Shown: positions 1-64,000 of the stretch, piece after piece
Numbering within the stretch: the first letter of the stretch is position 1
How the letters are laid out: the number at the start of each line of letters is the position of its first letter
Assembly: GCF_015355785.1 (NCBI RefSeq)
Contig: NZ_JADKYW010000005.1
Location: 1,243,394-1,307,393, forward strand
From: Arthrobacter gandavensis
GTDB taxonomy: Bacteria > Actinomycetota > Actinomycetes > Actinomycetales > Micrococcaceae
Direction of reading: 5' to 3'
Length of the DNA stretch: 64,000 nucleotides
Notes under the pieces: model-generated
Databases searched by the model: none
Told to the model about the DNA's origin: nothing
What the model saw: the letters and a program-made list of their open reading frames with translations, nothing else
Position numbers and translations under genes: made by a program

Positions 1-1560
1 GAGGGGGACGGGAACAGCTTCGTCATCCAGGAACACCACGCCCGGCGGCTGCACTGGGACTTCCGGCTGGAACGGGACGGCGTGCTGGTTTCCTGGGCGG
101 TGCCCAAAGGTCCTCCCGCCACCCCGGACAAGAATCACCTGGCCGTCCAGACCGAGGACCATCCGCTGGATTACGGCGGTTTCGAAGGAACTATTCCCAA
201 AGGGGAATACGGTGCCGGCGAGGTGACTATCTGGGACCACGGCACCTACGAGACTGAGAAGTGGCGCCCGGACAAGGAAGTGATCGTGACGGTCCACGGC
301 CAGCCCGACGGCGGCCTGGCAGGGGACGGTTCGGCAGTGCGCCGCTTCGCCTTCATCCATACCGGCGGACAGGACGGCAAGAACAACTGGCTGCTGCACT
401 TGATGAAGGACCAGGGCGCCAAAACAACCAAGACAGCCGATTCCGCTCAACGGTCGAAGCAGGCAGCAGCCAAGGAGGACCCGGCGCAGGTGGCCAAAGC
501 TGCCGCGAAGGCCGGCCCTGAACCGCTGACCCTTCCGGATGCCGCCGCAGTGAAGAAGGACGTTCAGGAGTCCGGGATGCCGTCGCTGAGGCCCATGCTG
601 GCCACTCTGGGTTCCCGGGCAGACATCAACGACGACGCCGAGTGGGCCTTCGAGATGAAATGGGACGGTGTGCGGGCCATCGCGGAGGTGACCCCGGAAG
701 GAACCCGGCTGATCAGCCGCAACGGCAACGACATGACGGTTGCCTATCCCGAACTGCAGGAACTCGGCAGCTTCCTGAATGGCGAACGGGCCGTGCTGGA
801 CGGGGAAATCGTTGCGCTGAACAAGGCCGGACGCCCGGACTTCGGCCTGCTCCAGCCGCGGATGCACCTCACCCGGGCCAGGGACGCGGAAGCCGCGGCT
901 GCGAAGACTCCGGTGCAGTTCATGGTCTTTGACCTGCTCTGGCTGGACGGAAACCCGCTGCTGGAACTCAGCTATGACCAGCGCCGCGAAATCCTGGAAC
1001 AGGCGGTTGAACCCGGGGACGGCAGCGGGCACGTCCAGGTTCCGCCTGCACTGGACCTGGACATGGACGAAGCCGTTGAGGCCAGCAAGGAGCTGGGCCT
1101 CGAGGGGATCATGGCCAAGCGCCGCTCCGCCGACTACTCAGCGGGAACCCGGTCCCGGAGCTGGATCAAGCTCAAGAACCAGTTCAGCCAGGAAGTGGTG
1201 ATTGTGGGCTGGCGGCCGGGCCAGGGCAACCGGGCCAACAAGGTCGGCTCGCTGCTCGTGGCGGTTCCGGACGGGACGGAACTGCAGTACATCGGCCGGG
1301 TCGGATCCGGCCTCAGCGAAAAGGACCTCGCCCTGGTGGGTTCCCGGCTGAAGAAACTTTCCCGCAAGACAGCACCGCTGGACGACGTGCCCCGCGCTGA
1401 CGCCTCGGACGCCCGCTGGGTCCGCCCGGTCCTGGTCGGAGAGGTTACCTACGCCGAACGCACCGGAACCGGCAAGCTCCGCCATCCTGTGTGGCGCGGG
1501 CTCCGGCCGGACAAACGGCCCTCCGACGTCGTACCTGAAATCCCGGCGCCGTCGTCCTAG
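1..1560 (+). CDS. ligD: ATP-dependent DNA ligase LigD, 3' part (phosphoesterase + ligase domains)
   Basis: LigD repairs double-strand breaks together with Ku in bacterial non-homologous end joining. The frame is open from base 1, so the start lies outside the window; 519 residues are visible. Residues 1 to about 100 are the 3'-phosphoesterase domain: '[13 protein letters not shown]' near residue 12 carries the His/Arg/Asp active-site pattern of that family. The ATP-dependent ligase domain begins near residue 195. Its nucleophile lysine sits in 'EMKWDGVRA' (codon 658-660), followed by 'DGEIVAL', 'EGIMAKR' and 'SWIKLKN', which match later ligase motifs, and then an OB-fold tail. The phosphoesterase precedes the ligase; a polymerase domain probably lies upstream, but this cannot be seen. 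No ku gene is in the window. Confidence 0.93.
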
Positions 1561-1604
1561 GAACTCCAGACCGCCACCCACCCCCAACCGGGAGGAACGC
1601 AGCG

Positions 1605-4082
1605 ATGACCGAGACCCGAACCCCTGAAGAACGCCTGCCCGGCACCGCCTTGCCGCCGGAAAGCCAGCTCCAGGCAGTAGACGCCTGGTGGCGTGCGGCC
1701 AACTATCTTTCCGTTGGGCAGATCTATCTGCGGAACAACCCGCTGCTGCGCCGGCCCCTTGAACCGGGGGACGTGAAGGGGCGGCTGCTGGGTCACTGGG
1801 GAACCACTCCGGGCCTGAACTTCATCTACGCGCACCTGAACCGGCTGATCAATGAGACCGGCCAGGAGTTCCTGTTCATCACCGGCCCCGGGCACGGAGG
1901 GCCGGCGAATGTGGCGAACGCCTGGTTGGAGGGAACCTATTCGGAAATCTACAGCCACGTCGGCGAGGACGAGGACGGACTGCACACCCTCTTCAAGCAG
2001 TTCTCGTACCCCGGCGGCGTGCCCAGCCACGCGGCTCCGGAAACTCCCGGCTCCATCCACGAAGGCGGCGAACTGGGATACTCGCTGGCACATGCCTACG
2101 GTGCGGTGTTCGACAATCCGGACCTGGTCGCCGCCACCGTGATTGGCGACGGCGAGGCAGAAACGGGCCCGCTGGCCGCGTCCTGGCACTCGAACAGCTT
2201 CCTGGACCCGGCGGTGGACGGAGCGGTGCTGCCGATCCTGCACCTGAACGGCTACAAGATCGCCAACCCCACAGTGCTCTCCCGGATGCCCGAATCCCAG
2301 CTGGCAAAGCTGCTGGAGGGCTACGGCTACCGTCCGCACTTTGTCACCGTGACCGATCCCGACGCCGTGATGGCCGCCCATGAGGACTTGGCTGGGGCAC
2401 TGAGCGCCTGCCTGGTCGAAATCCGCGCAATCCAGGCACCGTACCGGACCGGGGAAAAGCATGCCGCTCCGGCGGACGCACCGGTAGCCGGCGATGAAAA
2501 TTCCCATGCCGCGCGCTGGCCAATGATCGTTCTCCGCTCACCCAAGGGCTGGACCGGTCCGCGCGAGGTGGACGGCAAACCCGTGGAGGGAACCTGGCGG
2601 GCGCACCAGGTTCCGCTGGCCGGAGTGAACGAGAACGACGGGCACCGCGCCCAGCTCGAAGACTGGCTGCGCTCCTACCGGCCTCAGGAACTGTTCGACG
2701 CCGAGGGGCGGCTGCGCAGCGAAGTCGCCGCGCTCGCCCCGGCGGGAAACCTGCGGATGAGCGCCACCCCGTACGCCAACGGCGGCCGGCTGCTGCAGGA
2801 CCTGCGGCTGCCGGCCTACGCCGAGTTCGCCGTCGATATTGCCGAACCGGGCAGTGAACGGGTGAGCCCGATGCTGAACCTGGGCAAGTACCTGGCGGAG
2901 ATCATTCGGCGGAACCCGGAGAACTTCCGGATCTTCGGGCCTGATGAGACGGCGTCGAACCGCCTGCAGGAGGTCTACGGCGTCACGGATAAGGTCTGGC
3001 AGCAGCGGATCGACAGGGTGGATGAGCATCTGGCTCGCAGCGGCCGTGTGGTGGAGGTGCTCAGTGAGCACCTCTGCGAAGGCTGGCTGGAAGGCTACCT
3101 GCTCACCGGCCGGCACGGCGTCTTCAACTGCTATGAAGCGTTCGTCCACATTGTCGATTCAATGTTCAACCAGCATGCCAAGTGGCTGAAGGTCAGCCGG
3201 GACCTGTCCTGGCGGCAGCCCATCGCGTCCCTGAACTATCTGCTCTCCAGCCACGTCTGGCAGCAGGACCACAACGGGTTCTCGCACCAGGATCCAGGCT
3301 TCATCGACCACGTGGTGAACAAGAAGGCCGACGTTATCCGGGTGTACCTGCCGCCGGACGCCAACACGCTCCTTGCGGTCACCCAGCACGTTCTGGGCAC
3401 CCGGGACCGGGTGAATGTGGTGGTTTCAGGCAAACAGCCGGCTCCGGTCTGGCTGAACCCGGAAGAGGCGAAGCTGCACGTCAAGCGAGGTATCGGCGTC
3501 TGGGACTTCGCCGGCAGCGAAGGCGGCGGTCCGGGCCCCCAGCCGGACCCCGACGTCGTTATGGGCTGTGCCGGAGACGTCCCCACGCTCGAAACCATCG
3601 CTGCTGCCGCCCTGCTGAAGGACCGGCTGCCGCAGCTGCGGATCCGCGTGCTGAACGTCGTGGACCTGATGCGGCTCCAGGACTCCACGGAGCACCCGCA
3701 CGGACTCTCCGACCGGGACTTCGACACGCTGTTCACCAAGGACCGGCCGGTCATTTTCGCTTACCACGGCTATCCGTGGCTCATCCACCGGCTGACCTAC
3801 CGCCGCACGAACCACGCCAACCTGCACGTGCGCGGCTACAAGGAAGAAGGCACCACCACCACGCCGTTCGATATGGCGATGCTGAACCAGATCGACCGGT
3901 TCCAGCTGGCCATCGACGTGCTGGACCGCGTACCGTCGCTGGGGTCCACCCAGGCCGGCTTCCGGCAGTGGCTGCAGGATGAGCGGGAACGCTGCCGCCA
4001 GTACACCCGCGACGAGGGGCAGGACCCGCCCTTCATCAGCGGCTGGACACTCGAAGAGGCGCAGCGCTCAACGCAAGACTAG
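1605..4082 (+). CDS. xfp: Xylulose-5-phosphate/fructose-6-phosphate phosphoketolase
   Basis: Thiamine-diphosphate enzyme that cleaves xylulose-5-P (and often fructose-6-P) with phosphate to acetyl-phosphate plus glyceraldehyde-3-P or erythrose-4-P; cytosolic. The 825-residue length is normal for the family. 'TGPGHGGP' (residues 93-100) and the ThDP/Mg motif '[11 protein letters not shown]' (181-191) are clear, and '[14 protein letters not shown]' and '[10 protein letters not shown]' mark the middle domain. The start is ATG with GGAGG at 1591-1595, 44 bases after ligD. The next gene follows 59 bases downstream with its own ribosome site. No acetate kinase or phosphotransacetylase gene lies nearby, so the fate of acetyl-phosphate is not visible here. 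Substrate preference between Xu5P and F6P cannot be read from sequence. Confidence 0.95.
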
Positions 4083-4141
4083 GTTTCCCTCCGGGCCACC
4101 GCCCGGCGGGATGGCAGTATCCGTCTACATGAAGGAGAACT

Positions 4142-4609
4142 ATGTCCAACGAGCAGTCGACCATTACCGTTTCCCGCATTATTGACGCTTCGGCAGGGGA
4201 CATCTTCCACCTGCTGTCCAACCCCGAACGGCACCATGAGCTGGACGGCTCGGGCATGGTGATTTCTGATGAGAAGACAGACCGCATCGCCGCGGTGGGG
4301 GACGTCTTCACCATGAACATGTCCAACGCCAAGATGGGTGAGTACAAGACGGAGAACCACGTCACCGGTTTCAGCCACAACCAGCTGCTGGCCTGGCAGA
4401 CCGCGCCGGCCGGCACGGAACCGAAAGGCTGGGAGTGGATGTGGGAGCTGGACTCCCTGGGTCCGGACTCCACCGAAGTCACCCTCACGTATGACTGGAG
4501 CAAGGTCACGGACAAGGACACCCTGAAGAAGGTCTCCTTTCCGATGATCAGCAAGGACGAGCTCGAGGGCTCGCTGAACAAGCTGGCTGCGGCGGTTTCC
4601 GGCTCCTAA
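4142..4609 (+). CDS. SRPBCC (START-like/polyketide-cyclase fold) family protein
   Basis: A 155-residue single-domain protein of the SRPBCC (Bet v1/START) fold, which forms a hydrophobic cavity for small ligands. The evidence is the N-terminal strand 'ITVSRIIDASAGDIFHLLSN', the conserved 'P..H..LDGSG' segment, a central 'W.WMWELDSLG' strand and a long C-terminal helix ending 'ELEGSLNKLAAAV'. The start is ATG at 4142 with AAGGAGAA seven bases upstream. It is followed by two strong hairpins, so the transcript probably ends there. The natural ligand is unknown; no partner gene suggests a pathway. Proteins of this type are often annotated as polyketide cyclase, which I would not infer here. Confidence 0.8.
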   Translation: MSNEQSTITVSRIIDASAGDIFHLLSNPERHHELDGSGMVISDEKTDRIAAVGDVFTMNMSNAKMGEYKTENHVTGFSHNQLLAWQTAPAGTEPKGWEWMWELDSLGPDSTEVTLTYDWSKVTDKDTLKKVSFPMISKDELEGSLNKLAAAVSGS

Positions 4610-4617
4610 CCCCCCGC

Positions 4618-4673
4618 CGAGAGGCCAGTTACGGCTCTTATGGGGCATGAAACGGGCCGTAACTGCCCTCTCG
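4618..4673. repeat. Imperfect palindrome, arm CGAGAGGCCAGTTACGG
   Basis: The left arm 4618-4634 and right arm 4657-4673 are 17-base inverted repeats with one mismatch and a 22-base loop. The exact reverse complement of the left arm recurs alone at 38160-38176. It lies between two converging genes, immediately before a second, longer hairpin. Confidence 0.75.
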
Positions 4674-4676
4674 AAT

Positions 4677-4727
4677 AACGACGGCGGCCGGTTCCCTTTA
4701 TCGGAAAGGGAACCGGCCGCCGTCGTT
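4677..4727. terminator. Perfect 23-bp hairpin between convergent genes
   Basis: Bases 4677-4699 and 4705-4727 are perfect inverted repeats (23 bp, 5-base loop), very GC-rich and ending in AAAGGG/CCCTTT next to the loop. It sits between the stop codons of the + strand SRPBCC gene and the - strand SDR, so it could stop transcription from both sides. There is no U-run outside the stem, so the mechanism is not certain. Confidence 0.7.
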
Positions 4728-4741
4728 GTGCGGTGCGGGGT

Positions 4742-5743
4742 CTAGCCCGCGGACCAGCCGCCGTCGGAGGGCATAATGGCGCCGTTGATGTTCACGGAGT
4801 CATCGCTGAGCAGGAAACTGATGGAAGCCGCCAGGTCTTCGGCGGAGGCAAGGCCCGGCATCAGGACGCGGGCCGGAGCCAGGCGGGCTTCACCGTACTC
4901 AGAGGGCTTGCCGCCCATGGGAATGCCGGTCGCCACACCACCCGGAGCCACCGCGTTTACACGTATGCCTTCCTTGGCATACATAAATGCGGCGCTCTTG
5001 GTGATACCCACTACCGCGTGCTTGGAAGCCGTGTAGGCGACGCCGGAGGCGGAACCGCGCAGGCCGGCCTCGGAGGTGACGTTCACGATCGTGCCCTTGC
5101 GGGCCTCCAGCATGCCAGGCAGCACGGCGCGGGTCAGACGCACCAGGCCGTCCACATTCACGGCGAAAACCTTCTGCCACATGGCGTCCGAGACCTCGTG
5201 GAGCGGGCTGAAATCGTCATTGATGCCGGCCACATTCGCCAGACCGTCGATCTGCGGGCCCGCGGCGGCAAGAATGCGCTCGACGGCGGCCGGGTCTGTC
5301 AGATCGGCGGCCACCGGAACAGCGGCATCGCCGAGCTCCCCGGCAAGTTTCTGGATTCTGGCGTCGGCAATGTCTACGGCGATCACGCGGCCGCCCTCGC
5401 GGACAATACGGGATGCCGTGGCCTTGCCGATCCCGGATCCGGCACCGGTGACGATGACCGTCTTTCCTGTGAACCGTTCAGCAACGGCGGGGAGGGCGCT
5501 TTCTTCCAGTTCGGGCATGACTCCGCCGTTGGCCTGCAGAACCATGCCGTCAACTGCTGCCTGGGGCAGCTGTCCCTGGCTCAGGTCCACGAGCTGCTGG
5601 AGCCTGAGGCCAAGTGCCGGGCCGAGGGAAGCCTCGTCACTTCCGGCCTGGGTCAGGAACCCGCGCAGGATGGGCCCGCCCACGGGGTGGTCGAGCCACT
5701 CCTGAATGGTGTTCCGGGCTGTCAGTGGCTGGTTGGCCGCCAT
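4742..5743 (-). CDS. SDR family oxidoreductase with ~90-residue N-terminal helical extension
   Basis: NAD(P)-dependent short-chain dehydrogenase, 333 residues. The Rossmann nucleotide motif 'TGAGSGIGKATA' starts near residue 97, 'NVAGIND' corresponds to the NNAG motif, and the catalytic set is Ser in 'NVTSEAG' with 'YTASK'. The first ~90 residues precede the SDR domain and look helical ('NTIQEWLDHPVGGPILRGFL'); this is unusual because classical SDRs begin at the Rossmann fold. The start ATG at 5743 is chosen for AAAGGA eight bases upstream; the frame extends further upstream without a ribosome site. The substrate is unknown. It ends facing the SRPBCC gene across two hairpins. Confidence 0.85.
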   Translation of the reverse strand: MAANQPLTARNTIQEWLDHPVGGPILRGFLTQAGSDEASLGPALGLRLQQLVDLSQGQLPQAAVDGMVLQANGGVMPELEESALPAVAERFTGKTVIVTGAGSGIGKATASRIVREGGRVIAVDIADARIQKLAGELGDAAVPVAADLTDPAAVERILAAAGPQIDGLANVAGINDDFSPLHEVSDAMWQKVFAVNVDGLVRLTRAVLPGMLEARKGTIVNVTSEAGLRGSASGVAYTASKHAVVGITKSAAFMYAKEGIRVNAVAPGGVATGIPMGGKPSEYGEARLAPARVLMPGLASAEDLAASISFLLSDDSVNINGAIMPSDGGWSAG

Positions 5744-5910
5744 GGACGTTCCTTTCGGTCGATGGAGCGGCCGTGGATGCGCGGCCACCGTCACGTGCAC
5801 GTTGCAGGAAAATGTATCGTCGAAGGCCCAGATGGTCACGGGTGGAACTCCGTGCACCGCAAGGTCACTTCGCACGTCGGCCCGGCAATCGCCCGCGGCA
5901 GTTAATCGTA

Positions 5911-5960
5911 CGGTTTACGTTTTTGCTGCCGGTTTCAAGCGGCAGCAAAAACGTAAACCG
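5911..5960. repeat. Perfect 20-bp hairpin with T/A tracts in the stem
   Basis: Arms 5911-5930 and 5941-5960 are exact inverted repeats with a 10-base loop. The stem contains a TTTTT/AAAAA block, unusual in this GC-rich background. It lies just downstream of the - strand RelA-like gene's stop codon, so it may terminate that transcript, but no U-run follows the stem on either strand. Confidence 0.7.
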
Positions 5961-5972
5961 GCAGCAGAACCT

Positions 5973-7076
5973 TTAGGCTTCCCGCGCGCGGTACAGCTGC
6001 ATCTGCCGGTAGCGCCGGCCCAGGGACTCACGCCGCGGCTTGGACGGAGCGTCCTCCGGCTCTGCGGTGAGGTCGATGTGCTTCTTTCCGAACCGCCAGA
6101 GCAGCAGGTCATCCAGCAGGCGGTCAGGCCCCGGGGAGTAGCGGTGGTCCAGGGCAGCCCGGACCTCGGTGATGGCCTCGGCCTGCAGGAGTCCGGCGAG
6201 GTCCATGGTGGTCTTCAGCCCGTGGGCGGCCAGCAGTTCCGCGGCCCAGCCCCAGTCGTCCCCGGCCTTGCGGTTCACGTGGGGCAGCAGCGTCATCCAG
6301 ACGTGCCGGATCCGGTTTGGCGTCAGCGGCGCCGACCCCTCACCCTCCTCGTCCCAGAAACCCGTGACCGTCTCATAGCGTTCGTGCAGCTCGGCGAACT
6401 CGTTCTCCACCGTTTCAAGCATGGCGGCCGTGGCAGTGAACTGGCGGTCAAAGTACGGGCTCCAGGCCCGCGGATCGCCGGCCTTGAACCGGATGTCATG
6501 TTCAATCTCGGACCAGGCATGGGCCAGCACCGTGCGGATCTGGACCTCGAAGAGATAGCTGCCGTTCGGTTTCTGAGCCGGCTCCAGCAGCCGGTGGTAC
6601 TCCCGTACCGTCTCATTCTGGATGGTGCGCAGGATCAGGTGCCGGCTGGAGTAGCCGTAGGTTCCGGACTCGATGGAGCCAATGTCCTTTTCCCGGTCTC
6701 CGCGGCAGTCGAACTCGGCCCGCTGCCGCTTGATGAGGTTGGCTGCCTCATCAACCTCGTGCGGCAGGGTCATGATCACCCGGACGCCCACCAGGTCCGT
6801 CAGGTTCCGCAGCGGATCCGGGAACAGCAGGGTAGGTACCTCGTCCGGATTCTCCGGCGGCAGAGTGCGGGATGCCTTGTCCCGGAAGGACTCCACGGAT
6901 TTGGTGCGTGAAGCGATGAACAGCGGCTTGACCGTGCTGTCCTCGAAGACCGCCCGCAGGCTGGCTTCCATTTCCGCCGTCACGGCCTCCAGAGCCGGGC
7001 GTACCCGGGCGTATTCGTCCGTGCTGGCCTGGACCACCGGGCGTAGCCGGTTATCCAGGGTGTCCCACGCGCTCAC
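5973..7076 (-). CDS. RelA/SpoT-domain small alarmone synthetase-like protein
   Basis: A 367-residue protein with a (p)ppGpp synthetase fold and no hydrolase HD, TGS or ACT domain. The motifs match the nucleotidyl-transferase core: 'ASRTKSVESFRDKASR' (residues 55-70, ATP-binding R-x-K..S..K), 'DLVGVRVI' (94-101), 'GYSSRHLIL' (141-149) and 'FEVQIRTVLAHAWSEIEHDI' (176-195). About 150 residues follow the synthetase core, longer than in compact RelQ/RelP enzymes, and end in a basic tail. The start is GTG with AAAGGA nine bases upstream. It likely makes pppGpp or a related alarmone in the cytosol, but enzymatic activity is inferred, since actinobacterial members of this subgroup vary. Confidence 0.82.
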   Translation of the reverse strand: MSAWDTLDNRLRPVVQASTDEYARVRPALEAVTAEMEASLRAVFEDSTVKPLFIASRTKSVESFRDKASRTLPPENPDEVPTLLFPDPLRNLTDLVGVRVIMTLPHEVDEAANLIKRQRAEFDCRGDREKDIGSIESGTYGYSSRHLILRTIQNETVREYHRLLEPAQKPNGSYLFEVQIRTVLAHAWSEIEHDIRFKAGDPRAWSPYFDRQFTATAAMLETVENEFAELHERYETVTGFWDEEGEGSAPLTPNRIRHVWMTLLPHVNRKAGDDWGWAAELLAAHGLKTTMDLAGLLQAEAITEVRAALDHRYSPGPDRLLDDLLLWRFGKKHIDLTAEPEDAPSKPRRESLGRRYRQMQLYRAREA

Positions 7077-7229
7077 GATAGTCCTTTCGCCGTTTCTGCC
7101 AGCCTATGGCACGCCGCTGACAACCCGTCCGCACGCGGCGGTTGAGGCGGATAGGCTCAGTACCAGATTAGGACGGCGGCGGCCCGCCCCGGCGCAGCCC
7201 GCAGCCCGCAGCCCGACGGAGGAACTCCC

Positions 7230-7976
7230 ATGCCACAGCGGTTCACCTACGGCAGTCATGCCGAGCAGTTTGGCGAGCTGACGCTTCCGCACGGGAAGGA
7301 GCCGGCGCACGGCACCGTGGTGATCATCCACGGCGGTTACTGGCGGGCCAACTACTCGCTCGAACTGGGCCGCCCGCTCGCCGCGGACCTGGCGGCACGG
7401 GGTTGGGCAGCCCTGAACCTCGAGTACCGCCGTGCCGGAAACGGAGGCGGCTGGCCGGAGACGTTTGCGGACATCGGAGCCGGCATCGATGCCCTGGCGG
7501 ATCTGCCCGAACGTACCGGCTTTCCGGGTCCGGTGATCGCCCTGGGCCACTCCGCAGGCGGCCAGCTGGCGGTCTGGGCCGCCGGACGCAGGGCACCGCG
7601 GGTGGTGCTGAACGCCGTCGTCAGCCAGTCAGGGGTGCTGGACCTGCGGCGCGCCCATGAGCTGGGACTGAGTGACGGAGCCGCGGAGAATTTTCTGGGG
7701 ACTGCCCCGGACCAGGATCCGGAGCGGTGGCGGGAGGCTGATCCGGTTCAGGCGGTTCCGGTGCCGGTGCCCGTTTTCGTGCTGCACGGCGCCACGGACA
7801 CCACCGTGCCGCTGGAACTTGCGGAGAACTACGTCAAAGCGGCGGATGCGGCCGGCGGAACGGCTGAACTGCGCCTGGTTCCCGGAGACCACTTTGACCT
7901 GATCAACCCCGGCACGCCGGCCTGGGCAGAGGTGCTCCGGACCCTCAACGACGCAGCCGCCAGGACCTCCGGGTAG
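7230..7976 (+). CDS. Alpha/beta hydrolase (arylformamidase-like esterase)
   Basis: A 248-residue soluble alpha/beta hydrolase. 'HGGYW' (residues 34-38) is the oxyanion-hole motif typical of the kynurenine-formamidase/esterase group, and the nucleophile Ser108 lies in 'GHSAGG'. Asp in 'HGATDTTVP' and His in 'GDHFDL' complete the triad. The start is ATG with GGAGG at 7218-7222. The next gene (a sugar kinase) begins 33 bases later but has its own promoter-like element. No tryptophan-degradation genes are nearby, so a kynurenine role is not supported by context; a general carboxylesterase is equally likely. Confidence 0.85.
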   Translation: MPQRFTYGSHAEQFGELTLPHGKEPAHGTVVIIHGGYWRANYSLELGRPLAADLAARGWAALNLEYRRAGNGGGWPETFADIGAGIDALADLPERTGFPGPVIALGHSAGGQLAVWAAGRRAPRVVLNAVVSQSGVLDLRRAHELGLSDGAAENFLGTAPDQDPERWREADPVQAVPVPVPVFVLHGATDTTVPLELAENYVKAADAAGGTAELRLVPGDHFDLINPGTPAWAEVLRTLNDAAARTSG

Positions 7977-7997
7977 CGCCGCCGGGTCCGCGCTCGG

Positions 7998-8003
7998 TAG
8001 GTT
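7998..8003 (+). promoter_or_regulatory. -10 element of leaderless PfkB kinase transcript
   Basis: TAGGTT lies exactly six bases before the GTG start at 8010, the spacing expected when transcription begins at the start codon. No ribosome-binding site is visible. Confidence 0.5.
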
Positions 8004-8009
8004 GAGTCC

Positions 8010-8924
8010 GTGATCACAGTCATCGGCGAAGCCCTCATCGACGAAGTCCTCAGCGACACGGCACCCCGCCGCTCCCATCCCGGCGGCAGTCCGCTGAACG
8101 TGGCCGTGGGGGTGGCCCGGCTGGGCCGGCCGGTGCAGTTCATTGGGCGCTACGGCAATGACCCCTACGGCGTGCTGATTGCCCAGCACCTGAAGCACAA
8201 CTCGGTCCTCGCAGCCCTTCCCGCGGATGACCGGCCCACCAGCGTCGCCACGGCAACCCTGGATCCGGCCGGTGGAGCCCGGTACACCTTCGACCTTGAA
8301 TGGGCGCTGTCCGGACTCGAAGAACAGCTTCCCCGACTGCTCGAGGGCACCACACTGCTGCACACAGGCTCCATCGCCACCATGCTCTCCCCGGGCGCGC
8401 ACAAAGTGCTCACCACCGTTGAGCGGGCGCATCCGCAGGCCACCATCACGTATGACCCCAACTGCCGGCCCACCATCATCACTGACGTTTCCTATGCCCG
8501 GGAGCAGGCCGAAAAATTTGTCCGGCTGGCCGACGTCGTGAAGGCCTCCGACGAGGACCTCGCCTGGCTCTACCCGGACCTGAGCATTGAGGATGCCGCC
8601 CGCGCCTGGCTTGCCATGGGGCCGGCCATCGTGGTGGTCACGCGCGGTTCCCGCGGTCCCTGGGCGGTAGCCGAGTCCGGCAGCTGCGAGGCTGTGGCGC
8701 CCGCCGTTGCCGTTGCTGACACGGTGGGTGCGGGAGATTCGTTTATGTCCGCACTGATAGCCGGGCTGATGGACCGCCATTATGACGGCGCGGCCCGCCG
8801 CCCGGAGCTGCGGAAGATCGGCGTCGGCGACCTGGAAGCGATTATCACGTACGCGGCGAAGGCAGCGGCCATTACCGTGTCCCGCCCGGGCGCAGACCCG
8901 CCCCGGCGGAATGAACTGATCTAG
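8010..8924 (+). CDS. PfkB family carbohydrate kinase (fructokinase-like)
   Basis: ATP-dependent sugar kinase of the ribokinase/PfkB family, 304 residues, cytosolic. N-terminal 'GGSPLNVAVGVARLG' (25-39) is the PfkB signature 1 region for substrate binding. 'DTVGAGDSF' (237-245) is signature 2, with the catalytic base Asp243 and anion hole. The first residues 'MITVIGEALIDEV' match fructokinase-like members. The GTG start has no Shine-Dalgarno but a -10 hexamer six bases upstream. There is no transporter or sugar regulator beside it, so the substrate (fructose is the best guess) is not fixed by context. Confidence 0.87.
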   Translation: MITVIGEALIDEVLSDTAPRRSHPGGSPLNVAVGVARLGRPVQFIGRYGNDPYGVLIAQHLKHNSVLAALPADDRPTSVATATLDPAGGARYTFDLEWALSGLEEQLPRLLEGTTLLHTGSIATMLSPGAHKVLTTVERAHPQATITYDPNCRPTIITDVSYAREQAEKFVRLADVVKASDEDLAWLYPDLSIEDAARAWLAMGPAIVVVTRGSRGPWAVAESGSCEAVAPAVAVADTVGAGDSFMSALIAGLMDRHYDGAARRPELRKIGVGDLEAIITYAAKAAAITVSRPGADPPRRNELI

Positions 8925-8970
8925 CCCCCGGGACCCCGCCCGGGGCCGGCAGACGAAAGGAAGAGTGCCC

Positions 8971-9501
8971 ATGGGAGCATACGACCCCACCGAAGACCTG
9001 CCCCCGGTTCCCTCCTTCGAGGTCACCAGCACCAGCTTTGACGACGGCGGTCCGCTGGCGGCGTCACAGTACGCCACCGGCGCCGTGCCCGGAGGGCGGG
9101 ACGCTTCCCCGCAGCTCAGCTGGTCCGGCTGGCCGGAAGCAACCCGCAGCTTCGCCGTCACGATGGTGGACCCCGACGCCCCGATCCCCGGCGTGTTCTG
9201 GCACTGGGCCGCCGTCAACATACCGGTGGAAGACACATCCATCACCGAGAACGCCTCCCGCGCCGGCATGCCGAAGGGCACGCTGCAGCTCTTCAACGAA
9301 ATGGGGGAAGCCGGCTACACCGGTGCCGCGCCGCCGGTGGGGCACGGAAAGCACCGCTACTTCGTCACGGTCCATGCACTGGATGTGCCGCGGCTGGATG
9401 TGCCGCAGGAGGCCAGGCCCGGAGTGCTGTCAATGACGCTGCGCGGGCACACCCTGGCGCGCGGGGTGATCGTTGGAACGGCGGAACGTCCGGACCGCTA
9501 G
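8971..9501 (+). CDS. YbhB/YbcL (PEBP/Raf-kinase-inhibitor-like) family protein
   Basis: A 176-residue phosphatidylethanolamine-binding-protein fold. 'MVDPDAPIPGVFWHW' and 'HGKHRYFVTVHALD' carry the conserved Asp-Pro-Asp-Ala-Pro and His residues of the anion-binding pocket. There is no signal peptide, so it is probably cytosolic. A GTG at 8965 is in frame, but AAAGGAAG (8956-8963) is correctly spaced for the ATG at 8971, which I chose. The cellular role of bacterial PEBP proteins is poorly defined; neighbours do not help. Confidence 0.87.
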   Translation: MGAYDPTEDLPPVPSFEVTSTSFDDGGPLAASQYATGAVPGGRDASPQLSWSGWPEATRSFAVTMVDPDAPIPGVFWHWAAVNIPVEDTSITENASRAGMPKGTLQLFNEMGEAGYTGAAPPVGHGKHRYFVTVHALDVPRLDVPQEARPGVLSMTLRGHTLARGVIVGTAERPDR

Positions 9502-9557
9502 CCGGCCGTGCCCACCCTGCTTTCCGGCTAGGCTGGTAGCCAACGGAAGGGCGGGGC

Positions 9558-10367
9558 ATGCGGCTGGTAGCGAGTGACCTGGACGGGACCATAGTCGGCC
9601 CGGACAACAGGATCAGTGACCGGACCGTTAACGCGTTCCGCAAATGTGCCGACGCCGGCATCCGGATTGTCTTCGTCACCGGCCGGCCGCCCCGCTGGCT
9701 CGGGCCCGTCAGGGAACAGCTGGGCCACACCGGCACGGTGATCTGCTCCAACGGGGCGATCCTCTACGACCTGGAGGCCGCACGGGTGACCTGGTCCAAG
9801 CCGCTGGCCCTGGACGGCATGTTCCAGGCAGCGGGCATCATTAGGAGCCTCTACCCGGCGGTGCGCTTCGCCGCCGAAACCGTTGAGGGTTTCCACCTGG
9901 AGCCCGGATTCCTGCAGGACGCCGGAGCAGACCTCCTCGGCGCCGTTGCTCCGGCACCGCTCACCGAATCACTCGGCCCGGGCAGCCGGGTGGTGAAGTT
10001 CCTCGCCAAGGTGGAAGATGTCCACCCGGACGAGTTCCTCCGCCGGGTAAAGCCCGAGGTAGCCCACCTGGTCTCCGCCACCCATTCCGCGCCGTCGGTC
10101 CCGCTCCTGGAGATGTCCGCTCCCGGCCTGGACAAGGCCGTGACGCTGGCGGACTACGCCGGGTCCCTGCAGATAGACGCCGCCGACGTCGTTGCGTTCG
10201 GCGACATGCCCAATGACCTGGGCATGCTGGGCTGGGCCGGCCGGGGCTATGCCATGGCGTCCGGCCATCCGGCCGTCCGGGCGGCAGCGTCCCGCCAGGC
10301 CCCGCCGTTCGCCGAGGACGGCGTGGCGCAGGTCCTCGAGGACCTGCTGCGCGGCCTGGAGCCCTAG
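9558..10367 (+). CDS. HAD superfamily Cof-type phosphatase
   Basis: A 269-residue haloacid-dehalogenase hydrolase with a large C2-type cap. Motif I 'DLDGTI' (nucleophile Asp7, acid/base Asp9), motif II in 'FVTGRPP', and motif IV 'VAFGDMPNDLGML' with two Asp for Mg are all present. GGAAGG at 9545-9550 supports the ATG. Its stop codon shares the palindrome CTAG (10364-10367) with the stop of the converging PAP2 gene, so the two genes overlap by four bases. Likely a sugar-phosphate or nucleotide phosphatase; substrate unknown. A relative lies at 34215-35060. Confidence 0.87.
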   Translation: MRLVASDLDGTIVGPDNRISDRTVNAFRKCADAGIRIVFVTGRPPRWLGPVREQLGHTGTVICSNGAILYDLEAARVTWSKPLALDGMFQAAGIIRSLYPAVRFAAETVEGFHLEPGFLQDAGADLLGAVAPAPLTESLGPGSRVVKFLAKVEDVHPDEFLRRVKPEVAHLVSATHSAPSVPLLEMSAPGLDKAVTLADYAGSLQIDAADVVAFGDMPNDLGMLGWAGRGYAMASGHPAVRAAASRQAPPFAEDGVAQVLEDLLRGLEP

Positions 10368-11098
10368 GCCGCCGAAAGGTCCCGGATCCGGCGTGCGCGC
10401 AGCAGCCGGTGAACCGTTATGAGGATGGACAGCCAGGCCAGCCCCAGGATCCAGGCCACCAGCACATCGGTCAGCCAGTGGTGGCCCAGGTATACCCGGC
10501 TCAGGCCTATGACCACGATGAACGCTCCCGCCGCCAGCACGGTGATGGTCCGGGCCCGCTTCGAATCCAGGTAGATCACCAGCAGATAGGCAATTGTTCC
10601 CACTACCACCATGGAGTTGAGCGAATGCCCGCTGGGAAATGAATCGGAGTACTCGTACGGCGGAACGGCGTCGGAAAGCGCTGGCCGGGCCCGTCCCACT
10701 AGGGTCTTGCCGGTAACCGTCATCAGCAGCGAGCCTGCCGCGGCGGAGGCGGTGAGGATTAGAGGAGTCCAGCTGCGCTGCCACCGGCAGAGCAGGGCCA
10801 CAGCGGCCGCCGCAAGGATCGGAAGCCCGATGGTGCCGCCCAGGTTGGTGAACCAGGTGAGTGCCGTATCAAGGCCGGGGGAGCGCAGTGACTTCGCTGC
10901 GGCGAGTACCGGGTGGTCCAGGGCGGCGACGCCGTCCTCTTCCGCCACTGCCTCATAGACGCCTCCTGCCAGCAGGGCCAGGAGCAGGGCGGGAACCAGC
11001 CCGGCGGCAAGGGTCAGCAGGAGCACTCCGTGCGTGCCAAGCACCCGGGAAAGCCGGGAGAGCTGACGCGTCAGTCGGTCGGTAGGGGCGTCGCTCAT
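10364..11098 (-). CDS. PAP2 family lipid phosphatase, membrane
   Basis: A 244-residue multi-pass membrane protein of the phosphatidic-acid phosphatase type 2 family. It carries all three signature blocks: 'KTLVGRARP' (KxxxxxxRP), 'PSGHSLNS' and 'SRVYLGHHWLTDV' (SRxxxxxHxxxD). About six hydrophobic helices surround them, so the active site faces outside. It probably dephosphorylates undecaprenyl pyrophosphate, phosphatidate or phosphatidylglycerol-phosphate. The start ATG at 11098 overlaps the TGA of the upstream esterase (ATGA), so it is translationally coupled to the aminoacyl-lipid genes. That context favours a phospholipid role, but this is inference. A longer in-frame N-terminus to 11161 lacks a ribosome site. 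Confidence 0.88.
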   Translation of the reverse strand: MSDAPTDRLTRQLSRLSRVLGTHGVLLLTLAAGLVPALLLALLAGGVYEAVAEEDGVAALDHPVLAAAKSLRSPGLDTALTWFTNLGGTIGLPILAAAAVALLCRWQRSWTPLILTASAAAGSLLMTVTGKTLVGRARPALSDAVPPYEYSDSFPSGHSLNSMVVVGTIAYLLVIYLDSKRARTITVLAAGAFIVVIGLSRVYLGHHWLTDVLVAWILGLAWLSILITVHRLLRARRIRDLSAA

Positions 11099-12394
11099 TG
11101 TCCAAGTATGCCAAGCCGGTGGCCGAGCCAGTCCAGGTTGTCCGAGAGCCCCTCTTTCCATACCTGCCAGGAGTGTCCTCCCGGCAGCTCCTGCAGATGG
11201 ACGTCCATGCCCGCGGCCTTCGCGGCGTCGTACACCTGCCGGCCCTCACCGTTGTAGACGCCGTCGTCCTTGCCGATCACCACGATTCCCGCCATGTTGG
11301 GGAAGGAACGATGCTGGAGGATATCCAGGGCATTCTGAGCCGCGAAAGCGGACGCATCCCCGCCGAAGTAGGTATTCACCAGGGACTGGATGCCGCCGGG
11401 GATGGTCGGTTCGTTCTCCCCGGCGATGTCGATAAAAGTGGGAAAGGTGTCCGGGAAGTTCACCGCGAGCTGCAGGGCGCAGGTCCCGCCGTAGGAGTAC
11501 CCGGCTACCGCCCACTGCTGCGGTCCGCAGAGTCCGGCAGCAAGGTTGTCCTTGATCCAGCCGGGGACGTCCACGGCAAGGTACGTCGCTCCGCTTCCCT
11601 GTTTCGAATCGAGGCAGAGGGACCAGTTTGAATTCGCACCGCCGGAGAGGTCCGGAATAACGACGAGGGGGGGCAAGCCCGTGGTGCTGCGCCGCGAAGT
11701 CGTCCATCACCTGCTGCAGCTGGCCGCCGGCAAACCAGTCAGCGGGGGCGCCGGGCTGTCCATGCAGCGCGATCAGCACCGGCAGGTTCTGGGCGGAGGG
11801 CGTGCCGAGATAAGCCGGCGGGAGATACACCAGCCCGGTTCCTGCGGCATAGCCGGAGACGGACCCGGGGATCTGGACCTCATACACCCTGCCTTCCGCC
11901 GGCATGGTCGACGGCGCTCTCCAGTTCGCTTCCGTGCTCGGCGTGGCGTCCTGTCCGGGAACCGGTTTGCGGATGGGAACCTCGCCGCCGGACTCACCCG
12001 GGCGAACCACCAGGGATTCGACTGTGGGGTACTGGCCATAGGCCACATTGGCCGCCGACGCCGCGCCCAGCAGCACCGCAGCGGCGGACAGGACCGTGAG
12101 GATGCGCGCCAAGGCGCCCCGGGAGAGCCGCCAGCGCGGAACAATCAGCAGCACAGCCAATATGCCGCCAGCGGAATACAAGTAGAGATAGCGCGGGAAG
12201 GATGCGTCCCACCAGGACAGCAGCAATTCCGCGGCCACGAACAGCAGGACGGTCCCGGCCAGCGCGCCCATCACGGCGAACGGGACAACCCCGGTGAGAT
12301 ACCTCCTTGGCCCCCAGCACAGCCAGCACAGCCCGGCCGCGCCAAGGCTCAGCAGAAGCACAGGTGCCGGTCCCGAGGTCAGCGCCAAGTTCAT
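11095..12394 (-). pseudogene. Membrane-anchored alpha/beta-hydrolase esterase, frameshifted in a C7 tract
   Basis: The intact gene would encode about 432 residues: four or so membrane helices (residues 5-110), a linker, then an esterase-D-like hydrolase. The N-terminal part (12394 down to about 11674) and C-terminal part (11676-11095) are in different frames. The break falls in seven C's (plus strand G 11667-11673); the span is 1300 bases, so removing one C makes 433 whole codons and joins 'DDFAAQHHGL' to 'PLVVIPDLSGG'. The catalytic Ser ('GYSYGG'), Asp ('GKDDG') and His ('GGHSW') are all in the C-terminal part, which could be made alone from TTG 11676. The ATG overlaps the stop of the MprF-like gene. 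Related hydrolases next to aminoacyl-PG synthases remove the amino acid from the lipid. The cause may be true loss, phase variation or a sequencing error. Confidence 0.8.
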
Positions 12395-14976
12395 CGCTGA
12401 TTGCCCACGATTCGACGGGCCAACGTGAAGGTCTGTCCCACCGAAACGTGGGGCACATAGGCCCTCGCCAGGGCATTCGCAATTGCCGGCAGAGACGCTG
12501 AATCCGAGTAGGTCATGTACAGCGGAACGTACTCCGGCTGGAACTTGGCCTTGTAGGCCAGCAGGGAGCGGAAACCGTAGACCGGTTCCAGGGTTGCCCC
12601 CAGGCGGTCCATCAGCCACTCCAGCGCAGGCGGCGTATCGGCAGCCCGCCGCGGGGCGCTGCCTCCGCCGGCAGTGATTTCGGCTTCCGATGCTGCGGTC
12701 GACGAAGCCTCGTTCCGGGCCAGCGGCGCGCCGGACAGGCTGAGCAGGTGAAAGCCTTCATCCTGCAGGGACAGCGCGGCGGAGGCGATGAGGAAGTCCA
12801 TGGCGGCCGGAAAACCCCGAGCCCGCCGGCGCATGAAATCAAGCGTCCAGCCGATAACCTCGCCATCCCGGTAGATCGGCAGCCAGGAGGTCACCCCGTG
12901 CACCGTGCGGTCCCGGTCCACCGCGAGCAGCAGCCGCACGCCGTCGTCGTCAATCTCCTCGATCCCGCCCAGCGTGAAGCCCATCTCCGGCATCTGCTTC
13001 TCGGCAACCCATTCCTCGGAAATTGCATTGATCTGGTCCAGGACGGACAGCGGCGCCGTGCGGTAGGTGGTCCACTCGGCACGGATCCCGGCCTTGCCGG
13101 CCCGGTTGAAGGCAGTCCTTACGTCCTGGAAACGCTTGCCCCGAAAGGCCAGGGACCCGAGAGGCAGCAGCGTTTCCTCCGCCACCTGCAGGTCCGTGTG
13201 CCCCAGGCCGGCGGCTGCCTCCCGGGTCGCCTCGTTCACTGAATAGAAGCACGCGGTCACTCCGGTGTCGGCACAGTAGGCCGCGAATCCCTCCACCGAT
13301 TGCCGCAGTTCGGCAGCGGGTCCCACCGGGTCACCCACGGTCAGGGCGACGCCGGAGCCGATTCGGTACGCCACATAGGAATTGCCGGTGGGGGAAAACC
13401 AGTACGAGTTGCCGCTCCACAGCGTCATCCAGGCCATCGTGCTGCCGCCGCTGGACATCAGCAGGGTCCGGGCATGTTCTTCGTCCAGGGCGAAGCGGCT
13501 GTAGGCCGGCTCAAGGAAGGACCGCAACAGCAGCACGCAGGCAAGGATCCAGAACACTACGCCAACACCCTCATAGAGCATGATGGCCGGAAGCGACTGC
13601 GGCAGCAGCTCCGGAGGCCGGGAGATGATTTCGGAAACCGGCAGGAAGCGCAGCGGCAGGTCTTCCAGCAGTGACTCCATGTCTGCCTGCGGTGTGAAAC
13701 CGTTGCGCAGCAACAGCCCGCCGCCCACCCACACCGCTCCCAGGATCACGCCGGCTGTGGCGCAGGTGAGGAACAACCGGCGGTAGGTGCCCGGTGCCGC
13801 GGAGACGGAGAAGAGCCTCCCGGAGGCGGCCAGCAGCACGAAGACCAGCAGCGGCAACAGCATGGGAAGGACCAGCGCCAGGGGCTGTACGGGCCCGCCG
13901 ACGCCGTAGACCCCGCCGGTGTGACCTGCGAGGAAAAACCCAGTGCGGACGGCTGCGGCCAGTGTCATCAGGCCCTGCAGGATGAGGGCGCTGATCCACG
14001 CGAACCGGCGCCCGCGCCGCAGCCCGTCGGCGAAGACGATCAGCAGCACCTGGGGCAGGACGGCAAGGAAGAACCCGGCCAGCCCGGCACTCTGCTCCAG
14101 GCGGGCGGTGCGGCATTCAGCGTGCATGCCCGGATCTGCGCAGATGTTGGCCAAGGCCACCGGGTCCAGGGTTTCCGCGTTGGTGAACAGGTATGCAAGG
14201 ACGGCCAGGGGCCCGACGGCGCGCACGTTCAGGGCGGCGATCACCGGCCCGACGGCGGTAGCCACCACCAGCAGTCCGACCAGCACCCGGGCCTCGCGCC
14301 GGCTGGAAACCAGCCTGCGCGGCCAATGCGGGCGCCGTCCGAACAGGTATGGCCCCCAGATCCCTCCGGTGACCGCGGCGGCCAGGGCCATGACGTCACG
14401 CAGCGCACCCGAGTACAGGGCGAGGACCACCAGCAGGGCGTACAGGGCCAGCCGCACCCGGCGGCGCCAGAGCGTGCTCATGCCGGCCGAGGCCGCTGCG
14501 GCGGTTCCGCAGACCAGAGCCACCGGACCCAGGAATGAATCCGTGCTGAGCTCCCGGCCCCAGTTCTCCAAAACCCCCCGCAGGGAAGCGGCAAAAGCGA
14601 TGCCCGCCAGGGCACCGATGACCTGCGTCCCCGCCGCCGCCGCGAGAAAGCGCCGGCTGCCCAGGAGGCGTTCGGCAGGCAGCCCCACGGCCAGCGTGAG
14701 CAGGGTTCCGCTGATGTAGCCGGCCAGTCCGTTGGCCCACAGGGCGGACAGCAGCAGCGCCGGCCAGTAATCCGGCAGAGTATTCACGGACACGCTCACC
14801 CAGGGCAGCAGGAGATCATCCGGCCCGTTCAGGATGGAGGAGGTGAGGATGCCCAAGAACCAGAACAGCGCCAGGAACACCAGTGTCACCGGGGACCTGG
14901 CCAGGCTCCCCCGCAGCCCGTCCGCGGGCCAGCGGAGCCAGCGGCCCGCTGTCTGCCGGGCAGAGCTGTGCTGCAT
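12391..14976 (-). CDS. MprF-like aminoacyl-phosphatidylglycerol synthase with polytopic N-terminus
   Basis: An 861-residue integral membrane protein. Residues ~20-510 hold a dozen or more hydrophobic helices. Residues ~545-850 are the DUF2156/phosphatidylglycerol lysyltransferase GNAT-like domain ('GNSYWFSPTGNSYVAYRIG', 'VGDPVG', 'GWTLDFMRRR', 'LLSLSGAPLAR'), which transfers an amino acid from aminoacyl-tRNA to a lipid. The first membrane block resembles rhomboid ('GLAGYISGTLLTLAVGLPAE') without its catalytic Ser/His. Start ATG 14976 has GGAGGTGG just upstream; open frame further upstream lacks one. The downstream esterase overlaps by ATGA. The amino acid (Lys or Ala) and the lipid (PG or diacylglycerol) cannot be told from sequence. 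It likely lowers surface charge and alters susceptibility to cationic peptides. Confidence 0.88.
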   Translation of the reverse strand: MQHSSARQTAGRWLRWPADGLRGSLARSPVTLVFLALFWFLGILTSSILNGPDDLLLPWVSVSVNTLPDYWPALLLSALWANGLAGYISGTLLTLAVGLPAERLLGSRRFLAAAAGTQVIGALAGIAFAASLRGVLENWGRELSTDSFLGPVALVCGTAAAASAGMSTLWRRRVRLALYALLVVLALYSGALRDVMALAAAVTGGIWGPYLFGRRPHWPRRLVSSRREARVLVGLLVVATAVGPVIAALNVRAVGPLAVLAYLFTNAETLDPVALANICADPGMHAECRTARLEQSAGLAGFFLAVLPQVLLIVFADGLRRGRRFAWISALILQGLMTLAAAVRTGFFLAGHTGGVYGVGGPVQPLALVLPMLLPLLVFVLLAASGRLFSVSAAPGTYRRLFLTCATAGVILGAVWVGGGLLLRNGFTPQADMESLLEDLPLRFLPVSEIISRPPELLPQSLPAIMLYEGVGVVFWILACVLLLRSFLEPAYSRFALDEEHARTLLMSSGGSTMAWMTLWSGNSYWFSPTGNSYVAYRIGSGVALTVGDPVGPAAELRQSVEGFAAYCADTGVTACFYSVNEATREAAAGLGHTDLQVAEETLLPLGSLAFRGKRFQDVRTAFNRAGKAGIRAEWTTYRTAPLSVLDQINAISEEWVAEKQMPEMGFTLGGIEEIDDDGVRLLLAVDRDRTVHGVTSWLPIYRDGEVIGWTLDFMRRRARGFPAAMDFLIASAALSLQDEGFHLLSLSGAPLARNEASSTAASEAEITAGGGSAPRRAADTPPALEWLMDRLGATLEPVYGFRSLLAYKAKFQPEYVPLYMTYSDSASLPAIANALARAYVPHVSVGQTFTLARRIVGNQR

Positions 14977-15099
14977 GCGGCCACCTCCATGGCTTGCCGG
15001 CGCGGTGGGAAGGGTTCGCCCCCGGGTGGAGCCACAGTCTAGTTCCGGGACTCCGTCCGCGGACCGGACACCCGCGCAAGACGGTGTGCTGACGGGCGA

Positions 15100-15105
15100 T
15101 AAAGT
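15100..15105 (+). promoter_or_regulatory. -10 element of leaderless GDPD transcript
   Basis: TAAAGT lies exactly six bases before the GTG at 15112; no ribosome site is present. It lies in the 135-base divergent space shared with the MprF-like gene. Confidence 0.55.
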
Positions 15106-15111
15106 ACCCTT

Positions 15112-15921
15112 GTGAACGCACCCCCGCCGTACTTCGTCCCGCCGTCCGCGCCGCTGTCCCGCGGGGTTCCGCTGGGACTCTCCCACCGGGGGTTCAGTCC
15201 CGACGGGCTTGAAAACACCCTGACAGCTTTCCAGGCTGCAGTGGACCTGGGGTTCGGCTATCTGGAGACTGATGTCCGCACCACCAGCGACGGTGTGCTC
15301 ATGGCGTTCCATGATGAAACCCTGGACCGGGTCACCGATGCCGCCGGTCCGATCAGCGCCCGAAGCCTGCGTGAACTCCGCAGCGTCCGCGTGGGGGGCA
15401 CTGAGCCCATCCCCACGCTGGAAGAAGTCCTGCTCCGCTGGCCGGACGTTCGGCTGAACATCGACATCAAGGACGCCGCCGGTGCCGCCGCGCTGGCCGC
15501 CCTGATCGAAAAGCACCGGGCACATGAGAGGGTGCTGGTGACCTCCTTCTCTGACCGCCGGCGGCTGGACTGCCTGCGCCGGCTCTCCAAGCCTGCCGCG
15601 ACCTCCGCCGGATCAGCCGCCAACGCCGCACTGCTGCTGCTTTCGCCGCTGGGACTCGGCGGCCTCGTCGCCCGGCTGGGCCGTTTCGACTGTGTGCAGG
15701 TGCCGGTCAGCTACCGCGGAATTCCCGTGGTGCGCCCCGCGTTCCTGCGGCGCTGCCGCCGTGCCGGCATCCAGGTCCACGTCTGGACCGTGAATACCCG
15801 TCCGCGAATGGAAGGGCTGCTGGACATGGGAGTGGACGGACTCGTCTCGGACCGGGCGGACCTGCTCTCCGCCGTGCTGGCCGGGCGCGGTGCCTGGCCT
15901 CAGGGGCCCGGGCCGGCTTAG
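15112..15921 (+). CDS. Glycerophosphodiester phosphodiesterase
   Basis: A 269-residue TIM-barrel GDPD that hydrolyses glycerophosphodiesters to glycerol-3-phosphate and an alcohol. The catalytic residues are visible: 'SHRG' (His and Arg near residue 25), 'ENTLTAF', 'LETDVRTTSDG' (Glu and Asp for metal) and 'FHDETLDRVT'. The end 'VHVWTVNT..RMEGLLDMGVDGLVSDRADL' is the typical last barrel strand. There is no signal peptide, so it is cytosolic. It is divergent from the aminoacyl-lipid operon, suggesting a shared phospholipid-turnover theme. Glycerate kinase follows 52 bases later. Confidence 0.92.
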   Translation: MNAPPPYFVPPSAPLSRGVPLGLSHRGFSPDGLENTLTAFQAAVDLGFGYLETDVRTTSDGVLMAFHDETLDRVTDAAGPISARSLRELRSVRVGGTEPIPTLEEVLLRWPDVRLNIDIKDAAGAAALAALIEKHRAHERVLVTSFSDRRRLDCLRRLSKPAATSAGSAANAALLLLSPLGLGGLVARLGRFDCVQVPVSYRGIPVVRPAFLRRCRRAGIQVHVWTVNTRPRMEGLLDMGVDGLVSDRADLLSAVLAGRGAWPQGPGPA

Positions 15922-15973
15922 GCCGCTCCGGTTGTACGTGCCGCAGCCGCGATTCGCTGGCAGGATGTAGTCC

Positions 15974-17083
15974 ATGCGCGTGCTCATAGCCCCGGACAAG
16001 TTCAAAGGCAGCCTCACCGCCGAGGAAGCCGCTGCCGCCATGGCGCAGGCGGTGCTTTCCGTCTATCCGGACGCAGATGTCACCCGGCTGCCGGTCGCCG
16101 ACGGCGGCGAAGGCACCCTCGAAGCCGCACTCGCCTCCGGAGCCGAGGAACGCACGGCTCGGATCCGCGGGCCGCTTGGCCGCGAAGTGACCGCGGTCTG
16201 GGCACTGGACGGCACGACGGCGGTTCTGGAGACGGCACGATCTTCCGGGCTAATGCTCGTGGAACCGTCCGTGCAGACGTCCCTGGCGGCGTCGAGCTTT
16301 GGCAGCGGTCAGCTGATCACCGCGGCGCTGGACGCCGGGGCACAGGAGATCATCCTCGGAATCGGCGGTTCGGCGATGACCGACGGCGGTTCCGGAGCCC
16401 TGTGCGCCCTGGGCCTGCGGATCCTCGACGCGGCCGGGAACCCGGTTCCGCCGGGAGGCGCGGGACTTGCGGTGGCCGCCGCCGTCGACGCTTCCGGGCT
16501 GGACCCGCGGATCAAGGACACGGTAATTCGGATCGCCGCGGACGTCACCAATCCGCTGACCGGCCACAACGGTGCCGCCCACGTCTTCGGCGGGCAGAAG
16601 GGAGCCGATTCCTCCGCCCGGCTGCTGCTGGATGAAGCACTGGCGAACTGGGCGCGGCTGCTGAAGGACGCAACCGGCGTCGACGTCGATGTTCCCGGCG
16701 CCGGGGCGGCCGGCGGGTTCCCGTCCGCCTTCCTGGCCTTCACGGATGCCCGGATTGAACCGGGCTTCGAACTCATTGCCGGGCTGGTGGGCCTGGCCCC
16801 GGCCCTGGCGCGGGCTGACCTTGTGCTCTCCGGGGAGGGCTCCATCGATGAACAGTCCCGGTACGGCAAGGCACCGCTGGAGGTGGCGCGGATGGCTGCA
16901 GAGAGGGGAATCCCGGTGGTGCTCGTGGCCGGAGCGATCACGCTGAGCCCGAAGGTCCTGGCCGAGTACGGCGTCGAAGCGGCAGTCAGCCTGCTTGACC
17001 TCGCGCAGAGCCCGGAGGACGCCATGGCGCGGGCAGAGTTCTATGTTGCCCGCGCCACGCAGGCGGCCCTGGAAGGGGCCTAG
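15974..17083 (+). CDS. glxK: Glycerate kinase (type I, GlxK family)
   Basis: Phosphorylates D-glycerate with ATP to 2- or 3-phosphoglycerate, feeding glycolysis from glyoxylate or serine breakdown; cytosolic. At 369 residues it is the usual length. 'MRVLIAPDKFKGSLTAEEAA' is the hallmark N-terminus; 'PVADGGEGTLEA', 'GIGGSAMTDGGSGAL' and 'LSGEGSIDEQS' are conserved substrate and nucleotide loops. The ATG at 15974 has no clear ribosome site; CAGGAT seven bases upstream may be a -10 for a near-leaderless message. The stop lies five bases from that of the converging uracil permease. Confidence 0.93.
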   Translation: MRVLIAPDKFKGSLTAEEAAAAMAQAVLSVYPDADVTRLPVADGGEGTLEAALASGAEERTARIRGPLGREVTAVWALDGTTAVLETARSSGLMLVEPSVQTSLAASSFGSGQLITAALDAGAQEIILGIGGSAMTDGGSGALCALGLRILDAAGNPVPPGGAGLAVAAAVDASGLDPRIKDTVIRIAADVTNPLTGHNGAAHVFGGQKGADSSARLLLDEALANWARLLKDATGVDVDVPGAGAAGGFPSAFLAFTDARIEPGFELIAGLVGLAPALARADLVLSGEGSIDEQSRYGKAPLEVARMAAERGIPVVLVAGAITLSPKVLAEYGVEAAVSLLDLAQSPEDAMARAEFYVARATQAALEGA

Positions 17084-17088
17084 GATTC

Positions 17089-18402
17089 CTAGCCCAGGCT
17101 TGACGGCGTGGCGCCGACGTCTTTCTGGGGCTCATCCGGCATGGTGCCGCGCCAGCGGGCGATGGCCATCATGCCGTGGTAAATCACCAGGGTTGCCGCG
17201 GTGCCCAGGGCAATTCCCTCGAAGGTCAGGCCGCCAACGTTCCAGGTGTAGTTCGCAATGCCGATCACCAGGGCGACACCGGCCACCGAGAGGTTGATCG
17301 GGTTGGAGAAGTTCACGCGGTTGTCCACCCAGATCCGGACACCGAGGATGCCGATCATGCCGTAGAGCACCACGCCGGCACCGCCCAGCACGCCCTGCGG
17401 GATGGTGGCGATGAGGGCACCGAACTTCGGGAACAGGCTCAGCAGTACCGCAGTGATGCCGGCTACCCAGTAGGCGGCCGTGGAGTAGACCCGGGAAGCC
17501 GCCATCACTCCGATGTTCTCCGCGTAGGTGGTGGTGCCGGAACCGCCGCCGGCACCGGCCAGCATGGTGGCAACGCCGTCGGCCATCAGCGCCCGGCCGG
17601 TGTACGGATCAAGGTCACGTCCGGTCATGGCCGCCACGGATTTCACATGGCCGATGTTCTCCGCAACAAGCACCAGTACTACGGGGACGAACAGGCCAAT
17701 GACGTTGAAGTGGAACGTGGGAGCCGTGAACTCAGGCAGGCCGAACCAGGCTGCGTCATTGATGGCGGAGAAGTCCACCTCGCCCTGGATCATGGCGGCG
17801 GCGTAACCGGCCAGGACGCCAACCAGGATGGCAAGACGGCCGATCAGGCCCTTGAACAGCACCGTGGTCAGCAGGATCACCACAACCGTGACCGTAGCGG
17901 TGACGGGACCGGCTTCGTAGTTTGTGCGCGTGGTGGGTGCCAGGTTCAGGCCGATCAGCGCCACGATCGCACCGGTGACGGTGGGCGGCATCAGGACCTG
18001 GATCCAGCGGGTGCCGGCCAGCTGGGCAGCAAGGCCGATCAGGAACAGGGTGGCGCCGGCCATGATGATGCCGCCCAGCGCTCCGCCGGGGCCGTGCTGG
18101 TTGACTGCGGCCGCGATCGGGGCGATGAAGGCGAAGGATGAACCGAGGTAGCTGGGGACCTTCCCGGCAGTAATGATCAGGAACAGGATGGTTCCGATGC
18201 CGGAGAAGAACAGGGTGGTGGCCGGCGGGAAGCCGGTGAGCAGCGGAACCAGGAAGGTCGCGCCGAACATGGCCACCACATGCTGGGCACCAATGCCGAT
18301 GGTGCGCGGCCAGCTGAGTCTTTCATCCGGAGCGACGAATGAGCCGGGAGTAACAGTCTTGCCGTTTCCGTGGAGTTTCCAGTCCGTGCCGAACCTGCTC
18401 AT
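17089..18402 (-). CDS. uraA: Uracil/xanthine permease, NCS2 family
   Basis: A 437-residue proton symporter of the nucleobase:cation symporter-2 family with about 14 membrane helices, bringing uracil or xanthine into the cell. 'QHVVAMFGATFLVPLLTG' (helix 1) and 'PSYLGSSFAFIAPI' (substrate half-helix, UraA type) are diagnostic; 'AENIGHVKSVAAMTGRDLDP' and 'GSGTTTYAENIGVMAASRVY' are the conserved helix 8-10 loops with the Glu residues that bind uracil. The start is ATG 18402 with GGAAGG upstream. No pyrimidine genes adjoin it. The symbol is by family; uracil is more likely than xanthine from the SYLGSSFAFI motif. Confidence 0.92.
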   Translation of the reverse strand: MSRFGTDWKLHGNGKTVTPGSFVAPDERLSWPRTIGIGAQHVVAMFGATFLVPLLTGFPPATTLFFSGIGTILFLIITAGKVPSYLGSSFAFIAPIAAAVNQHGPGGALGGIIMAGATLFLIGLAAQLAGTRWIQVLMPPTVTGAIVALIGLNLAPTTRTNYEAGPVTATVTVVVILLTTVLFKGLIGRLAILVGVLAGYAAAMIQGEVDFSAINDAAWFGLPEFTAPTFHFNVIGLFVPVVLVLVAENIGHVKSVAAMTGRDLDPYTGRALMADGVATMLAGAGGGSGTTTYAENIGVMAASRVYSTAAYWVAGITAVLLSLFPKFGALIATIPQGVLGGAGVVLYGMIGILGVRIWVDNRVNFSNPINLSVAGVALVIGIANYTWNVGGLTFEGIALGTAATLVIYHGMMAIARWRGTMPDEPQKDVGATPSSLG

Positions 18403-18530
18403 GCGTGTGCCTTCCGAAAGGACAAAGGGGGATTGATTCGTGGAGAATGTTACCGGCGGGGCTTCTGTGCCACGCTATGTTGCACGCACCAACAAGTTTA
18501 CCGGGGAAGCAGAATGGCCGAGGGCGGCCT

Positions 18531-19427
18531 GTGACGGACGGATCAAACGTGGGAATTTCAGTTTCTGGACGGACAGTACTCATCACCGGAGCGGCCATGG
18601 GGATGGGCCTTCTGTACGCGGAGCGAGCGGTGCGTGAAGGAGCCGGGGCGGTGGTGCTCTGGGACCGCAACGCCGAGGCCCTTCAGGACGCGGCACAGCG
18701 GCTGCGCGGTCTCGGATCCGCTGACGTCCTGCCGTACACCCTGGACGTCTCGTCAACAGCCCAGGTGGCAGAAAAAGCCGAAGCGGTGCTGGCGGAAACC
18801 GGTGCGCCGGACGTGCTGATCAACAACGCCGGCATTGTTCGAGGCAAGTACTTCTGGGAGCACACCGGAACGGACATCGACGCCGTGATGGACGTGAACA
18901 CGCTGGCACCCATGCACATCACCCGCGCGTTCCTGCCGGGCATGATCGACCGGCGCACCCCCGCCCGCATCCTGAACGTCGCCTCCGCGTCCGGAACCCT
19001 GTCGGTGCCTAAGATGAGCGTGTACACCGCGTCCAAGTGGGCGGTGATTGGCTGGAGCGATTCGCTGCGCCTGGAACTTGAGGAAGCCGGGCAGGGCCAC
19101 ATCCAGGTCACCACCCTGATTCCGAGCTACATCAAGACCGGCATGTTCGAAGGGGCCCGCGGCCCGCTGATGACTCCGCTGATGGAACCTGAATACGTGG
19201 TGGACAGGGCCTGGAAGGCACTTCTTGCCGGCAAGGCCCGGGTCCAGCTGCCGTGGACCGTCCCGCTGGGCAGCGCCCTGCGCGGACTCCTGCCCCAGCC
19301 GGCGTGGGACGTGGTGGCAGGCAGGGTCTTCAAGGTCTACCAGTCGATGGACCACTTCACCGGCCGGCCGCCCGCGGACCCGGGGGCGGCAGCCTCTTCG
19401 GCGGCCGGCACCGGGAACCGGGCATGA
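18531..19427 (+). CDS. SDR family NAD-dependent dehydrogenase
   Basis: A 298-residue short-chain dehydrogenase. 'TGAAMGMGLLYAE' is the glycine-rich loop; the acidic end of strand 2 ('VVLWDRN') favours NAD over NADP. 'NNAG', Ser in 'NVASASG' and 'YTASK' form the catalytic set. A C-terminal amphipathic tail ('FKVYQSMDHFTGR') is common in SDRs acting on lipid-like substrates. The GTG start has GAGGG upstream; earlier in-frame codons lack a site. Its TGA overlaps the ATG of the ALDH gene, so the pair is an operon. I infer oxidation of an alcohol to the aldehyde used by the next enzyme. Confidence 0.83.
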   Translation: MTDGSNVGISVSGRTVLITGAAMGMGLLYAERAVREGAGAVVLWDRNAEALQDAAQRLRGLGSADVLPYTLDVSSTAQVAEKAEAVLAETGAPDVLINNAGIVRGKYFWEHTGTDIDAVMDVNTLAPMHITRAFLPGMIDRRTPARILNVASASGTLSVPKMSVYTASKWAVIGWSDSLRLELEEAGQGHIQVTTLIPSYIKTGMFEGARGPLMTPLMEPEYVVDRAWKALLAGKARVQLPWTVPLGSALRGLLPQPAWDVVAGRVFKVYQSMDHFTGRPPADPGAAASSAAGTGNRA

Positions 19428-20824
19428 GCGCCGGCAGTCCGGTACCTTCCCCGGCAGCAAGTGTGCCAGCGCGGGTTGCTGCGGTCCGCAAGGTTTACGC
19501 GAGCGGCCGTACCCGGCCGCTCGCATGGCGGAAAGAGCAGCTGAAATCCCTGATGCGGATGCTCTCCGAACGGGAACATGAATTCGCCGCGGCGCTGCGC
19601 GAAGACCTGGGGAAGAACCCCCTCGAGGCCTACCTCACCGAAATCTCCATCACCCGGGCCGAAGCAGCCCACGCGCTGAAGCACCTGACGGACTGGACGC
19701 GCACCACCAAGGTGCCGGTGCCGCTGGGCCTGCAGCCGGCGTCGGCCAAGGTTGAACCGCAGCCGCTGGGAGTGGTGCTGATCATCGCGCCGTGGAACTA
19801 CCCCGTGCAGCTGCTCCTCGCCCCGCTCATCGGAGCGCTCGCCGCCGGCAACGCCGCGGTGCTCAAGCCCAGCGAGCTTGCCCCGGCCACCTCCGCTGCG
19901 GTGGCCCGAATCCTGCCGGAGTACCTGGACCCGGAGGCCGTGGCGGTCATCGAGGGCGCCCAGGAGATATCCAAGGCGCTGCTCGCCGAACACTTCGACC
20001 ACATCTTCTATACCGGCGGGGAACGGGTCGGCAAGATTGTCATGCGCGCTGCCGCCGAGCACCTGACACCGGTGACGCTGGAGCTGGGAGGCAAGTCGCC
20101 CGCCGTCGTGCTGGACGGAAACCTGACCGCCGTCGCCCGGCGACTGGCCTACGGCAAGCTGATCAACGCCGGGCAGACGTGCGTTGCGCCGGACTATGTC
20201 CTGGTTACGGAAGACGCCGCTCCCATGCTGCTTCAGGCCCTCACCAGGGCGCTCCGTGAGCTGGTGGGCAAGGACCCGTCCCGCAGCGCCAGCTACGGAC
20301 GGATCATCAACGAAGGCCACTTTGACCGGATCCTGGGCTACCTGGCGGACGGGACCGTGGTTTCCGGGGGCCGCAGCAGCCGGGAAGACCTCTACATTGA
20401 ACCGACCGTGCTGGCTGACGTGGCCCTGGACGCTCCCGTGATGCAGGAGGAGATCTTCGGGCCGGTCCTTCCGGTGGTTACCGTGCGGGACCTGGACGAG
20501 GCGATGGAAATCATCAACGCCCGCCCTGTCCCGCTGGCGTCCTACCTGTTCACGTCCTCGGCAGCGCAGCAGCGCCGGTTCGAGCAGGGCGTGCGGGCCG
20601 GGTCCGTGAACCACAACGCAGCGATCGTGCAGCTGGCGGTCCCGGAGCTGCCCTTCGGCGGTGCCGGCGCCAGCGGGATGGGCGCGTACCACGGCAAGCA
20701 CTCCTTTGACACGTTCAGCCAGGCCCGCCCGGTCTTCTCGAAGGGAACGCTGCTGGACACCCTGCGCGTGGCGTACCCGCCGTACAACGGGTTCAAGGCC
20801 AGCGTCCTGCGCCGCCTGCTCTGA
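19424..20824 (+). CDS. Aldehyde dehydrogenase, ALDH3-like (fatty/aromatic aldehyde)
   Basis: A 466-residue NAD(P)-dependent aldehyde dehydrogenase. Conserved blocks: 'PWNYPVQLLLAPLIGALAAG' (cofactor site), 'LELGGKSP' (general-base Glu), 'NAGQTCVAPDYVLV' (nucleophile Cys), 'EEIFGPVLPVV' and 'LPFGGAGASGMGAYHGKHSF'. The short length, QTCVAPDY motif and the 'YPPY' C-terminal motif place it with ALDH3/coniferyl or fatty-aldehyde dehydrogenases. It starts inside the SDR stop codon (ATGA), implying coupled translation and sequential reactions from alcohol to acid. The substrate is inferred only from subfamily and neighbour. Confidence 0.88.
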   Translation: MSAGSPVPSPAASVPARVAAVRKVYASGRTRPLAWRKEQLKSLMRMLSEREHEFAAALREDLGKNPLEAYLTEISITRAEAAHALKHLTDWTRTTKVPVPLGLQPASAKVEPQPLGVVLIIAPWNYPVQLLLAPLIGALAAGNAAVLKPSELAPATSAAVARILPEYLDPEAVAVIEGAQEISKALLAEHFDHIFYTGGERVGKIVMRAAAEHLTPVTLELGGKSPAVVLDGNLTAVARRLAYGKLINAGQTCVAPDYVLVTEDAAPMLLQALTRALRELVGKDPSRSASYGRIINEGHFDRILGYLADGTVVSGGRSSREDLYIEPTVLADVALDAPVMQEEIFGPVLPVVTVRDLDEAMEIINARPVPLASYLFTSSAAQQRRFEQGVRAGSVNHNAAIVQLAVPELPFGGAGASGMGAYHGKHSFDTFSQARPVFSKGTLLDTLRVAYPPYNGFKASVLRRLL

Positions 20825-20827
20825 CTA

Positions 20828-20887
20828 ATCGAGATGACAGAAACTGCCCGTATAAACGCTCATACGGGCAGTTTCTGTGATCTCGAT
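20828..20887. repeat. CAGAAACTGC palindrome, copy 1
   Basis: Arms 20828-20853 and 20862-20887 (26 bases, one mismatch, 8-base loop). The outer arm ATCGAGATGACAGAAACTGC is shared with the copies at 22610 and 35771, while the inner six bases are specific to this copy but still pair. It lies between the converging ALDH and phosphoglucomutase genes. Confidence 0.85.
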
Positions 20888-20895
20888 GGGGGGAG

Positions 20896-22527
20896 CTAGG
20901 CGATCACGGAGTCCACGATGGCCTTGGCCTCAGCCTGGACCTCGCTGAGGTGCTCAACGCCCTTGAAGGACTCGGCGTAGATCTTGTACACGTCCTCAGT
21001 GCCGGAGGGCCGGGCCGCGAACCAGGCGTTCTCCGTGGTGACCTTCAGCCCGCCGACTGCGGCGCCGTTGCCGGGCGCCTCGGTCAGCCGTGCGGTGATC
21101 TCCTCGCCTGCCAGTGTGGTGGCAGTGACGTCCGACGGCGACAGCTTGGACAGCGCTGCCTTCTGTTCGCGGGTGGCCGGGGCATCAACCCGTGCGTAGA
21201 CCGGGTCCCCGAACCGGCTGGTCAGTTCACGGTAGTGCTGCGACGGTGTCTTGGACGTGGTGGCGGTGATCTCCGAGGCCAGCAGGGCCAGCAGGATTCC
21301 GTCCTTGTCCGTGGTCCAGACCGAGCCGTCCAGCCGGAGGAAGGAGGCACCTGCGGATTCCTCGCCGCCGAAGGCAACTTCGCCGGAGAGCAGGCCCGGA
21401 ACGAACCACTTGAAGCCCACCGGGACTTCCATCAGCCGGCGGTTCAGGCTGTCGGTAACCCGGTCGATCATGGAGGAGGAGACCAGGGTCTTGCCCACCA
21501 TGGCGTCGCTGCGCCAGCCGGAGCGGTTGGCGTAGAGGTACTCCACCGCGGCGGCGAGGTAGTGGTTGGGGTTCATGAGCCCGGCGTCCGGGGTGATGAT
21601 TCCGTGCCGGTCGGCATCGGCGTCGTTCCCCGTTGCGATGTCATACCGGCCCGCCTGGGCGATAAGGGATGCCATCGCGTCGGGGGAGGAGCAGTCCATG
21701 CGGATCTTCTCGTCCCAGTCCAGGGTCATGAAGCCGAACTGTGGATCCACGCCGGGATTCACCACGGTCAGGTTGAGGCCGTACTGCTCGCCGATGGCGC
21801 CCCAGTAGTCAACGGACGCGCCGCCCATGGGATCCGCGCCGATGTGCAGGCCGGAACCCTTGATGGCATCCATGTTCAGCACCGAGCCGAGGTCGCCCAC
21901 ATAATGCTGCAGGAAGTCGTAGGCACCCACCGACTCTGCCAGCCGGGCCTCGCCCAGCGGCACGCGCTGCACGCCGCGGAGGCCGTTCTCAAGGAGTTCG
22001 TTGGCGCGGTTGGCGATCCAGGACGTGGTTCCTGAATCGGCGGGTCCGCCGGAGGGCGGGTTGTACTTGAACCCGCCGTCGGCCGGCGGGTTGTGGGACG
22101 GGGTGATGACAATGCCGTCCGCCTGGTCCGTGCGGGTGGCGTTGTGGGTCAGGATCGCGTGGCTCAGGGCCGGGGTGGGCGTGAAACCGGTCCGCGCATC
22201 GATCAGGACGTTCACGCCGTTGCCGGCCAGGACCTCCAGCGCGGTGTTCTGCGCCGGCTCCGAGAGGGCGTGGGTGTCCTTGCCCATGAACAGCGGGCCC
22301 GTGATGCCGGCACCGGTGCGGTACTCAACGATTGCCTGGGTAATGGCGGCGATGTGCGGTTCGTTGAAGGATCCCTTTAGGGAGCTGCCGCGGTGGCCCG
22401 AGGTGCCGAACGCAACGCGCTGGCCGGGATCAGCGAGGTCCGGAGCGACGTCGTAATAAGCGTCGAGCAGTTCCGTCAGGTCAACGAGGTCGGATGGTTG
22501 GGCAGGTGTGCCGGCACGGTTAGACAT
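20896..22527 (-). CDS. pgm: Phosphoglucomutase (alpha-D-glucose phosphate-specific)
   Basis: Interconverts glucose-1-P and glucose-6-P, linking glycolysis to glycogen, trehalose and cell-wall sugar nucleotides; cytosolic. It has 543 residues, close to E. coli Pgm. '[13 protein letters not shown]' opens domain 1; the phosphoserine loop is '[12 protein letters not shown]'; the metal loop '[11 protein letters not shown]' and sugar-binding loop 'GGEESAG' follow; '[13 protein letters not shown]' is the phosphate-binding loop of domain 4. The start MSNRAG at 22527 is preferred by family; an ATG four codons upstream is also possible and neither has a strong ribosome site. Flanked on both sides by copies of the CAGAAACTGC palindrome. 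Confidence 0.95.
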
Positions 22528-22609
22528 AGACCCAAGCATGCCAAAGATTCGGTTGTTCCGGCAGGCGCCTTACTTTCGTGCCGCCGTCGCCGCGTCTCCC
22601 GCACCCCAA

Positions 22610-22665
22610 CGAGATGGCAGAAACTGCTCGTTAGAAGCCTCTAACGAGCAGTTTCTGCCATCTCG
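22610..22665. repeat. CAGAAACTGC palindrome, copy 2 (perfect)
   Basis: Perfect 25-bp inverted repeat 22610-22634/22641-22665 with a 6-base loop. The outer arm is CGAGATGGCAGAAACTGC. It lies between the start of pgm and the stop of the ABC ATPase, both on the - strand, so it could end the ABC transporter transcript. Confidence 0.85.
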
Positions 22666-22700
22666 ACGGGAATTGCGGAGCGCGAACGGTTCAGACGGGG

Positions 22701-23489
22701 CTACTGGAGCAGCGTGCGGTCGTCCAGGCCGCCCTTGATCTTCTCGAACTCATGCAGCAGGTCCGGGACGGTCATGGACGCCTTCTGCGTGCTGTCCAGA
22801 TCCAGGATGATCCGCCCCTCGTGCATCATGATCAGCCGGGTGCCCAGGTCCAGTGCCTGCTGCATATTGTGCGTGACCATCAGCGTGGTGAGGTGGTGGC
22901 GGGCCACGATCTCACCGGTCAGGCGGGAGACCAGGGCGGCACGCTGCGGGTCCAGAGCCGCGGTGTGCTCGTCCAGCAGCAGGATCTTCGGCTCGCTGAA
23001 CGTTGCCATGAGCAGGGACAGCGCCTGGCGCTGGCCGCCGGAGAGCAGGCCCACCTTCGCCTTGAGCCGGTTCTCCAGCCCGAGTTCCAGCGACTTGAGC
23101 TCCTCACGGAACAGCTCCCGCTTCTTGGCGGACACCCCCCAGCCCAGGCTGCGGCGCTTGCCGCGTTCGTAGGCGATGGACATGTTCTGTTCGATGCTTA
23201 GCTGCGGCGCGGAACCTGCCATCGGGTCCTGGAAGACCCGGCCAATGAAGCGGGCCCGCTGGTAGTCGGCCAGCCTGGTGACGTCCTTGCCGTCGATGAG
23301 CACCGATCCGGTGTCCGGGCGCAGCTTGCCGGAGACCATGTTCAGCAGCGTGGATTTACCGGCGCCGTTGGAGCCGATTACGGTGATGAATTCCCCGGCC
23401 GCCAGCTCCAGGTCGATTTTCGCCAGGGCAACGCGTTCATTGACGGTGCCGGCGAAGAAGGTCTTCTGTACGTTGTCGATTTTCAGCAT
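22701..23489 (-). CDS. ABC transporter ATP-binding protein (TrpZ-like)
   Basis: A 262-residue ATPase subunit of the importer encoded with the two genes upstream of it. Walker A 'GSNGAGKST', Q-loop 'RVFQDP', signature 'LLSGGQRQALSLL', Walker B/D-loop 'ILLLDEHTAALDP' and His in 'VTHNMQQALDLG' are intact. The signature and 'DEHTAALDP' are typical of the TrpXYZ/DUF534-linked family. The start is ATG with GAGGAAAG; 16 bases separate it from the permease stop, so it is the last gene of a three-gene operon. The substrate is not proven: tryptophan or another aromatic/small metabolite by family. Confidence 0.9.
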   Translation of the reverse strand: MLKIDNVQKTFFAGTVNERVALAKIDLELAAGEFITVIGSNGAGKSTLLNMVSGKLRPDTGSVLIDGKDVTRLADYQRARFIGRVFQDPMAGSAPQLSIEQNMSIAYERGKRRSLGWGVSAKKRELFREELKSLELGLENRLKAKVGLLSGGQRQALSLLMATFSEPKILLLDEHTAALDPQRAALVSRLTGEIVARHHLTTLMVTHNMQQALDLGTRLIMMHEGRIILDLDSTQKASMTVPDLLHEFEKIKGGLDDRTLLQ

Positions 23490-23505
23490 GGTTGTGCTTT
23501 CCTCG

Positions 23506-24405
23506 CTAGCTGGCCGTGGTGACGTTGGACTTGCGCAGGCTGCTGAAGGTCGGCAGCCTGCGGAAGAGGCTCCACTGGGGCAGAATCAGGGCCAGGACCA
23601 CCAGCACCGCGGAAATGAGCTTCATGTCGTTGGGCTCGAAGCCGAGGTCCAGGGCCAGGGCGATGACGATCCGGTAGACCACGGCGCCCAGGATCACAGC
23701 CAGCGTGGAAACGACGATCAGGCGGGAACCGAAGATCGCCTGGCCGATGATGACGGAAGCGAGGCCCACCAGGATCAGGCCGATGCCCATGCCGATGTCC
23801 GCGAAGCCCTGGTACTGGGCCACCACGGCGCCGCAGAGGGCCACGAATCCGTTGGAGAGGGCCAGGCCCAGGATCTTCATGCGGTCGGTGCTGACACCGA
23901 AGCTGGAGACCATCTCCTGGTTATCGCCGGTGGCCTGCATGGCCAGGCCCAGGTCGGTGTGCAGGAACCAGTCCAGGAACAGCTTCACGCCTACGGCCAG
24001 CAGGGCAAACAGGGCGATGGCGACGGCGCCGCCCAGCAGCCCGTTCTCCCGCAGCGGGGTGATGAGCGTGTCTTCGCGGAGCAGGGACAGGTTGGAGGTG
24101 CCCATGATCCGCAGGTTGATGGAGTAGAGCGCGATCATGGTCAGGATGCCCGCCAGCAGCCCGTTGATCTTGCCCTTCGTGTGCAGCAGGCCGGTGACGC
24201 AGCCTGCGACAAGTCCGGCGCCGAATGCGGCGGCCGTGGCGGCCAGGGGTGGAACCCCGTTGATGATGGAGATGGCCGCCACGGCTGCGCCGGTGGTGAA
24301 GCTTCCGTCCACGGTAAGGTCCGGAAAGTCCAGGATCCGGAAGGTGAGGTAAACGCCCAGGGCCATGACGGCGTAGATAAGCCCCAGTTCAACAGCAGTG
24401 ATCAT
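23506..24405 (-). CDS. ABC transporter permease (TrpY-like)
   Basis: A 299-residue membrane subunit with eight to ten hydrophobic helices, of the branched-chain-amino-acid-type permease fold (PF02653). 'GLIYAVMALGVYLTFRILDF', 'DLTVDGSFTTGAAVAA' and the cytoplasmic loop 'QATGDNQEMVSSFGVSTDRM' (EAA-like) are characteristic of permeases partnered with PF04392 binding proteins. The start ATG 24405 follows an A/G-rich ribosome site. It lies 46 bases after the binding-protein gene and 16 before the ATPase. Confidence 0.9.
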   Translation of the reverse strand: MITAVELGLIYAVMALGVYLTFRILDFPDLTVDGSFTTGAAVAAISIINGVPPLAATAAAFGAGLVAGCVTGLLHTKGKINGLLAGILTMIALYSINLRIMGTSNLSLLREDTLITPLRENGLLGGAVAIALFALLAVGVKLFLDWFLHTDLGLAMQATGDNQEMVSSFGVSTDRMKILGLALSNGFVALCGAVVAQYQGFADIGMGIGLILVGLASVIIGQAIFGSRLIVVSTLAVILGAVVYRIVIALALDLGFEPNDMKLISAVLVVLALILPQWSLFRRLPTFSSLRKSNVTTAS

Positions 24406-24451
24406 GGAATTTCTTTTCCTTACAGCGGGGTGGGACGGTCGGCAGCAGGTG

Positions 24452-25441
24452 TTACTCGATGACCTCGTCGGCCTTTTCGAGCAGGGACTCGGGGATTTCG
24501 ATGCCCATGTTTGCTGCGGCGGTCTTGTTGATGACCAGCTGGGTCTCGGAGAGGGTTTCGATCGGCATGGTGGCCGGATCCGCGTCCTCTTCGAGGATCT
24601 TGATCGCCATCAGGCCGGTCTGGTAGCCGAGCAGTTCGTAGTCGATGCCCAGGGTGGCGATGCCGCCGGACTTCACGGCACCTGCGTCGCCGGTGACCAG
24701 CGGGATCTTCTTGGTCTCGGCGATCTGGACGACGGAGTCCAGGGCGGCCACGACGTTGTTGTCGGTGGGGATGTAGAAGGCGTCGACGTCGAGGGACTCG
24801 GCGGCCTGCTGCACCTCGGCGGTGTTGCTCACGGCAGCCAGCTTCAGCTCGACTCCGAGGTCCTTTGCGGCTTCCTGCGCGAGTTCGATCTGCACCTCGG
24901 AGTTGACCTCGCCGGAGCTGTAGACGATGCCGACGGTCTTGGCGTCCGGAGCCAGTTCCTTGATCAGTGCCAGCTGGTCCGCGACCGGGTTCAGGTCGCT
25001 GGTGCCGGTCAGGTTGGCGCCGGGGGCGTCCCATGAATCAACCAGGCCGGCTTCTTCCGGTTCGGTGACCGCGGTGATGAGGATGGGGATGTCGGTGATT
25101 GCCTGCGCTGCAGCCTGCGCCGTCGGAGTGGCGATTGCCAGCACCAGGTCCAGGTCGTCAGAGGCGAACTTGGAAGCGATCGACGTGGCTGTGGCCTGCT
25201 CGCCGGCCGCATTCTGCTCGTCGTAGGAGATGTTCTCGCCTTCGGTGTAGCCGTTCTCGGCCAGCGCCCGCTTGAATCCTTCCTTGGCGGAGGTCAGGGC
25301 ATCGTGCTCCACGATCTGCGTGATGCCGATCCTCACCATGTCCGAATCGCCGCTTGCAGCGGAATCCGAGCCGCAGCCGGTCGCCGCGAGGGATGCACCC
25401 AGCAGCAGGGCCCCCAGTGCCCCTGTCTTTGAACGCTTCAT
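24452..25441 (-). CDS. ABC transporter substrate-binding lipoprotein (TrpX/PF04392 family)
   Basis: A 329-residue lipoprotein: positively charged start 'MKRSKTG', hydrophobic core and lipobox 'LAATGC' with lipidated Cys near residue 23. The mature part 'VRIGITQIVEHDALTSAKEG' and 'DLVLAIATPTAQAAAQ' are conserved in the PF04392 (ABC-sub-bind) family, whose characterised streptococcal member binds tryptophan. It sits on the outer face of the membrane and delivers ligand to the permease. It is the first gene of a three-gene operon, with a leader of about 150 bases and an inverted repeat upstream. Ligand by homology only. Confidence 0.9.
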   Translation of the reverse strand: MKRSKTGALGALLLGASLAATGCGSDSAASGDSDMVRIGITQIVEHDALTSAKEGFKRALAENGYTEGENISYDEQNAAGEQATATSIASKFASDDLDLVLAIATPTAQAAAQAITDIPILITAVTEPEEAGLVDSWDAPGANLTGTSDLNPVADQLALIKELAPDAKTVGIVYSSGEVNSEVQIELAQEAAKDLGVELKLAAVSNTAEVQQAAESLDVDAFYIPTDNNVVAALDSVVQIAETKKIPLVTGDAGAVKSGGIATLGIDYELLGYQTGLMAIKILEEDADPATMPIETLSETQLVINKTAAANMGIEIPESLLEKADEVIE

Positions 25442-25646
25442 CGTTGCCCTTTCAGTGCGCTGCCCGGCGGCGGACGGCGCCGGCCGGGCAGGGTGTCGTT
25501 GTGCCGGACGCTGGCATCCGGTCCCCGGCCCGACGTCGTTGATCGGAGCCCGGCAAACGGGTGCGGTTCAGCACCGGCTGATTGAATGATACTAACTGTG
25601 AGGGCGCTTACATTGTCTAATGCGACGCGCGACGTGGAGACAGATG

Positions 25647-25665
25647 CATGCCAGAGCTTGGCATG
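25647..25665. promoter_or_regulatory. Inverted repeat CATGCCA-N5-TGGCATG upstream of ABC operon
   Basis: Perfect 7-base half-sites with a 5-base spacer, about 205 bases upstream of the binding-protein start. The size and symmetry suit a dimeric repressor site, but no regulator gene is adjacent. Confidence 0.4.
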
Positions 25666-25752
25666 AGCGGACAAATAATCGACCGTACGGGACCAAAATC
25701 CTCAGAGTGTCCAAGCGGATCGAAAGAGTTCAGCAGGCGGCGCATACGCAAT

Positions 25753-25783
25753 AAGTGCCCGTTTGCAATCCAAACGGGCACTT
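25753..25783. terminator. Hairpin downstream of POT transporter, T-run on + side
   Basis: Arms 25753-25765 and 25771-25783 (13 bp, 5-base loop) are followed on the + strand by TTTGTT and preceded by AATA. It is the first structure after the POT transporter stop on the - strand. Confidence 0.6.
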
Positions 25784-25809
25784 TTTGTTAGGCGATCTAA
25801 AGGAACGGG

Positions 25810-27282
<1,473 letters not shown>

Positions 27283-27445
27283 CGTTCAATAGTCCCAAAG
27301 CGCCGCTGTGACGGATTCGACGTCGAAAGCGAAAATCGGGGTGTTCTACCGGCTTCCATGCAAGTGTATGTGCTGATTATCACCGTCAAAACGGCACTTC
27401 TGTCCACATGCTGGACAAAAAGGCTCCCGATTAAGGCTCTGAATG

Positions 27446-28873
27446 CTATGGACCCAGCTGGGCTGCCACCGCCAGCAGGTCCGCCTCCGCCCCCGGGCGT
27501 CCGATGAGCTGCACGCCCATCGACAGGCCCTCGGCGGTCACATGGGCCGGAATGGTGACGGCGGGGAGTCCGCAGACGTTCACCATTGACGTGAACGGAG
27601 AGTAGCGGCACTGCAGGGCATAGTCTTCCGCGGCGTCCCCGGTCCAGTACCAGCCGATGGGCCGCGGAGTCATGGCCACCGTAGGGGTGAGGATCATGTC
27701 CCAGGCCGAGAACCGGGAAATGGTCTCCTCTTCGAAGGCGCGCAGCACCTCTACGGCCCCGGCCAGGTCCGCAGCGGAGCGCTGGAGTGAGCGGCGGCGC
27801 ATGGCAGCTGTCAGCGGGGTAAGGAACTGCTCGCCCTCCGGCGGCAGCGGGATGTTGGCCAGCGGTGCGGTCCACACCAGTTCGAAGGCGTCCGGGTAGC
27901 GCTCGTCGTAGCGGACGTCGGCTTCCGTCACGTCATGTCCAGCCCCGGTAAGCGCCACGATCCCGGCTTCCAGTGCCAGTGCTGCCTCAGGGTCCAGTCC
28001 AATGTCCAGGCGCGATTCAAAGGGGGAACGGGTGCTGACGCCTATCCGGAACCTGCCCTCGGCCCGCAGTGCAGCTTCCAGGAAGGAGCCGGACGCGGGC
28101 GGGGCGCTGGTGGCGTGATAGTTCGGCTCGGCAACCATCGCATCGAGCAGCAGGGCAGCGTCTGCGGCCGTTCGTGCCAGTGGCCCGGCAACCACAAACT
28201 GGCCCAGGTCCCGCTGGCCGCCGCCGGAGGGCACCCTGCCGCGGTTCGGCTTGAGGCCGACCAACCCGGTGGCGGCGGCCGGAATGCGCACTGAGCCACC
28301 GCCGTCGGTACCCGGAGCGAAAGGCAGCATGCCCGCGGCGACGGCGGCTGCACTGCCGCCCGAAGAGCCCCCAGGGCTAAGCGAGGGGTCCAGGGGATTC
28401 CGTGCCGGTGGGGCAACGAGGTTCTCGCTGTAACTGCTGAGGCCGAACTCCGGAACCTGGGTTTTGCCCAGGCTGATGGCTCCGGCAGCCCGCAGTACGG
28501 CCGGCAGGGGGCCATCCGCCCCGGCGGGAACCTGCGGAACGGCGGCGCTGCCCATGGTTGTGGGGACGCCGGCGACGTCGGTGAGGTCCTTGTGCGCCAG
28601 TGGCATGCCGTGCAGTATCCGCGGCGGTTTTCCGGCGGCCTGCGCTTCGTCGGCCTGGCGTGCTTCGGCGAGTGCCGCATCGGCCGTAACGGCAATGAAG
28701 GATCCAAGTTCCGGATTCAGCGCCTCGATGCGCCCCAGGAAATACTCCGTGGCCTCCCGGGCAGAAACCTCGCCGCGTGCCAGGGCGTCACGCAAGCCCA
28801 GGGCGCTGAGGGAACCGATGCCCTCCCCTGAATGCGGTGTGGGCCGGGGCGGGGTGGCTGGACCATTGGGCAT
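27446..28873 (-). CDS. Amidase (amidase-signature family)
   Basis: A 475-residue hydrolase of the Ser-cisSer-Lys amidase-signature family. Lys in 'GMPLAHKDLTDVAG', the glycine/serine-rich 'GGSSGGSAAAVA', and the nucleophile Ser region 'GTDGGGSVRIPAAATG' are intact. It cleaves an amide or acts like the GatA family, but it is not GatA: no gatB or gatC is adjacent and the C-terminal part ('GWYWTGDAAEDYALQCRYSP') resembles stand-alone amidases. The start is ATG 28873 with a strong GGAGGTAA. The product may feed on peptide- or nitrile-derived amides, possibly linked with the peptide transporter downstream; substrate unknown. Confidence 0.9.
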   Translation of the reverse strand: MPNGPATPPRPTPHSGEGIGSLSALGLRDALARGEVSAREATEYFLGRIEALNPELGSFIAVTADAALAEARQADEAQAAGKPPRILHGMPLAHKDLTDVAGVPTTMGSAAVPQVPAGADGPLPAVLRAAGAISLGKTQVPEFGLSSYSENLVAPPARNPLDPSLSPGGSSGGSAAAVAAGMLPFAPGTDGGGSVRIPAAATGLVGLKPNRGRVPSGGGQRDLGQFVVAGPLARTAADAALLLDAMVAEPNYHATSAPPASGSFLEAALRAEGRFRIGVSTRSPFESRLDIGLDPEAALALEAGIVALTGAGHDVTEADVRYDERYPDAFELVWTAPLANIPLPPEGEQFLTPLTAAMRRRSLQRSAADLAGAVEVLRAFEEETISRFSAWDMILTPTVAMTPRPIGWYWTGDAAEDYALQCRYSPFTSMVNVCGLPAVTIPAHVTAEGLSMGVQLIGRPGAEADLLAVAAQLGP

Positions 28874-29006
28874 TGTTACCTCCGGTGCGCGGGCGGCTTT
28901 GTTCTCTGGCGGTGCATCCCACTATAGGCTGGGACAAACGGCACGGACGCCCCCGCAGCGTGCCTTGTCAGACCCGGTACAGAGACTGTGAGGAAGTGTG
29001 AGCGAG

Positions 29007-29324
29007 ATGGAAAACGTTTCTGTGGACACGATTGGCGGCGGCGCCCGGATCCTGGACGTGCGCGAGGACTACGAATGGGAAGCAGGACACATTCCAAACG
29101 CCGTGCACATCCCCCTGGACCAGCTGCCAGACCACCTCGACGACCTTGACCCGGACCAGGACCTGGCCGTCATCTGCCGTTCCGGCGGGCGAAGCGCGCG
29201 TGCCACCCAGTGGCTCGAATCCCACGGATACTCCGCGGTCAACGTCACCGGCGGCATGGGTGCCTGGCTTGAAGCGGGCAAGGAAATGGTCTCCGAAAAC
29301 GGGCAGGAACCGACCGTCGTATGA
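29007..29324 (+). CDS. Rhodanese-like domain protein
   Basis: A 105-residue single rhodanese domain, cytosolic, of the GlpE/thiosulfate-sulfurtransferase type. 'ILDVREDYEWEAGHIPNAVH' is the CH2A region and the active-site loop 'CRSGGRS' carries the persulfide Cys. I chose the ATG at 29007 because GAGGAAG (28990-28996) is too close to the in-frame GTG at 28998. Its TGA overlaps the ATG of pheA, so they are translationally coupled. It likely moves sulfane sulfur, but the acceptor is unknown. Confidence 0.88.
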   Translation: MENVSVDTIGGGARILDVREDYEWEAGHIPNAVHIPLDQLPDHLDDLDPDQDLAVICRSGGRSARATQWLESHGYSAVNVTGGMGAWLEAGKEMVSENGQEPTVV

Positions 29325-30283
29325 GTCCTGAGGGCACCCCGGGGCGGTCCAAGCTCCCGGGAACCATGGTCTACACCTATCTGGGACCCGAGGGAACCTT
29401 CACCGAAGCTGCGCTGCTGCAGGTCCCCGGTGCCGCTGAAGCGGTAAGGATCCCCTCCACCAGCGTCACCTCCGCACTGGAGATGGTCCGCTCAGGTCAT
29501 GCGAACGCTGCGGTGGTACCGATCGAGAACTCGGTGGAGGGCGGCGTCAGCGCCACCCTGGACGCCATTTCGATTGGGCAGCCGCTGCGGATCCTGCGCG
29601 AAATCCTGGTGCCCATCACCTTTGTGCTGGCAGTGCGGCCGGGCGTTGAACTCGAAGAGGTCCGCCGGGTTTCAACGCACAGCCACGCCTGGGCCCAATG
29701 CCGCAACTGGGCGGAAGCGAATATTCCCAAAGCGGAATACCTGCCCGCCTCCTCCACGGCGGCCGCCGCCGTCGGGCTCTTGGATGAATCCCCCGGGTTC
29801 GACGCAGCCATCTGCGCCCCGCTGGTCGCTTCACGGCTGGGGCTGGACGTGATTGCCCGGGACATTGGAGACATTTCCGACGCCGTGACCCGGTTCATCC
29901 TGATCAGCCTGCCCGGGCTGCTGCCGGAACCCACCGGCGCGGACAAGACCACCGTGGTGATCCCCCTGCCCGAGGACCGCCCGGGCGCACTGATGGAGAT
30001 CCTGGACCAGTTCTCCACCCGGGGAGTCAACCTCAGCCGAATCGAGTCCAGGCCCACCGGGGCCTTCCTGGGCGACTATTTCTTCAGCATCGACGCCGAC
30101 GGGCACGTTTCCGATGCCCGGGTGGCGGACGCGCTCAAGGGCCTGCACCGGGTGTCACCGGAGCTGAGGTTCCTGGGCTCCTATCCGCGTGCGGACCACC
30201 GCCGCGCCCACGTCCTGCCGCACACCTCCGACTCCGCCTTCGAGGCGGCGGACCAGTGGCTCGAATCCCTGATTAACGGCTGA
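29321..30283 (+). CDS. pheA: Prephenate dehydratase
   Basis: Converts prephenate to phenylpyruvate in phenylalanine synthesis; cytosolic, 320 residues, monofunctional (no chorismate mutase domain). 'YTYLGPEGTFTEAALL' begins the catalytic domain, and 'RFILIS' near residue 190 corresponds to the TRF motif with the catalytic Thr ('DAVTRF'). The C-terminal ACT domain ('DRPGALMEILDQFSTRGVNL') contains 'SRIESRP', the Phe-binding ESRP motif, so feedback inhibition by phenylalanine is expected. The start overlaps the rhodanese stop; MVYTYLG 15 codons later is an alternative. Confidence 0.94.
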   Translation: MSPEGTPGRSKLPGTMVYTYLGPEGTFTEAALLQVPGAAEAVRIPSTSVTSALEMVRSGHANAAVVPIENSVEGGVSATLDAISIGQPLRILREILVPITFVLAVRPGVELEEVRRVSTHSHAWAQCRNWAEANIPKAEYLPASSTAAAAVGLLDESPGFDAAICAPLVASRLGLDVIARDIGDISDAVTRFILISLPGLLPEPTGADKTTVVIPLPEDRPGALMEILDQFSTRGVNLSRIESRPTGAFLGDYFFSIDADGHVSDARVADALKGLHRVSPELRFLGSYPRADHRRAHVLPHTSDSAFEAADQWLESLING

Positions 30284-30284
30284 C

Positions 30285-31259
30285 ATGCCCCGGCTGCGAC
30301 GCAGTAACTGCGAACATCCCGGCTACACCCGCCTTCGCTGGGGCAAGGGGTTCAGCTACCGCGGGCTGAAGGGCGAGGTGCTGAAGGATCCGGCGGAACT
30401 GCGCCGGATCCGTTCCCTCGCGATTCCGCCTGCCTGGCAGGACGTCTGGATCAGCCCCTACGCCAACGGCCACATCCAGGCCACCGGCCAGGACGGCGCC
30501 GGACGCCGGCAGTACATCTACCATCCGCACTGGCGCGAGATGAAGGACCGGGAGAAGTTCGACCGCGCCCTCGAATTTGCCCAGGCGCTGCCGTCCGCTC
30601 GCCGGATCATCACCAAGTACCTCCGCTCGGACGGTCACGGGCCGGACCGCGCGCTGGCCGCGGCCCTGCGGATCGTTGATTCAGGGGCTCTCCGGGTGGG
30701 CGGATCCCGGTACGCGGAGATGAACGGGTCCTACGGCACTACCACCCTGAGGGTGGAACACGTTACGGTCCAGGACACCCGTCTGTTGCTGGATTTCCCG
30801 GGCAAGAGCGGCCAGGAATGGCACGTGGAGCTTGATGACGAGGACCTCGTCGCGGCGCTTGTGCCCATGCTCGAGCGTCCGGAGCCGGACACCGCGCTTG
30901 CCTACGTGGGGGTGGATGGGCAGTGGCACAGCATTGACGCCTCCCAGTTGAACAGCTTTCTCCGGGAGGTGACCGCCGGAGATTTCAGTGCCAAGGATTT
31001 CCGGACGTGGCAGGCAACAGTCTCGGCGGCCATGGGCTTTGCCCGGGCCGCACGGACCGCTTCAACCAAGCGGGCGCAGCAGCAGGCCGTGGCGCAGACC
31101 ATCCGGGAAGTCGCCGAAAGGCTTGGCAACACCCCGGCCGTAGCGCGGAAGTCCTACGTGGACCCCCGGCTGGTTGACCGGTTTCTTGACGGGGATGTCA
31201 TTCCGGTGGCCGGATACTCCGCCTCTGAGACAGCTGTGCGGGAAATGCTGAGCGAATAA
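30285..31259 (+). CDS. DNA topoisomerase IB (poxvirus type)
   Basis: A 324-residue type IB topoisomerase, which relaxes supercoils through a 3'-phosphotyrosine bond. 'GYTRLRWGKGFSYR' and 'IPPAWQDVWISP' are the N-terminal clamp; 'KYLRSDG', 'LRVGGSRYAEMNGSYGTTTL' (catalytic Arg and the family's RxGxxxY block) and 'ARKSYVDPRLVD' (nucleophile Tyr) form the active site. It starts one base after the pheA stop, so it is probably in the same transcript, although no functional link to phenylalanine synthesis is known. Present in a scattered set of bacteria, common in Arthrobacter relatives. Confidence 0.92.
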   Translation: MPRLRRSNCEHPGYTRLRWGKGFSYRGLKGEVLKDPAELRRIRSLAIPPAWQDVWISPYANGHIQATGQDGAGRRQYIYHPHWREMKDREKFDRALEFAQALPSARRIITKYLRSDGHGPDRALAAALRIVDSGALRVGGSRYAEMNGSYGTTTLRVEHVTVQDTRLLLDFPGKSGQEWHVELDDEDLVAALVPMLERPEPDTALAYVGVDGQWHSIDASQLNSFLREVTAGDFSAKDFRTWQATVSAAMGFARAARTASTKRAQQQAVAQTIREVAERLGNTPAVARKSYVDPRLVDRFLDGDVIPVAGYSASETAVREMLSE

Positions 31260-31353
31260 CCCGCGGAAAACCGTCCGGGTCTATGGTAAGTATGCTTATA
31301 TACCGTTGGCGCCAGTTGCCGGCGGGAGAAGCCATCACAGCGAAAGGCGGACC

Positions 31354-31635
31354 ATGAGCGAGTACCCGAACGAAGACGAGCAGCTCACCAACCCCAAGCC
31401 CAGCGGGCAGGCCAGCGGCGACGACAACTACCGCGGAGACATTGGCGACCAGGGAAATGACCTTCGTTTCGCCGAAGAGCAGGAGCTCATCCGCGAACAG
31501 GCCTCCCCGGCATCCGTGAAGCACGAGGAAGGCGAGTACACCGACGCCGACGGACGCAAGCAGCCGCCGTCGACCTCGCACAACGCTGCTGAGACCGAAG
31601 GCAGCTACACCGATTCAGAAGGCACGCAGGACTAA
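31354..31635 (+). CDS. Small acidic, probably disordered protein
   Basis: A 93-residue, strongly acidic, Gly/Ser/Thr/Asn-rich protein without hydrophobic segments. Two short copies of a G-[ES]-Y-T-D-[AS]-[DE]-G motif stand at 'GEYTDADG' and 'GSYTDSEG'. The start is ATG 31354 with AAAGGCGG upstream; an in-frame codon further up lacks a site. It faces the lipid kinase gene, with stops six bases apart. I do not recognise a family; composition suggests a stress-type hydrophilic protein, but that is a guess. Confidence 0.75.
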   Translation: MSEYPNEDEQLTNPKPSGQASGDDNYRGDIGDQGNDLRFAEEQELIREQASPASVKHEEGEYTDADGRKQPPSTSHNAAETEGSYTDSEGTQD

Positions 31636-31641
31636 GCCGGC

Positions 31642-32757
31642 CTACCCGGCGCCGAAGCGCCTGAATGCACCGGTCCGGCCGCCAGCCAGTGCGGCCGGAC
31701 CGGTTCCTGCGTCCGGCGCCCGCACAAGCAGGGAACGCGGGTCGACGCTCACGCTCACCCGTGTTGCGGCGCCTGTCAGGTCGCCGTCGAGCTGGGTAAT
31801 GATCGGCTCCTCGGTGCTGACAGTGACCTTCCGCGCCCTGGTGTATTCGATCAGGGAGAGTTCCCTGCGGTTCCGGGTCACCACCTTGCCGGCAACCGCC
31901 AGCCACCCCAGGACGGTGCGGGGAGTGAGGACCACAATGTCCAGCATCCCGTCGTCCAGGGCAGCGGCTGGAATGAAATCGATTCCGGCGGGCAGCTTGC
32001 CGGTGTTGGCGAACAGTACGCTGCGGACCTTGCGGACCTGGCCGGGAACGTCGTCGAGCTGGATCCGCATCCGCCGCCTCGGCCCGGGCAGCAGCCGGAT
32101 GCCTGCCTCGCTGTAGGCCAGCCACCCCACCCGGCGTTTGAGGTCATCCCGGGTTGCGGCAATGACTTCGGCGTCCAGGCCGATGCCGCCCATGACCAGG
32201 AAGTTGCTGGCTGACCGGGCGCCGGTGCGTGAGTTCTCGAGCTCCACCCGGCCCATGTCGATCCGTCGCTCGGTTCCGTGCAGGGCAGCCTGGATGCTGC
32301 CGGACAGATCATTGACGGCCACGCCGAGGTTCCGGGCCAGCAGGTTGCCGGTTCCCAGCGGCAGCAGCCCCATCGCCGCAGGCTGGTGGGCCAGTGCCCG
32401 TGCCACCTCGCGGACCGTGCCGTCACCGCCGGCCGCCAGTACGACGTCGGCGCCCGCCGCCAGCGCGTCCAGCGCCTGGCGGTAGCCGGGGGAGTCCACG
32501 GTTGTCTCGAAAACCAGCGGCGGTTCCCAGCCGGCCATTTTGCATGCGGCCGTCAGTGCTGCTTTCGCCTCGCCCGCCTGGGCCTTGACGGGGTTGATCA
32601 CCACGGCTACCCGCTGGCTCGCCGACGCGACCGGGCGGGTGATCCGCCCGGCAGCCGCCTGCCGCCGGTGCCGCCGCGAGATCACCTGCCAGGTGGCGAT
32701 CGAAGCCAGCAAGGCAGTGGCCACAATGAGCAGGAGTACGGTAATTTCGGCGGGCAT
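31642..32757 (-). CDS. Diacylglycerol kinase-family lipid kinase
   Basis: A 371-residue membrane-associated lipid kinase of the DagK/YegS family. One N-terminal helix (residues 5-25, 'ITVLLLIVATALLASIATW') is followed by the catalytic domain: 'VVINPVKAQ', 'LAAGGDGTVREVA' (nucleotide-binding GGDGT), 'LPLGTGNLLARNL' and 'DDGMLDIVVL'. It may make phosphatidate from diacylglycerol. The start at 32757 is inferred from the membrane anchor; TATCCT nine bases upstream is a possible -10. It is divergent from serS, 66 bases away. The open frame continues far upstream antisense to serS, which is not coding. Confidence 0.88.
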   Translation of the reverse strand: MPAEITVLLLIVATALLASIATWQVISRRHRRQAAAGRITRPVASASQRVAVVINPVKAQAGEAKAALTAACKMAGWEPPLVFETTVDSPGYRQALDALAAGADVVLAAGGDGTVREVARALAHQPAAMGLLPLGTGNLLARNLGVAVNDLSGSIQAALHGTERRIDMGRVELENSRTGARSASNFLVMGGIGLDAEVIAATRDDLKRRVGWLAYSEAGIRLLPGPRRRMRIQLDDVPGQVRKVRSVLFANTGKLPAGIDFIPAAALDDGMLDIVVLTPRTVLGWLAVAGKVVTRNRRELSLIEYTRARKVTVSTEEPIITQLDGDLTGAATRVSVSVDPRSLLVRAPDAGTGPAALAGGRTGAFRRFGAG

Positions 32758-32811
32758 GGTGGTTTCAGGATAGCCGCCGGTCAGGGTGCGGGTCCCGGAA
32801 GCTGTTTTCGG

Positions 32812-32817
32812 TACTCT
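32812..32817 (+). promoter_or_regulatory. -10 element of leaderless serS transcript
   Basis: TACTCT lies exactly six bases before the GTG at 32824; no Shine-Dalgarno is present. Confidence 0.55.
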
Positions 32818-32823
32818 TGAGAC

Positions 32824-34092
32824 GTGATCGATGTAAATGAGCTGCGAGAAAATCCTGAGAAGTTCCGAGCATCCCAGCGCGCCCGGCTGGCCGATCCGGA
32901 GCTGGTGGACGCGATCATTTCCGCGGATGCCCGCCGGCGCGAGGCCCGGACCCGCTACGAGACCCTGCGTGCCGAGCAGAATGCCTTTGGCAAGCGCGTG
33001 GCCCAGGCCAAGGGCGAAGAGAAGCAGGCCCTGCTGGCGGAGGTGAAGGAATTGGCTGCGGCCGTCAAGGCTGCCGGCACCGAAGCAGACGCAGTGCAGG
33101 CCGAGCAGGAGGCCCTGGTCCGCCGCGTCGCCAACGTCGTGGAAGACGGCGTCCCGGCCGGCGGCGAAGACGATTTCACGGTCCTGAAGACCGTTGGCAC
33201 GCCCCGGGACTTCGACGCCGAAGGCTTTACCCCGCGCGATCACCTCGAGCTGGGCGAACTGCTCGGTGCGATCGACATGGAACGCGGCGCCAAGGTTTCC
33301 GGATCCCGGTTCTATTTCCTGCGCGGCGTTGGAGCGCGCCTGGAGCTGGCCCTGCTGCAGATGGCCATGGACCAGGCGGTCAAGGCCGGCTTCATCCCCA
33401 TGATTACCCCCACCCTGGTCCGTCCAGAGACCATGCAGGGCACGGGCTTCGACGTGGCACACGACGCCGAGATCTACCGCCTCGCCGAGGACGACCTGTA
33501 TCTGGTGGGAACCTCCGAGGTTCCGCTGGCCGGCTACCACTCCGACGAGATCATGGACCTCAGCGCCGGGCCCGTCCGCTACGCTGGCTGGTCCTCCTGC
33601 TACCGCCGCGAAGCCGGATCCCACGGCAAGGACACCCGCGGCATCATCCGGGTGCACCAGTTCAATAAGGTGGAGATGTTTACCTACACCCCGGTTGAAG
33701 AAGCCGCCGCGGAACACCAGCGGCTGCTGGCCTGGGAAGAGGAGATGCTCGCCAAGGTGGAGCTGCCCTACCGCGTCATCGAAACAGCCGCCGGAGACCT
33801 GGGCATGTCCGCAGCCCGCAAGTACGACTGCGAAGCCTGGGTTCCCACCCAGGGCGCCTACCGCGAGCTGACCTCCACGTCGAACTGCACCACGTTCCAG
33901 GCCCGCCGGCTGAACATCCGCGAACGCCAGGACGGCAGGACCCGCGCCGTCGCCACGCTGAACGGCACCCTGGCCACCACGCGCTGGATCGTCGCCATCC
34001 TGGAGCACCACCAGAACCCGGACGGCTCGGTCAACGTCCCGAAGGCACTGCGGCCCTACCTGGGCGGCCTGGAAGTTCTGCCCGTCCAGTAG
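32824..34092 (+). CDS. serS: Seryl-tRNA synthetase
   Basis: Class II aminoacyl-tRNA synthetase charging tRNA-Ser (and tRNA-Sec where present); 422 residues, normal length. The N-terminal ~110 residues form the tRNA-binding coiled coil. Motif 2 is '[20 protein letters not shown]' and motif 3 is '[18 protein letters not shown]'; '[10 protein letters not shown]' is the serine-specific TxE loop. It begins with GTG directly after a -10-like hexamer and is followed by a long hairpin, suggesting a single-gene transcript. Confidence 0.97.
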
Positions 34093-34143
34093 CTGTTGCC
34101 GTGCTGCCCCTGGATCCGCGGGGCAGCACGGGCGCAGCAACAG
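34093..34143 (+). terminator. Hairpin after serS
   Basis: An inner stem 34100-34110/34120-34130 (11 bp, CGTGCTGCCCC) and an outer stem 34093-34099/34137-34143 (CTGTTGC) enclose the space right after the stop codon. No U-run follows, so it could equally be a 3'-end protecting structure. Confidence 0.6.
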
Positions 34144-34214
34144 TTCACCGGCTGTTTGTGCCCGGTGTGAACCGCGTCCTACCGGTATTTACCCGCGTCT
34201 GTTTATATGAATCG

Positions 34215-35060
34215 ATGACAACTCTCACTTCTGCCGGCACCGAAGACCGGTTCAACACTGGCAGCAAACACCTCATTGCCCTGGACGTCGACGGAACCCT
34301 GGTGGACCACGACGGACACATGTCCCCCGATGTCCGATCCGCGGCCAGGGATGCGATCGACGCCGGCCACCACCTGGTGATCTCCACCGGCCGGTCCTAT
34401 GGCGCCGCCCTTCCGGTCCTGGAGAGCATTGGCCTGACCGAGGGCTTCACCGTCTGCTCCAACGGCGGCGTCACCCTTCAGATGGATCCCTCCCTGCCGG
34501 ATGGCTACGAAATCATCGACCGGGTGGTCTTTGACCCCCGTCCCGCACTGGACGCCCTGCGCGTGTCACTGCCGGCTGCCAAGTTCGCCCTGGAAGACCA
34601 TGAGGGGCGGTTCCTTTCCACCGAGCGATTCCAGGACGCCAGCTTCGGCGCGGAAGCGCAGGCCGTGGACTTCGAATACCTGCGGGAAAGCAAGGCCGTG
34701 CGCGTGGTGGTCTTCAGCACCGACAGCACCGCCAAGGAGTTTGGCGACGCCGTAGCCGCCATCGGCCTGCACGGGGTGACCTATTCAGTGGGGTGGACCG
34801 CCTGGCTGGACATCGCCGCCGCGGGCGTGACCAAGGCGTCGGCCCTTGAACAGGTCCGCCGCCGGCTGGATATCGATCCCCGGCACACCGTCGCGGTGGG
34901 AGACGGCCGGAACGATATTGAAATGCTCTCCTGGGCAGCGCGGGGAGTTGCCATGGGCCAGTCCCCGGACGAAGTGCTCTCAGCCGCCACCGAAGTAACC
35001 GGCTCGGTCTACGAGGACGGCGCCGCGAAGGTCCTGCGCAGCCTGCTGGATCCGCTCTAG
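34215..35060 (+). CDS. HAD superfamily Cof-type phosphatase
   Basis: A 281-residue HAD phosphatase, distant relative of the one at 9558. 'ALDVDGTLVDHDG' supplies the nucleophile and acid/base Asp, 'ISTGRSYG' is motif II, the C2 cap occupies roughly residues 95-200, and 'VAVGDGRNDIEML' is the metal motif. The start ATG 34215 has no ribosome site but lies six bases after the AT-rich TTATAT, which suggests a leaderless or near-leaderless message. It is four bases from the stop of the converging SatD-like gene. Substrate unknown; probably a sugar or nucleotide phosphate. Confidence 0.87.
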   Translation: MTTLTSAGTEDRFNTGSKHLIALDVDGTLVDHDGHMSPDVRSAARDAIDAGHHLVISTGRSYGAALPVLESIGLTEGFTVCSNGGVTLQMDPSLPDGYEIIDRVVFDPRPALDALRVSLPAAKFALEDHEGRFLSTERFQDASFGAEAQAVDFEYLRESKAVRVVVFSTDSTAKEFGDAVAAIGLHGVTYSVGWTAWLDIAAAGVTKASALEQVRRRLDIDPRHTVAVGDGRNDIEMLSWAARGVAMGQSPDEVLSAATEVTGSVYEDGAAKVLRSLLDPL

Positions 35061-35063
35061 CGC

Positions 35064-35702
35064 CTACCTGGCCGCATAGGGCAGGGGAGCCGGCGGCAGG
35101 GCAACGGGACCGGACACCAGGTCCAGCAGGCGGGCGGCCGCGGGCCGTGTGGCCCATTCCTCGACCCAGTGGGAGCGCACCACGGCCTTGCTGACGGCCT
35201 GGGCCGTGATGCCCAGTTCCTGGGCAACGTACTTTTGCTGTCCCCGGGCTCCGGGAGTCATCAGGTCAAGGACCTTCCACTCCGCAGCGGTCCGGCTGGC
35301 AACGAGCTGGCCCAGCAGGCGCAGCACCGCCTCGGCCTCGGACGCCACCTCGGCGTCGGGACCCTCCACGGCCAGCGGGATCCGGTCGCCCGACCGCTGG
35401 GCACGCTCCACGGCCCGGCGTGCGTAGACCAGGCCAAAACCCTCCGCCTGCAGCACGTTGGCCGGGAGCGGGCGGAGGAGTTCGCCGACGCCGATTCCCA
35501 CATTCCAACGGCGGGCACGGATGGCTATCAGCGCGGCATCAACTGCGGCCGAGGGATGGGCCAGGATGCCCTGGGCCTCGTCCCCCACCGACCGCTGGAA
35601 ATCCACTGCAGCGGGAATATGGCGCAGTGAGCGCACCAGGTCCGGAACCTGGTCCCCTGCTTCGCGGGAATCCCGCTGGTTGATGGTCAGCACGAAATGC
35701 AT
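35064..35702 (-). CDS. SatD-like protein with C-terminal helix-turn-helix
   Basis: A 212-residue protein. The N-terminal ~130 residues follow the SatD pattern ('INQRDSREA', 'SVGDEAQGIL', 'NVGIGVGE', 'GLVYARRAVERA'). The C-terminal part 'QQKYVAQELGITAQAVSKAV' is a clear helix-turn-helix, so it probably binds DNA. SatD proteins have no established activity. The start MHF (35702) is chosen by family; an in-frame GTG at 35729 adds nine residues. A perfect 16-base palindrome lies 32-47 bases upstream, where the promoter must be, which suggests self-repression. It converges on the HAD gene. Confidence 0.75.
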   Translation of the reverse strand: MHFVLTINQRDSREAGDQVPDLVRSLRHIPAAVDFQRSVGDEAQGILAHPSAAVDAALIAIRARRWNVGIGVGELLRPLPANVLQAEGFGLVYARRAVERAQRSGDRIPLAVEGPDAEVASEAEAVLRLLGQLVASRTAAEWKVLDLMTPGARGQQKYVAQELGITAQAVSKAVVRSHWVEEWATRPAAARLLDLVSGPVALPPAPLPYAAR

Positions 35703-35733
35703 GGCATCAGCATGGCAGAGCAACCCCACCGGA

Positions 35734-35749
35734 CAACCGATATCGGTTG
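35734..35749. promoter_or_regulatory. Perfect palindrome CAACCGATATCGGTTG, likely operator
   Basis: A 16-base perfect palindrome just upstream of the SatD-like gene, overlapping the only AT-rich hexamer there (GATATC). It is not followed by a loop, so it is a protein-binding site rather than a hairpin terminator. Confidence 0.6.
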
Positions 35750-35770
35750 AGCGGCGTGCCGCACTTCCCC

Positions 35771-35826
35771 CGAAATGACAGAAACTGCACGTACCAGCGC
35801 TGGTACGTGCAGTTTCTGTTGTCTCG
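35771..35826. repeat. CAGAAACTGC palindrome, copy 3
   Basis: The core arms 35778-35798 and 35799-35819 are a perfect 21+21 inverted repeat without spacer. The outermost seven bases on each side (CGAAATG/TGTCTCG) match the family but pair imperfectly. It lies downstream of ppa and upstream of the SatD-like gene, both - strand. Confidence 0.85.
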
Positions 35827-35851
35827 GTGGTGAGAAAGGGAGAAGGCGCCC

Positions 35852-36397
35852 TTAGTTGTTCGCGGGGTCTGCGTCGACGTCGCGGCCCTGGGGCTCGTCC
35901 TCTTCGCGCTGCTCACCCAGTGCCTCGAAACGCGCCAGGGAGGCTTCGACCTCGGCCTCGGCGGCTTCGCGGCCGGCCCAGTCAGCTGCCTCGACCCACT
36001 TGCCGGGCTCCAGGTCCTTGTACTTGGTGAAGAAGTGCTTGATCTCATCCAGCAGGAAGTCCGGAACATCGGAGATGTCCTGAATGTGGTCGAAGCGCAC
36101 ATCCGCCGGGACGCAGAGCACCTTGGCATCTCCGCCGCCGTCGTCGACCATGTTGAAGACGCCGATCGGACGGGATTCAACCAGCACGCCCGGAATGAGG
36201 TCGAAGTCCTGCAGCATCACCATGGCGTCCAGCGGATCGCCGTCTTCGCCGAGGGTGTTTTCGAAGTAGCCATAGTGCGTGGGGTACTGCATGGAAGTGA
36301 ACAGCACGCGGTCCAGGCGCAGGCGGTGCGTCTCGTGGTCGATTTCGTACTTGACGCGGGATCCCTTGGGGATCTCGATCGTTACGTCGAGTTTCAT
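35852..36397 (-). CDS. ppa: Inorganic pyrophosphatase (family I)
   Basis: Hydrolyses pyrophosphate to phosphate, pulling biosynthetic reactions forward; cytosolic, 181 residues. '[16 protein letters not shown]' opens the fold, the signature 'DGDPLDAMV' binds the metals, and 'DIQ/DISDVP' and '[15 protein letters not shown]' are typical of the bacterial enzyme. The last ~20 residues ('[14 protein letters not shown]') are an acidic extension not needed for activity. The start MKLDVT at 36397 has TAGGAG upstream; a longer frame to 36532 is not coding by composition. Confidence 0.95.
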
Positions 36398-36663
36398 AAC
36401 GGCTCCTAGGGGTGCGGCCACGTAAAAGGGCCGGTCAAACGGACAGAGATGATCGTGCATGGCACATGCACTTTGCGAGCATGGACGCAGCCGGAATTCC
36501 CCCGTCCCTTTGGGAATGTCCGTTTGGTTCACTGCGCCGGTCTAGTGTTAAAGATATATGTCCTGAGGCACTGGCGGGTTTCCCGGCGTTTCCAGCTGCC
36601 CGAATACCGCCGCTGCAGGCGGAACCTGGGGAACCAGGCACGGAAAATAGGAAATGGTGGGCT

Positions 36664-38082
36664 TTGGCGAGGATCTTCTCCGGCATTGCCCTGCTGCTTG
36701 CCTTTGCCCTGCTGCTGGTTCCCGTTGCCGTCTACGCCGGTCCGCCGGTGGTCAAGGCCCTTTCCGGAACCGCACCGGAGCGCCAGAGCGCAGTGCCGTC
36801 CCATCAGCGCCCGCCCGCGCAGCTGACCGTCAACCCCTTCATCACGCCCCTGGACCCTGCCGCGCCCGTTCCCGATGCCGCAGTGCTCGGTTCGCTGCTC
36901 GACGCTGAATTGGCCTTCGAGGGAGCCGGCACCATTTCGGCGGTGGTGTCCGATGCGCTCACGGGCACCGTGCTCTATGAACGCAGCCCCGAGGCCGCCG
37001 GCATGCCGGCCTCCACCCTGAAGATCCTTACCGCCGCCGCCGTGGTCCGCACCCTGGACCCGGACTCGCGCTTTGAGACCGCCGTTCACGCGGCCAGGGC
37101 AGACGGGGAGACAGTGCTCACCCTGCGCGGGGGCGGAGACGTGCTGCTGGGCAGCGGAGAGTCGCGGGAGGACGGCGTCGTTGGCCGCGCCGGCCTGGCC
37201 ACGCTGGCCGCGGAGGCGCTGCAGCAACTGGTTCCCGGCGACGGGACGGTCCGCGTGCAGGTCGATGACGCCCTCTTCACCGGTCCGGGACTGTCCGGGG
37301 CCTGGAACGAGGCCGACGTCGCAGCCGGGGAGATCGCCCCGGTGCATGCCCTGGCGGTCAATTCGGCCTGGGTGGACGAGACACGGCAGGGCGGGGAGCG
37401 TACCGACGACGCAGCGCTCGCAGCAGCCACGGCGTTCCGGGACGCCCTGGCTGTGTCCGCGGAAGCACAGGGGATCACGGTTGCGGACGGCGTGGCCCGC
37501 GGCACCGCACCAGCCGGTTCCCGGGAACTGGCCGCGGTCGAGTCGGCTACAGTCTCCGAACAGGTGGAGCAGATGCTGCTGGTCTCGGACAACTACCTGG
37601 CCGAGGCCCTGGCCCGGTCTGCGGCGAAGGCGTCCGGCCGGGAGGCGGATTTTGCGGGTGCCACGGCAACGGTGGCAGCCGAAATCGCCGGCCTGGGCGT
37701 GGACACAGCGGGCATGTCACTCGCCGACGTCTCCGGGCTGGCCGCGGAGAACTCTGTCACCGCCCGCCAACTGGAACAGACCGTCCGTGCCGTCCTGACA
37801 ACGGGCGACGACGGGCTCCGCGCGGTTGCCCGCGGGCTTCCCGTGGCAGGTCTTAGCGGGACGCTGCAGGGCAGGTACGGGAGCGAGGCTGCTGCCGGCC
37901 TGGTCCGGGCCAAAACCGGAACCCTGCGCGCCGTGACGGCCCTGAGCGGCTACGTGACGGACGCGGACGGCCGGCTGCTGTCCTTTACGCTCGTGGCGCG
38001 GGGCCTGGACGGCAACACTGCCGAGGCCCGCGCTGCCGTGGATGACGCCGCCGCAGTGCTGGCCGGCTGCGGCTGTCGCTGA
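36664..38082 (+). CDS. dacB: D-alanyl-D-alanine carboxypeptidase/endopeptidase (PBP4 type)
   Basis: Exported class C penicillin-binding protein that trims peptidoglycan peptides. The active-site motifs are complete: 'ASTLKILT' (SxxK), 'SDNYLAEAL' (SxN) and 'RAKTGTL' (KTG). I place the start at TTG 36664, giving a clean signal peptide 'MARIFSGIALLLAFALLLVP..VYA-G' and 472 residues, near the PBP4 norm. The frame is open upstream to GTG 36412 (with ATG at 36466 and 36481), but third-position GC there drops to about half, and an AT-rich promoter-like patch (36548-36557) lies inside it. It is divergent from ppa. The start is uncertain; the function is secure. Confidence 0.85.
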   Translation: MARIFSGIALLLAFALLLVPVAVYAGPPVVKALSGTAPERQSAVPSHQRPPAQLTVNPFITPLDPAAPVPDAAVLGSLLDAELAFEGAGTISAVVSDALTGTVLYERSPEAAGMPASTLKILTAAAVVRTLDPDSRFETAVHAARADGETVLTLRGGGDVLLGSGESREDGVVGRAGLATLAAEALQQLVPGDGTVRVQVDDALFTGPGLSGAWNEADVAAGEIAPVHALAVNSAWVDETRQGGERTDDAALAAATAFRDALAVSAEAQGITVADGVARGTAPAGSRELAAVESATVSEQVEQMLLVSDNYLAEALARSAAKASGREADFAGATATVAAEIAGLGVDTAGMSLADVSGLAAENSVTARQLEQTVRAVLTTGDDGLRAVARGLPVAGLSGTLQGRYGSEAAAGLVRAKTGTLRAVTALSGYVTDADGRLLSFTLVARGLDGNTAEARAAVDDAAAVLAGCGCR

Positions 38083-38159
38083 GCCCTGCCGCCAGTTCTT
38101 TCCCCGGCCGCCTAACCCCAGCGTTGCACCCACCACTTGACTTCACCCCCTCAAACGAG

Positions 38160-38176
38160 CCGTAACTGGCCTCTCG
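38160..38176. repeat. Single arm CCGTAACTGGCCTCTCG
   Basis: Exact reverse complement of the left arm of the 4618-4673 palindrome, 33.5 kb away. No second arm is visible here. It lies in the 152-base gap between dacB and the zincin gene, where I see no other gene. Confidence 0.65.
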
Positions 38177-38234
38177 GGGGATCTTGCAACGGCTCCGGGA
38201 GCGCAGTGCGGCGTCCCTGTGGTCGAATGGACCA

Positions 38235-39377
38235 ATGGAGAGCAACCAGCAGCACCTGAGCACCTCAAACGCCGCGCGACTGGTGAACTGGGACTTCGCC
38301 GCTGCCACCGCTGCCACCCTGGTGGCCCCGGGACCCAAGATGAGCCGCCGCGAAATCCAGGCCGCCGTCGCGGACCTGCGCCGGCTGGCGGATGAATCCG
38401 TAGCCCACGTCCACCGCATCACCGGCCTGGACGCCGCGGAGAACCTGCGGGACTCCCAGGTCCTGATCGTGGACCGGGCGTCCTGGGCCAAAGCCAACTC
38501 GCAGAGCTTCGCCGCCCTGATGAACCCGATGCTGGAGCACCTGGCCGAAACCAGGCCCGAAGCCGTCAAGGCCACCAACACCGCCATTGCCGGTACCGTC
38601 ACCGGCGCCGAACTCGGTGCCGTCCTGGCGTTCCTGGCCAGCAAGGTGCTGGGGCAGTACGATCCGTTCGCCGCGCTGGCATCCAACAGCCCCGGTAAAA
38701 CCGGAGGACGGCTGCTGCTGGTCGCCCCCAACATCATCAGCACCGAACAGGAGCTGAATGTTGAGCCGTCAGACTTCCGGCTCTGGGTATGCCTGCACGA
38801 ACAGACCCACCGGGTTCAGTTCGCCGCCGCCCCCTGGCTGCGGGACCACCTGCTGGAGCAGATCCGGCTGCTGAGCACCGGACTGATGGACAAGGCGCAG
38901 ACCCTGCCGGAACGGATCAGCTCCATGGCCAAACAGCTCTCCGCCGTGGCTGCTGGCAGGGATGAAACTCCGTCCGACGGTGTTCCGGAGCGCCAGCTGG
39001 ACGTCCTGACCCTGCTGCAGGACCCGGCGGACAAAGCACGTTTGTCCCACGTCACCGCTGTCATGAGCCTGCTGGAAGGGCACGCCAACGTGGTCATGGA
39101 TGCGGTGGATGCCAGCATCATCCCCAGCGTGAAAACCATTCGCCGCCGCTTCAACGACCGCGGCATCAACCGCGGCTGGCTGGACAAGTTCTTCCGCCGC
39201 ATCATGGGCCTCGATGCCAAGATGCGGCAGTACGCAGACGGGTCGAAGTTTGTCCGCGCAGTGGTGGACAAGGTGGGCATGGAAGGGTTCAACCGGGTCT
39301 GGGAAGAAGCCGGGAACCTGCCCACCGAGGCGGAAATCCACAACCCGGACCTCTGGATCAAGCGGATGGGACTCTAG
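38235..39377 (+). CDS. Zinc-dependent metalloprotease-like protein (zincin, DUF2342/F420-associated family)
   Basis: A 380-residue protein of the actinobacterial family often annotated as 'zinc-dependent metalloprotease' or 'coenzyme F420 biosynthesis-associated'. The zinc site is 'LHEQTHRVQF' (HExxH), with 'LLEGHANVVMDAVD' providing the third ligand Glu region. There is no signal peptide or membrane helix. The start is ATG 38235 with no ribosome site; TCGAAT six bases before is a weak -10 guess. It precedes tilS by seven bases, a conserved actinobacterial arrangement. No F420 genes are in the window, so that name should not be taken as function. Confidence 0.85.
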   Translation: MESNQQHLSTSNAARLVNWDFAAATAATLVAPGPKMSRREIQAAVADLRRLADESVAHVHRITGLDAAENLRDSQVLIVDRASWAKANSQSFAALMNPMLEHLAETRPEAVKATNTAIAGTVTGAELGAVLAFLASKVLGQYDPFAALASNSPGKTGGRLLLVAPNIISTEQELNVEPSDFRLWVCLHEQTHRVQFAAAPWLRDHLLEQIRLLSTGLMDKAQTLPERISSMAKQLSAVAAGRDETPSDGVPERQLDVLTLLQDPADKARLSHVTAVMSLLEGHANVVMDAVDASIIPSVKTIRRRFNDRGINRGWLDKFFRRIMGLDAKMRQYADGSKFVRAVVDKVGMEGFNRVWEEAGNLPTEAEIHNPDLWIKRMGL

Positions 39378-39384
39378 GCAGCAC

Positions 39385-40497
39385 GTGAGCGAGACCCCAG
39401 TGCATCCCCTGGTCCCGGCGGTGCGTGCCCGCCGCCGCCTGAACCCCACCCTCGGCAAGGCGCGTGCCATGCTGAAGGATTTCCTGCGCGACGCCGGCCT
39501 GGCGCCCAATCCGGCCAGCCCGCCGGTGCTGCTGGTGGCCTGCAGCGGCGGCCCGGACTCGCTTGCCCTGGCGGAAGCGGCGTCGTTCTTTCACCGCCGC
39601 GGGGACTACGCGGTAGGTGCCGCCGTCGTCGATCACGGGCTCCAGGCCGGCTCGGCGGAGATCGCCGAAGCCGCGTCGGCGAAGCTGCGTGCCATGGGGC
39701 TGGACCCGGTTACCGTCCACCGGGTGGAAGTTCCGGAATCGGGCATGGGACCGGAGGCTGCGGCGCGCACGGTGCGCTACGAAGCGCTCGACGCCGCCGC
39801 TGCCGCAGCGGGAGCGGACGCGGTGCTGCTCGGCCACACGCTGGATGACCAGGCCGAACAGGTCCTCCTCGGCCTCGCCCGGGGATCCGGAACGCGTTCC
39901 CTGGCCGGCATGCCCGCCCGCCGCGGCATCTACCTGCGCCCGTTCCTGGGCCTGCGCCGGGAAGAAGTCGAAGAAATCTGCGCCGCGCAGCAGCTGGATC
40001 CCTGGCACGACCCCACCAACGCTGACCCGTCCTTCGCGCGCTCCCGCGTGCGGACCTCGGTACTGCCGTTCCTCGAAGCCGAACTGGGCCCCGGGATCGC
40101 CGAAGCGCTCTTCCGCAGCTCCCGGATCCTCGCCCAGGACGCCGACTACCTTGACGCCCAGGCCGCCGAAACCTATGAGCGGCTGCGTGCCGAAGCCGGT
40201 AATCCCGCGGTCGGAGGCAACCCGGAAGAGATCCTCCTCTCAGAACAGGCGCTGCGCGAGCTGCCCCCGGCGCTGCGGCAGCGGGTTCTGGCGCTCGCCG
40301 CAGCGGAACTTGGAGCCGCCCGTCCCAGCTGGGAAAGGGTGCGTGCGGTGGAGGCGCTGCTGCGCCGCGAAGGTTCGGCCGGGCCGGTGCAGCTGGCAGG
40401 GAAGGTCTCCGCGTACAGGCAGGTGCGGACAAAGCCGGTTCCCCAAGGCAGCCCAAGCTATGGCAATCTTGTTTTTAGGAAAAAGAGCAGCGCCTAA
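39385..40497 (+). CDS. tilS: tRNA(Ile)-lysidine synthetase
   Basis: Adds lysine to C34 of the CAU-anticodon tRNA-Ile so that it reads AUA; essential. It has 370 residues. The PP-loop 'VACSGGPDSLALA' is near residue 50, followed by 'VVDHGLQ' and 'LLGHTLDDQAEQVLLGLARG' and the 'HDPTNADPSFARSRVR' block that contacts ATP and tRNA. The GTG start follows the zincin stop by seven bases. hpt follows at 36 bases, as in most actinobacteria. Confidence 0.94.
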   Translation: MSETPVHPLVPAVRARRRLNPTLGKARAMLKDFLRDAGLAPNPASPPVLLVACSGGPDSLALAEAASFFHRRGDYAVGAAVVDHGLQAGSAEIAEAASAKLRAMGLDPVTVHRVEVPESGMGPEAAARTVRYEALDAAAAAAGADAVLLGHTLDDQAEQVLLGLARGSGTRSLAGMPARRGIYLRPFLGLRREEVEEICAAQQLDPWHDPTNADPSFARSRVRTSVLPFLEAELGPGIAEALFRSSRILAQDADYLDAQAAETYERLRAEAGNPAVGGNPEEILLSEQALRELPPALRQRVLALAAAELGAARPSWERVRAVEALLRREGSAGPVQLAGKVSAYRQVRTKPVPQGSPSYGNLVFRKKSSA

Positions 40498-40532
40498 GTC
40501 CAGCTGCAACATCTCGCACCCGGGAGCCATTC

Positions 40533-41084
40533 GTGGATTCACACGACGTCCAGTCAGATCTCAAACACGTTCTCTACACCAGGGAACAGATTGCCGAGCG
40601 AATCAAGGAACTGGCGGCGGAAATCGACCGCGACTACGCCGGGCGCGACATCCTGCTTGTCGGCGTGCTCAAGGGTGCCGTCATGGTCATGGCGGACCTG
40701 TCCCGTGCCCTGCACAGCCACGTTTCAATGGACTGGATGGCGGTTTCCTCCTACGGTTCGGGCACCCAGTCCTCCGGCGTCGTCCGGATCCTGAAGGACC
40801 TTGAGACCGACCTGCTGGGCAAGCACGTGCTGATCGTCGAGGACATCATCGATTCCGGCCTCACCCTGTCCTGGCTTCGCACCAACCTGCAGTCCCGGGG
40901 ACCGGCCAGCGTGGAGATCTGCACCCTGCTGCGCAAGCCGGATGCCGCCAAGGTGGAAATCGACGTGAAGTACGTCGGGTACGAGATCCCCAACGAATTC
41001 GTGGTCGGCTACGGCCTGGACTTCGCCGAGAAGTACCGCAACCTGGACTTCATCGGCACCCTGGCGCCCCACGTCTACGAATAA
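40533..41084 (+). CDS. hpt: Hypoxanthine phosphoribosyltransferase
   Basis: Purine salvage enzyme converting hypoxanthine or guanine plus PRPP to IMP or GMP; 183 residues. 'LLVGVLKGAVMVMADL' and the PRPP-binding loop 'VLIVEDIIDSGLTLSWL' are diagnostic; 'KPDAAKVEIDVKYVGYEIP' holds the base-binding Lys. The start is GTG with GGGAG ten bases upstream. A terminator follows, so tilS and hpt form a unit separate from ftsH. Confidence 0.95.
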   Translation: MDSHDVQSDLKHVLYTREQIAERIKELAAEIDRDYAGRDILLVGVLKGAVMVMADLSRALHSHVSMDWMAVSSYGSGTQSSGVVRILKDLETDLLGKHVLIVEDIIDSGLTLSWLRTNLQSRGPASVEICTLLRKPDAAKVEIDVKYVGYEIPNEFVVGYGLDFAEKYRNLDFIGTLAPHVYE

Positions 41085-41114
41085 AGCCTGCAGGCGGTCC
41101 ACCGGCCTGCTGAA

Positions 41115-41168
41115 CCCGCTGGTCCAAACCGGCGCACTTCGGTGCCCGGTGCGGACCGGCGGGTTTTT
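41115..41168 (+). terminator. Rho-independent terminator after hpt
   Basis: Outer stem 41115-41125/41153-41163 (11 bp, one G-T pair) with an inner GCAC-TTCG-GTGC hairpin, followed directly by TTTTT at 41164-41168. Confidence 0.85.
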
Positions 41169-41346
41169 CGTACCCGGCCCGCATGAGCGGAATCACGGAA
41201 CCGGGCTACGCCCTGAGGGAACTAATGCGGGCTTTGGACCGTGTGTTTCTTGGAGACGATGTATAGCTAGACATTGCTAGCCAACGAATTCCGCGCAGTA
41301 TCAGCGTTGTTGATCAGGAGGGACGGGGCATCTGCCCTGACGACGA

Positions 41347-43413
41347 ATGAAATCCAAGAACTTCTTCAAGGGACCGATCATTTGGATCGTGCTGGCTCTT
41401 GCCGCGCTGCTGATCATCCTTCCCAACCTTGCCCCCTCCGGCGCTTCCCAGGTTGACACCAATGTTGGCCTGAAGCTGCTGGCTGACAACAAGGTTGAAC
41501 AGGCAAAGATCTACGACGGCGACCAGCGCGTGGACCTCACCCTGCGGGAACCGTATGAGGACAAGGGTGAAAACGTCCAGTTCTTCTTCGGTTCCGCCCG
41601 CGGCGAGGACATTGTCGAGGCCGTGAACAACTCCGACGTGGACGGCTTCACGGACCAGCCCGTCCAGTCGAACTGGTTCACCAGTTTCCTGGGCCTTTTC
41701 CTGCCCATCATCATCCTGGGCCTCATCTTCTGGTTCCTGCTCACCCGCATGCAGGGCGGCGGATCCAAGGTCATGCAGTTCGGCAAGTCCAAGGCCAAGC
41801 TCACCAACAAGGACATGCCGCAGGTGACCTTCGCGGATGTTGCCGGTGCCGATGAAGCGGTGGAAGAACTCCACGAAATCAAGGAATTCCTGAAGGAACC
41901 GGCAAAGTTCCAGGCCGTAGGGGCAAAGATCCCCAAGGGCGTGCTGCTCTACGGCCCGCCCGGAACCGGTAAGACCCTGCTGGCCCGCGCGGTGGCCGGC
42001 GAAGCCGGTGTGCCGTTCTATTCGATCTCCGGTTCGGACTTCGTGGAGATGTTCGTCGGCGTCGGTGCCTCCCGTGTCCGCGACCTCTTTGAGCAGGCCA
42101 AGAACAACGCTCCTGCCATCATCTTCGTTGACGAGATCGACGCCGTCGGCCGCCACCGCGGAGCCGGCGTAGGCGGCGGCAACGACGAACGCGAGCAGAC
42201 GCTGAACCAGCTCCTGGTGGAAATGGACGGCTTTGACGGCAACACCAACGTCATCCTGATCGCCGCCACCAACCGTCCGGACGTGCTGGATCCGGCGCTG
42301 CTGCGCCCGGGCCGCTTCGACCGCCAGATCGGTGTTGAGGCCCCGGACATGCAGGGCCGCCTGCACATCCTGCAGGTCCATGCCAAGGGTAAGCCGATGG
42401 CACCCGGCGTAGACCTGGAGAGCGTAGCCCGCAAGACCCCCGGCTTCACCGGCGCGGACCTGGCGAACGTGCTCAACGAAGCAGCCCTGCTCACCGCACG
42501 ATCGAATGCGCAGCTGATCGACGACCGCGCGCTGGACGAGGCAATTGACCGCGTGATCGCCGGCCCGCAGAAGCGCAGCCGTGTCATGAAGGAACTCGAG
42601 CGCAAGATCACCGCGTACCACGAGGGCGGCCACGCGCTGGTGGCCGCGGCACTGCGCAACACCGACCCGGTGACCAAGGTAACCATCCTCCCCCGAGGGC
42701 GCGCGCTGGGCTACACCATGGTCCTGCCGCAGGATGACAAGTACTCGGTCACCCGCAACGAACTGTTGGACCAGCTGGCCTACGCCATGGGCGGCCGCGT
42801 CGCGGAGGAAATCGTCTTCCACGATCCCTCCACCGGCGCCTCGAACGACATTGAGAAGGCCACCGCCACCGCCCGCAAGATGGTCACGCAGTACGGCATG
42901 AGCGAGCGGATCGGCTCCGTGAAGCTCGGTTCCGGCGGGGGAGAACCCTTCCTGGGCCGCGACATGGGCCAGGAGCGGAACTACTCGGACCAGGTGGCGT
43001 ACGTGGTGGATGAGGAAGTCCGGCGCCTGCTGGACAACGCCCATGACGAGGCCTACCAGATCCTCACCGAGAACCGTGACGTACTGGACCGCCTGGCCCT
43101 TGAGCTGCTTGAACGCGAGACCCTGAACCAGGCCGAAATCGCTGACGTGTTCAGGGACGTGCGCAAGCGGGATGTCCGTGAGGTCTGGCTGTCCAAGCCC
43201 ACGCGCCCGGTGCATGACATTCCTCCGGTGGTTTCGCCGCGCGAACGGGCGGAGGCCGCAGCCGCCGGTGAACCCAACCCGGACACCGTGGCTCCGCAGG
43301 ACCAAATTGCCGACGCCGATATCCCGCAGGACTTCGACGTCTCCGCCAATGGGCTCCCGGAGCCTGAGAACAGCGGGCGGGGCAGCCACACCGGCTCCTC
43401 GAACCTCGAATAA
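41347..43413 (+). CDS. ftsH: ATP-dependent zinc metalloprotease FtsH
   Basis: Membrane-anchored AAA+ protease that extracts and degrades membrane and regulatory proteins; 688 residues. Helices at about 10-28 and 115-137 flank a periplasm-side domain. The AAA module follows: Walker A 'GPPGTGKT', Walker B 'IIFVDEID', and the second region of homology '[19 protein letters not shown]'. The zinc protease motif is 'HEGGH' with Asp in 'SNDIEKAT' as third ligand. The Pro/Glu-rich tail (~610-688) is variable. The ATG has no well-placed ribosome site (GGAGGG lies 24 bases away) and an in-frame stop stands just upstream, so no earlier start is possible. It follows hpt as in most actinobacteria. Confidence 0.97.
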
Positions 43414-43419
43414 CCGAAA

Positions 43420-43459
43420 GGCTGGACGGCCGGAGCACCAGGGCTCCGGCCGACCAGCC
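43420..43459 (+). terminator. Hairpin after ftsH
   Basis: Arms 43420-43436 and 43443-43459 (17 bp, one mismatch, 6-base loop), seven bases after the ftsH stop. No T-run. It separates ftsH from the folate operon, whose own -10 follows. Confidence 0.65.
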
Positions 43460-43476
43460 GCTTCCAGCGTCCACGG

Positions 43477-43482
43477 TAGGAT
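43477..43482 (+). promoter_or_regulatory. -10 element of leaderless folE operon transcript
   Basis: TAGGAT lies exactly six bases before the folE GTG (43489), directly after the ftsH hairpin. This would be the start of the folate-panC operon. Confidence 0.6.
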
Positions 43483-43488
43483 CGTGCA

Positions 43489-44106
43489 GTGACGGATTTC
43501 GACGATGAACTGAGCCTGACCGGGCTGAAAGAGACGGCCCCCGAGGTGGACCAGCCCCGCATAGCACTGGCGGTGCGCGAAATCCTCCTTGCCATCGGGG
43601 AGGATCCTGACCGCGACGGACTCCGGGAAACTCCCGCCCGGGTGGCGAAATCCTATTCGGAGATCTTCGCCGGCCTGCACCAAAGCCCTTCGGACCTGCT
43701 GGCCACCACATTCGACCTGGACCATGAGGAAATGGTGCTGGTGAAGGACATTCCCTTCTATTCCACCTGTGAGCACCACCTGGTTCCGTTCCACGGTTCG
43801 GCGCACATCGGTTACATCCCCTCCCATGACGGCAAGGTCACCGGGCTGAGCAAGCTGGCCCGCCTGGTTGACGTCTACGCCCGCAGGCCGCAGGTCCAGG
43901 AACGGCTCACCACGCAGATCGTGGACGCCCTGATGGCCAACCTGCAGCCCGTCGGCGCAATCGTCGTCATTGAATGTGAACACCTCTGCATGTCGATGCG
44001 CGGCGTGCGCAAGCCCGGTGCCAAGACGGTTACCTCGGCCGTGCGCGGCCAGCTGCGCGAGACCGCCACGCGTGCAGAAGCAATGAGCCTGATACTCGGA
44101 CGATAG
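43489..44106 (+). CDS. folE: GTP cyclohydrolase I
   Basis: First step of folate synthesis: GTP to 7,8-dihydroneopterin triphosphate. It has 205 residues and forms a decameric zinc enzyme. '[14 protein letters not shown]' gives the zinc Cys and His, '[20 protein letters not shown]' is signature 1, and '[18 protein letters not shown]' supplies the second Cys and catalytic residues. It heads the folE-folP-folB-folK run and has a leaderless-type promoter. Confidence 0.97.
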
Positions 44107-44115
44107 GACGACTCG

Positions 44116-45021
44116 ATGGATTCGCTAGCTGCCACCCCCGGAACCGGTCCCGCCACCAACCCCCTGCCGGTGATCCGGCCCGGGGCCAGGAAGAAGCGGT
44201 TCGGGGACCTGCCCGAAGGCCGCACCCTGGTGATGGGAATCCTGAACGTCACCCCGGATTCCTTCAGCGACGGCGGCCAGCATGACACCACGGATGCCGC
44301 CATCCGTGCGGGATTGAAGATGCACTATGACGGCGCCGACATCATCGACGTCGGGGGTGAATCCACCCGTCCGGACGCCGAGCGCATCAGCGCCGAGGAG
44401 GAACAGCGCCGCATCCTGCCGGTGGTCGAGGCCCTCGTCAAAGCCGGGGCCCTGATCAGCGTGGACACCATGAATGCTTCCACTGCCGAAAAGGCGATCG
44501 AGGCGGGCGCCGGCCTGATCAATGACGTTTCCGGACTCGAGCTGGACCCGGCGATGCCGGAACTGATCGCCCGCACCAAGGTTCCCTACGTCCTCATGCA
44601 CAGCCGCGGAAGCGTCCGCAGCCAGGATCCGAAGGCCAGCTACGACGACGTCGTTGAAGACGTCATTGCTGAACTCACCACCCTGCGGGACCGGTTCTAC
44701 GAAGCCGGCGTTGCCCCGGAGCAGATCATCCTGGATCCGGGACTGGGCTTCGCGAAGAACTCCGAACATGACTGGGCGCTGCTGCGCAACGTAGACCGGC
44801 TGACGGTCCTGGGGCACAAGGTCCTGATCGGTGCGTCCCGCAAGCGCTTCCTCGGCTCCCTGCTGACTACGGCCGGCAAGGCCGCGCCGCCGGCCGAGCG
44901 CGACAGCGCCACCCTGGCCACCACGGCGCTGGCCGCGAGCCAGGGTGTCTGGGCCGTCCGCGTGCACGACGTCGCCGCGAACGTGGACGCGGTCAAGGTT
45001 GCCGCAGCCTGGCAGGGCTAG
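44116..45021 (+). CDS. folP: Dihydropteroate synthase
   Basis: Joins p-aminobenzoate to dihydropterin pyrophosphate; the target of sulfonamides. It has 301 residues and a TIM barrel. 'MGILNVTPDSFSDGG' (pterin/pABA loop 1), 'ADIIDVGGESTRPDA' (loop 2), 'SVDTMNA', 'INDVSGLE', 'LDPGLGFAKN' and 'GASRKRFLG' are all standard. About 35 unconserved residues precede the barrel. It lies nine bases after folE, and folB starts one base after its stop. Confidence 0.96.
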   Translation: MDSLAATPGTGPATNPLPVIRPGARKKRFGDLPEGRTLVMGILNVTPDSFSDGGQHDTTDAAIRAGLKMHYDGADIIDVGGESTRPDAERISAEEEQRRILPVVEALVKAGALISVDTMNASTAEKAIEAGAGLINDVSGLELDPAMPELIARTKVPYVLMHSRGSVRSQDPKASYDDVVEDVIAELTTLRDRFYEAGVAPEQIILDPGLGFAKNSEHDWALLRNVDRLTVLGHKVLIGASRKRFLGSLLTTAGKAAPPAERDSATLATTALAASQGVWAVRVHDVAANVDAVKVAAAWQG

Positions 45022-45022
45022 C

Positions 45023-45430
45023 GTGGCTCTCCCGGCGAACCCTGCGCCCGCGAACCCTGCGCCCGTCCGCGACCGGATCCGCCTTTCCGGCCTGACGGCA
45101 ACCGGATACCACGGTGTCTTCGACCATGAGCGGCGCGACGGCCAGGAATTCACCGTGGACCTGGTTCTCCACACGGACCTGCGCCCGGCGGCCGCCGCTG
45201 ACGACTTGACCCTGACGGCGCACTACGGCGAGCTTGCCGAACAGGTCTGCGCCATCATTGCCGGGGAACCGGTGAACCTGATCGAAACCCTCGCCGAGCG
45301 GATCGCCTCCCATGTGCTGGCCGGCTTCGGCGTGGCGGAGGCAGTGGACGTCACCGTGCACAAACCGCACGCGCCCATCACCGTTCCGTTCGGCGACGTC
45401 GAAATCCAGATCCACCGGGAACGCGCATGA
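45023..45430 (+). CDS. folB: Dihydroneopterin aldolase
   Basis: Cleaves dihydroneopterin to 6-hydroxymethyl-dihydropterin and glycolaldehyde. It has 135 residues and forms an octamer. 'GLTATGYHGVFDHERRDGQ' (with catalytic Tyr/Glu region), 'LIETLAERIA' and 'VTVHKPHAPI' are diagnostic, with the catalytic Lys in the last. The GTG start is one base after the folP stop. Two tandem 'NPAPA' units (ALPANPAPANPAPV) at the N-terminus are unusual and not part of the fold. It overlaps folK by ATGA. Confidence 0.94.
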   Translation: MALPANPAPANPAPVRDRIRLSGLTATGYHGVFDHERRDGQEFTVDLVLHTDLRPAAAADDLTLTAHYGELAEQVCAIIAGEPVNLIETLAERIASHVLAGFGVAEAVDVTVHKPHAPITVPFGDVEIQIHRERA

Positions 45431-45921
45431 GCGCCGTCCGCACGGTCCTTGCGCTGGGCAGCAACCTCGGGGAATCCCGCAGCGCCCTGGCCGATGCCGT
45501 GGCCGCCCTGGCAGACCACCCGGGTATGAAGCTCGTGGCTGTTTCACCAGTGGCGCGTACGGCTCCCGTGGGCGGTCCGGCGGGCCAGCCGGACTACCTG
45601 AATCTGGTGGCCGAGTTCGAAACCACCCTGGACGCCCATGCCCTGCTGGACCACTGCCACGACATTGAAAACCGGCACCACCGCACGCGTGAGGTGCGCT
45701 GGGGGCCCCGGACGCTGGACGTCGACATCATTACCTACGGCACCAGCCGCATCGACGACGAGGTCCTGACCGTTCCCCATCCGCGTGCCGCGGAACGGGC
45801 CTTCGTGCTCCAGCCCTGGGCCTGGATGGATCCCGGCGCCACGCTGGACGGAGTTCCGGTGGCCGATCTGGCCGCCCATGCGCCGGACCTGCCCGGCGTC
45901 ATACCCTTCGAGGGGGAGTGA
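45427..45921 (+). CDS. folK: 2-amino-4-hydroxy-6-hydroxymethyldihydropteridine pyrophosphokinase
   Basis: Transfers pyrophosphate from ATP to hydroxymethyl-dihydropterin, making the folP substrate. It has 164 residues. 'LALGSNLGESRSAL', 'NLVAEFET' and the signature 'RWGPRTLDVDIITYG' (ATP and Mg binding Asp pair) are present, as is 'VPHPRAAERAFVLQPWAW'. It starts inside the folB stop, and the DUF3180 gene follows within eight bases. Confidence 0.96.
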   Translation: MSAVRTVLALGSNLGESRSALADAVAALADHPGMKLVAVSPVARTAPVGGPAGQPDYLNLVAEFETTLDAHALLDHCHDIENRHHRTREVRWGPRTLDVDIITYGTSRIDDEVLTVPHPRAAERAFVLQPWAWMDPGATLDGVPVADLAAHAPDLPGVIPFEGE

Positions 45922-45928
45922 GGATCCC

Positions 45929-46414
45929 GTGAGGAGTATCCGGTACCGCTGGCTCGCCGTCACGGCAGTGGTTTTTGGCATCGCCGGCTGGCAGGTGAAC
46001 GCCTGGGCCACGCGCAACGGTTTTCCAGCGCCGGTGCTGAACTTCACGGCCCTCCTCACGCTAGCCTTCATTGTCGGTTTCACCCTCTTCCTTGGCCTGC
46101 GCGTGCGGCGCTGGCGCGACGGTGAGCGGGAGAAACCGCTGGACCCCATCGCCGCCGCCCGGACACTGGTCCTGGCGCAGGCTACGGCGTACGCGGGTGC
46201 GCTCCTGCTCGGTTGGCACGGCGGGATCTTCCTGGACCAGCTGCGGCTGTGGGAAATGCGCCCCAACCATGCACCCACCTGGGCTTCACTTGCCATGACC
46301 GCAGGCGGGATGATCATGATAGCTACCGGACTGGTGGTGGAGCGGTTCTGCAAGCTCCCGCCGGAGGACAAAGACGGCGACGATGAAAACAACAGCGGGG
46401 GAGAGTATGCGTAA
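45929..46414 (+). CDS. DUF3180 family membrane protein
   Basis: A 161-residue integral membrane protein with four helices (about 8-25, 36-55, 78-95 and 118-137) and an acidic tail 'EDKDGDDENNSGGEYA'. DUF3180 proteins occur almost only in actinobacteria and almost always directly after folK; no activity is known. The GTG start has GAGG just upstream. Its last codons overlap the next gene by eight bases, so the two are made together. Confidence 0.85.
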   Translation: MRSIRYRWLAVTAVVFGIAGWQVNAWATRNGFPAPVLNFTALLTLAFIVGFTLFLGLRVRRWRDGEREKPLDPIAAARTLVLAQATAYAGALLLGWHGGIFLDQLRLWEMRPNHAPTWASLAMTAGGMIMIATGLVVERFCKLPPEDKDGDDENNSGGEYA

Positions 46415-46919
46415 CCAGGCCATAGATCCGCAGGGCCTGAACTGGCAGCGGGTCTCTGAGCGCTACCTGACGCTGAGGCTGCTGTCCCTTGCAGCGGAGG
46501 CCGTCATCACCCTGGCCCTGGCCAGCATTCCGCTCATCCTGCGCAGTCTGGGCATCTGGTCCGGTTTCCCGGCCTGGCTCGCGTGGGGGCTTCCGGCCGT
46601 TTTCCTGGCCGGTTTCATCTGGCGAGGCATCCTGGTGCCCCGGCAGGTGCAGGCCATCGGCTACGCCGAACGCAACGAGGACCTGCTGCTGCGTTCAGGG
46701 ATCTTCTTCCAGCGCACCCTGGTGGTTCCCTACGGGCGCATGCAGTACGTGGACGTTGCCGTCGGACCCCTGGAACGCCTCTTCGGCCTGTGCACGCTCA
46801 AGCTGCACACGGCATCCCAAGCCACCAACGCAACCATTCCGGGGCTTCCCGCCGCCGAGGGCGCAAGGCTGCGGGAACATCTTTCTGCGCGCGGCGAGGC
46901 GCAGCTGGCGGGGCTGTGA
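46407..46919 (+). CDS. PH domain-containing membrane protein (YdbS-like bPH2)
   Basis: A 170-residue protein with two adjoining membrane helices (about 28-46 and 55-72) followed by a bacterial PH-like (bPH2) domain: 'GYAERNEDLLLRSGIFFQRT', 'VPYGRMQYVDVAVGPLERLF' and 'LKLHTAS'. The start ATG 46407 has GGGGGAGAG upstream. It ends in a GTGA overlap with the larger PH protein, so they are likely partners at the membrane, as YdbS and YdbT in Bacillus. Function unproven. Confidence 0.88.
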   Translation: MRNQAIDPQGLNWQRVSERYLTLRLLSLAAEAVITLALASIPLILRSLGIWSGFPAWLAWGLPAVFLAGFIWRGILVPRQVQAIGYAERNEDLLLRSGIFFQRTLVVPYGRMQYVDVAVGPLERLFGLCTLKLHTASQATNATIPGLPAAEGARLREHLSARGEAQLAGL

Positions 46920-48514
46920 GCGGGCCGACACCGGAGGCAGCCGGCACCGCGGACGGTGACTGGCAGCGGGTCCATCCCGTCTCCCCGCTCGTGCGGGGCT
47001 GGATCGCCCTTGCCGCCATCGCCTACTTCGTGGGCAGGGACTCGGTTGAAGCCTTCTTCCTGCGCGAGCGGCCCAGCGGACCGCTGCCGGACGGCACGCC
47101 GCTGATCTGGGCCGTTATGGGGCTGGTGATCCTGGTCCTGGCGATCTCCGTAGTGTTCTTCCTGTCCTGGTGGTTCACCCGCTACCAGGTGAGCGAGCAC
47201 CATGTCCGGGTCCGGTCCGGCGTCCTGTTCCGCCAGCACCGGCAGGCGCGGCTGGACCGGGTGCAGGCCATCGACATCAACCAGCCGCTGCTTGCACGGC
47301 TCTTCGGACTGGGCGAGCTCCGCTTCGAAGTGGCCGACGCCGGGGAATCGGCGGTGCGCCTGGCCTACCTGCGCATGGACCATGCCCGTGAGCTGCGCGC
47401 CACCATTCTGGAACGCGCGTCCGGAGCCCGGGCCAACACCCGGCAGGAACTCGCGGCCGATGACACCGCAGGCCACCCGGACGGTGCCGCGGGACCCGCC
47501 CGGACCGCAGCGGAAGCACCGGAATACCCCATTCTTGCCCTTCGGCCCGGCCGGGTCATCGGGGCGGCGCTGCTCTCCGGGAATACCGTGGTTCTGCTGC
47601 TGGGCGTCATCGCGGCAGTGACCCTCACGGCGGTCACCGGCGAAGGTGTCTCCCTGGCTGTCTTCATTCCCGTGGGACTGGCCGTCGCCAGCGGATACTG
47701 GTCAATGCTCAGCACGGCCTGGAACTTCCGGGCTGCAGTTTCCCGGGACGGGGTCCGCATCCGCTATGGACTCCTGGATACCCGCGCCCAGACTGTTCCC
47801 CCGGGCCGCATCCAGGCCGTGTCCGTGACACAGCCCCTGCTGTGGCGACCGGCCGGCTGGTACCGGATTTCCGTCAACGTGGCAGGCTACGGCGCCTCGC
47901 CGGGCTCTGACGGAGCACGCACCCGCCTGCTGCCCGCCGGCACCATCCAGGAGACCCTCCAGATCCTGGCGCTCGTTCTGCCCAACCCGGGCACCGAAGA
48001 TCCGGTGGGACTGTTCACGGCCGGACTCCAAGGCAGCGGCCCGGAGCACGGATTCACCACATCCCCGCGCCGGGCGCGCTGGGTTGCGCCCCTGCAGTGG
48101 CGGCGCAGCGGGTATGCGCTCACCGAGACTGCGCTGCTGAGCCGGACCGGCCGGCTGTGGCGCAGCCTCACCGTGGTCCCGCACGAACGGATCCAGTCCA
48201 TGGCGCTGGAACAGGGTCCGCTGGCACGCAAACTCCGGATCGCTGACCTGCGGCTTCATTCGACGCCCGGCCCGGTTGCGCCGCGCATTCGGCAGCTGGA
48301 CCAGGCCGTGCTGCTGGAACTCTTCAACGGGCAATCCGTGCGCGCCGCGGATGCCCGGCGCCGTGACCGGACCGAACGCTGGCTGCACCGCGAAACCGCC
48401 ACCGGCCCGGCCGTGCCCCCGGCAGCGCCACCGCAGGGGGAAAGTCAAGAGACGGGACAGGAACCGCAGGCCGCAGGGCCAAAGATGGAGGAACACTGGA
48501 ATGAACACCGCTGA
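46916..48514 (+). CDS. Multi-PH-domain membrane protein (YdbT-like)
   Basis: A 532-residue membrane protein with repeated helix pair plus bPH2 units: the first at about 20-150 ('VRSGVLFRQHRQARLDRVQA'), a second after about 200-360 ('RYGLLDTRAQTVPPGRIQAV') and a third at about 390-480 ('LSRTGRLWRSLTVVPHERIQ'). Each unit keeps the G-x-x-x-R-x..V-P-x-x-R-I-Q pattern. The tail is Pro/Gln/Glu-rich. It starts in the stop codon of the single-unit PH protein. Its 3' end overlaps the next gene by 14 bases. In Bacillus such pairs give resistance to certain antimicrobial peptides; the role here is unknown. Confidence 0.87.
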   Translation: MSGPTPEAAGTADGDWQRVHPVSPLVRGWIALAAIAYFVGRDSVEAFFLRERPSGPLPDGTPLIWAVMGLVILVLAISVVFFLSWWFTRYQVSEHHVRVRSGVLFRQHRQARLDRVQAIDINQPLLARLFGLGELRFEVADAGESAVRLAYLRMDHARELRATILERASGARANTRQELAADDTAGHPDGAAGPARTAAEAPEYPILALRPGRVIGAALLSGNTVVLLLGVIAAVTLTAVTGEGVSLAVFIPVGLAVASGYWSMLSTAWNFRAAVSRDGVRIRYGLLDTRAQTVPPGRIQAVSVTQPLLWRPAGWYRISVNVAGYGASPGSDGARTRLLPAGTIQETLQILALVLPNPGTEDPVGLFTAGLQGSGPEHGFTTSPRRARWVAPLQWRRSGYALTETALLSRTGRLWRSLTVVPHERIQSMALEQGPLARKLRIADLRLHSTPGPVAPRIRQLDQAVLLELFNGQSVRAADARRRDRTERWLHRETATGPAVPPAAPPQGESQETGQEPQAAGPKMEEHWNEHR

Positions 48515-49409
48515 TCAGCGCCGTCGCGGCCGGCTGGGCATCGGCGTCGTCGGCGCAGGCAAGGTGGGAGCGGTCCTGGGCGCCGCCCTGCGCGCTGCCG
48601 AACACGCCGTCGTCGGCGTCTCGGCAGTTTCCGAAGCCAGCCGGGAGCGGGCAGAGAACCTGCTCCCGGGCGTTCCCGTGCTTGAAATCCCAGACATCAT
48701 CGAGCGTTCCGAGCTGGTGCTGCTTGCAGTGCCCGACGACGCCCTGCTGCCGCTGGTCTCCGGGTTGGCTGCCACCGGCGCCTGGCAGGCCGGGCAGCTG
48801 GTGGCCCATACCTCCGGCCGCTTCGGAACCGCGGTGCTGGAACCGGCCCGGCGGGCGGGGGCCATCCCGCTGGCCCTGCACCCGGCCATGACCTTCACCG
48901 GCCTCAGCCTCGACCTCACGCGCCTGGCTGACTGCTCCTTCGGCGTCACCGCGCCTACGGCTGTGCTGCCGATCGCGCAGGCCCTGGTGGTTGAAATGGG
49001 TGCCGAACCCGTGGTTATCGATGAGGCGGACCGTGAGCTTTACCATGCTGCGCTGGCCCACGCCTCCAACCACCTGGTGACCATCGCGGCCCAGTCTTCG
49101 GAACTGCTGCAGGGCCTCGGCGTGGAACAGCCGGGCAGGCTGCTGGGCCCGCTGATGCGGGCCTCCCTTGAAAACGCGCTGGCCTCGGGGGAGCATGCCC
49201 TGACCGGCCCCGTGGCCCGCGGAGACACGGGCACCGTCCAGGCGCATGCCCGCGCCCTGGGCCGCGATGCTGCACCCGATCTGGCCCAGGCCTACCAGGC
49301 ACTTTCAGCCGCCACTGCCCGCCGGGCGGTTGAACGCGGTCTGCTGACACCTGCGCAGGGAGAGAGAATTATTGAAGTACTTAATTCCGAACCCGAAGGA
49401 CCCCGGTGA
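48501..49409 (+). CDS. Rossmann-like/DUF2520 dehydrogenase-like protein
   Basis: A 302-residue two-domain protein resembling the 6-phosphogluconate/ketopantoate reductase fold. '[20 protein letters not shown]' is the dinucleotide motif, '[15 protein letters not shown]' ends the Rossmann domain, and 'LHPAMTFTG' and '[13 protein letters not shown]' belong to DUF2520. The start is ATG 48501 with GGAGG 10-14 bases upstream, inside the end of the PH gene. It overlaps panC by GTGA. Its constant pairing with panC suggests a role near pantothenate synthesis, such as ketopantoate reduction, but no panE activity is shown for the family. Confidence 0.85.
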
Positions 49410-50296
49410 ACCACCCCCGGTTGGCAACAACCCCCGCAGAACTCAGCAAGGCTGTAACCGAACTCCTGGAAGCCACCGGCAAAGACCGTCCGGCACTCGG
49501 CCTGGTTCCCACCATGGGAGCCCTCCACACAGGGCACGCCGCACTGGCGCAGGCCGCACGGTCTGACAATGACGTGGTGGTGGCCAGCATCTTCGTGAAC
49601 CCGCTTCAGTTCGACGACCCCGCGGACCTTGCCCGTTACCCTCGCACCCTGGACGCGGACCTTGACCTGCTGGGAAAGGCAGGCGTGGACCTGGTGTTCG
49701 CGCCGAGCGAGGACACCATGTACCCGGGTGGCCCTCCGCTGGTCCGGATCAGCTCCGGCAGCCTGGGAACCCGCTTCGAGGGTGCCTCCCGCCCCGGACA
49801 CTTCGACGGCGTGCTCACCGTGGTGGCCAAGCTGTTCCACTGTGTCCAGCCCGCAGTACCGGCCGAGTTCCGGGCCTACTTTGGGCAGAAGGACGCTCAG
49901 CAGGTGGCCCTGATCCGCCGCATGGCGGCGGACCTGAACTTCCCGGTCCAGATCTACCCCGTTCCCATTGTGCGGGCAGCTGACGGGCTGGCCGAGTCCA
50001 GCCGGAACGTCTTCCTTGCCGAAGCGGACCGGAACAGTGCCCTGGTCCTTTCCCGCGCCCTCGCGCGGCTGCAGGAGAACGCCGCCAGCCGCCGGCCGCT
50101 GAACCTGCCGGCCGCCGCAGCCCTCGTCTCGGCAGCCCCGGGAGTTGAGCTGGACTATTTCGAAGTTGTAGATCCGCTCACTCTCGAGCCGGTCCCGGCC
50201 GGGGAACAGGATGTGCTTTCCGGGCCCGCGCTGGCCCTGGTGGCCGCCCGGGTAGGCGGAATCCGGCTGATCGACAACGCGGAACTGCACGGCTGA
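49406..50296 (+). CDS. panC: Pantothenate synthetase (pantoate-beta-alanine ligase)
   Basis: Joins pantoate and beta-alanine with ATP in coenzyme A synthesis. It has 296 residues. '[15 protein letters not shown]' contains the HIGH-like nucleotide motif; 'SIFVNPLQF', '[16 protein letters not shown]', 'YFGQKDAQQ' and 'ESSRNVFL' (KMSKS-like) are standard. The GTG start overlaps the DUF2520 stop. It is the last gene of the folE operon; lysS has its own promoter 72 bases on. Confidence 0.96.
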
Positions 50297-50354
50297 ACTG
50301 CATTCCCGGGCTGCTGCGCGATAGTGCCCCGTCAGCAGCTTTGACCGGGCTGGG

Positions 50355-50360
50355 TAGACT
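50355..50360 (+). promoter_or_regulatory. -10 element of lysS transcript (nearly leaderless)
   Basis: TAGACT lies eight bases before the GTG at 50369, so the message would have a leader of zero to two bases. Confidence 0.5.
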
Positions 50361-50368
50361 TAAGAACC

Positions 50369-51871
50369 GTGACCCCCTCTAATGTCGTTCCCGAAGCAGC
50401 AGATTCCTCCGAGCAGATGCGCATCCGTGCGGAAAAGCGCGCAAAACTGCTCGAACGGGGGCAGGAAGCCTACCCCGTCGGCGTCGAGCGCACGCACGCG
50501 CTCCGCCAGGTCCGGGACACGTTTGGACACCTGCAGGCCGACGAAGCCAGCGGTGAAACCGTTGGGGTCACCGGCCGCGTGGTGTTCATCCGCAACACCG
50601 GAAAGCTCTGCTTCGCCACCCTGCAGGAGGGGAACGGCACCCGCCTGCAGGCCATGCTGTCCCTGGCCTCGATCGGCGAGGAAGCACTGGCTGAATGGAA
50701 GGCCTCCGTGGACCTGGGTGACCACGTCTTCATCCGCGGCGAGGTCATTTCCTCCCGCCGCGGAGAGCTCTCCGTCATGGCTGATTCCTGGTCCATGGCT
50801 TCGAAGGCCCTGCGCCCGCTGCCGGTACTGCACGCTGACCTGAATGAAGAAACGAGGGTCCGGCAGCGCTACGTGGACCTGATGGTCCGCGACGAGGCCC
50901 GGGACATGGTCTACAAGCGGGCGGCGATCATCCGCGCCGTCCGCGACACCCTGCACGGCCACGGCTACGTGGAAGTGGAGACCCCCATGCTCCAGCTGAT
51001 CCACGGCGGTGCCGCGGCGCGTCCGTTCGAGACGCACCTGAATGCCTTCGACCAGCCGATGACCCTGCGCATCGCCACCGAGCTCTACCTCAAGCGCGCC
51101 GTCGTCGGCGGCATCGAGCGTGTCTACGAGCTGGGACGGATCTTCCGCAACGAAGGCGTGGACTCCACGCACAGCCCTGAGTTCACCACGCTTGAATGCT
51201 ACGAGGCCTACGCGGACCAGTACGTCATGGCGGACCGGATCAAGGAGATCATCCTCAACGCCGCGGATGCCGCAGGCAGCCGGCAGATCGAGACCCCGGC
51301 CGGAACCATTGACCTGGACGGGGAATGGCGCTGGCTGTCCGTTTACCCGGGCCTCTCCGAGGCAGTGGGCCAGGACATCACCCCGGACACCGATGCCGGG
51401 ACGCTGCGCGCAATAGCGGAGAAGCACAGCGTGAAGGTGGACCCCAAATGGGATGCGGAGAAGCTGGTCATCGAGCTCTTCGGTGAAATCGTAGAACCGA
51501 CGCTGCTGCAGCCCACGTTCGTCTGCGACTATCCGCCGTCGGCCCAACCACTGGCCCGCCCGCACCGTGAGGATCCACGCCTGATCGAGGCCTGGGACCT
51601 GATCATCGGAGGCATGGAGCGCGGCACGGCATTCTCCGAGCTCATCGATCCGGTCATCCAGCGCGAGCGGCTGACGGAGCAGTCCCGCAGGGCCGCTGCA
51701 GGTGACGACGAAGCCATGGCCCTGGACGAGGACTTCCTCCGGGCCCTGGAGTACGGGGCGCCGCCCATGGGCGGCATTGGCCTGGGCATCGACCGCCTGG
51801 TGATGCTTTTCACGAACGCCGGAATCCGGGAAACAATACTGTTCCCCCTCCTAAAGCCTGAAATGGGTTAG
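50369..51871 (+). CDS. lysS: Lysyl-tRNA synthetase (class II)
   Basis: Charges tRNA-Lys; 500 residues. The N-terminal OB-fold anticodon domain ('VTGRVVFIRNTGKLCFATLQ') is followed by the class II core: motif 1 around 'FIRAVRD..GYVEVETPMLQ', motif 2 'GRIFRNEGVDSTHSPEFTTL' and motif 3 'GIGLGIDRLVMLF'. The GTG start lacks a ribosome site and follows a -10-like hexamer. A very short membrane protein starts three bases after its stop. Confidence 0.97.
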   Translation: MTPSNVVPEAADSSEQMRIRAEKRAKLLERGQEAYPVGVERTHALRQVRDTFGHLQADEASGETVGVTGRVVFIRNTGKLCFATLQEGNGTRLQAMLSLASIGEEALAEWKASVDLGDHVFIRGEVISSRRGELSVMADSWSMASKALRPLPVLHADLNEETRVRQRYVDLMVRDEARDMVYKRAAIIRAVRDTLHGHGYVEVETPMLQLIHGGAAARPFETHLNAFDQPMTLRIATELYLKRAVVGGIERVYELGRIFRNEGVDSTHSPEFTTLECYEAYADQYVMADRIKEIILNAADAAGSRQIETPAGTIDLDGEWRWLSVYPGLSEAVGQDITPDTDAGTLRAIAEKHSVKVDPKWDAEKLVIELFGEIVEPTLLQPTFVCDYPPSAQPLARPHREDPRLIEAWDLIIGGMERGTAFSELIDPVIQRERLTEQSRRAAAGDDEAMALDEDFLRALEYGAPPMGGIGLGIDRLVMLFTNAGIRETILFPLLKPEMG

Positions 51872-51874
51872 AAC

Positions 51875-52066
51875 ATGGAATATGTGGAAGTACTGCTGCC
51901 CTCCATATGTGTCGCCGCTCTCTTTTATTTTGTGATGAAGGCAGTGTTGAACGCTGACCGGTCCGAGCGAAAAGCCCTTGCAGAGGCTGAACGCGAAGCA
52001 GATCAGAATGTCCAGCCGGATACCGGTGCCGAAATTGACCCTGCCGGTTCGGCTGAAAAAGAATAA
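51875..52066 (+). CDS. Small single-pass membrane protein
   Basis: A 63-residue protein with one helix (residues 7-25, 'LLPSICVAALFYFVMKAVL') then an acidic, charged tail ('SERKALAEAEREADQ...'), predicted inside. It starts three bases after lysS, so it is co-transcribed. Similar small proteins sit after lysS in Arthrobacter relatives, but no function is known. It has no family name I recognise. Confidence 0.75.
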   Translation: MEYVEVLLPSICVAALFYFVMKAVLNADRSERKALAEAEREADQNVQPDTGAEIDPAGSAEKE

Positions 52067-52089
52067 CTAAAGAAAATGCCTCTCCTGCT

Positions 52090-52119
52090 TTGACGGGGCA
52101 TTACCAATTGCGCCATACT
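52090..52119 (+). promoter_or_regulatory. Predicted lsr2 promoter
   Basis: TTGACG (52090-52095), an 18-base spacer and CATACT (52114-52119) form a normal-spaced promoter, giving a leader of about 50 bases before lsr2. Confidence 0.55.
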
Positions 52120-52174
52120 CGAAGTGGTCTCGAAATAAACAGCATTGCCCCACTTCATGCATAGGAGCCTCGTC

Positions 52175-52501
52175 ATGGCGCAAAAGGTAAAGATTATTCT
52201 GGTAGACGATCTCGACGGCGGAAGTGCCGATGAAACGGTCCGTTTTGGATTGGATGGGTCACAGTACGAGATTGACCTCTCCAATGACAATGCGAAGAAC
52301 CTGCGTGCGGCACTTAAGCAGTATGTTGATGCCGGCCGCAAGACCGGAGGACGCACCGGACGCCCCCGCGGCACAGGTGCTTCCCGCAGCAACGAAGCAG
52401 CGCAGATCCGTGAATGGGCACGCAGCAACGGCTACACCGTTTCCGAGCGCGGCCGCGTGAACAGCGAGATCATCGAGGCCTACCGAGCCGCCCAGGGCTA
52501 A
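52175..52501 (+). CDS. lsr2: Lsr2 nucleoid-associated protein
   Basis: Actinobacterial H-NS analogue that bridges DNA and silences AT-rich and horizontally acquired genes; 108 residues. The N-terminal dimerisation domain ('MAQKVKIILVDDLDGG', 'VRFGLDGSQYEIDLS') joins through a basic linker ('GRKTGGRTGRPRG') to the C-terminal DNA domain 'IREWARSNGYTVSERGRVNS', whose RGR loop enters the minor groove. The start ATG 52175 has AGGAG upstream. It lies between lysS and clpC, a common Micrococcaceae position. Confidence 0.96.
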   Translation: MAQKVKIILVDDLDGGSADETVRFGLDGSQYEIDLSNDNAKNLRAALKQYVDAGRKTGGRTGRPRGTGASRSNEAAQIREWARSNGYTVSERGRVNSEIIEAYRAAQG

Positions 52502-52518
52502 AACGCCCCCGGAGGTCA

Positions 52519-52532
52519 CGCCCATGGCGAAC
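52519..52532 (+). promoter_or_regulatory. ClgR-type operator upstream of clpC
   Basis: CGCCCATGGCGAAC fits the actinobacterial ClgR box CGC-N5-GCG-(N)AC; its reverse complement begins GTTCGC-N5-GCG. It sits about 28 bases upstream of the likely clpC -10, as expected for an activator. Confidence 0.65.
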
Positions 52533-52559
52533 ACGCCCCTTAAGCGGCGGCAACCGCCG

Positions 52560-52565
52560 TAGCAT
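52560..52565 (+). promoter_or_regulatory. Predicted clpC -10 element
   Basis: TAGCAT at 52560-52565 would place the start of transcription near 52572, about 24 bases before the clpC ATG. A GGCGG-CAA-CCGCC hairpin lies just upstream, in the -35 area, which lacks a good -35 sequence and so would need an activator. Confidence 0.45.
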
Positions 52566-52595
52566 CGAATTACGCGTTAGCTAGGAGTGTGCCTC

Positions 52596-55109
52596 ATGTT
52601 TGAAAGATTTACCGACCGTGCCCGTCGCGTTGTCGTGCTTGCCCAAGAAGAGGCACGCATGCTCAACCACAACTACATCGGCACCGAGCACATCCTGCTT
52701 GGGCTCATTCATGAGGGTGAAGGCGTAGCCGCTAAGGCCCTTGAATCCCTGAGCATTTCCCTGGGTGCCGTCCGCGAACAGGTGCAGGAGATCATCGGTC
52801 AGGGCCAGCAGGCCCCGTCCGGCCATATCCCCTTTACCCCGCGGGCCAAGAAGGTACTTGAGCTCTCACTGCGCGAAGCGCTGCAGCTGGGGCACAACTA
52901 CATTGGAACCGAGCACATCCTGCTGGGCCTCATCCGTGAGGGTGAAGGTGTTGCGGCCCAGGTCCTCGTCAAGCTCGGCGCAGACCTGAACCGCGTACGC
53001 CAGCAGGTTATCCAGCTGCTCTCCGGCTACCAGGGCAAGGAGCCCGTTTCCGCCGGCGGCCAGCAGCAGGAAGGCCAGCCCGCGGGATCGGTCGTTCTGG
53101 ACCAGTTTGGCCGCAACCTCACCCAGGCAGCGCGTGAAGGCAAGCTTGATCCGGTGATCGGCCGTGAACACGAGATGGAACGGGTCATGCAGGTGCTGTC
53201 CCGCCGCACCAAGAACAACCCCGTCCTGATTGGCGAGCCCGGCGTCGGCAAGACTGCCGTCGTCGAAGGCCTGGCCCAGGCGATTGTCCGCGGCGATGTC
53301 CCTGAGACCATCAAGGACAAGCAACTGTACACACTGGACCTCGGCTCGCTCGTGGCCGGTTCCCGTTACCGCGGCGACTTCGAGGAACGGCTCAAGAAGG
53401 TCCTTAAGGAAATCCGCACCCGCGGCGACATCATCCTCTTCATCGATGAGATCCACACCCTCGTGGGCGCCGGTGCCGCTGAAGGCGCCATCGACGCAGC
53501 TTCGATCCTGAAGCCGATGCTGGCCCGCGGTGAACTGCAGACCATCGGTGCCACCACGCTGGACGAGTACCGCAAGCACATTGAGAAGGACGCAGCGCTT
53601 GAGCGCCGTTTCCAGCCGATCCAGGTCAACGAGCCTTCCGTTGCCCACGCGATCGAAATCCTCAAGGGCCTGCGGGACCGCTACGAAGCACACCACCGCG
53701 TGTCCATCACGGACGCCGCGCTGGCTTCGGCGGCTACCCTCGCCGAGCGCTACATCAGCGACCGCTTCCTGCCGGACAAGGCAATCGACCTGATCGATGA
53801 GGCCGGTGCCCGCCTGCGCATCCGTCGAATGACTGCTCCGCCGGAGCTGAAGGAAATCGACGAGCGCATCTCCGCCCTGAAGATGGAGAAGGAATCCGCG
53901 ATCGACGCGCAGGACTTCGAAGGTGCTGCCTCCCTGCGGGACAAGGAGCAGAAGCTCCAGGACCAGCGTGCTGAGAAGGAACGCCAGTGGAAGTCCGGCG
54001 GCCTTGACGACATCGCGGAGGTGGATGAGGAACTGATTGCCGAAGTCCTCGCCAACTCCACCGGCATCCCCGTTGTGAAGCTGAACGAGGAAGAGTCCAC
54101 GCGGCTGCTCAAGATGGAAGATGAACTGCACAAGCGGGTCATCGGCCAGGACGAAGCCATCAAGTCGATCTCGCAGGCCATGCGCCGTACGCGTGCCGGC
54201 CTGAAGGATCCCAAGCGTCCGGGTGGCTCCTTTATCTTCGCCGGTCCCACCGGTGTTGGTAAGACCGAGCTGGCCAAGGCGCTGGCAGAGTTCCTCTTCG
54301 GCGACGAAGAAGCCCTGATCACCCTGGACATGTCCGAGTACTCCGAGAAGCACACCGTTTCCCGGCTGTTCGGCGCCCCTCCCGGATACGTGGGTTACGA
54401 AGAGGGCGGGCAGCTGACCGAGAAGGTCCGCCGCCGTCCGTTCTCCGTGGTTCTGTTCGACGAGGTTGAGAAGGCCCACGCGGACCTCTTCAACTCCCTG
54501 CTGCAGATCCTGGAAGACGGCCGCCTGACCGACTCCCAGGGACGGGTGGTGGACTTCAAGAACACCATCATCATCATGACGACCAACCTTGGCACCAAGG
54601 ACATTTCCAAGGGCGTCATGACCGGCTTCCAGTCCGGCACGGACACCAAGACCGGCTACGACCGGATGCGGGCACGGGTCACGGAGGAGCTGCGCCAGCA
54701 CTTCCGCCCCGAGTTCCTTAACCGCGTGGATGACACCGTGGTGTTCCCGCAGCTGACCCAGGAAGAGATTGTCCAGATTGTCGATCTGTTCCTGGAGCGC
54801 CTCGGCAAGCGCCTTGCGGAGAAGGGCATGAGCATCGAGCTCACCCCCGCCGCCAAGGTGCTGCTGGCCACCCGCGGATACGACCCCGCCATGGGTGCCC
54901 GGCCGCTCCGCCGCACCATGCAGCGCGAGATCGAGGACCAGCTCTCCGAGAAGATCCTCTTCGGGGATCTCAAGCCCGGGGAAACGGTCTCGGTGGACGT
55001 CGAAGGTGAGGGTGACGACGCCAAGTTCACCTTTACCGGCCACGGCGCCCCGCGTGCCATCGAAGAAGCTCCGTCGGCCATTGAAGCCGGCGTGGGCGAC
55101 GGGCAGTAA
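52596..55109 (+). CDS. clpC: ATP-dependent Clp protease ATPase subunit ClpC
   Basis: Hsp100 unfoldase that feeds proteins to ClpP; essential in many actinobacteria. It has 837 residues. Two N-domain repeats ('[14 protein letters not shown]' twice) precede AAA1 (Walker A 'GEPGVGKT'), a UVR-type middle domain ('[20 protein letters not shown]') and AAA2 (Walker A 'GPTGVGKT'), with the ClpP loop and C-terminal D2 small domain. ATG 52596 is chosen over GTG 52587 because TAGGAG (52582-52587) suits it. A ClgR box lies upstream and a perfect GAAA-loop terminator follows. Confidence 0.97.
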
Positions 55110-55139
55110 AGCAAAATCCCGTGCCGCAGTGCATCGGGT

Positions 55140-55175
55140 AAAAGGAGCCCCCGGGAAACCGGGGGCTCCTTTTTT
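55140..55175 (+). terminator. Rho-independent terminator after clpC
   Basis: A perfect 15-bp stem 55140-55154/55159-55173 with a GAAA tetraloop, ending in a T-run through 55175. Confidence 0.92.
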
Positions 55176-55233
55176 GCAGCCCCTGCGTGTTGCACCCTGC
55201 GCCCCGCCGAACAAGCCGAAGCATCAAAAGTCC

Positions 55234-55239
55234 TAGACT
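55234..55239 (+). promoter_or_regulatory. -10 element of leaderless GNAT transcript
   Basis: TAGACT lies exactly six bases before the ATG at 55246; no ribosome site is present. Confidence 0.55.
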
Positions 55240-55245
55240 GAAGCA

Positions 55246-55836
55246 ATGACTGCAACCGCACAGAAGGCAACCTTCACCATCCGCCGCGCCCGCACCTCCG
55301 ACGTCCTCCGCATCCGGGACCTGGTGGCGCCGCTGGCCGAGGAGCGTGTCCTGGTGGCGAAGGAGACCGTTGCCTACTACGAGGGCCTGCAGGAATTCAG
55401 GATTGCCGAGGATGCCGAGGGTGCGGTGATTGGCTGCGGAGCGCTGCACGTGATGTGGGAAGACCTTGCGGAGGTCCGCACTTTGGCCGCCCACCCCGAT
55501 TGGAAGGGCCGCGGCGTCGGGCACGCGCTCCTGGACCAGCTGCTTGCCGATGCCGTCGAAATCGGCGTCTCCCGGGTTTTCTGCCTGACCTTTGAGGTCG
55601 ATTTCTTCAAGCGCCACGGATTTACCGTCATGGAAAGCCAGAGCGCTGTGGATCCCGAGGTTTACTCGGAACTCCTGCGTTCACATGATGAGGGTGTTGC
55701 TGAATTCCTGGACCTTGCCCGGGTAAAACCGAACACCCTGGGCAATACCCGCATGATCCGCGATGTTCGCGCACAGGTGAACTTTGCGGCCCCACTGGAG
55801 AACGGCCGCAGGAAACGATACAGTAAGGGTACTTAG
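55246..55836 (+). CDS. Amino-acid N-acetyltransferase (GNAT, ArgA-like)
   Basis: A 196-residue GNAT enzyme. 'VRTLAAHPDWKGRGVGHALL' contains the acetyl-CoA P-loop (Q/R-x-x-G-x-G/A), and 'RVFCLTFEVDFFKRHGF' is the strand-5 region typical of glutamate/amino-acid acetyltransferases that replace classical ArgA in actinobacteria. It may make N-acetylglutamate for arginine synthesis, but no arg genes are near. The message appears leaderless. It follows the clpC terminator. Confidence 0.83.
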   Translation: MTATAQKATFTIRRARTSDVLRIRDLVAPLAEERVLVAKETVAYYEGLQEFRIAEDAEGAVIGCGALHVMWEDLAEVRTLAAHPDWKGRGVGHALLDQLLADAVEIGVSRVFCLTFEVDFFKRHGFTVMESQSAVDPEVYSELLRSHDEGVAEFLDLARVKPNTLGNTRMIRDVRAQVNFAAPLENGRRKRYSKGT

Positions 55837-55920
55837 CATCAAGAAATGCCGGACGGTTATCCACGTGGCGAACCGCTTATGCGGATGGCCGTCCAGCCGA
55901 TCAGAAAGCGGGTGCCGGAT

Positions 55921-56097
55921 ATGGGTGCAGACGACAAGATGCAGAACAAGGGCGAAGAGCTCGGCGGCAAGATCAAGGAAGGCGTCGGCAAGGTCACCGG
56001 TGACCACAGCATGGAAGCCGACGGCCAGGGAGACCAGGCAAAGGCCAACATGAAACAGGCCGGCGAAAACGTCAAGGACGCTTTCAAGGGTAAGTAA
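55921..56097 (+). CDS. CsbD family stress protein
   Basis: A 58-residue hydrophilic protein of the CsbD family. 'MGADDKMQNKGEELGGKIKE' is the classic start, followed by 'GVGKVTGDHSMEADGQGDQA'. CsbD-type genes are commonly induced by general stress, but the molecular role is unknown. The ATG at 55921 is set by family; in-frame codons further up give no conserved residues. A 16-bp hairpin follows at 56173. Confidence 0.88.
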   Translation: MGADDKMQNKGEELGGKIKEGVGKVTGDHSMEADGQGDQAKANMKQAGENVKDAFKGK

Positions 56098-56172
56098 ATC
56101 CACGCGGGACCTCCTGGGTCCTTAGGGATACCCACCGCTCCCGGTCGCTGTTGTCGCTGCCGGCCGGGGAAC

Positions 56173-56209
56173 CACTGAAGGAAGGGCCAATCCGGCTCTT
56201 CCTTCAGTG
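56173..56209 (+). terminator. Hairpin after CsbD gene
   Basis: Arms 56173-56188 and 56194-56209 (16 bp, one G-T pair, 5-base loop) between the CsbD and dhaK genes. No T-run follows. The rest of the 237-base gap holds only a possible TAGGGT -10 near 56257 for dhaK. Confidence 0.6.
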
Positions 56210-56334
56210 CGTTAACGGAAGGGCGCAAGTCTGTGCAGGCCCACCCCGGCGGAGGTAGGGTTGCCTCACTCAGGAGAGCGGGCGAAGGGGCCCGTTCCAG
56301 CGCAGTGGAGCCTCCGGGCAAAGGAGCGTCAGCC

Positions 56335-57336
56335 ATGAAAAAACTCATAAATGATCCGCGCGCCGTGGTGGCCGAATCGCTGGAAGGCTTCGGCATGGCC
56401 CACCACGATTTGGTCAAGGTCCACACAGAGCCGGCGTACGTAACACGCCGGGATGCCCCGGTTTCCGGCAAGGTCTCCCTGGTCTCCGGCGGCGGCAGCG
56501 GCCATGAGCCGCTGCATTCCGGGTACGTGGGCCGTGGAATGCTCGACGCCGCGGTGCCGGGAGCCGTCTTCACCTCCCCGACTCCGGACCAGATCCTTCC
56601 CGCCATTACGAACACGGATTCAGGCGCCGGAGTCCTGCTGATCGTCAAGAACTACACCGGGGACATCCTGAACTTCGAGACAGCCGCGGAGCTGGCACAG
56701 GCTGAGGGGATCGAGGTGAAGTCCGTAGTGGTTAATGACGACGTCGCCGTGGAGGACTCGCTCTACACCGCCGGACGCCGCGGGGTGGGCGGCACCGTCC
56801 TGGTGGAGCGCATCGCCGGTGCCGCAGCGGAACGGGGAGATTCCCTGGACGCCGTCACGGACCTGGCTGAACGCGTCAATGCCGGCGTGCGGTCCATGGG
56901 GGTGGCCCTCAGCGCCTGCACGGTCCCGCATGCCGGGGAACCGAGCTTCGACCTCGCCGGGAACGAGATTGAGCTCGGCGTCGGTATCCACGGCGAACCC
57001 GGCCGGCGCCGGATGCCCATGGCTGCCGCCGACGCCATTACCGAGCAGCTTGTTGAACCCATCCTGTCCGACCTCGGTGCCGGCAGCGGTGAGCGGGTGC
57101 TTTTGTTCGTCAACGGCATGGGAGGCACACCGCTCAGCGAGCTCTACATTGTCTACCGGCATGCTGCCAGGATGTTGGCTGACCGCGGGCTGCACGTTGA
57201 GCGCTCACTTGTGGGGAACTACATCACCGCCCTGGAAATGCAGGGTGCTTCGATCACGGTGCTGAAACTCGACGACGAGATGATCGACCTGTGGGATTCA
57301 CCGGTCCATACCGCGGCCCTGCGGTGGGGAGCCTGA
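56335..57336 (+). CDS. dhaK: Dihydroxyacetone kinase subunit DhaK
   Basis: Substrate-binding subunit of the phosphotransferase-dependent dihydroxyacetone kinase; 333 residues. 'SGGGSGHEPLHSGYVG' near residue 50 and the region around residue 220 ('GIHGEPGRRRM') contain the His that forms a hemiaminal bond with dihydroxyacetone. The start is ATG 56335 with AAAGGAG upstream; the frame upstream is not coding. It is the first gene of dhaKLM. It allows use of dihydroxyacetone or glycerol through DHA. Confidence 0.96.
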   Translation: MKKLINDPRAVVAESLEGFGMAHHDLVKVHTEPAYVTRRDAPVSGKVSLVSGGGSGHEPLHSGYVGRGMLDAAVPGAVFTSPTPDQILPAITNTDSGAGVLLIVKNYTGDILNFETAAELAQAEGIEVKSVVVNDDVAVEDSLYTAGRRGVGGTVLVERIAGAAAERGDSLDAVTDLAERVNAGVRSMGVALSACTVPHAGEPSFDLAGNEIELGVGIHGEPGRRRMPMAAADAITEQLVEPILSDLGAGSGERVLLFVNGMGGTPLSELYIVYRHAARMLADRGLHVERSLVGNYITALEMQGASITVLKLDDEMIDLWDSPVHTAALRWGA

Positions 57337-57338
57337 GT

Positions 57339-57980
57339 ATGGAACTGAATGCGCAGTGGGCCGACACTTGGATGCGCGGTGCCGCGGCCTCGATGGACCA
57401 GAACCGGCAGCGGCTGATCGACCTGGACCGGGCCATCGGTGACGCTGACCATGGCGAGAACATGGACCGGGGCTTCACCGCCATTGTTGAAAAGCTCGAC
57501 GCCGACGGGACGCCGGGTACGCCCGCAGACGTGTTCAAGCTCGCAGCCATGACCCTGATGTCGAAGGTGGGAGGTGCAGCGGGGCCGCTCTACGGCACCG
57601 CGTTCCTGCGCGGCTCCACCGCAGTCGCCGGCAAGGAAGTGCTGGATGCGGGGGACGTCGTCGCGTTCCTGGCTGCGGCGCGGGACGGCATCGTGACCCG
57701 CGGCAAGGCCGAGCCGGGAGACAAAACCATGATTGACGCCTTCACCCCGGCCGTGGAAGCCGCGGAAACGGCCGCTGGAGCAGGTTCCGACGCCGTCGAG
57801 ACACTCTCCGCGGCCGCCAACGCCGCCGAAGGAGGCCTCGCCGGAACGGAGCCGCTGGTGGCACGCAAGGGCCGGGCAAGCTACCTCGGTGAACGCAGTG
57901 CCGGGCACCTTGATCCAGGCGCGGCGTCCACCGCACTGATCCTGCAGGCGGCCGCCCGCGCGGCCGCGGGGCAGGCATGA
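57339..57980 (+). CDS. dhaL: Dihydroxyacetone kinase subunit DhaL
   Basis: ADP-binding subunit that receives phosphate from DhaM and passes it to DhaK-bound dihydroxyacetone; 213 residues. 'AIGDADHGENMDRGF' (the DxDxG/H Mg-ADP motif) and 'SKVGGAAGPLYGTAFLRGS' are characteristic; 'GDKTMIDAFTPA' is the nucleotide loop. The ATG is two bases after the dhaK stop and the end overlaps dhaM by ATGA, so expression is tightly coupled. Confidence 0.95.
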   Translation: MELNAQWADTWMRGAAASMDQNRQRLIDLDRAIGDADHGENMDRGFTAIVEKLDADGTPGTPADVFKLAAMTLMSKVGGAAGPLYGTAFLRGSTAVAGKEVLDAGDVVAFLAAARDGIVTRGKAEPGDKTMIDAFTPAVEAAETAAGAGSDAVETLSAAANAAEGGLAGTEPLVARKGRASYLGERSAGHLDPGAASTALILQAAARAAAGQA

Positions 57981-58708
57981 AAGTAGGGCTGGTGATCGTC
58001 TCCCACAGCGAGAAGCTGGCTGAAGGTCTTGCGGAACTTGCGGGGCAAATGGCACCCGACGTAGCGATCATCGCTGCCGGGGGCACGGACGACGGCGGAA
58101 TCGGGACCAGCCTGGAGAAGATCCAGGCCGGCATCGTCCGGGCCGACGGCGGTGCCGGGGCAGCGCTGCTGGCTGACCTCGGCTCTGCCGTGATGACCGC
58201 TGAGATGGCGCTGGAGTTCCTTGAGCCCGACCAGCGGGAGAAGGTGCGGCTGGCAGACGCTCCGCTGGTGGAGGGTGCGGTTGCCGCCGCCGTCGCCGCC
58301 CAGACGGGCCAGGACCTGGCAGCCGTGATCCGGGACGCCGAGGGCGTAACGGCCACCATGGGCGCCGGGAGAACGGTACGAACTGCGCAGGACGGCGGTC
58401 CCCTTCCCCCGCCCGCGGACACCCTGGATGACATCGACCAGGACGACGACGGCGGGCACGATGCCTCCTGGCAGCTCATCAATCCAATGGGCCTGCACGC
58501 CCGTCCGGCAGCCGTCGTCGCGCAGGCGATGGCGGACCTGGACGCGGACATCACCATTAACGGGGTGGACGGCAAGTCGGTCATGATGCTCATGACGCTG
58601 GGCCTGAAAGCCGGCGATACGCTGACCGTTTCAGCCCATGGCCCGGACGCGGCCCGGGCCGTGGAGATGCTGGGCCTGGAGGTACGCAACGGGTTCGGGG
58701 AGATTTAG
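57977..58708 (+). CDS. dhaM: PTS-type phosphoryl carrier DhaM with fused HPr domain
   Basis: A 243-residue two-domain carrier. Residues 1-130 are an EIIA-mannose-like domain with phospho-His in 'LVIVSHSEKLAEGL'. Residues ~160-243 are a complete HPr domain with 'NPMGLHARPAAVVAQAM' (phospho-His) and 'KSVMMLMTLG' (regulatory-Ser region). An acidic linker joins them. Unlike the E. coli form it lacks the EI fragment, so it needs Enzyme I from elsewhere. No ptsI is in the window. It starts in the dhaL stop codon and converges on mutY, 15 bases away. Confidence 0.93.
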   Translation: MKVGLVIVSHSEKLAEGLAELAGQMAPDVAIIAAGGTDDGGIGTSLEKIQAGIVRADGGAGAALLADLGSAVMTAEMALEFLEPDQREKVRLADAPLVEGAVAAAVAAQTGQDLAAVIRDAEGVTATMGAGRTVRTAQDGGPLPPPADTLDDIDQDDDGGHDASWQLINPMGLHARPAAVVAQAMADLDADITINGVDGKSVMMLMTLGLKAGDTLTVSAHGPDAARAVEMLGLEVRNGFGEI

Positions 58709-58723
58709 CCGCGGACCTCTGGC

Positions 58724-59668
58724 TTAGGCAGGCAGGCGCACGCCGGGACCTGCGGCTTCCGCCAGGCCATCGCGCAGCAGGCCCTGGAGTGCGCGTTCAA
58801 GCTGCTCCTGCGGGGCAGCCAGGGCGTGCAGCGCAGCCAGCGGAGCCAGCTCGGCTCCGGCCTCCGGAGCCACCAGGTCCACCGGGCCGGTAAGCAGCAG
58901 TTCGCGCAGCACCGGACCTTCCGCCTCGCGCAGCACAGCCATCATGGCTCCGCGGACCTGCCGGTCGGTGCCGTGCCACGCCTGTCCCTTGGGGACATAG
59001 TGCGGTTCGGGACGGCCTGCCCGAACCCACGAGCATTCGTCCAGGACCGGGCATTCTCCGCAGCGGGGGGAGCGGGCCGTGCACACCAGTGCACCCAGTT
59101 CCATGACCGAGGCATTCCATGCAACGGATTCTGCGTCGTCCCGGGGCAGCAGCGAAACGGCAAGTTTCTTCTCCGCAGCGGTCAGCGACTGGGAGGGCAG
59201 TGCGTTCCCGGTCACCAGCCGGGCGTGGACCCTGCGGATGTTGGTGTCCACCACGGTTTCGCGGCGTCCAAAGGCGAAGGAAGCCACCGCGGCAGCCGTA
59301 TAGTCACCCACCCCCGGCAGTTCCAGGAGTGCGGCATGCGTATCCGGGACTCTTCCTCCGTGGTTGGCCGCGATCGCCACGGCCGCTGCATGCAGCCGCA
59401 GCGCCCTGCGGGGATAGCCCAGCCGGCCCCAGGCCCTCACTGCTTCACCGCTGGGCTCGGCAGCCAGGTCCGCAGGCTCCGGCCAGCGCTCCATCCACTC
59501 ACACCAGACCGGCAGCACCCGAACCACGGGAGTCTGCTGCAGCATCACTTCGCTCACGAGAATGCCCCAGGGCGAGCAGCCGGGATGCCGCCACGGCAGG
59601 TCGCGGGCCTGCGCCGAGAACCAGGAGGTTATGCGCTCGTGCAGCTGCCGCGTGTGCTCCGGTTCCAT
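58724..59668 (-). CDS. mutY: A/G-specific adenine DNA glycosylase
   Basis: Removes adenine mispaired with 8-oxoguanine. It has 314 residues. 'SEVMLQQTPVVRV' and the helix-hairpin-helix 'LPGVGDYTAAAVASFAF' with catalytic Asp in 'VVDTNIRRVHAR' are present. The iron-sulfur Cys set 'CTARSPRCGECPVLDEC' is intact. The C-terminal MutT-like domain seems short, as in other actinobacteria. GAGGGAG precedes the ATG. It is divergent from the secreted protein gene. Confidence 0.94.
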   Translation of the reverse strand: MEPEHTRQLHERITSWFSAQARDLPWRHPGCSPWGILVSEVMLQQTPVVRVLPVWCEWMERWPEPADLAAEPSGEAVRAWGRLGYPRRALRLHAAAVAIAANHGGRVPDTHAALLELPGVGDYTAAAVASFAFGRRETVVDTNIRRVHARLVTGNALPSQSLTAAEKKLAVSLLPRDDAESVAWNASVMELGALVCTARSPRCGECPVLDECSWVRAGRPEPHYVPKGQAWHGTDRQVRGAMMAVLREAEGPVLRELLLTGPVDLVAPEAGAELAPLAALHALAAPQEQLERALQGLLRDGLAEAAGPGVRLPA

Positions 59669-59742
59669 GCAACTCCCTCGGTAATGACCAGCAATACTCT
59701 ACTGACCGGCGTGGGGTGCACCGTAATCCCGGACGGGGTTCA

Positions 59743-59748
59743 TAGCCT
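59743..59748 (+). promoter_or_regulatory. -10 element of leaderless transcript (secreted protein gene)
   Basis: TAGCCT lies exactly six bases before the ATG at 59755; no ribosome site is present. Confidence 0.5.
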
Positions 59749-59754
59749 TAACGC

Positions 59755-60462
59755 ATGGCGGCAAACGGACCCCGGCGCAACGCGGGGCAACAAACCAGCG
59801 GTGTCTCCGGTCGCGGGACGGGCAGCGACCGGAAACTAAGCCAAGCCGTCTACCGCCGCCGCAGGATGGTCCTGGCCCTGCTGGTGCTGGCGGTACTGGG
59901 AGCCGTGGTGTGGGCCGGCGTCGTGGTTGCCGCCACACTCTCCGGCGGCAAGGACGCGCCCGCCTCTGAACCTTTCCGGACAGCGCCCGAAAGTTCTCCC
60001 GGTCCGGCCGCTGATGCCGAGGGGAAAACCAGCAGCACACCTGAGGCCAGCGGCGAAGCCACGCCCCCGGAAGAGGGCATGTGCCCTCCGTCCGCTGTGA
60101 GGGTGGAGGCAACCACGGATGCTGCCGCCTACGCCGCAGGATCGAATCCGCTGCTGACCCTTTCAGTCACCAATACCGGCGCCGAACCGTGCAGGATCAA
60201 CGTGGGCACCACGCAGATGGAATTCGTCGTCACGTCCGGGTCGGACCGGATTTTCTCCTCCGCGGACTGCCAGGACGGGGCTGAGGACCTGCTGAAGGAG
60301 TTCGAGCCGGGAGCAACCGAGAAGGCGAACTTCACCTGGGACCGGCTACGCTCGGCTCCCGGCTGCGCGGCCGTGGCCAGCAACCCCAACCCCGGCTGGT
60401 ACGTCTATACGGCCAGGCTGGGCGAGGCGACCAGCGAAAAGGCCGTTTTCCAGCTCGATTAG
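59755..60462 (+). CDS. Membrane-anchored extracytoplasmic protein, unknown function
   Basis: A 235-residue protein: a 37-residue basic cytosolic start ('RKLSQAVYRRRR'), one helix (about 39-60), a Pro/Ser/Glu-rich linker, then a beta-rich outer domain with 'LTLSVTNTGAEPCRINVGTT' (a CARDB/DUF4232-like beta sandwich) and conserved Cys in 'CPPS', 'EPC', 'DCQDG' and 'PGC' that could form disulfides. Similar proteins are common in Arthrobacter without known function. It ends 16 bases from the converging disA stop. Confidence 0.78.
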   Translation: MAANGPRRNAGQQTSGVSGRGTGSDRKLSQAVYRRRRMVLALLVLAVLGAVVWAGVVVAATLSGGKDAPASEPFRTAPESSPGPAADAEGKTSSTPEASGEATPPEEGMCPPSAVRVEATTDAAAYAAGSNPLLTLSVTNTGAEPCRINVGTTQMEFVVTSGSDRIFSSADCQDGAEDLLKEFEPGATEKANFTWDRLRSAPGCAAVASNPNPGWYVYTARLGEATSEKAVFQLD

Positions 60463-60478
60463 CAAGGCAGCGGGCGGA

Positions 60479-61555
60479 CTACATAAACCGATCGAGCAGG
60501 CTGGTCTCCGCGATGCGGGAGAGGCCTTCACGCACGGTGCGGGCGCGCTGTTCACCGATTCCGTCCACCTGCATCAGGTCTTCGATATTGGCTGCCATGA
60601 GGTTCTGCAGGCCGCCGAAGTGGTCCACGAGCCGGTTGGAGACAGCAGGCGGGACGCTCTTAATGTTGCTCAGCAGGCGGTAACCGCGCGGCTGGACTAC
60701 TGCTTCAAGGGAATCCTGGCCGGGCTGGAAACCGACCACGGCGGCGATCTTGCCCAAGTCCACCATGTCGGACGGGCTCAGGCCCTGCAGGGTTGCGATT
60801 TGTTGGTCCACGTCGCCCTGGGTGCCGCCGATATCCGCGTAGTCACGGACGATCATTTCGCTGCCCGGGCCAAGGCCGGTGGTCAGTTCCTCCAGTTGGA
60901 GGGACAGGAGCCGGCCGTCGACGCCGAGCTCCAGGACGTACTGCGAGATTTCCTCCGAGATCCGCCGCACCATTTCCTGGCGCTGGAGTGTGACGGCGAC
61001 GTCGCGGACGGTGACCATGGCTTCGATTTCCAGGGCGGAGAGCGAATTGGTGACCTGGTCCAGCCGGGTGCGGTACCGCTCCAGGGTGGCGAGAGCCTGG
61101 TTGGCGCGGGCCAGGACCGGCTCGGATCCTTCCAGGACATGACGGAGGCCGCCGACGTAAAGCTGAATGATCTGCATGGACTGGCTCACGGAGATCACCG
61201 GGAAACCGGTTTGGATGGCCACCCGCTCGGCGGTCCGGTGGCGGGTTCCGGATTCGTGCGTCTCGATGGTGTGGTCGGGGACCAGCTGAACGGCAGCGCG
61301 GAGTATGTTGGCGCCGTCCTTATCGCAGACGATCGCTCCGTCCATCTTCGCCAGTTCGCGCAGGCGGGTGGAGGAGAATTCAATGCCGATGTCGAACCCG
61401 CCGGAGCAGATTGAGTCGACCGTGCGGTCGAACCCCAGGACGATTAGTGCGCCCGTGCGGCCGCGGAGAATGCGCTCCAAGCCGTCGCGCAGCGCCGTTC
61501 CCGGCGCAACCCTTGCGAGTGTTGCCTTTAGCGCATCCTCGGGGGTGCGAGCCAT
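60479..61555 (-). CDS. disA: DNA-integrity scanning diadenylate cyclase DisA
   Basis: Makes the second messenger cyclic di-AMP and scans DNA for branched structures; 358 residues, octamer. The N-terminal DAC domain has 'KMDGAIVCDKD' (DGA) and 'SGTRHRTAERVA' (RHR), the catalytic motifs. A helical middle and C-terminal helix-hairpin-helix 'LMQVDGIGEQRARTVREG' bind DNA. The start is ATG 61555 with GGAAGGAAG upstream; the frame reaches further up without a ribosome site. radA lies upstream on the same strand, its usual partner. Confidence 0.96.
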   Translation of the reverse strand: MARTPEDALKATLARVAPGTALRDGLERILRGRTGALIVLGFDRTVDSICSGGFDIGIEFSSTRLRELAKMDGAIVCDKDGANILRAAVQLVPDHTIETHESGTRHRTAERVAIQTGFPVISVSQSMQIIQLYVGGLRHVLEGSEPVLARANQALATLERYRTRLDQVTNSLSALEIEAMVTVRDVAVTLQRQEMVRRISEEISQYVLELGVDGRLLSLQLEELTTGLGPGSEMIVRDYADIGGTQGDVDQQIATLQGLSPSDMVDLGKIAAVVGFQPGQDSLEAVVQPRGYRLLSNIKSVPPAVSNRLVDHFGGLQNLMAANIEDLMQVDGIGEQRARTVREGLSRIAETSLLDRFM

Positions 61556-61659
61556 GGTCACTTCCTTCCGGCCACTCCGGCCCACGGGGCGTTCTGGGCG
61601 TGGATATGCGCAGACACTTCCCCATAGTAGTGGGCAACCTGCACCCATCTGCCACTTCA

Positions 61660-61687
61660 GTTCCCGGAGTATTACGCCTCCGGGAAC
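61660..61687 (-). terminator. Hairpin between radA and disA
   Basis: Perfect 10-bp arms 61660-61669/61678-61687 with an 8-base loop, 22 bases after the radA stop. No U-run. It suggests that disA may also have its own promoter. Confidence 0.45.
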
Positions 61688-61708
61688 ATAACCGGCCCGG
61701 GACGCGCC

Positions 61709-63076
61709 CTAGAACAGCAGTTCCAGCGCCTCGGAAAGGGTGGAGACCTCCCGCACCTTGAAGCCTGGCGGCACCTGGCCGGGACCGTTCGGGGAAGCCG
61801 GCACCACGGCGTGGCTGAAGCCCAGGCGTTCGGCTTCCTGGACCCTGCGGGCAATTCCGGGAATGGGACGCACTTCCCCGGCCAGGCCCACCTCGCCGAA
61901 CGCAATCAGCCGCGCGGGCAGGGGCTTGTTCATCTTCGCGGAGGCGACCGCCAGTGCAACGGCGAGGTCAGTGGCCGGTTCGGTAAGCTTCACGCCGCCC
62001 ACTGTCGCCACGTAGCTGTCATCCTTCGAGAGATTCATGGAGGCCCGCTGCTGCAGGACGGCCAGCAGCATTGCCACGCGGGACGAATCGAGTCCGCTGG
62101 TGGCGCGGCGGGCCTGCGCGTTGCCGGTCTCCGCCAGCAGGGCTTGGACCTCCGCCACCAGGGGACGCCGCCCTTCCAGCGTCACGGTGATGCAGGTGCC
62201 GGAAACCGGTTCCTTGGTGCGGGAAACAAACAGGCCGGACGGATCGGCCAAGCCTTCAATGCCGTCCTCCGTGAGGTCAAAGCAGCCAACCTCGTCCGTA
62301 GGGCCGTACCGGTTCTTCACCGCGCGGACCAGCCGCAGCCGCGAGTGCCTGTCCCCGTCGAACTGGCAGACAACGTCCACCAGGTGCTCCAGCAGCCGCG
62401 GACCGGCGATTGAACCGTCCTTGGTTACGTGCCCCACAAGCAGGGTGGTCATGTTCCGCGTCTTGGCGGCATTGATGAGCGACGCCGCGACCTCCCGTAC
62501 CTGGCTGACGCCGCCGGCACTGCCGTCCACGGCCGCGCTGCTCAGTGTCTGCACCGAGTCAACGATCAGCAGGGCAGGCTTCACCTGCTCCACCTGGCCG
62601 AGGGCCTGCCCCAGGTCGGTCTCGGCGCTGAGGTAGAGGCTGGAGGAGACGGCACCGATGCGTTCCGCGCGCAGTTTCACCTGCGCCGTGGATTCTTCCC
62701 CCGTGACGTAGAGGACGTCCCGGCCCTGGCCGGCCACGCGCGCGGCGACGTCCAGCAGGAGGGTGGATTTGCCCACCCCCGGCTCGCCGGCCAGGAGGAT
62801 CACCGCGCCGGGAACCAGCCCGCCGCCGAGGACGCGGTCCAGTTCGCCCACACCGGTGGGCTGATACGCGGCGGTTGTGGCATCGACGTCGGCAATCAGT
62901 TGTGCGGGGCGGGCCACCACTGATGCCGGCGTAGTGCGGGCCAGGACCTCACCGGCTTCTTCCACTGTGCCCCAGGCCTGGCACTCACCGCAGCGGCCAA
63001 CCCACTTGACCGCGGTCCAGCCGCATTCAGTGCAGCGGTAGTTGGCGGTTTTCGCCCGGGAAGTCTTTGTTGCCAT
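61709..63076 (-). CDS. radA: DNA repair protein RadA
   Basis: RecA-like branch-migration helicase in homologous recombination; 455 residues. An N-terminal zinc finger 'CTECGWTAVKWVGRCGECQ' precedes the ATPase with Walker A 'GEPGVGKST', a Walker B strand ending 'PALLIVDSVQTL', and the RadA-specific loop 'VKNRYGPTDEVG'. The last is KNRYG where most bacteria have KNRFG. The C-terminal Lon-like domain ('DLAVALAVASAKMNKPLPA', 'FGEVGLAGEVRP') lacks protease residues, as normal. The start is at 63076. It precedes disA. Confidence 0.96.
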   Translation of the reverse strand: MATKTSRAKTANYRCTECGWTAVKWVGRCGECQAWGTVEEAGEVLARTTPASVVARPAQLIADVDATTAAYQPTGVGELDRVLGGGLVPGAVILLAGEPGVGKSTLLLDVAARVAGQGRDVLYVTGEESTAQVKLRAERIGAVSSSLYLSAETDLGQALGQVEQVKPALLIVDSVQTLSSAAVDGSAGGVSQVREVAASLINAAKTRNMTTLLVGHVTKDGSIAGPRLLEHLVDVVCQFDGDRHSRLRLVRAVKNRYGPTDEVGCFDLTEDGIEGLADPSGLFVSRTKEPVSGTCITVTLEGRRPLVAEVQALLAETGNAQARRATSGLDSSRVAMLLAVLQQRASMNLSKDDSYVATVGGVKLTEPATDLAVALAVASAKMNKPLPARLIAFGEVGLAGEVRPIPGIARRVQEAERLGFSHAVVPASPNGPGQVPPGFKVREVSTLSEALELLF

Positions 63077-63130
63077 GCCAACAGGCTATCTGCCGGCACT
63101 GACAATGCTATTCAGTTCAGCAGCCGGCGG

Positions 63131-64000
63131 CTAGACCTCTGAAAGGTAGCTGACAGCTTCCTCGTGAGTGAGTCCGGTGGCCTCGAGCAGGTCCACCACC
63201 AGCGGCCGAAAAAGCATCACCAGGGCATCCCCGTAGAGGTCCGTCACGTCCAGGGACGCCGGGTGCAGCCGGGAAGCGACGGCGGCCAGCTCGTTCCGGG
63301 CCTGGCGCAGGTGGCGCTCGCGGGTTGGCTGTGATTCCCCGCCGCCGAGCGCGCGGGCCAGGATGTCCACTGCGTCGGCGGTGTCGTTGATGACCTCGGA
63401 GACCTTGTCCACCGCCGTATCCGAGAGCGAGGCGTGGTTGATGACCGAGGTGGTGCGGCGGGCAAACACGCGGCTGTTGCGCACCGCCAGGTCCAGGTAG
63501 CCCACGGAACCGCGCAGGTCTCCCAGCTCCGCCAAATGCCTTCTATAGGCCGGCGAGATGCGCGCAATCTCCCGTGCGTCCCGAATGCTGCGGGAGAGCA
63601 TGTCCAGCTGCGGCTGGGTGTTGCGGGCCCTGACCAGCGCGTGCCACGCCAGGGTCGAATCGCTGCGGGCCAGCGAATCGGCGACCTGGCGCAGCACTGC
63701 GGAGAGCTCGCTGAGCAGTTCGCGGATGTTGGATTTAGGTTCGCGGCGCGGATCCCGCGGCGCAAGCATGGTGACAACCAGGGCGAAGACACCGCCCACG
63801 ATCGCGTCCACGCTGCGGGTAAAGACTCCGCCGTCCGGGGCCGGCAGCAGCACCACCAGCAGGGACTGGAGGCCAAGCTGCGTCGTGAAAATGACGCCGC
63901 GGTCCAGGAAGCGGGCCAGCATCAGCGAGGCGAAGAGCACGACGGCGGCCTGCCACAGACCGTTGCCCAGTACATGGAGCAGCAGTTCACCGATGGTGAT
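63131..64000 (-). CDS. FUSC family (aromatic-acid exporter-like) membrane protein, C-terminal part
   Basis: Open to the window edge; 289 codons are visible. The first ~85 residues hold hydrophobic helices ('LFASLMLARFLDRG', 'GLQSLLVVLLPAPDGG' and 'IVGGVFALVVTMLAPRDPRR'), matching the FUSC/DUF939 type of transporter-like protein. The remaining ~200 residues are a long helical cytosolic domain ('SELSAVLRQVADSLARSDST'). It ends 54 bases from the radA start. The function of the actinobacterial forms is unknown; the N-terminus is missing. Confidence 0.8.
   Translation of the reverse strand: MTIGELLLHVLGNGLWQAAVVLFASLMLARFLDRGVIFTTQLGLQSLLVVLLPAPDGGVFTRSVDAIVGGVFALVVTMLAPRDPRREPKSNIRELLSELSAVLRQVADSLARSDSTLAWHALVRARNTQPQLDMLSRSIRDAREIARISPAYRRHLAELGDLRGSVGYLDLAVRNSRVFARRTTSVINHASLSDTAVDKVSEVINDTADAVDILARALGGGESQPTRERHLRQARNELAAVASRLHPASLDVTDLYGDALVMLFRPLVVDLLEATGLTHEEAVSYLSEV

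Follow-up and report, generated by a model that had tools for sequence, protein, structure and literature searches.

Palindromes in the analysed region

The analysed DNA (the window, a stretch of 64,000 nucleotides from Arthrobacter gandavensis) carries pgm, on which an aldehyde dehydrogenase gene converges, an ABC transporter ATPase gene and ppa, with a palindrome of 60 bp located at the 3' end of each of the last two and of pgm (Table 1). Three palindromes had been placed here by an earlier note made from the letters of the DNA; all three are present, the full unit spanning 60 bp in each case, and the gene labels given to their neighbours (pgm, ABC ATPase and ppa) were confirmed by Pfam. The third copy deviates from the common outer arm proposed at that time, GAGATG-(A/G) (it has GAAATGA on one side and GAGACAA on the other), and the statement that each palindrome lies behind one stop codon of the minus strand does not apply to the first, which follows two stops (aldehyde dehydrogenase, 20824, and pgm, 20896).

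Table 1. Copies of the palindrome family in the window and their neighbouring genes
Feature	Positions	Strand	Remarks
Degenerate fourth copy	4616-4675		CAGTTACGGC-type arms; in gap between convergent genes; covariance-model match
Aldehyde dehydrogenase gene	19463-20824	+	Pfam PF00171, gene call; converges on pgm
Family copy, 60-bp palindrome	20828-20887		Between convergent aldehyde dehydrogenase (+) and pgm (-) genes
pgm, phosphoglucomutase	20896-22539	-	Pfam PF02878, PF02879, PF02880, PF00408; first palindrome at 3' end
Family copy, 60-bp palindrome	22608-22667		33 nt past stop of ABC transporter ATPase gene (-), upstream of pgm
ABC transporter ATPase gene	22701-23489	-	Pfam PF00005; second palindrome at 3' end
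Family copy, 60-bp palindrome	35769-35828		23 nt past ppa (-) stop
ppa, inorganic pyrophosphatase	35852-36421	-	Pfam PF00719; third palindrome at 3' end

The 9-mer arm CAGAAACTG occurs seven times in the window versus 0.34 expected from 100 dinucleotide shuffles, and six of the seven occurrences are palindrome arms. Folding energies of these three palindromes range from -42.6 to -48.8 kcal/mol, with z-scores from -11.4 to -12.9, and a search of the window against Rfam rendered no matches at gathering scores. Directly after the degenerate copy, a second near-perfect palindrome of unrelated sequence (AACGACGGCGGCCGGTTCCC..., 4677-4727) was found, so that the same convergent gap holds two tandem hairpins.

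Size and anatomy of the family

In the genome to which the window belongs (G000; 3.37 Mb in 9 contigs), the arm pair CAGAAACTGN{2,30}CAGTTTCTG is found at 39 exact sites, with a spacing between arms of 22 in 38 of them and of 23 in one, while the reversed pattern is found at none. A covariance model built on these 39 exact copies rendered 138 strand matches, which were sorted into at least 70 places, a lower bound corresponding to 150 scored candidates out of 1256. The dispersed family that the earlier note had postulated is real: its arm is more frequent than expected by chance in the window, its arm pair outnumbers the reversed control genome-wide, and a single one of the 70 copies lies inside a called ORF.

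The unit consists of a near-perfect stem of 60 bp in total with a loop of about 4-8 nt, in which the outer arms are nearly invariant and the inner bases variable, as judged from the 39 exact copies, for which the exact arm was itself the search pattern. The foot of the copies read by eye is ATCGAGATG, or CGCGA(A/G)ATGG in other genomes. The half-site CAGAAACTGC occurs 90 times, 85 of them within the 70 places and 5 outside, compared with 7 for the reversed control. Places added by the covariance model include the arm types CAGAAAGTGC, CAGAAACGGC and CAGTTACGGC. Among the 26 added copies without indels, identical 10-mer cores are present on both arms in 12, and at least 20 of the 28 Watson-Crick pairs are kept in 25; the mean number of such pairs is 22.2 in the eight CAGTTACGGC-type copies versus 25.1 in 38 exact copies. 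Many copies have matching arms, and copies with mixed arms are found as well (e.g., C8:617282 and C5:62594). The Watson-Crick counts, and the analyses of arm agreement, target-site duplication and flank pairing described below, do not include six of the 70 copies that have indels or match in part.

Position relative to genes

On the basis of genes called with a home-made codon-usage script, which is not a standard program, 34 of the 70 places separate convergent genes, 30 tandem genes and 5 divergent genes, the remaining one falling within an ORF whose call may be wrong. The median distance from stop codon to palindrome edge is 14 nt (98 gene ends), that from palindrome edge to start codon is 80 nt (40 gene starts), and 28 of the 30 tandem copies are closer to the upstream stop. 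As a baseline, convergent junctions account for 7 of the 57 in the window, and both of the convergent ones with a gap of at least 60 nt hold a family copy. In 155 kb of the same genome (the window plus L275-L279), the seven convergent gaps of at least 40 nt hold a family copy in two cases, another hairpin in three and none in two. A similar placement was observed in two other genomes of the genus, with 14 convergent, 9 tandem, 2 divergent and 5 unplaced copies among 30 examined in G213, and 11, 6, 1 and 2, respectively, among 20 examined in G131.

In the spacers that separate stops from palindromes (72 spacers), C makes up 58% and G 15%, versus 39% C and 28% G behind 60 other stops. Pairing of these C-rich flanks with G-rich ones, which would extend the stem, is slightly worse than in permuted flanks (0.38 versus 0.41). 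The surroundings of the divergent copies were also scanned for tRNA genes that might be unnoticed neighbours, and none was present at the loci scanned.

Distribution, dialects and descent

The spread across the Micrococcaceae for which the earlier note had suggested looking is not supported by the exact core, which was found in only 8 of 295 genomes of the family, a sample without G295, with 39 copies in G000, 45 in G032, 39 in G100, 33 in G232 and 1-2 in four others. The covariance model, which was run on one Arthrobacter genus, has matches in 17 of the 29 genomes of that genus. With up to 150 candidates scored per genome, strand matches number at least 138 in G000, 143 in G032, 137 in G100, 119 in G232 and 95 in G295, and at least 62 in G213, 50 in G131, 21 in G058, 8 in G249 and 6 in G297; elsewhere there are 8 in G183, 4 in G080, 7 in G241 and one in each of four more genomes. 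In a tree of acs, the first five genomes form a clade (support 95/91) sister to G183, G080 and G194, while the second five fall inside a clade of eight together with G159 (one match), G293 and G298 (no matches). The three G295 copies that were read have CAGAAACTGC arms, and most of those read in the second group have arms like CGCGA(A/G)ATGGCAGAA(A/G)GTGC. A further genus-wide dialect based on GGTGCC was sought, and 7-24 matches per genome were found versus 6-16 with the reversed control, the excess being largest in G272 (24 versus 7) and G194 (22 versus 6); a family of comparable size is thus not apparent for GGTGCC, a small one being possible.

The comparison of orthologous places included 44 loci, 34 with a G000 ortholog among the copies compared and 10 without. 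A G000 copy is present at the orthologous place for 24 of 33 G032 copies (drawn from ca. 72, with a selection favouring strong matches), 8 of 9 G100 copies and both G232 copies, and the identity of the inner 20 nt is 94% between orthologs and 65% between paralogs. Copies are inherited vertically between close relatives. Further away, the flanking genes are the same as those of a G000 copy for 8 of the 30 copies examined from G213 and for at least 7 of the 20 from G131, figures that include any chance sharing of preferred sites. When four of the ten loci without ortholog were compared with guessed syntenic stretches of G000, the site of L259 turned out to be free of any palindrome, that of L246 had other genes between the flanks, and those of L233 and L261 could not be located.

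Several G213 copies (L209, L213, L214, L215 and L219) carry two different arms. Some copies of this genome also have letters in common past the palindrome, such as agagattgagcacgt in L209 and L214, which suggests from the sequence that they may have been duplicated as part of a longer unit.

Pairing and co-variation of the arms

The two arms of a copy agree with each other to an extent that permutation does not reproduce, 1602 matches being counted in 64 of the 70 copies versus a permuted mean of 1406 and a maximum of 1465 (0 of 5000 permutations reached the observed value). In the 39 exact copies (38 distinct), 91.6% of the cells are paired versus 86.2% in shuffles, and 68 cells are double-changed versus 33; both values, as well as a co-variation score, are above all 500 shuffles. 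Two other measures do not exceed the shuffles, the number of pairs changed on both sides being as high in 324 of 500 and that of further pair types in 99 of 500. All five measures are higher than in slid controls. Arm agreement among copies does not by itself prove selection for pairing, since the copies descend from one another.

Orthologs of G000 and G032 were compared position by position in 23 of the 24 pairs, L254 (with a 1-nt indel) being left out. In these, 12 pair positions are double-changed, 11 of them being Watson-Crick in both species versus 3.5 expected, and 40 are changed on one side only. Without L238, a pair in which the dialect is swapped, there are 5 double changes versus 1.0 expected (P 0.001), and if the column rates are also kept, 5 versus 2.3 (P 0.055). 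Paired change between orthologs is thus present, and it is moderate at this short range.

Fixed sites with changing sequence

At the convergent junction G000 C8:702161, acs (Pfam ACAS_N and AMP-binding) faces an OsmC-like gene (Pfam OsmC), which we take to be probably ohr. A palindrome is located within ca. 110 nt past the acs stop in all 29 genomes of the genus, each of them surpassing all 100 mononucleotide shuffles; in the other genomes the neighbour is presumably also OsmC-like, judging from common downstream letters. The dialect at this junction is CAGAAACTGC in the first clade and CAGAAGGTGC in G213, G131, G058, G249 and G297, and the sequence differs in the remaining genomes, including the sister genomes G183, G080 and G194. 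At the pgm end, palindromes are present in A. gandavensis and also in A. yangruifuii. At G000 C6:114809 and its G032 counterpart L238, the flanks match and the inner stems are similar, with outer arms that belong to two different dialects, and the G032 copy L259 stands opposite the palindrome-free G000 site mentioned above. Gain, loss and rewriting in place are each possible at these sites. Because the acs/OsmC-like palindrome is kept in 29 of 29 genomes and the arms at C6:114809 and L238 are in two dialects, one may speculate that a terminator spreads by rewriting other terminators, the arms at fixed gene ends being converted between copies to the current dialect of the genome, so that 3' ends would evolve in concert; we regard this as rather doubtful.

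Probable 3'-end hairpins and alternative explanations

A family that is dispersed, is placed at 3' ends, has paired and co-varying arms, uses different dialects and descends between close relatives is probably one of bidirectional 3'-end hairpins, expanded in certain lineages of a single Arthrobacter genus and then transmitted vertically. As a copy usually lies just past the stop codon, a transcript arriving from either side would carry a hairpin of ca. 25-27 pairs preceded by a short C-rich, G-poor spacer, and this hairpin would most likely be the 3' end of both transcripts. RNA polymerase could be stopped without a clean U-tract, as in the I-shaped type, or 3' exonucleases could be blocked after Rho-dependent termination. 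The lineages would have amplified the family in different dialects, the copies then passing down vertically with some paired changes in their arms. Termination or protection of 3' ends is thus the role that the palindromes most likely play, as far as it can be read from their sequence and position.

The copies fold strongly, stand near stop codons and could be used from both strands, as is characteristic of a bidirectional 3'-end hairpin or I-shaped terminator, and placement, arm agreement and the comparison of orthologs support in outline the structured 3'-end feature with co-varying arms that the earlier note had considered. The copies lack the unpaired U-tract that comes after the GC-rich hairpin of a classic intrinsic terminator, their TTTCTG being within the stem; a simple terminator scan of 20500-36500 rendered four sites, fewer than the shuffle mean of 9.1, and flagged none of the three family copies there. 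Counting against a role at 3' ends are the 5 of 70 copies between divergent genes and also the near-invariance of the arms: terminators need no invariant sequence, and arms so constant point either to a recent source from which they descend or to a protein that recognises them. A shorter hairpin with a T-rich tail is located at 25753-25788 of the window, its stem core GTGCCCGTTTG being common with the family, and two matches that score weakly with the model, in G213 and G131 (L218 and L231), are T-tailed versions. These sequences suggest that the family may have originated from ordinary terminators, of which the 25753-25788 hairpin would possibly be the relative.

A selfish mobile palindrome of the REP or MITE kind, moved by some transposase and without host function, would also leave numerous almost identical copies within one clade, further arm versions within a single genome (among which the CAGTTACGGC type is somewhat less well paired) and occupied sites such as L259 opposite empty ones, the 3'-end placement then reflecting tolerated insertions. 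We consider this unlikely, because the placement is tighter than tolerance predicts, given the tandem copies and the median of 14 nt reported above, because 64 copies searched for target-site duplications of sizes 2-10 gave no signal (the lowest P, 0.055, being that of size 10), and because Y1 transposase is absent from the 29 genomes of the genus. The co-variation of the arms could itself be mutational. Template switching during replication perfects imperfect palindromes and would yield paired changes without selection. Such an origin is possible, though less likely than not: it fits the many copies with matching arms, though copies with mixed arms occur, and it leaves unexplained the dispersal, the 3'-end placement and the acs/OsmC-like palindrome in 29 of 29 genomes. 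Template switching could also act alongside the 3'-end hairpin explanation.

If the palindromes were instead sites of a sequence-specific DNA-binding protein of the nucleoid- or chromosome-organising type, with the arms as the two half-sites of a dimer, almost invariant outer arms around variable inner bases would be expected (the exact arm being, again, the search pattern), as would dialects that differ by genome through co-evolution with the protein. However, the half-site CAGAAACTGC is not in excess as a solitary motif, a co-varying stem of ca. 25 pairs exceeds what half-sites need, and binding sites offer no reason for a placement at 3' ends, which renders this reading very improbable. The same lack of solitary motifs (5 of 90 outside palindromes, 7 in the reversed control) speaks against a DNA-uptake signal of the Neisseria or Pasteurellaceae kind paired in terminators. 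The family resembles DUS and USS, as presented in the accessible parts of PMC3630211 and PMC1852404, in its conserved motif that recurs, its inverted pairing at gene ends and its dialects that differ by species, but uptake signals generally number at least 1,000 according to the latter, against ca. 70 places here, so that an uptake function is hardly credible.

Comparison with known elements

Bidirectional or I-shaped terminators are similar to the present family in having a symmetric hairpin close behind stop codons, favoured between convergent genes. Ordinary terminators vary in sequence from site to site, unlike the ca. 70 places of this family, which share a closely similar 60-bp sequence. 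In Streptomyces clavuligerus, a class of stem-loops lacking U has been tied to I-shaped terminators or Rho-dependent transcript 3' ends, as far as the accessible text of PMC8269248 goes, and the family hairpins resemble these U-lacking ends in having no U-tract. REP elements are likewise short palindromic, intergenic repeats with many copies; in the available portion of PMC3733652 they are described as units of 20-40 bp tagged with GTAG or CGTC, the GTAG ones having RAYT transposases. The term "REP-like" used in the earlier note is adequate for the dispersal, but not for the RAYT-type class, since the present family has a longer unit (60 bp), no GTAG/CGTC tetranucleotide at the foot of the copies read and no Y1 transposase in the genus (PF01797 in 0 of 29 genomes, the control search being positive in 5 of 14 known genomes). 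Target-site duplications as expected of MITEs were not observed either, no excess of direct repeats of sizes 2-10 being found in 64 of 70 copies. Compared with DUS and USS, in which an inverted motif is likewise repeated inside terminators and varies in dialect between species (PMC3630211 and PMC1852404, in the parts available), this family has no solitary excess, far fewer copies and a longer unit. The Bor, Ype, Efa and other families of repeated stem-loops near gene 3' ends are alike in kind and differ in taxa and sequences, and the accessible parts of PMC1590033 and PMC2267715 make no mention of dialects that differ by clade at a single orthologous site.

Carriage by phages or plasmids was not supported, the 60-nt consensus having no match in phage or plasmid collections. 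Eleven IMG/VR stretches contain both 9-mers, with an unrelated inner sequence that is mostly unpaired by eye and a GC content of 0.28-0.57, and were taken as chance matches. No description of this palindrome family was recognised in the titles and abstract beginnings of the literature matches listed, and the available part of the article on RepRanger (PMC12306157), which has a table with palindrome counts for Arthrobacter livingstonensis, gives no account of such a family. As far as these partial sources go, the kind (3'-end hairpins, repeated stem-loops) is known, and for this Arthrobacter family itself no description was found.

If the 3'-end hairpin explanation is right, transcript 3' ends in a bacterium would be supplied by a multiplying, dialect-changing repeat family without the known REP transposase. 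The family would offer dozens of natural variants for the study of how transcripts of GC-rich bacteria are ended by long hairpins free of a U-tract, and comparison of close relatives would allow the spread of a repeat to be separated from its use at gene ends.

Other palindromes were also observed within the Micrococcaceae. In genus g10, an unrelated palindrome family, GCTCTCTCACTT...AAGTGAGAGAGC, is present in 10 of the 295 genomes with up to 10 exact copies, and in other Arthrobacter and Pseudarthrobacter genomes unrelated palindromes are located downstream of pgm (L098, L103, L107, L108 and L109), the GCTCTCTCACTT...AAGTGAGAGAGC type recurring within genomes. Genome-specific families of 3'-end palindromes may be common in the Micrococcaceae.
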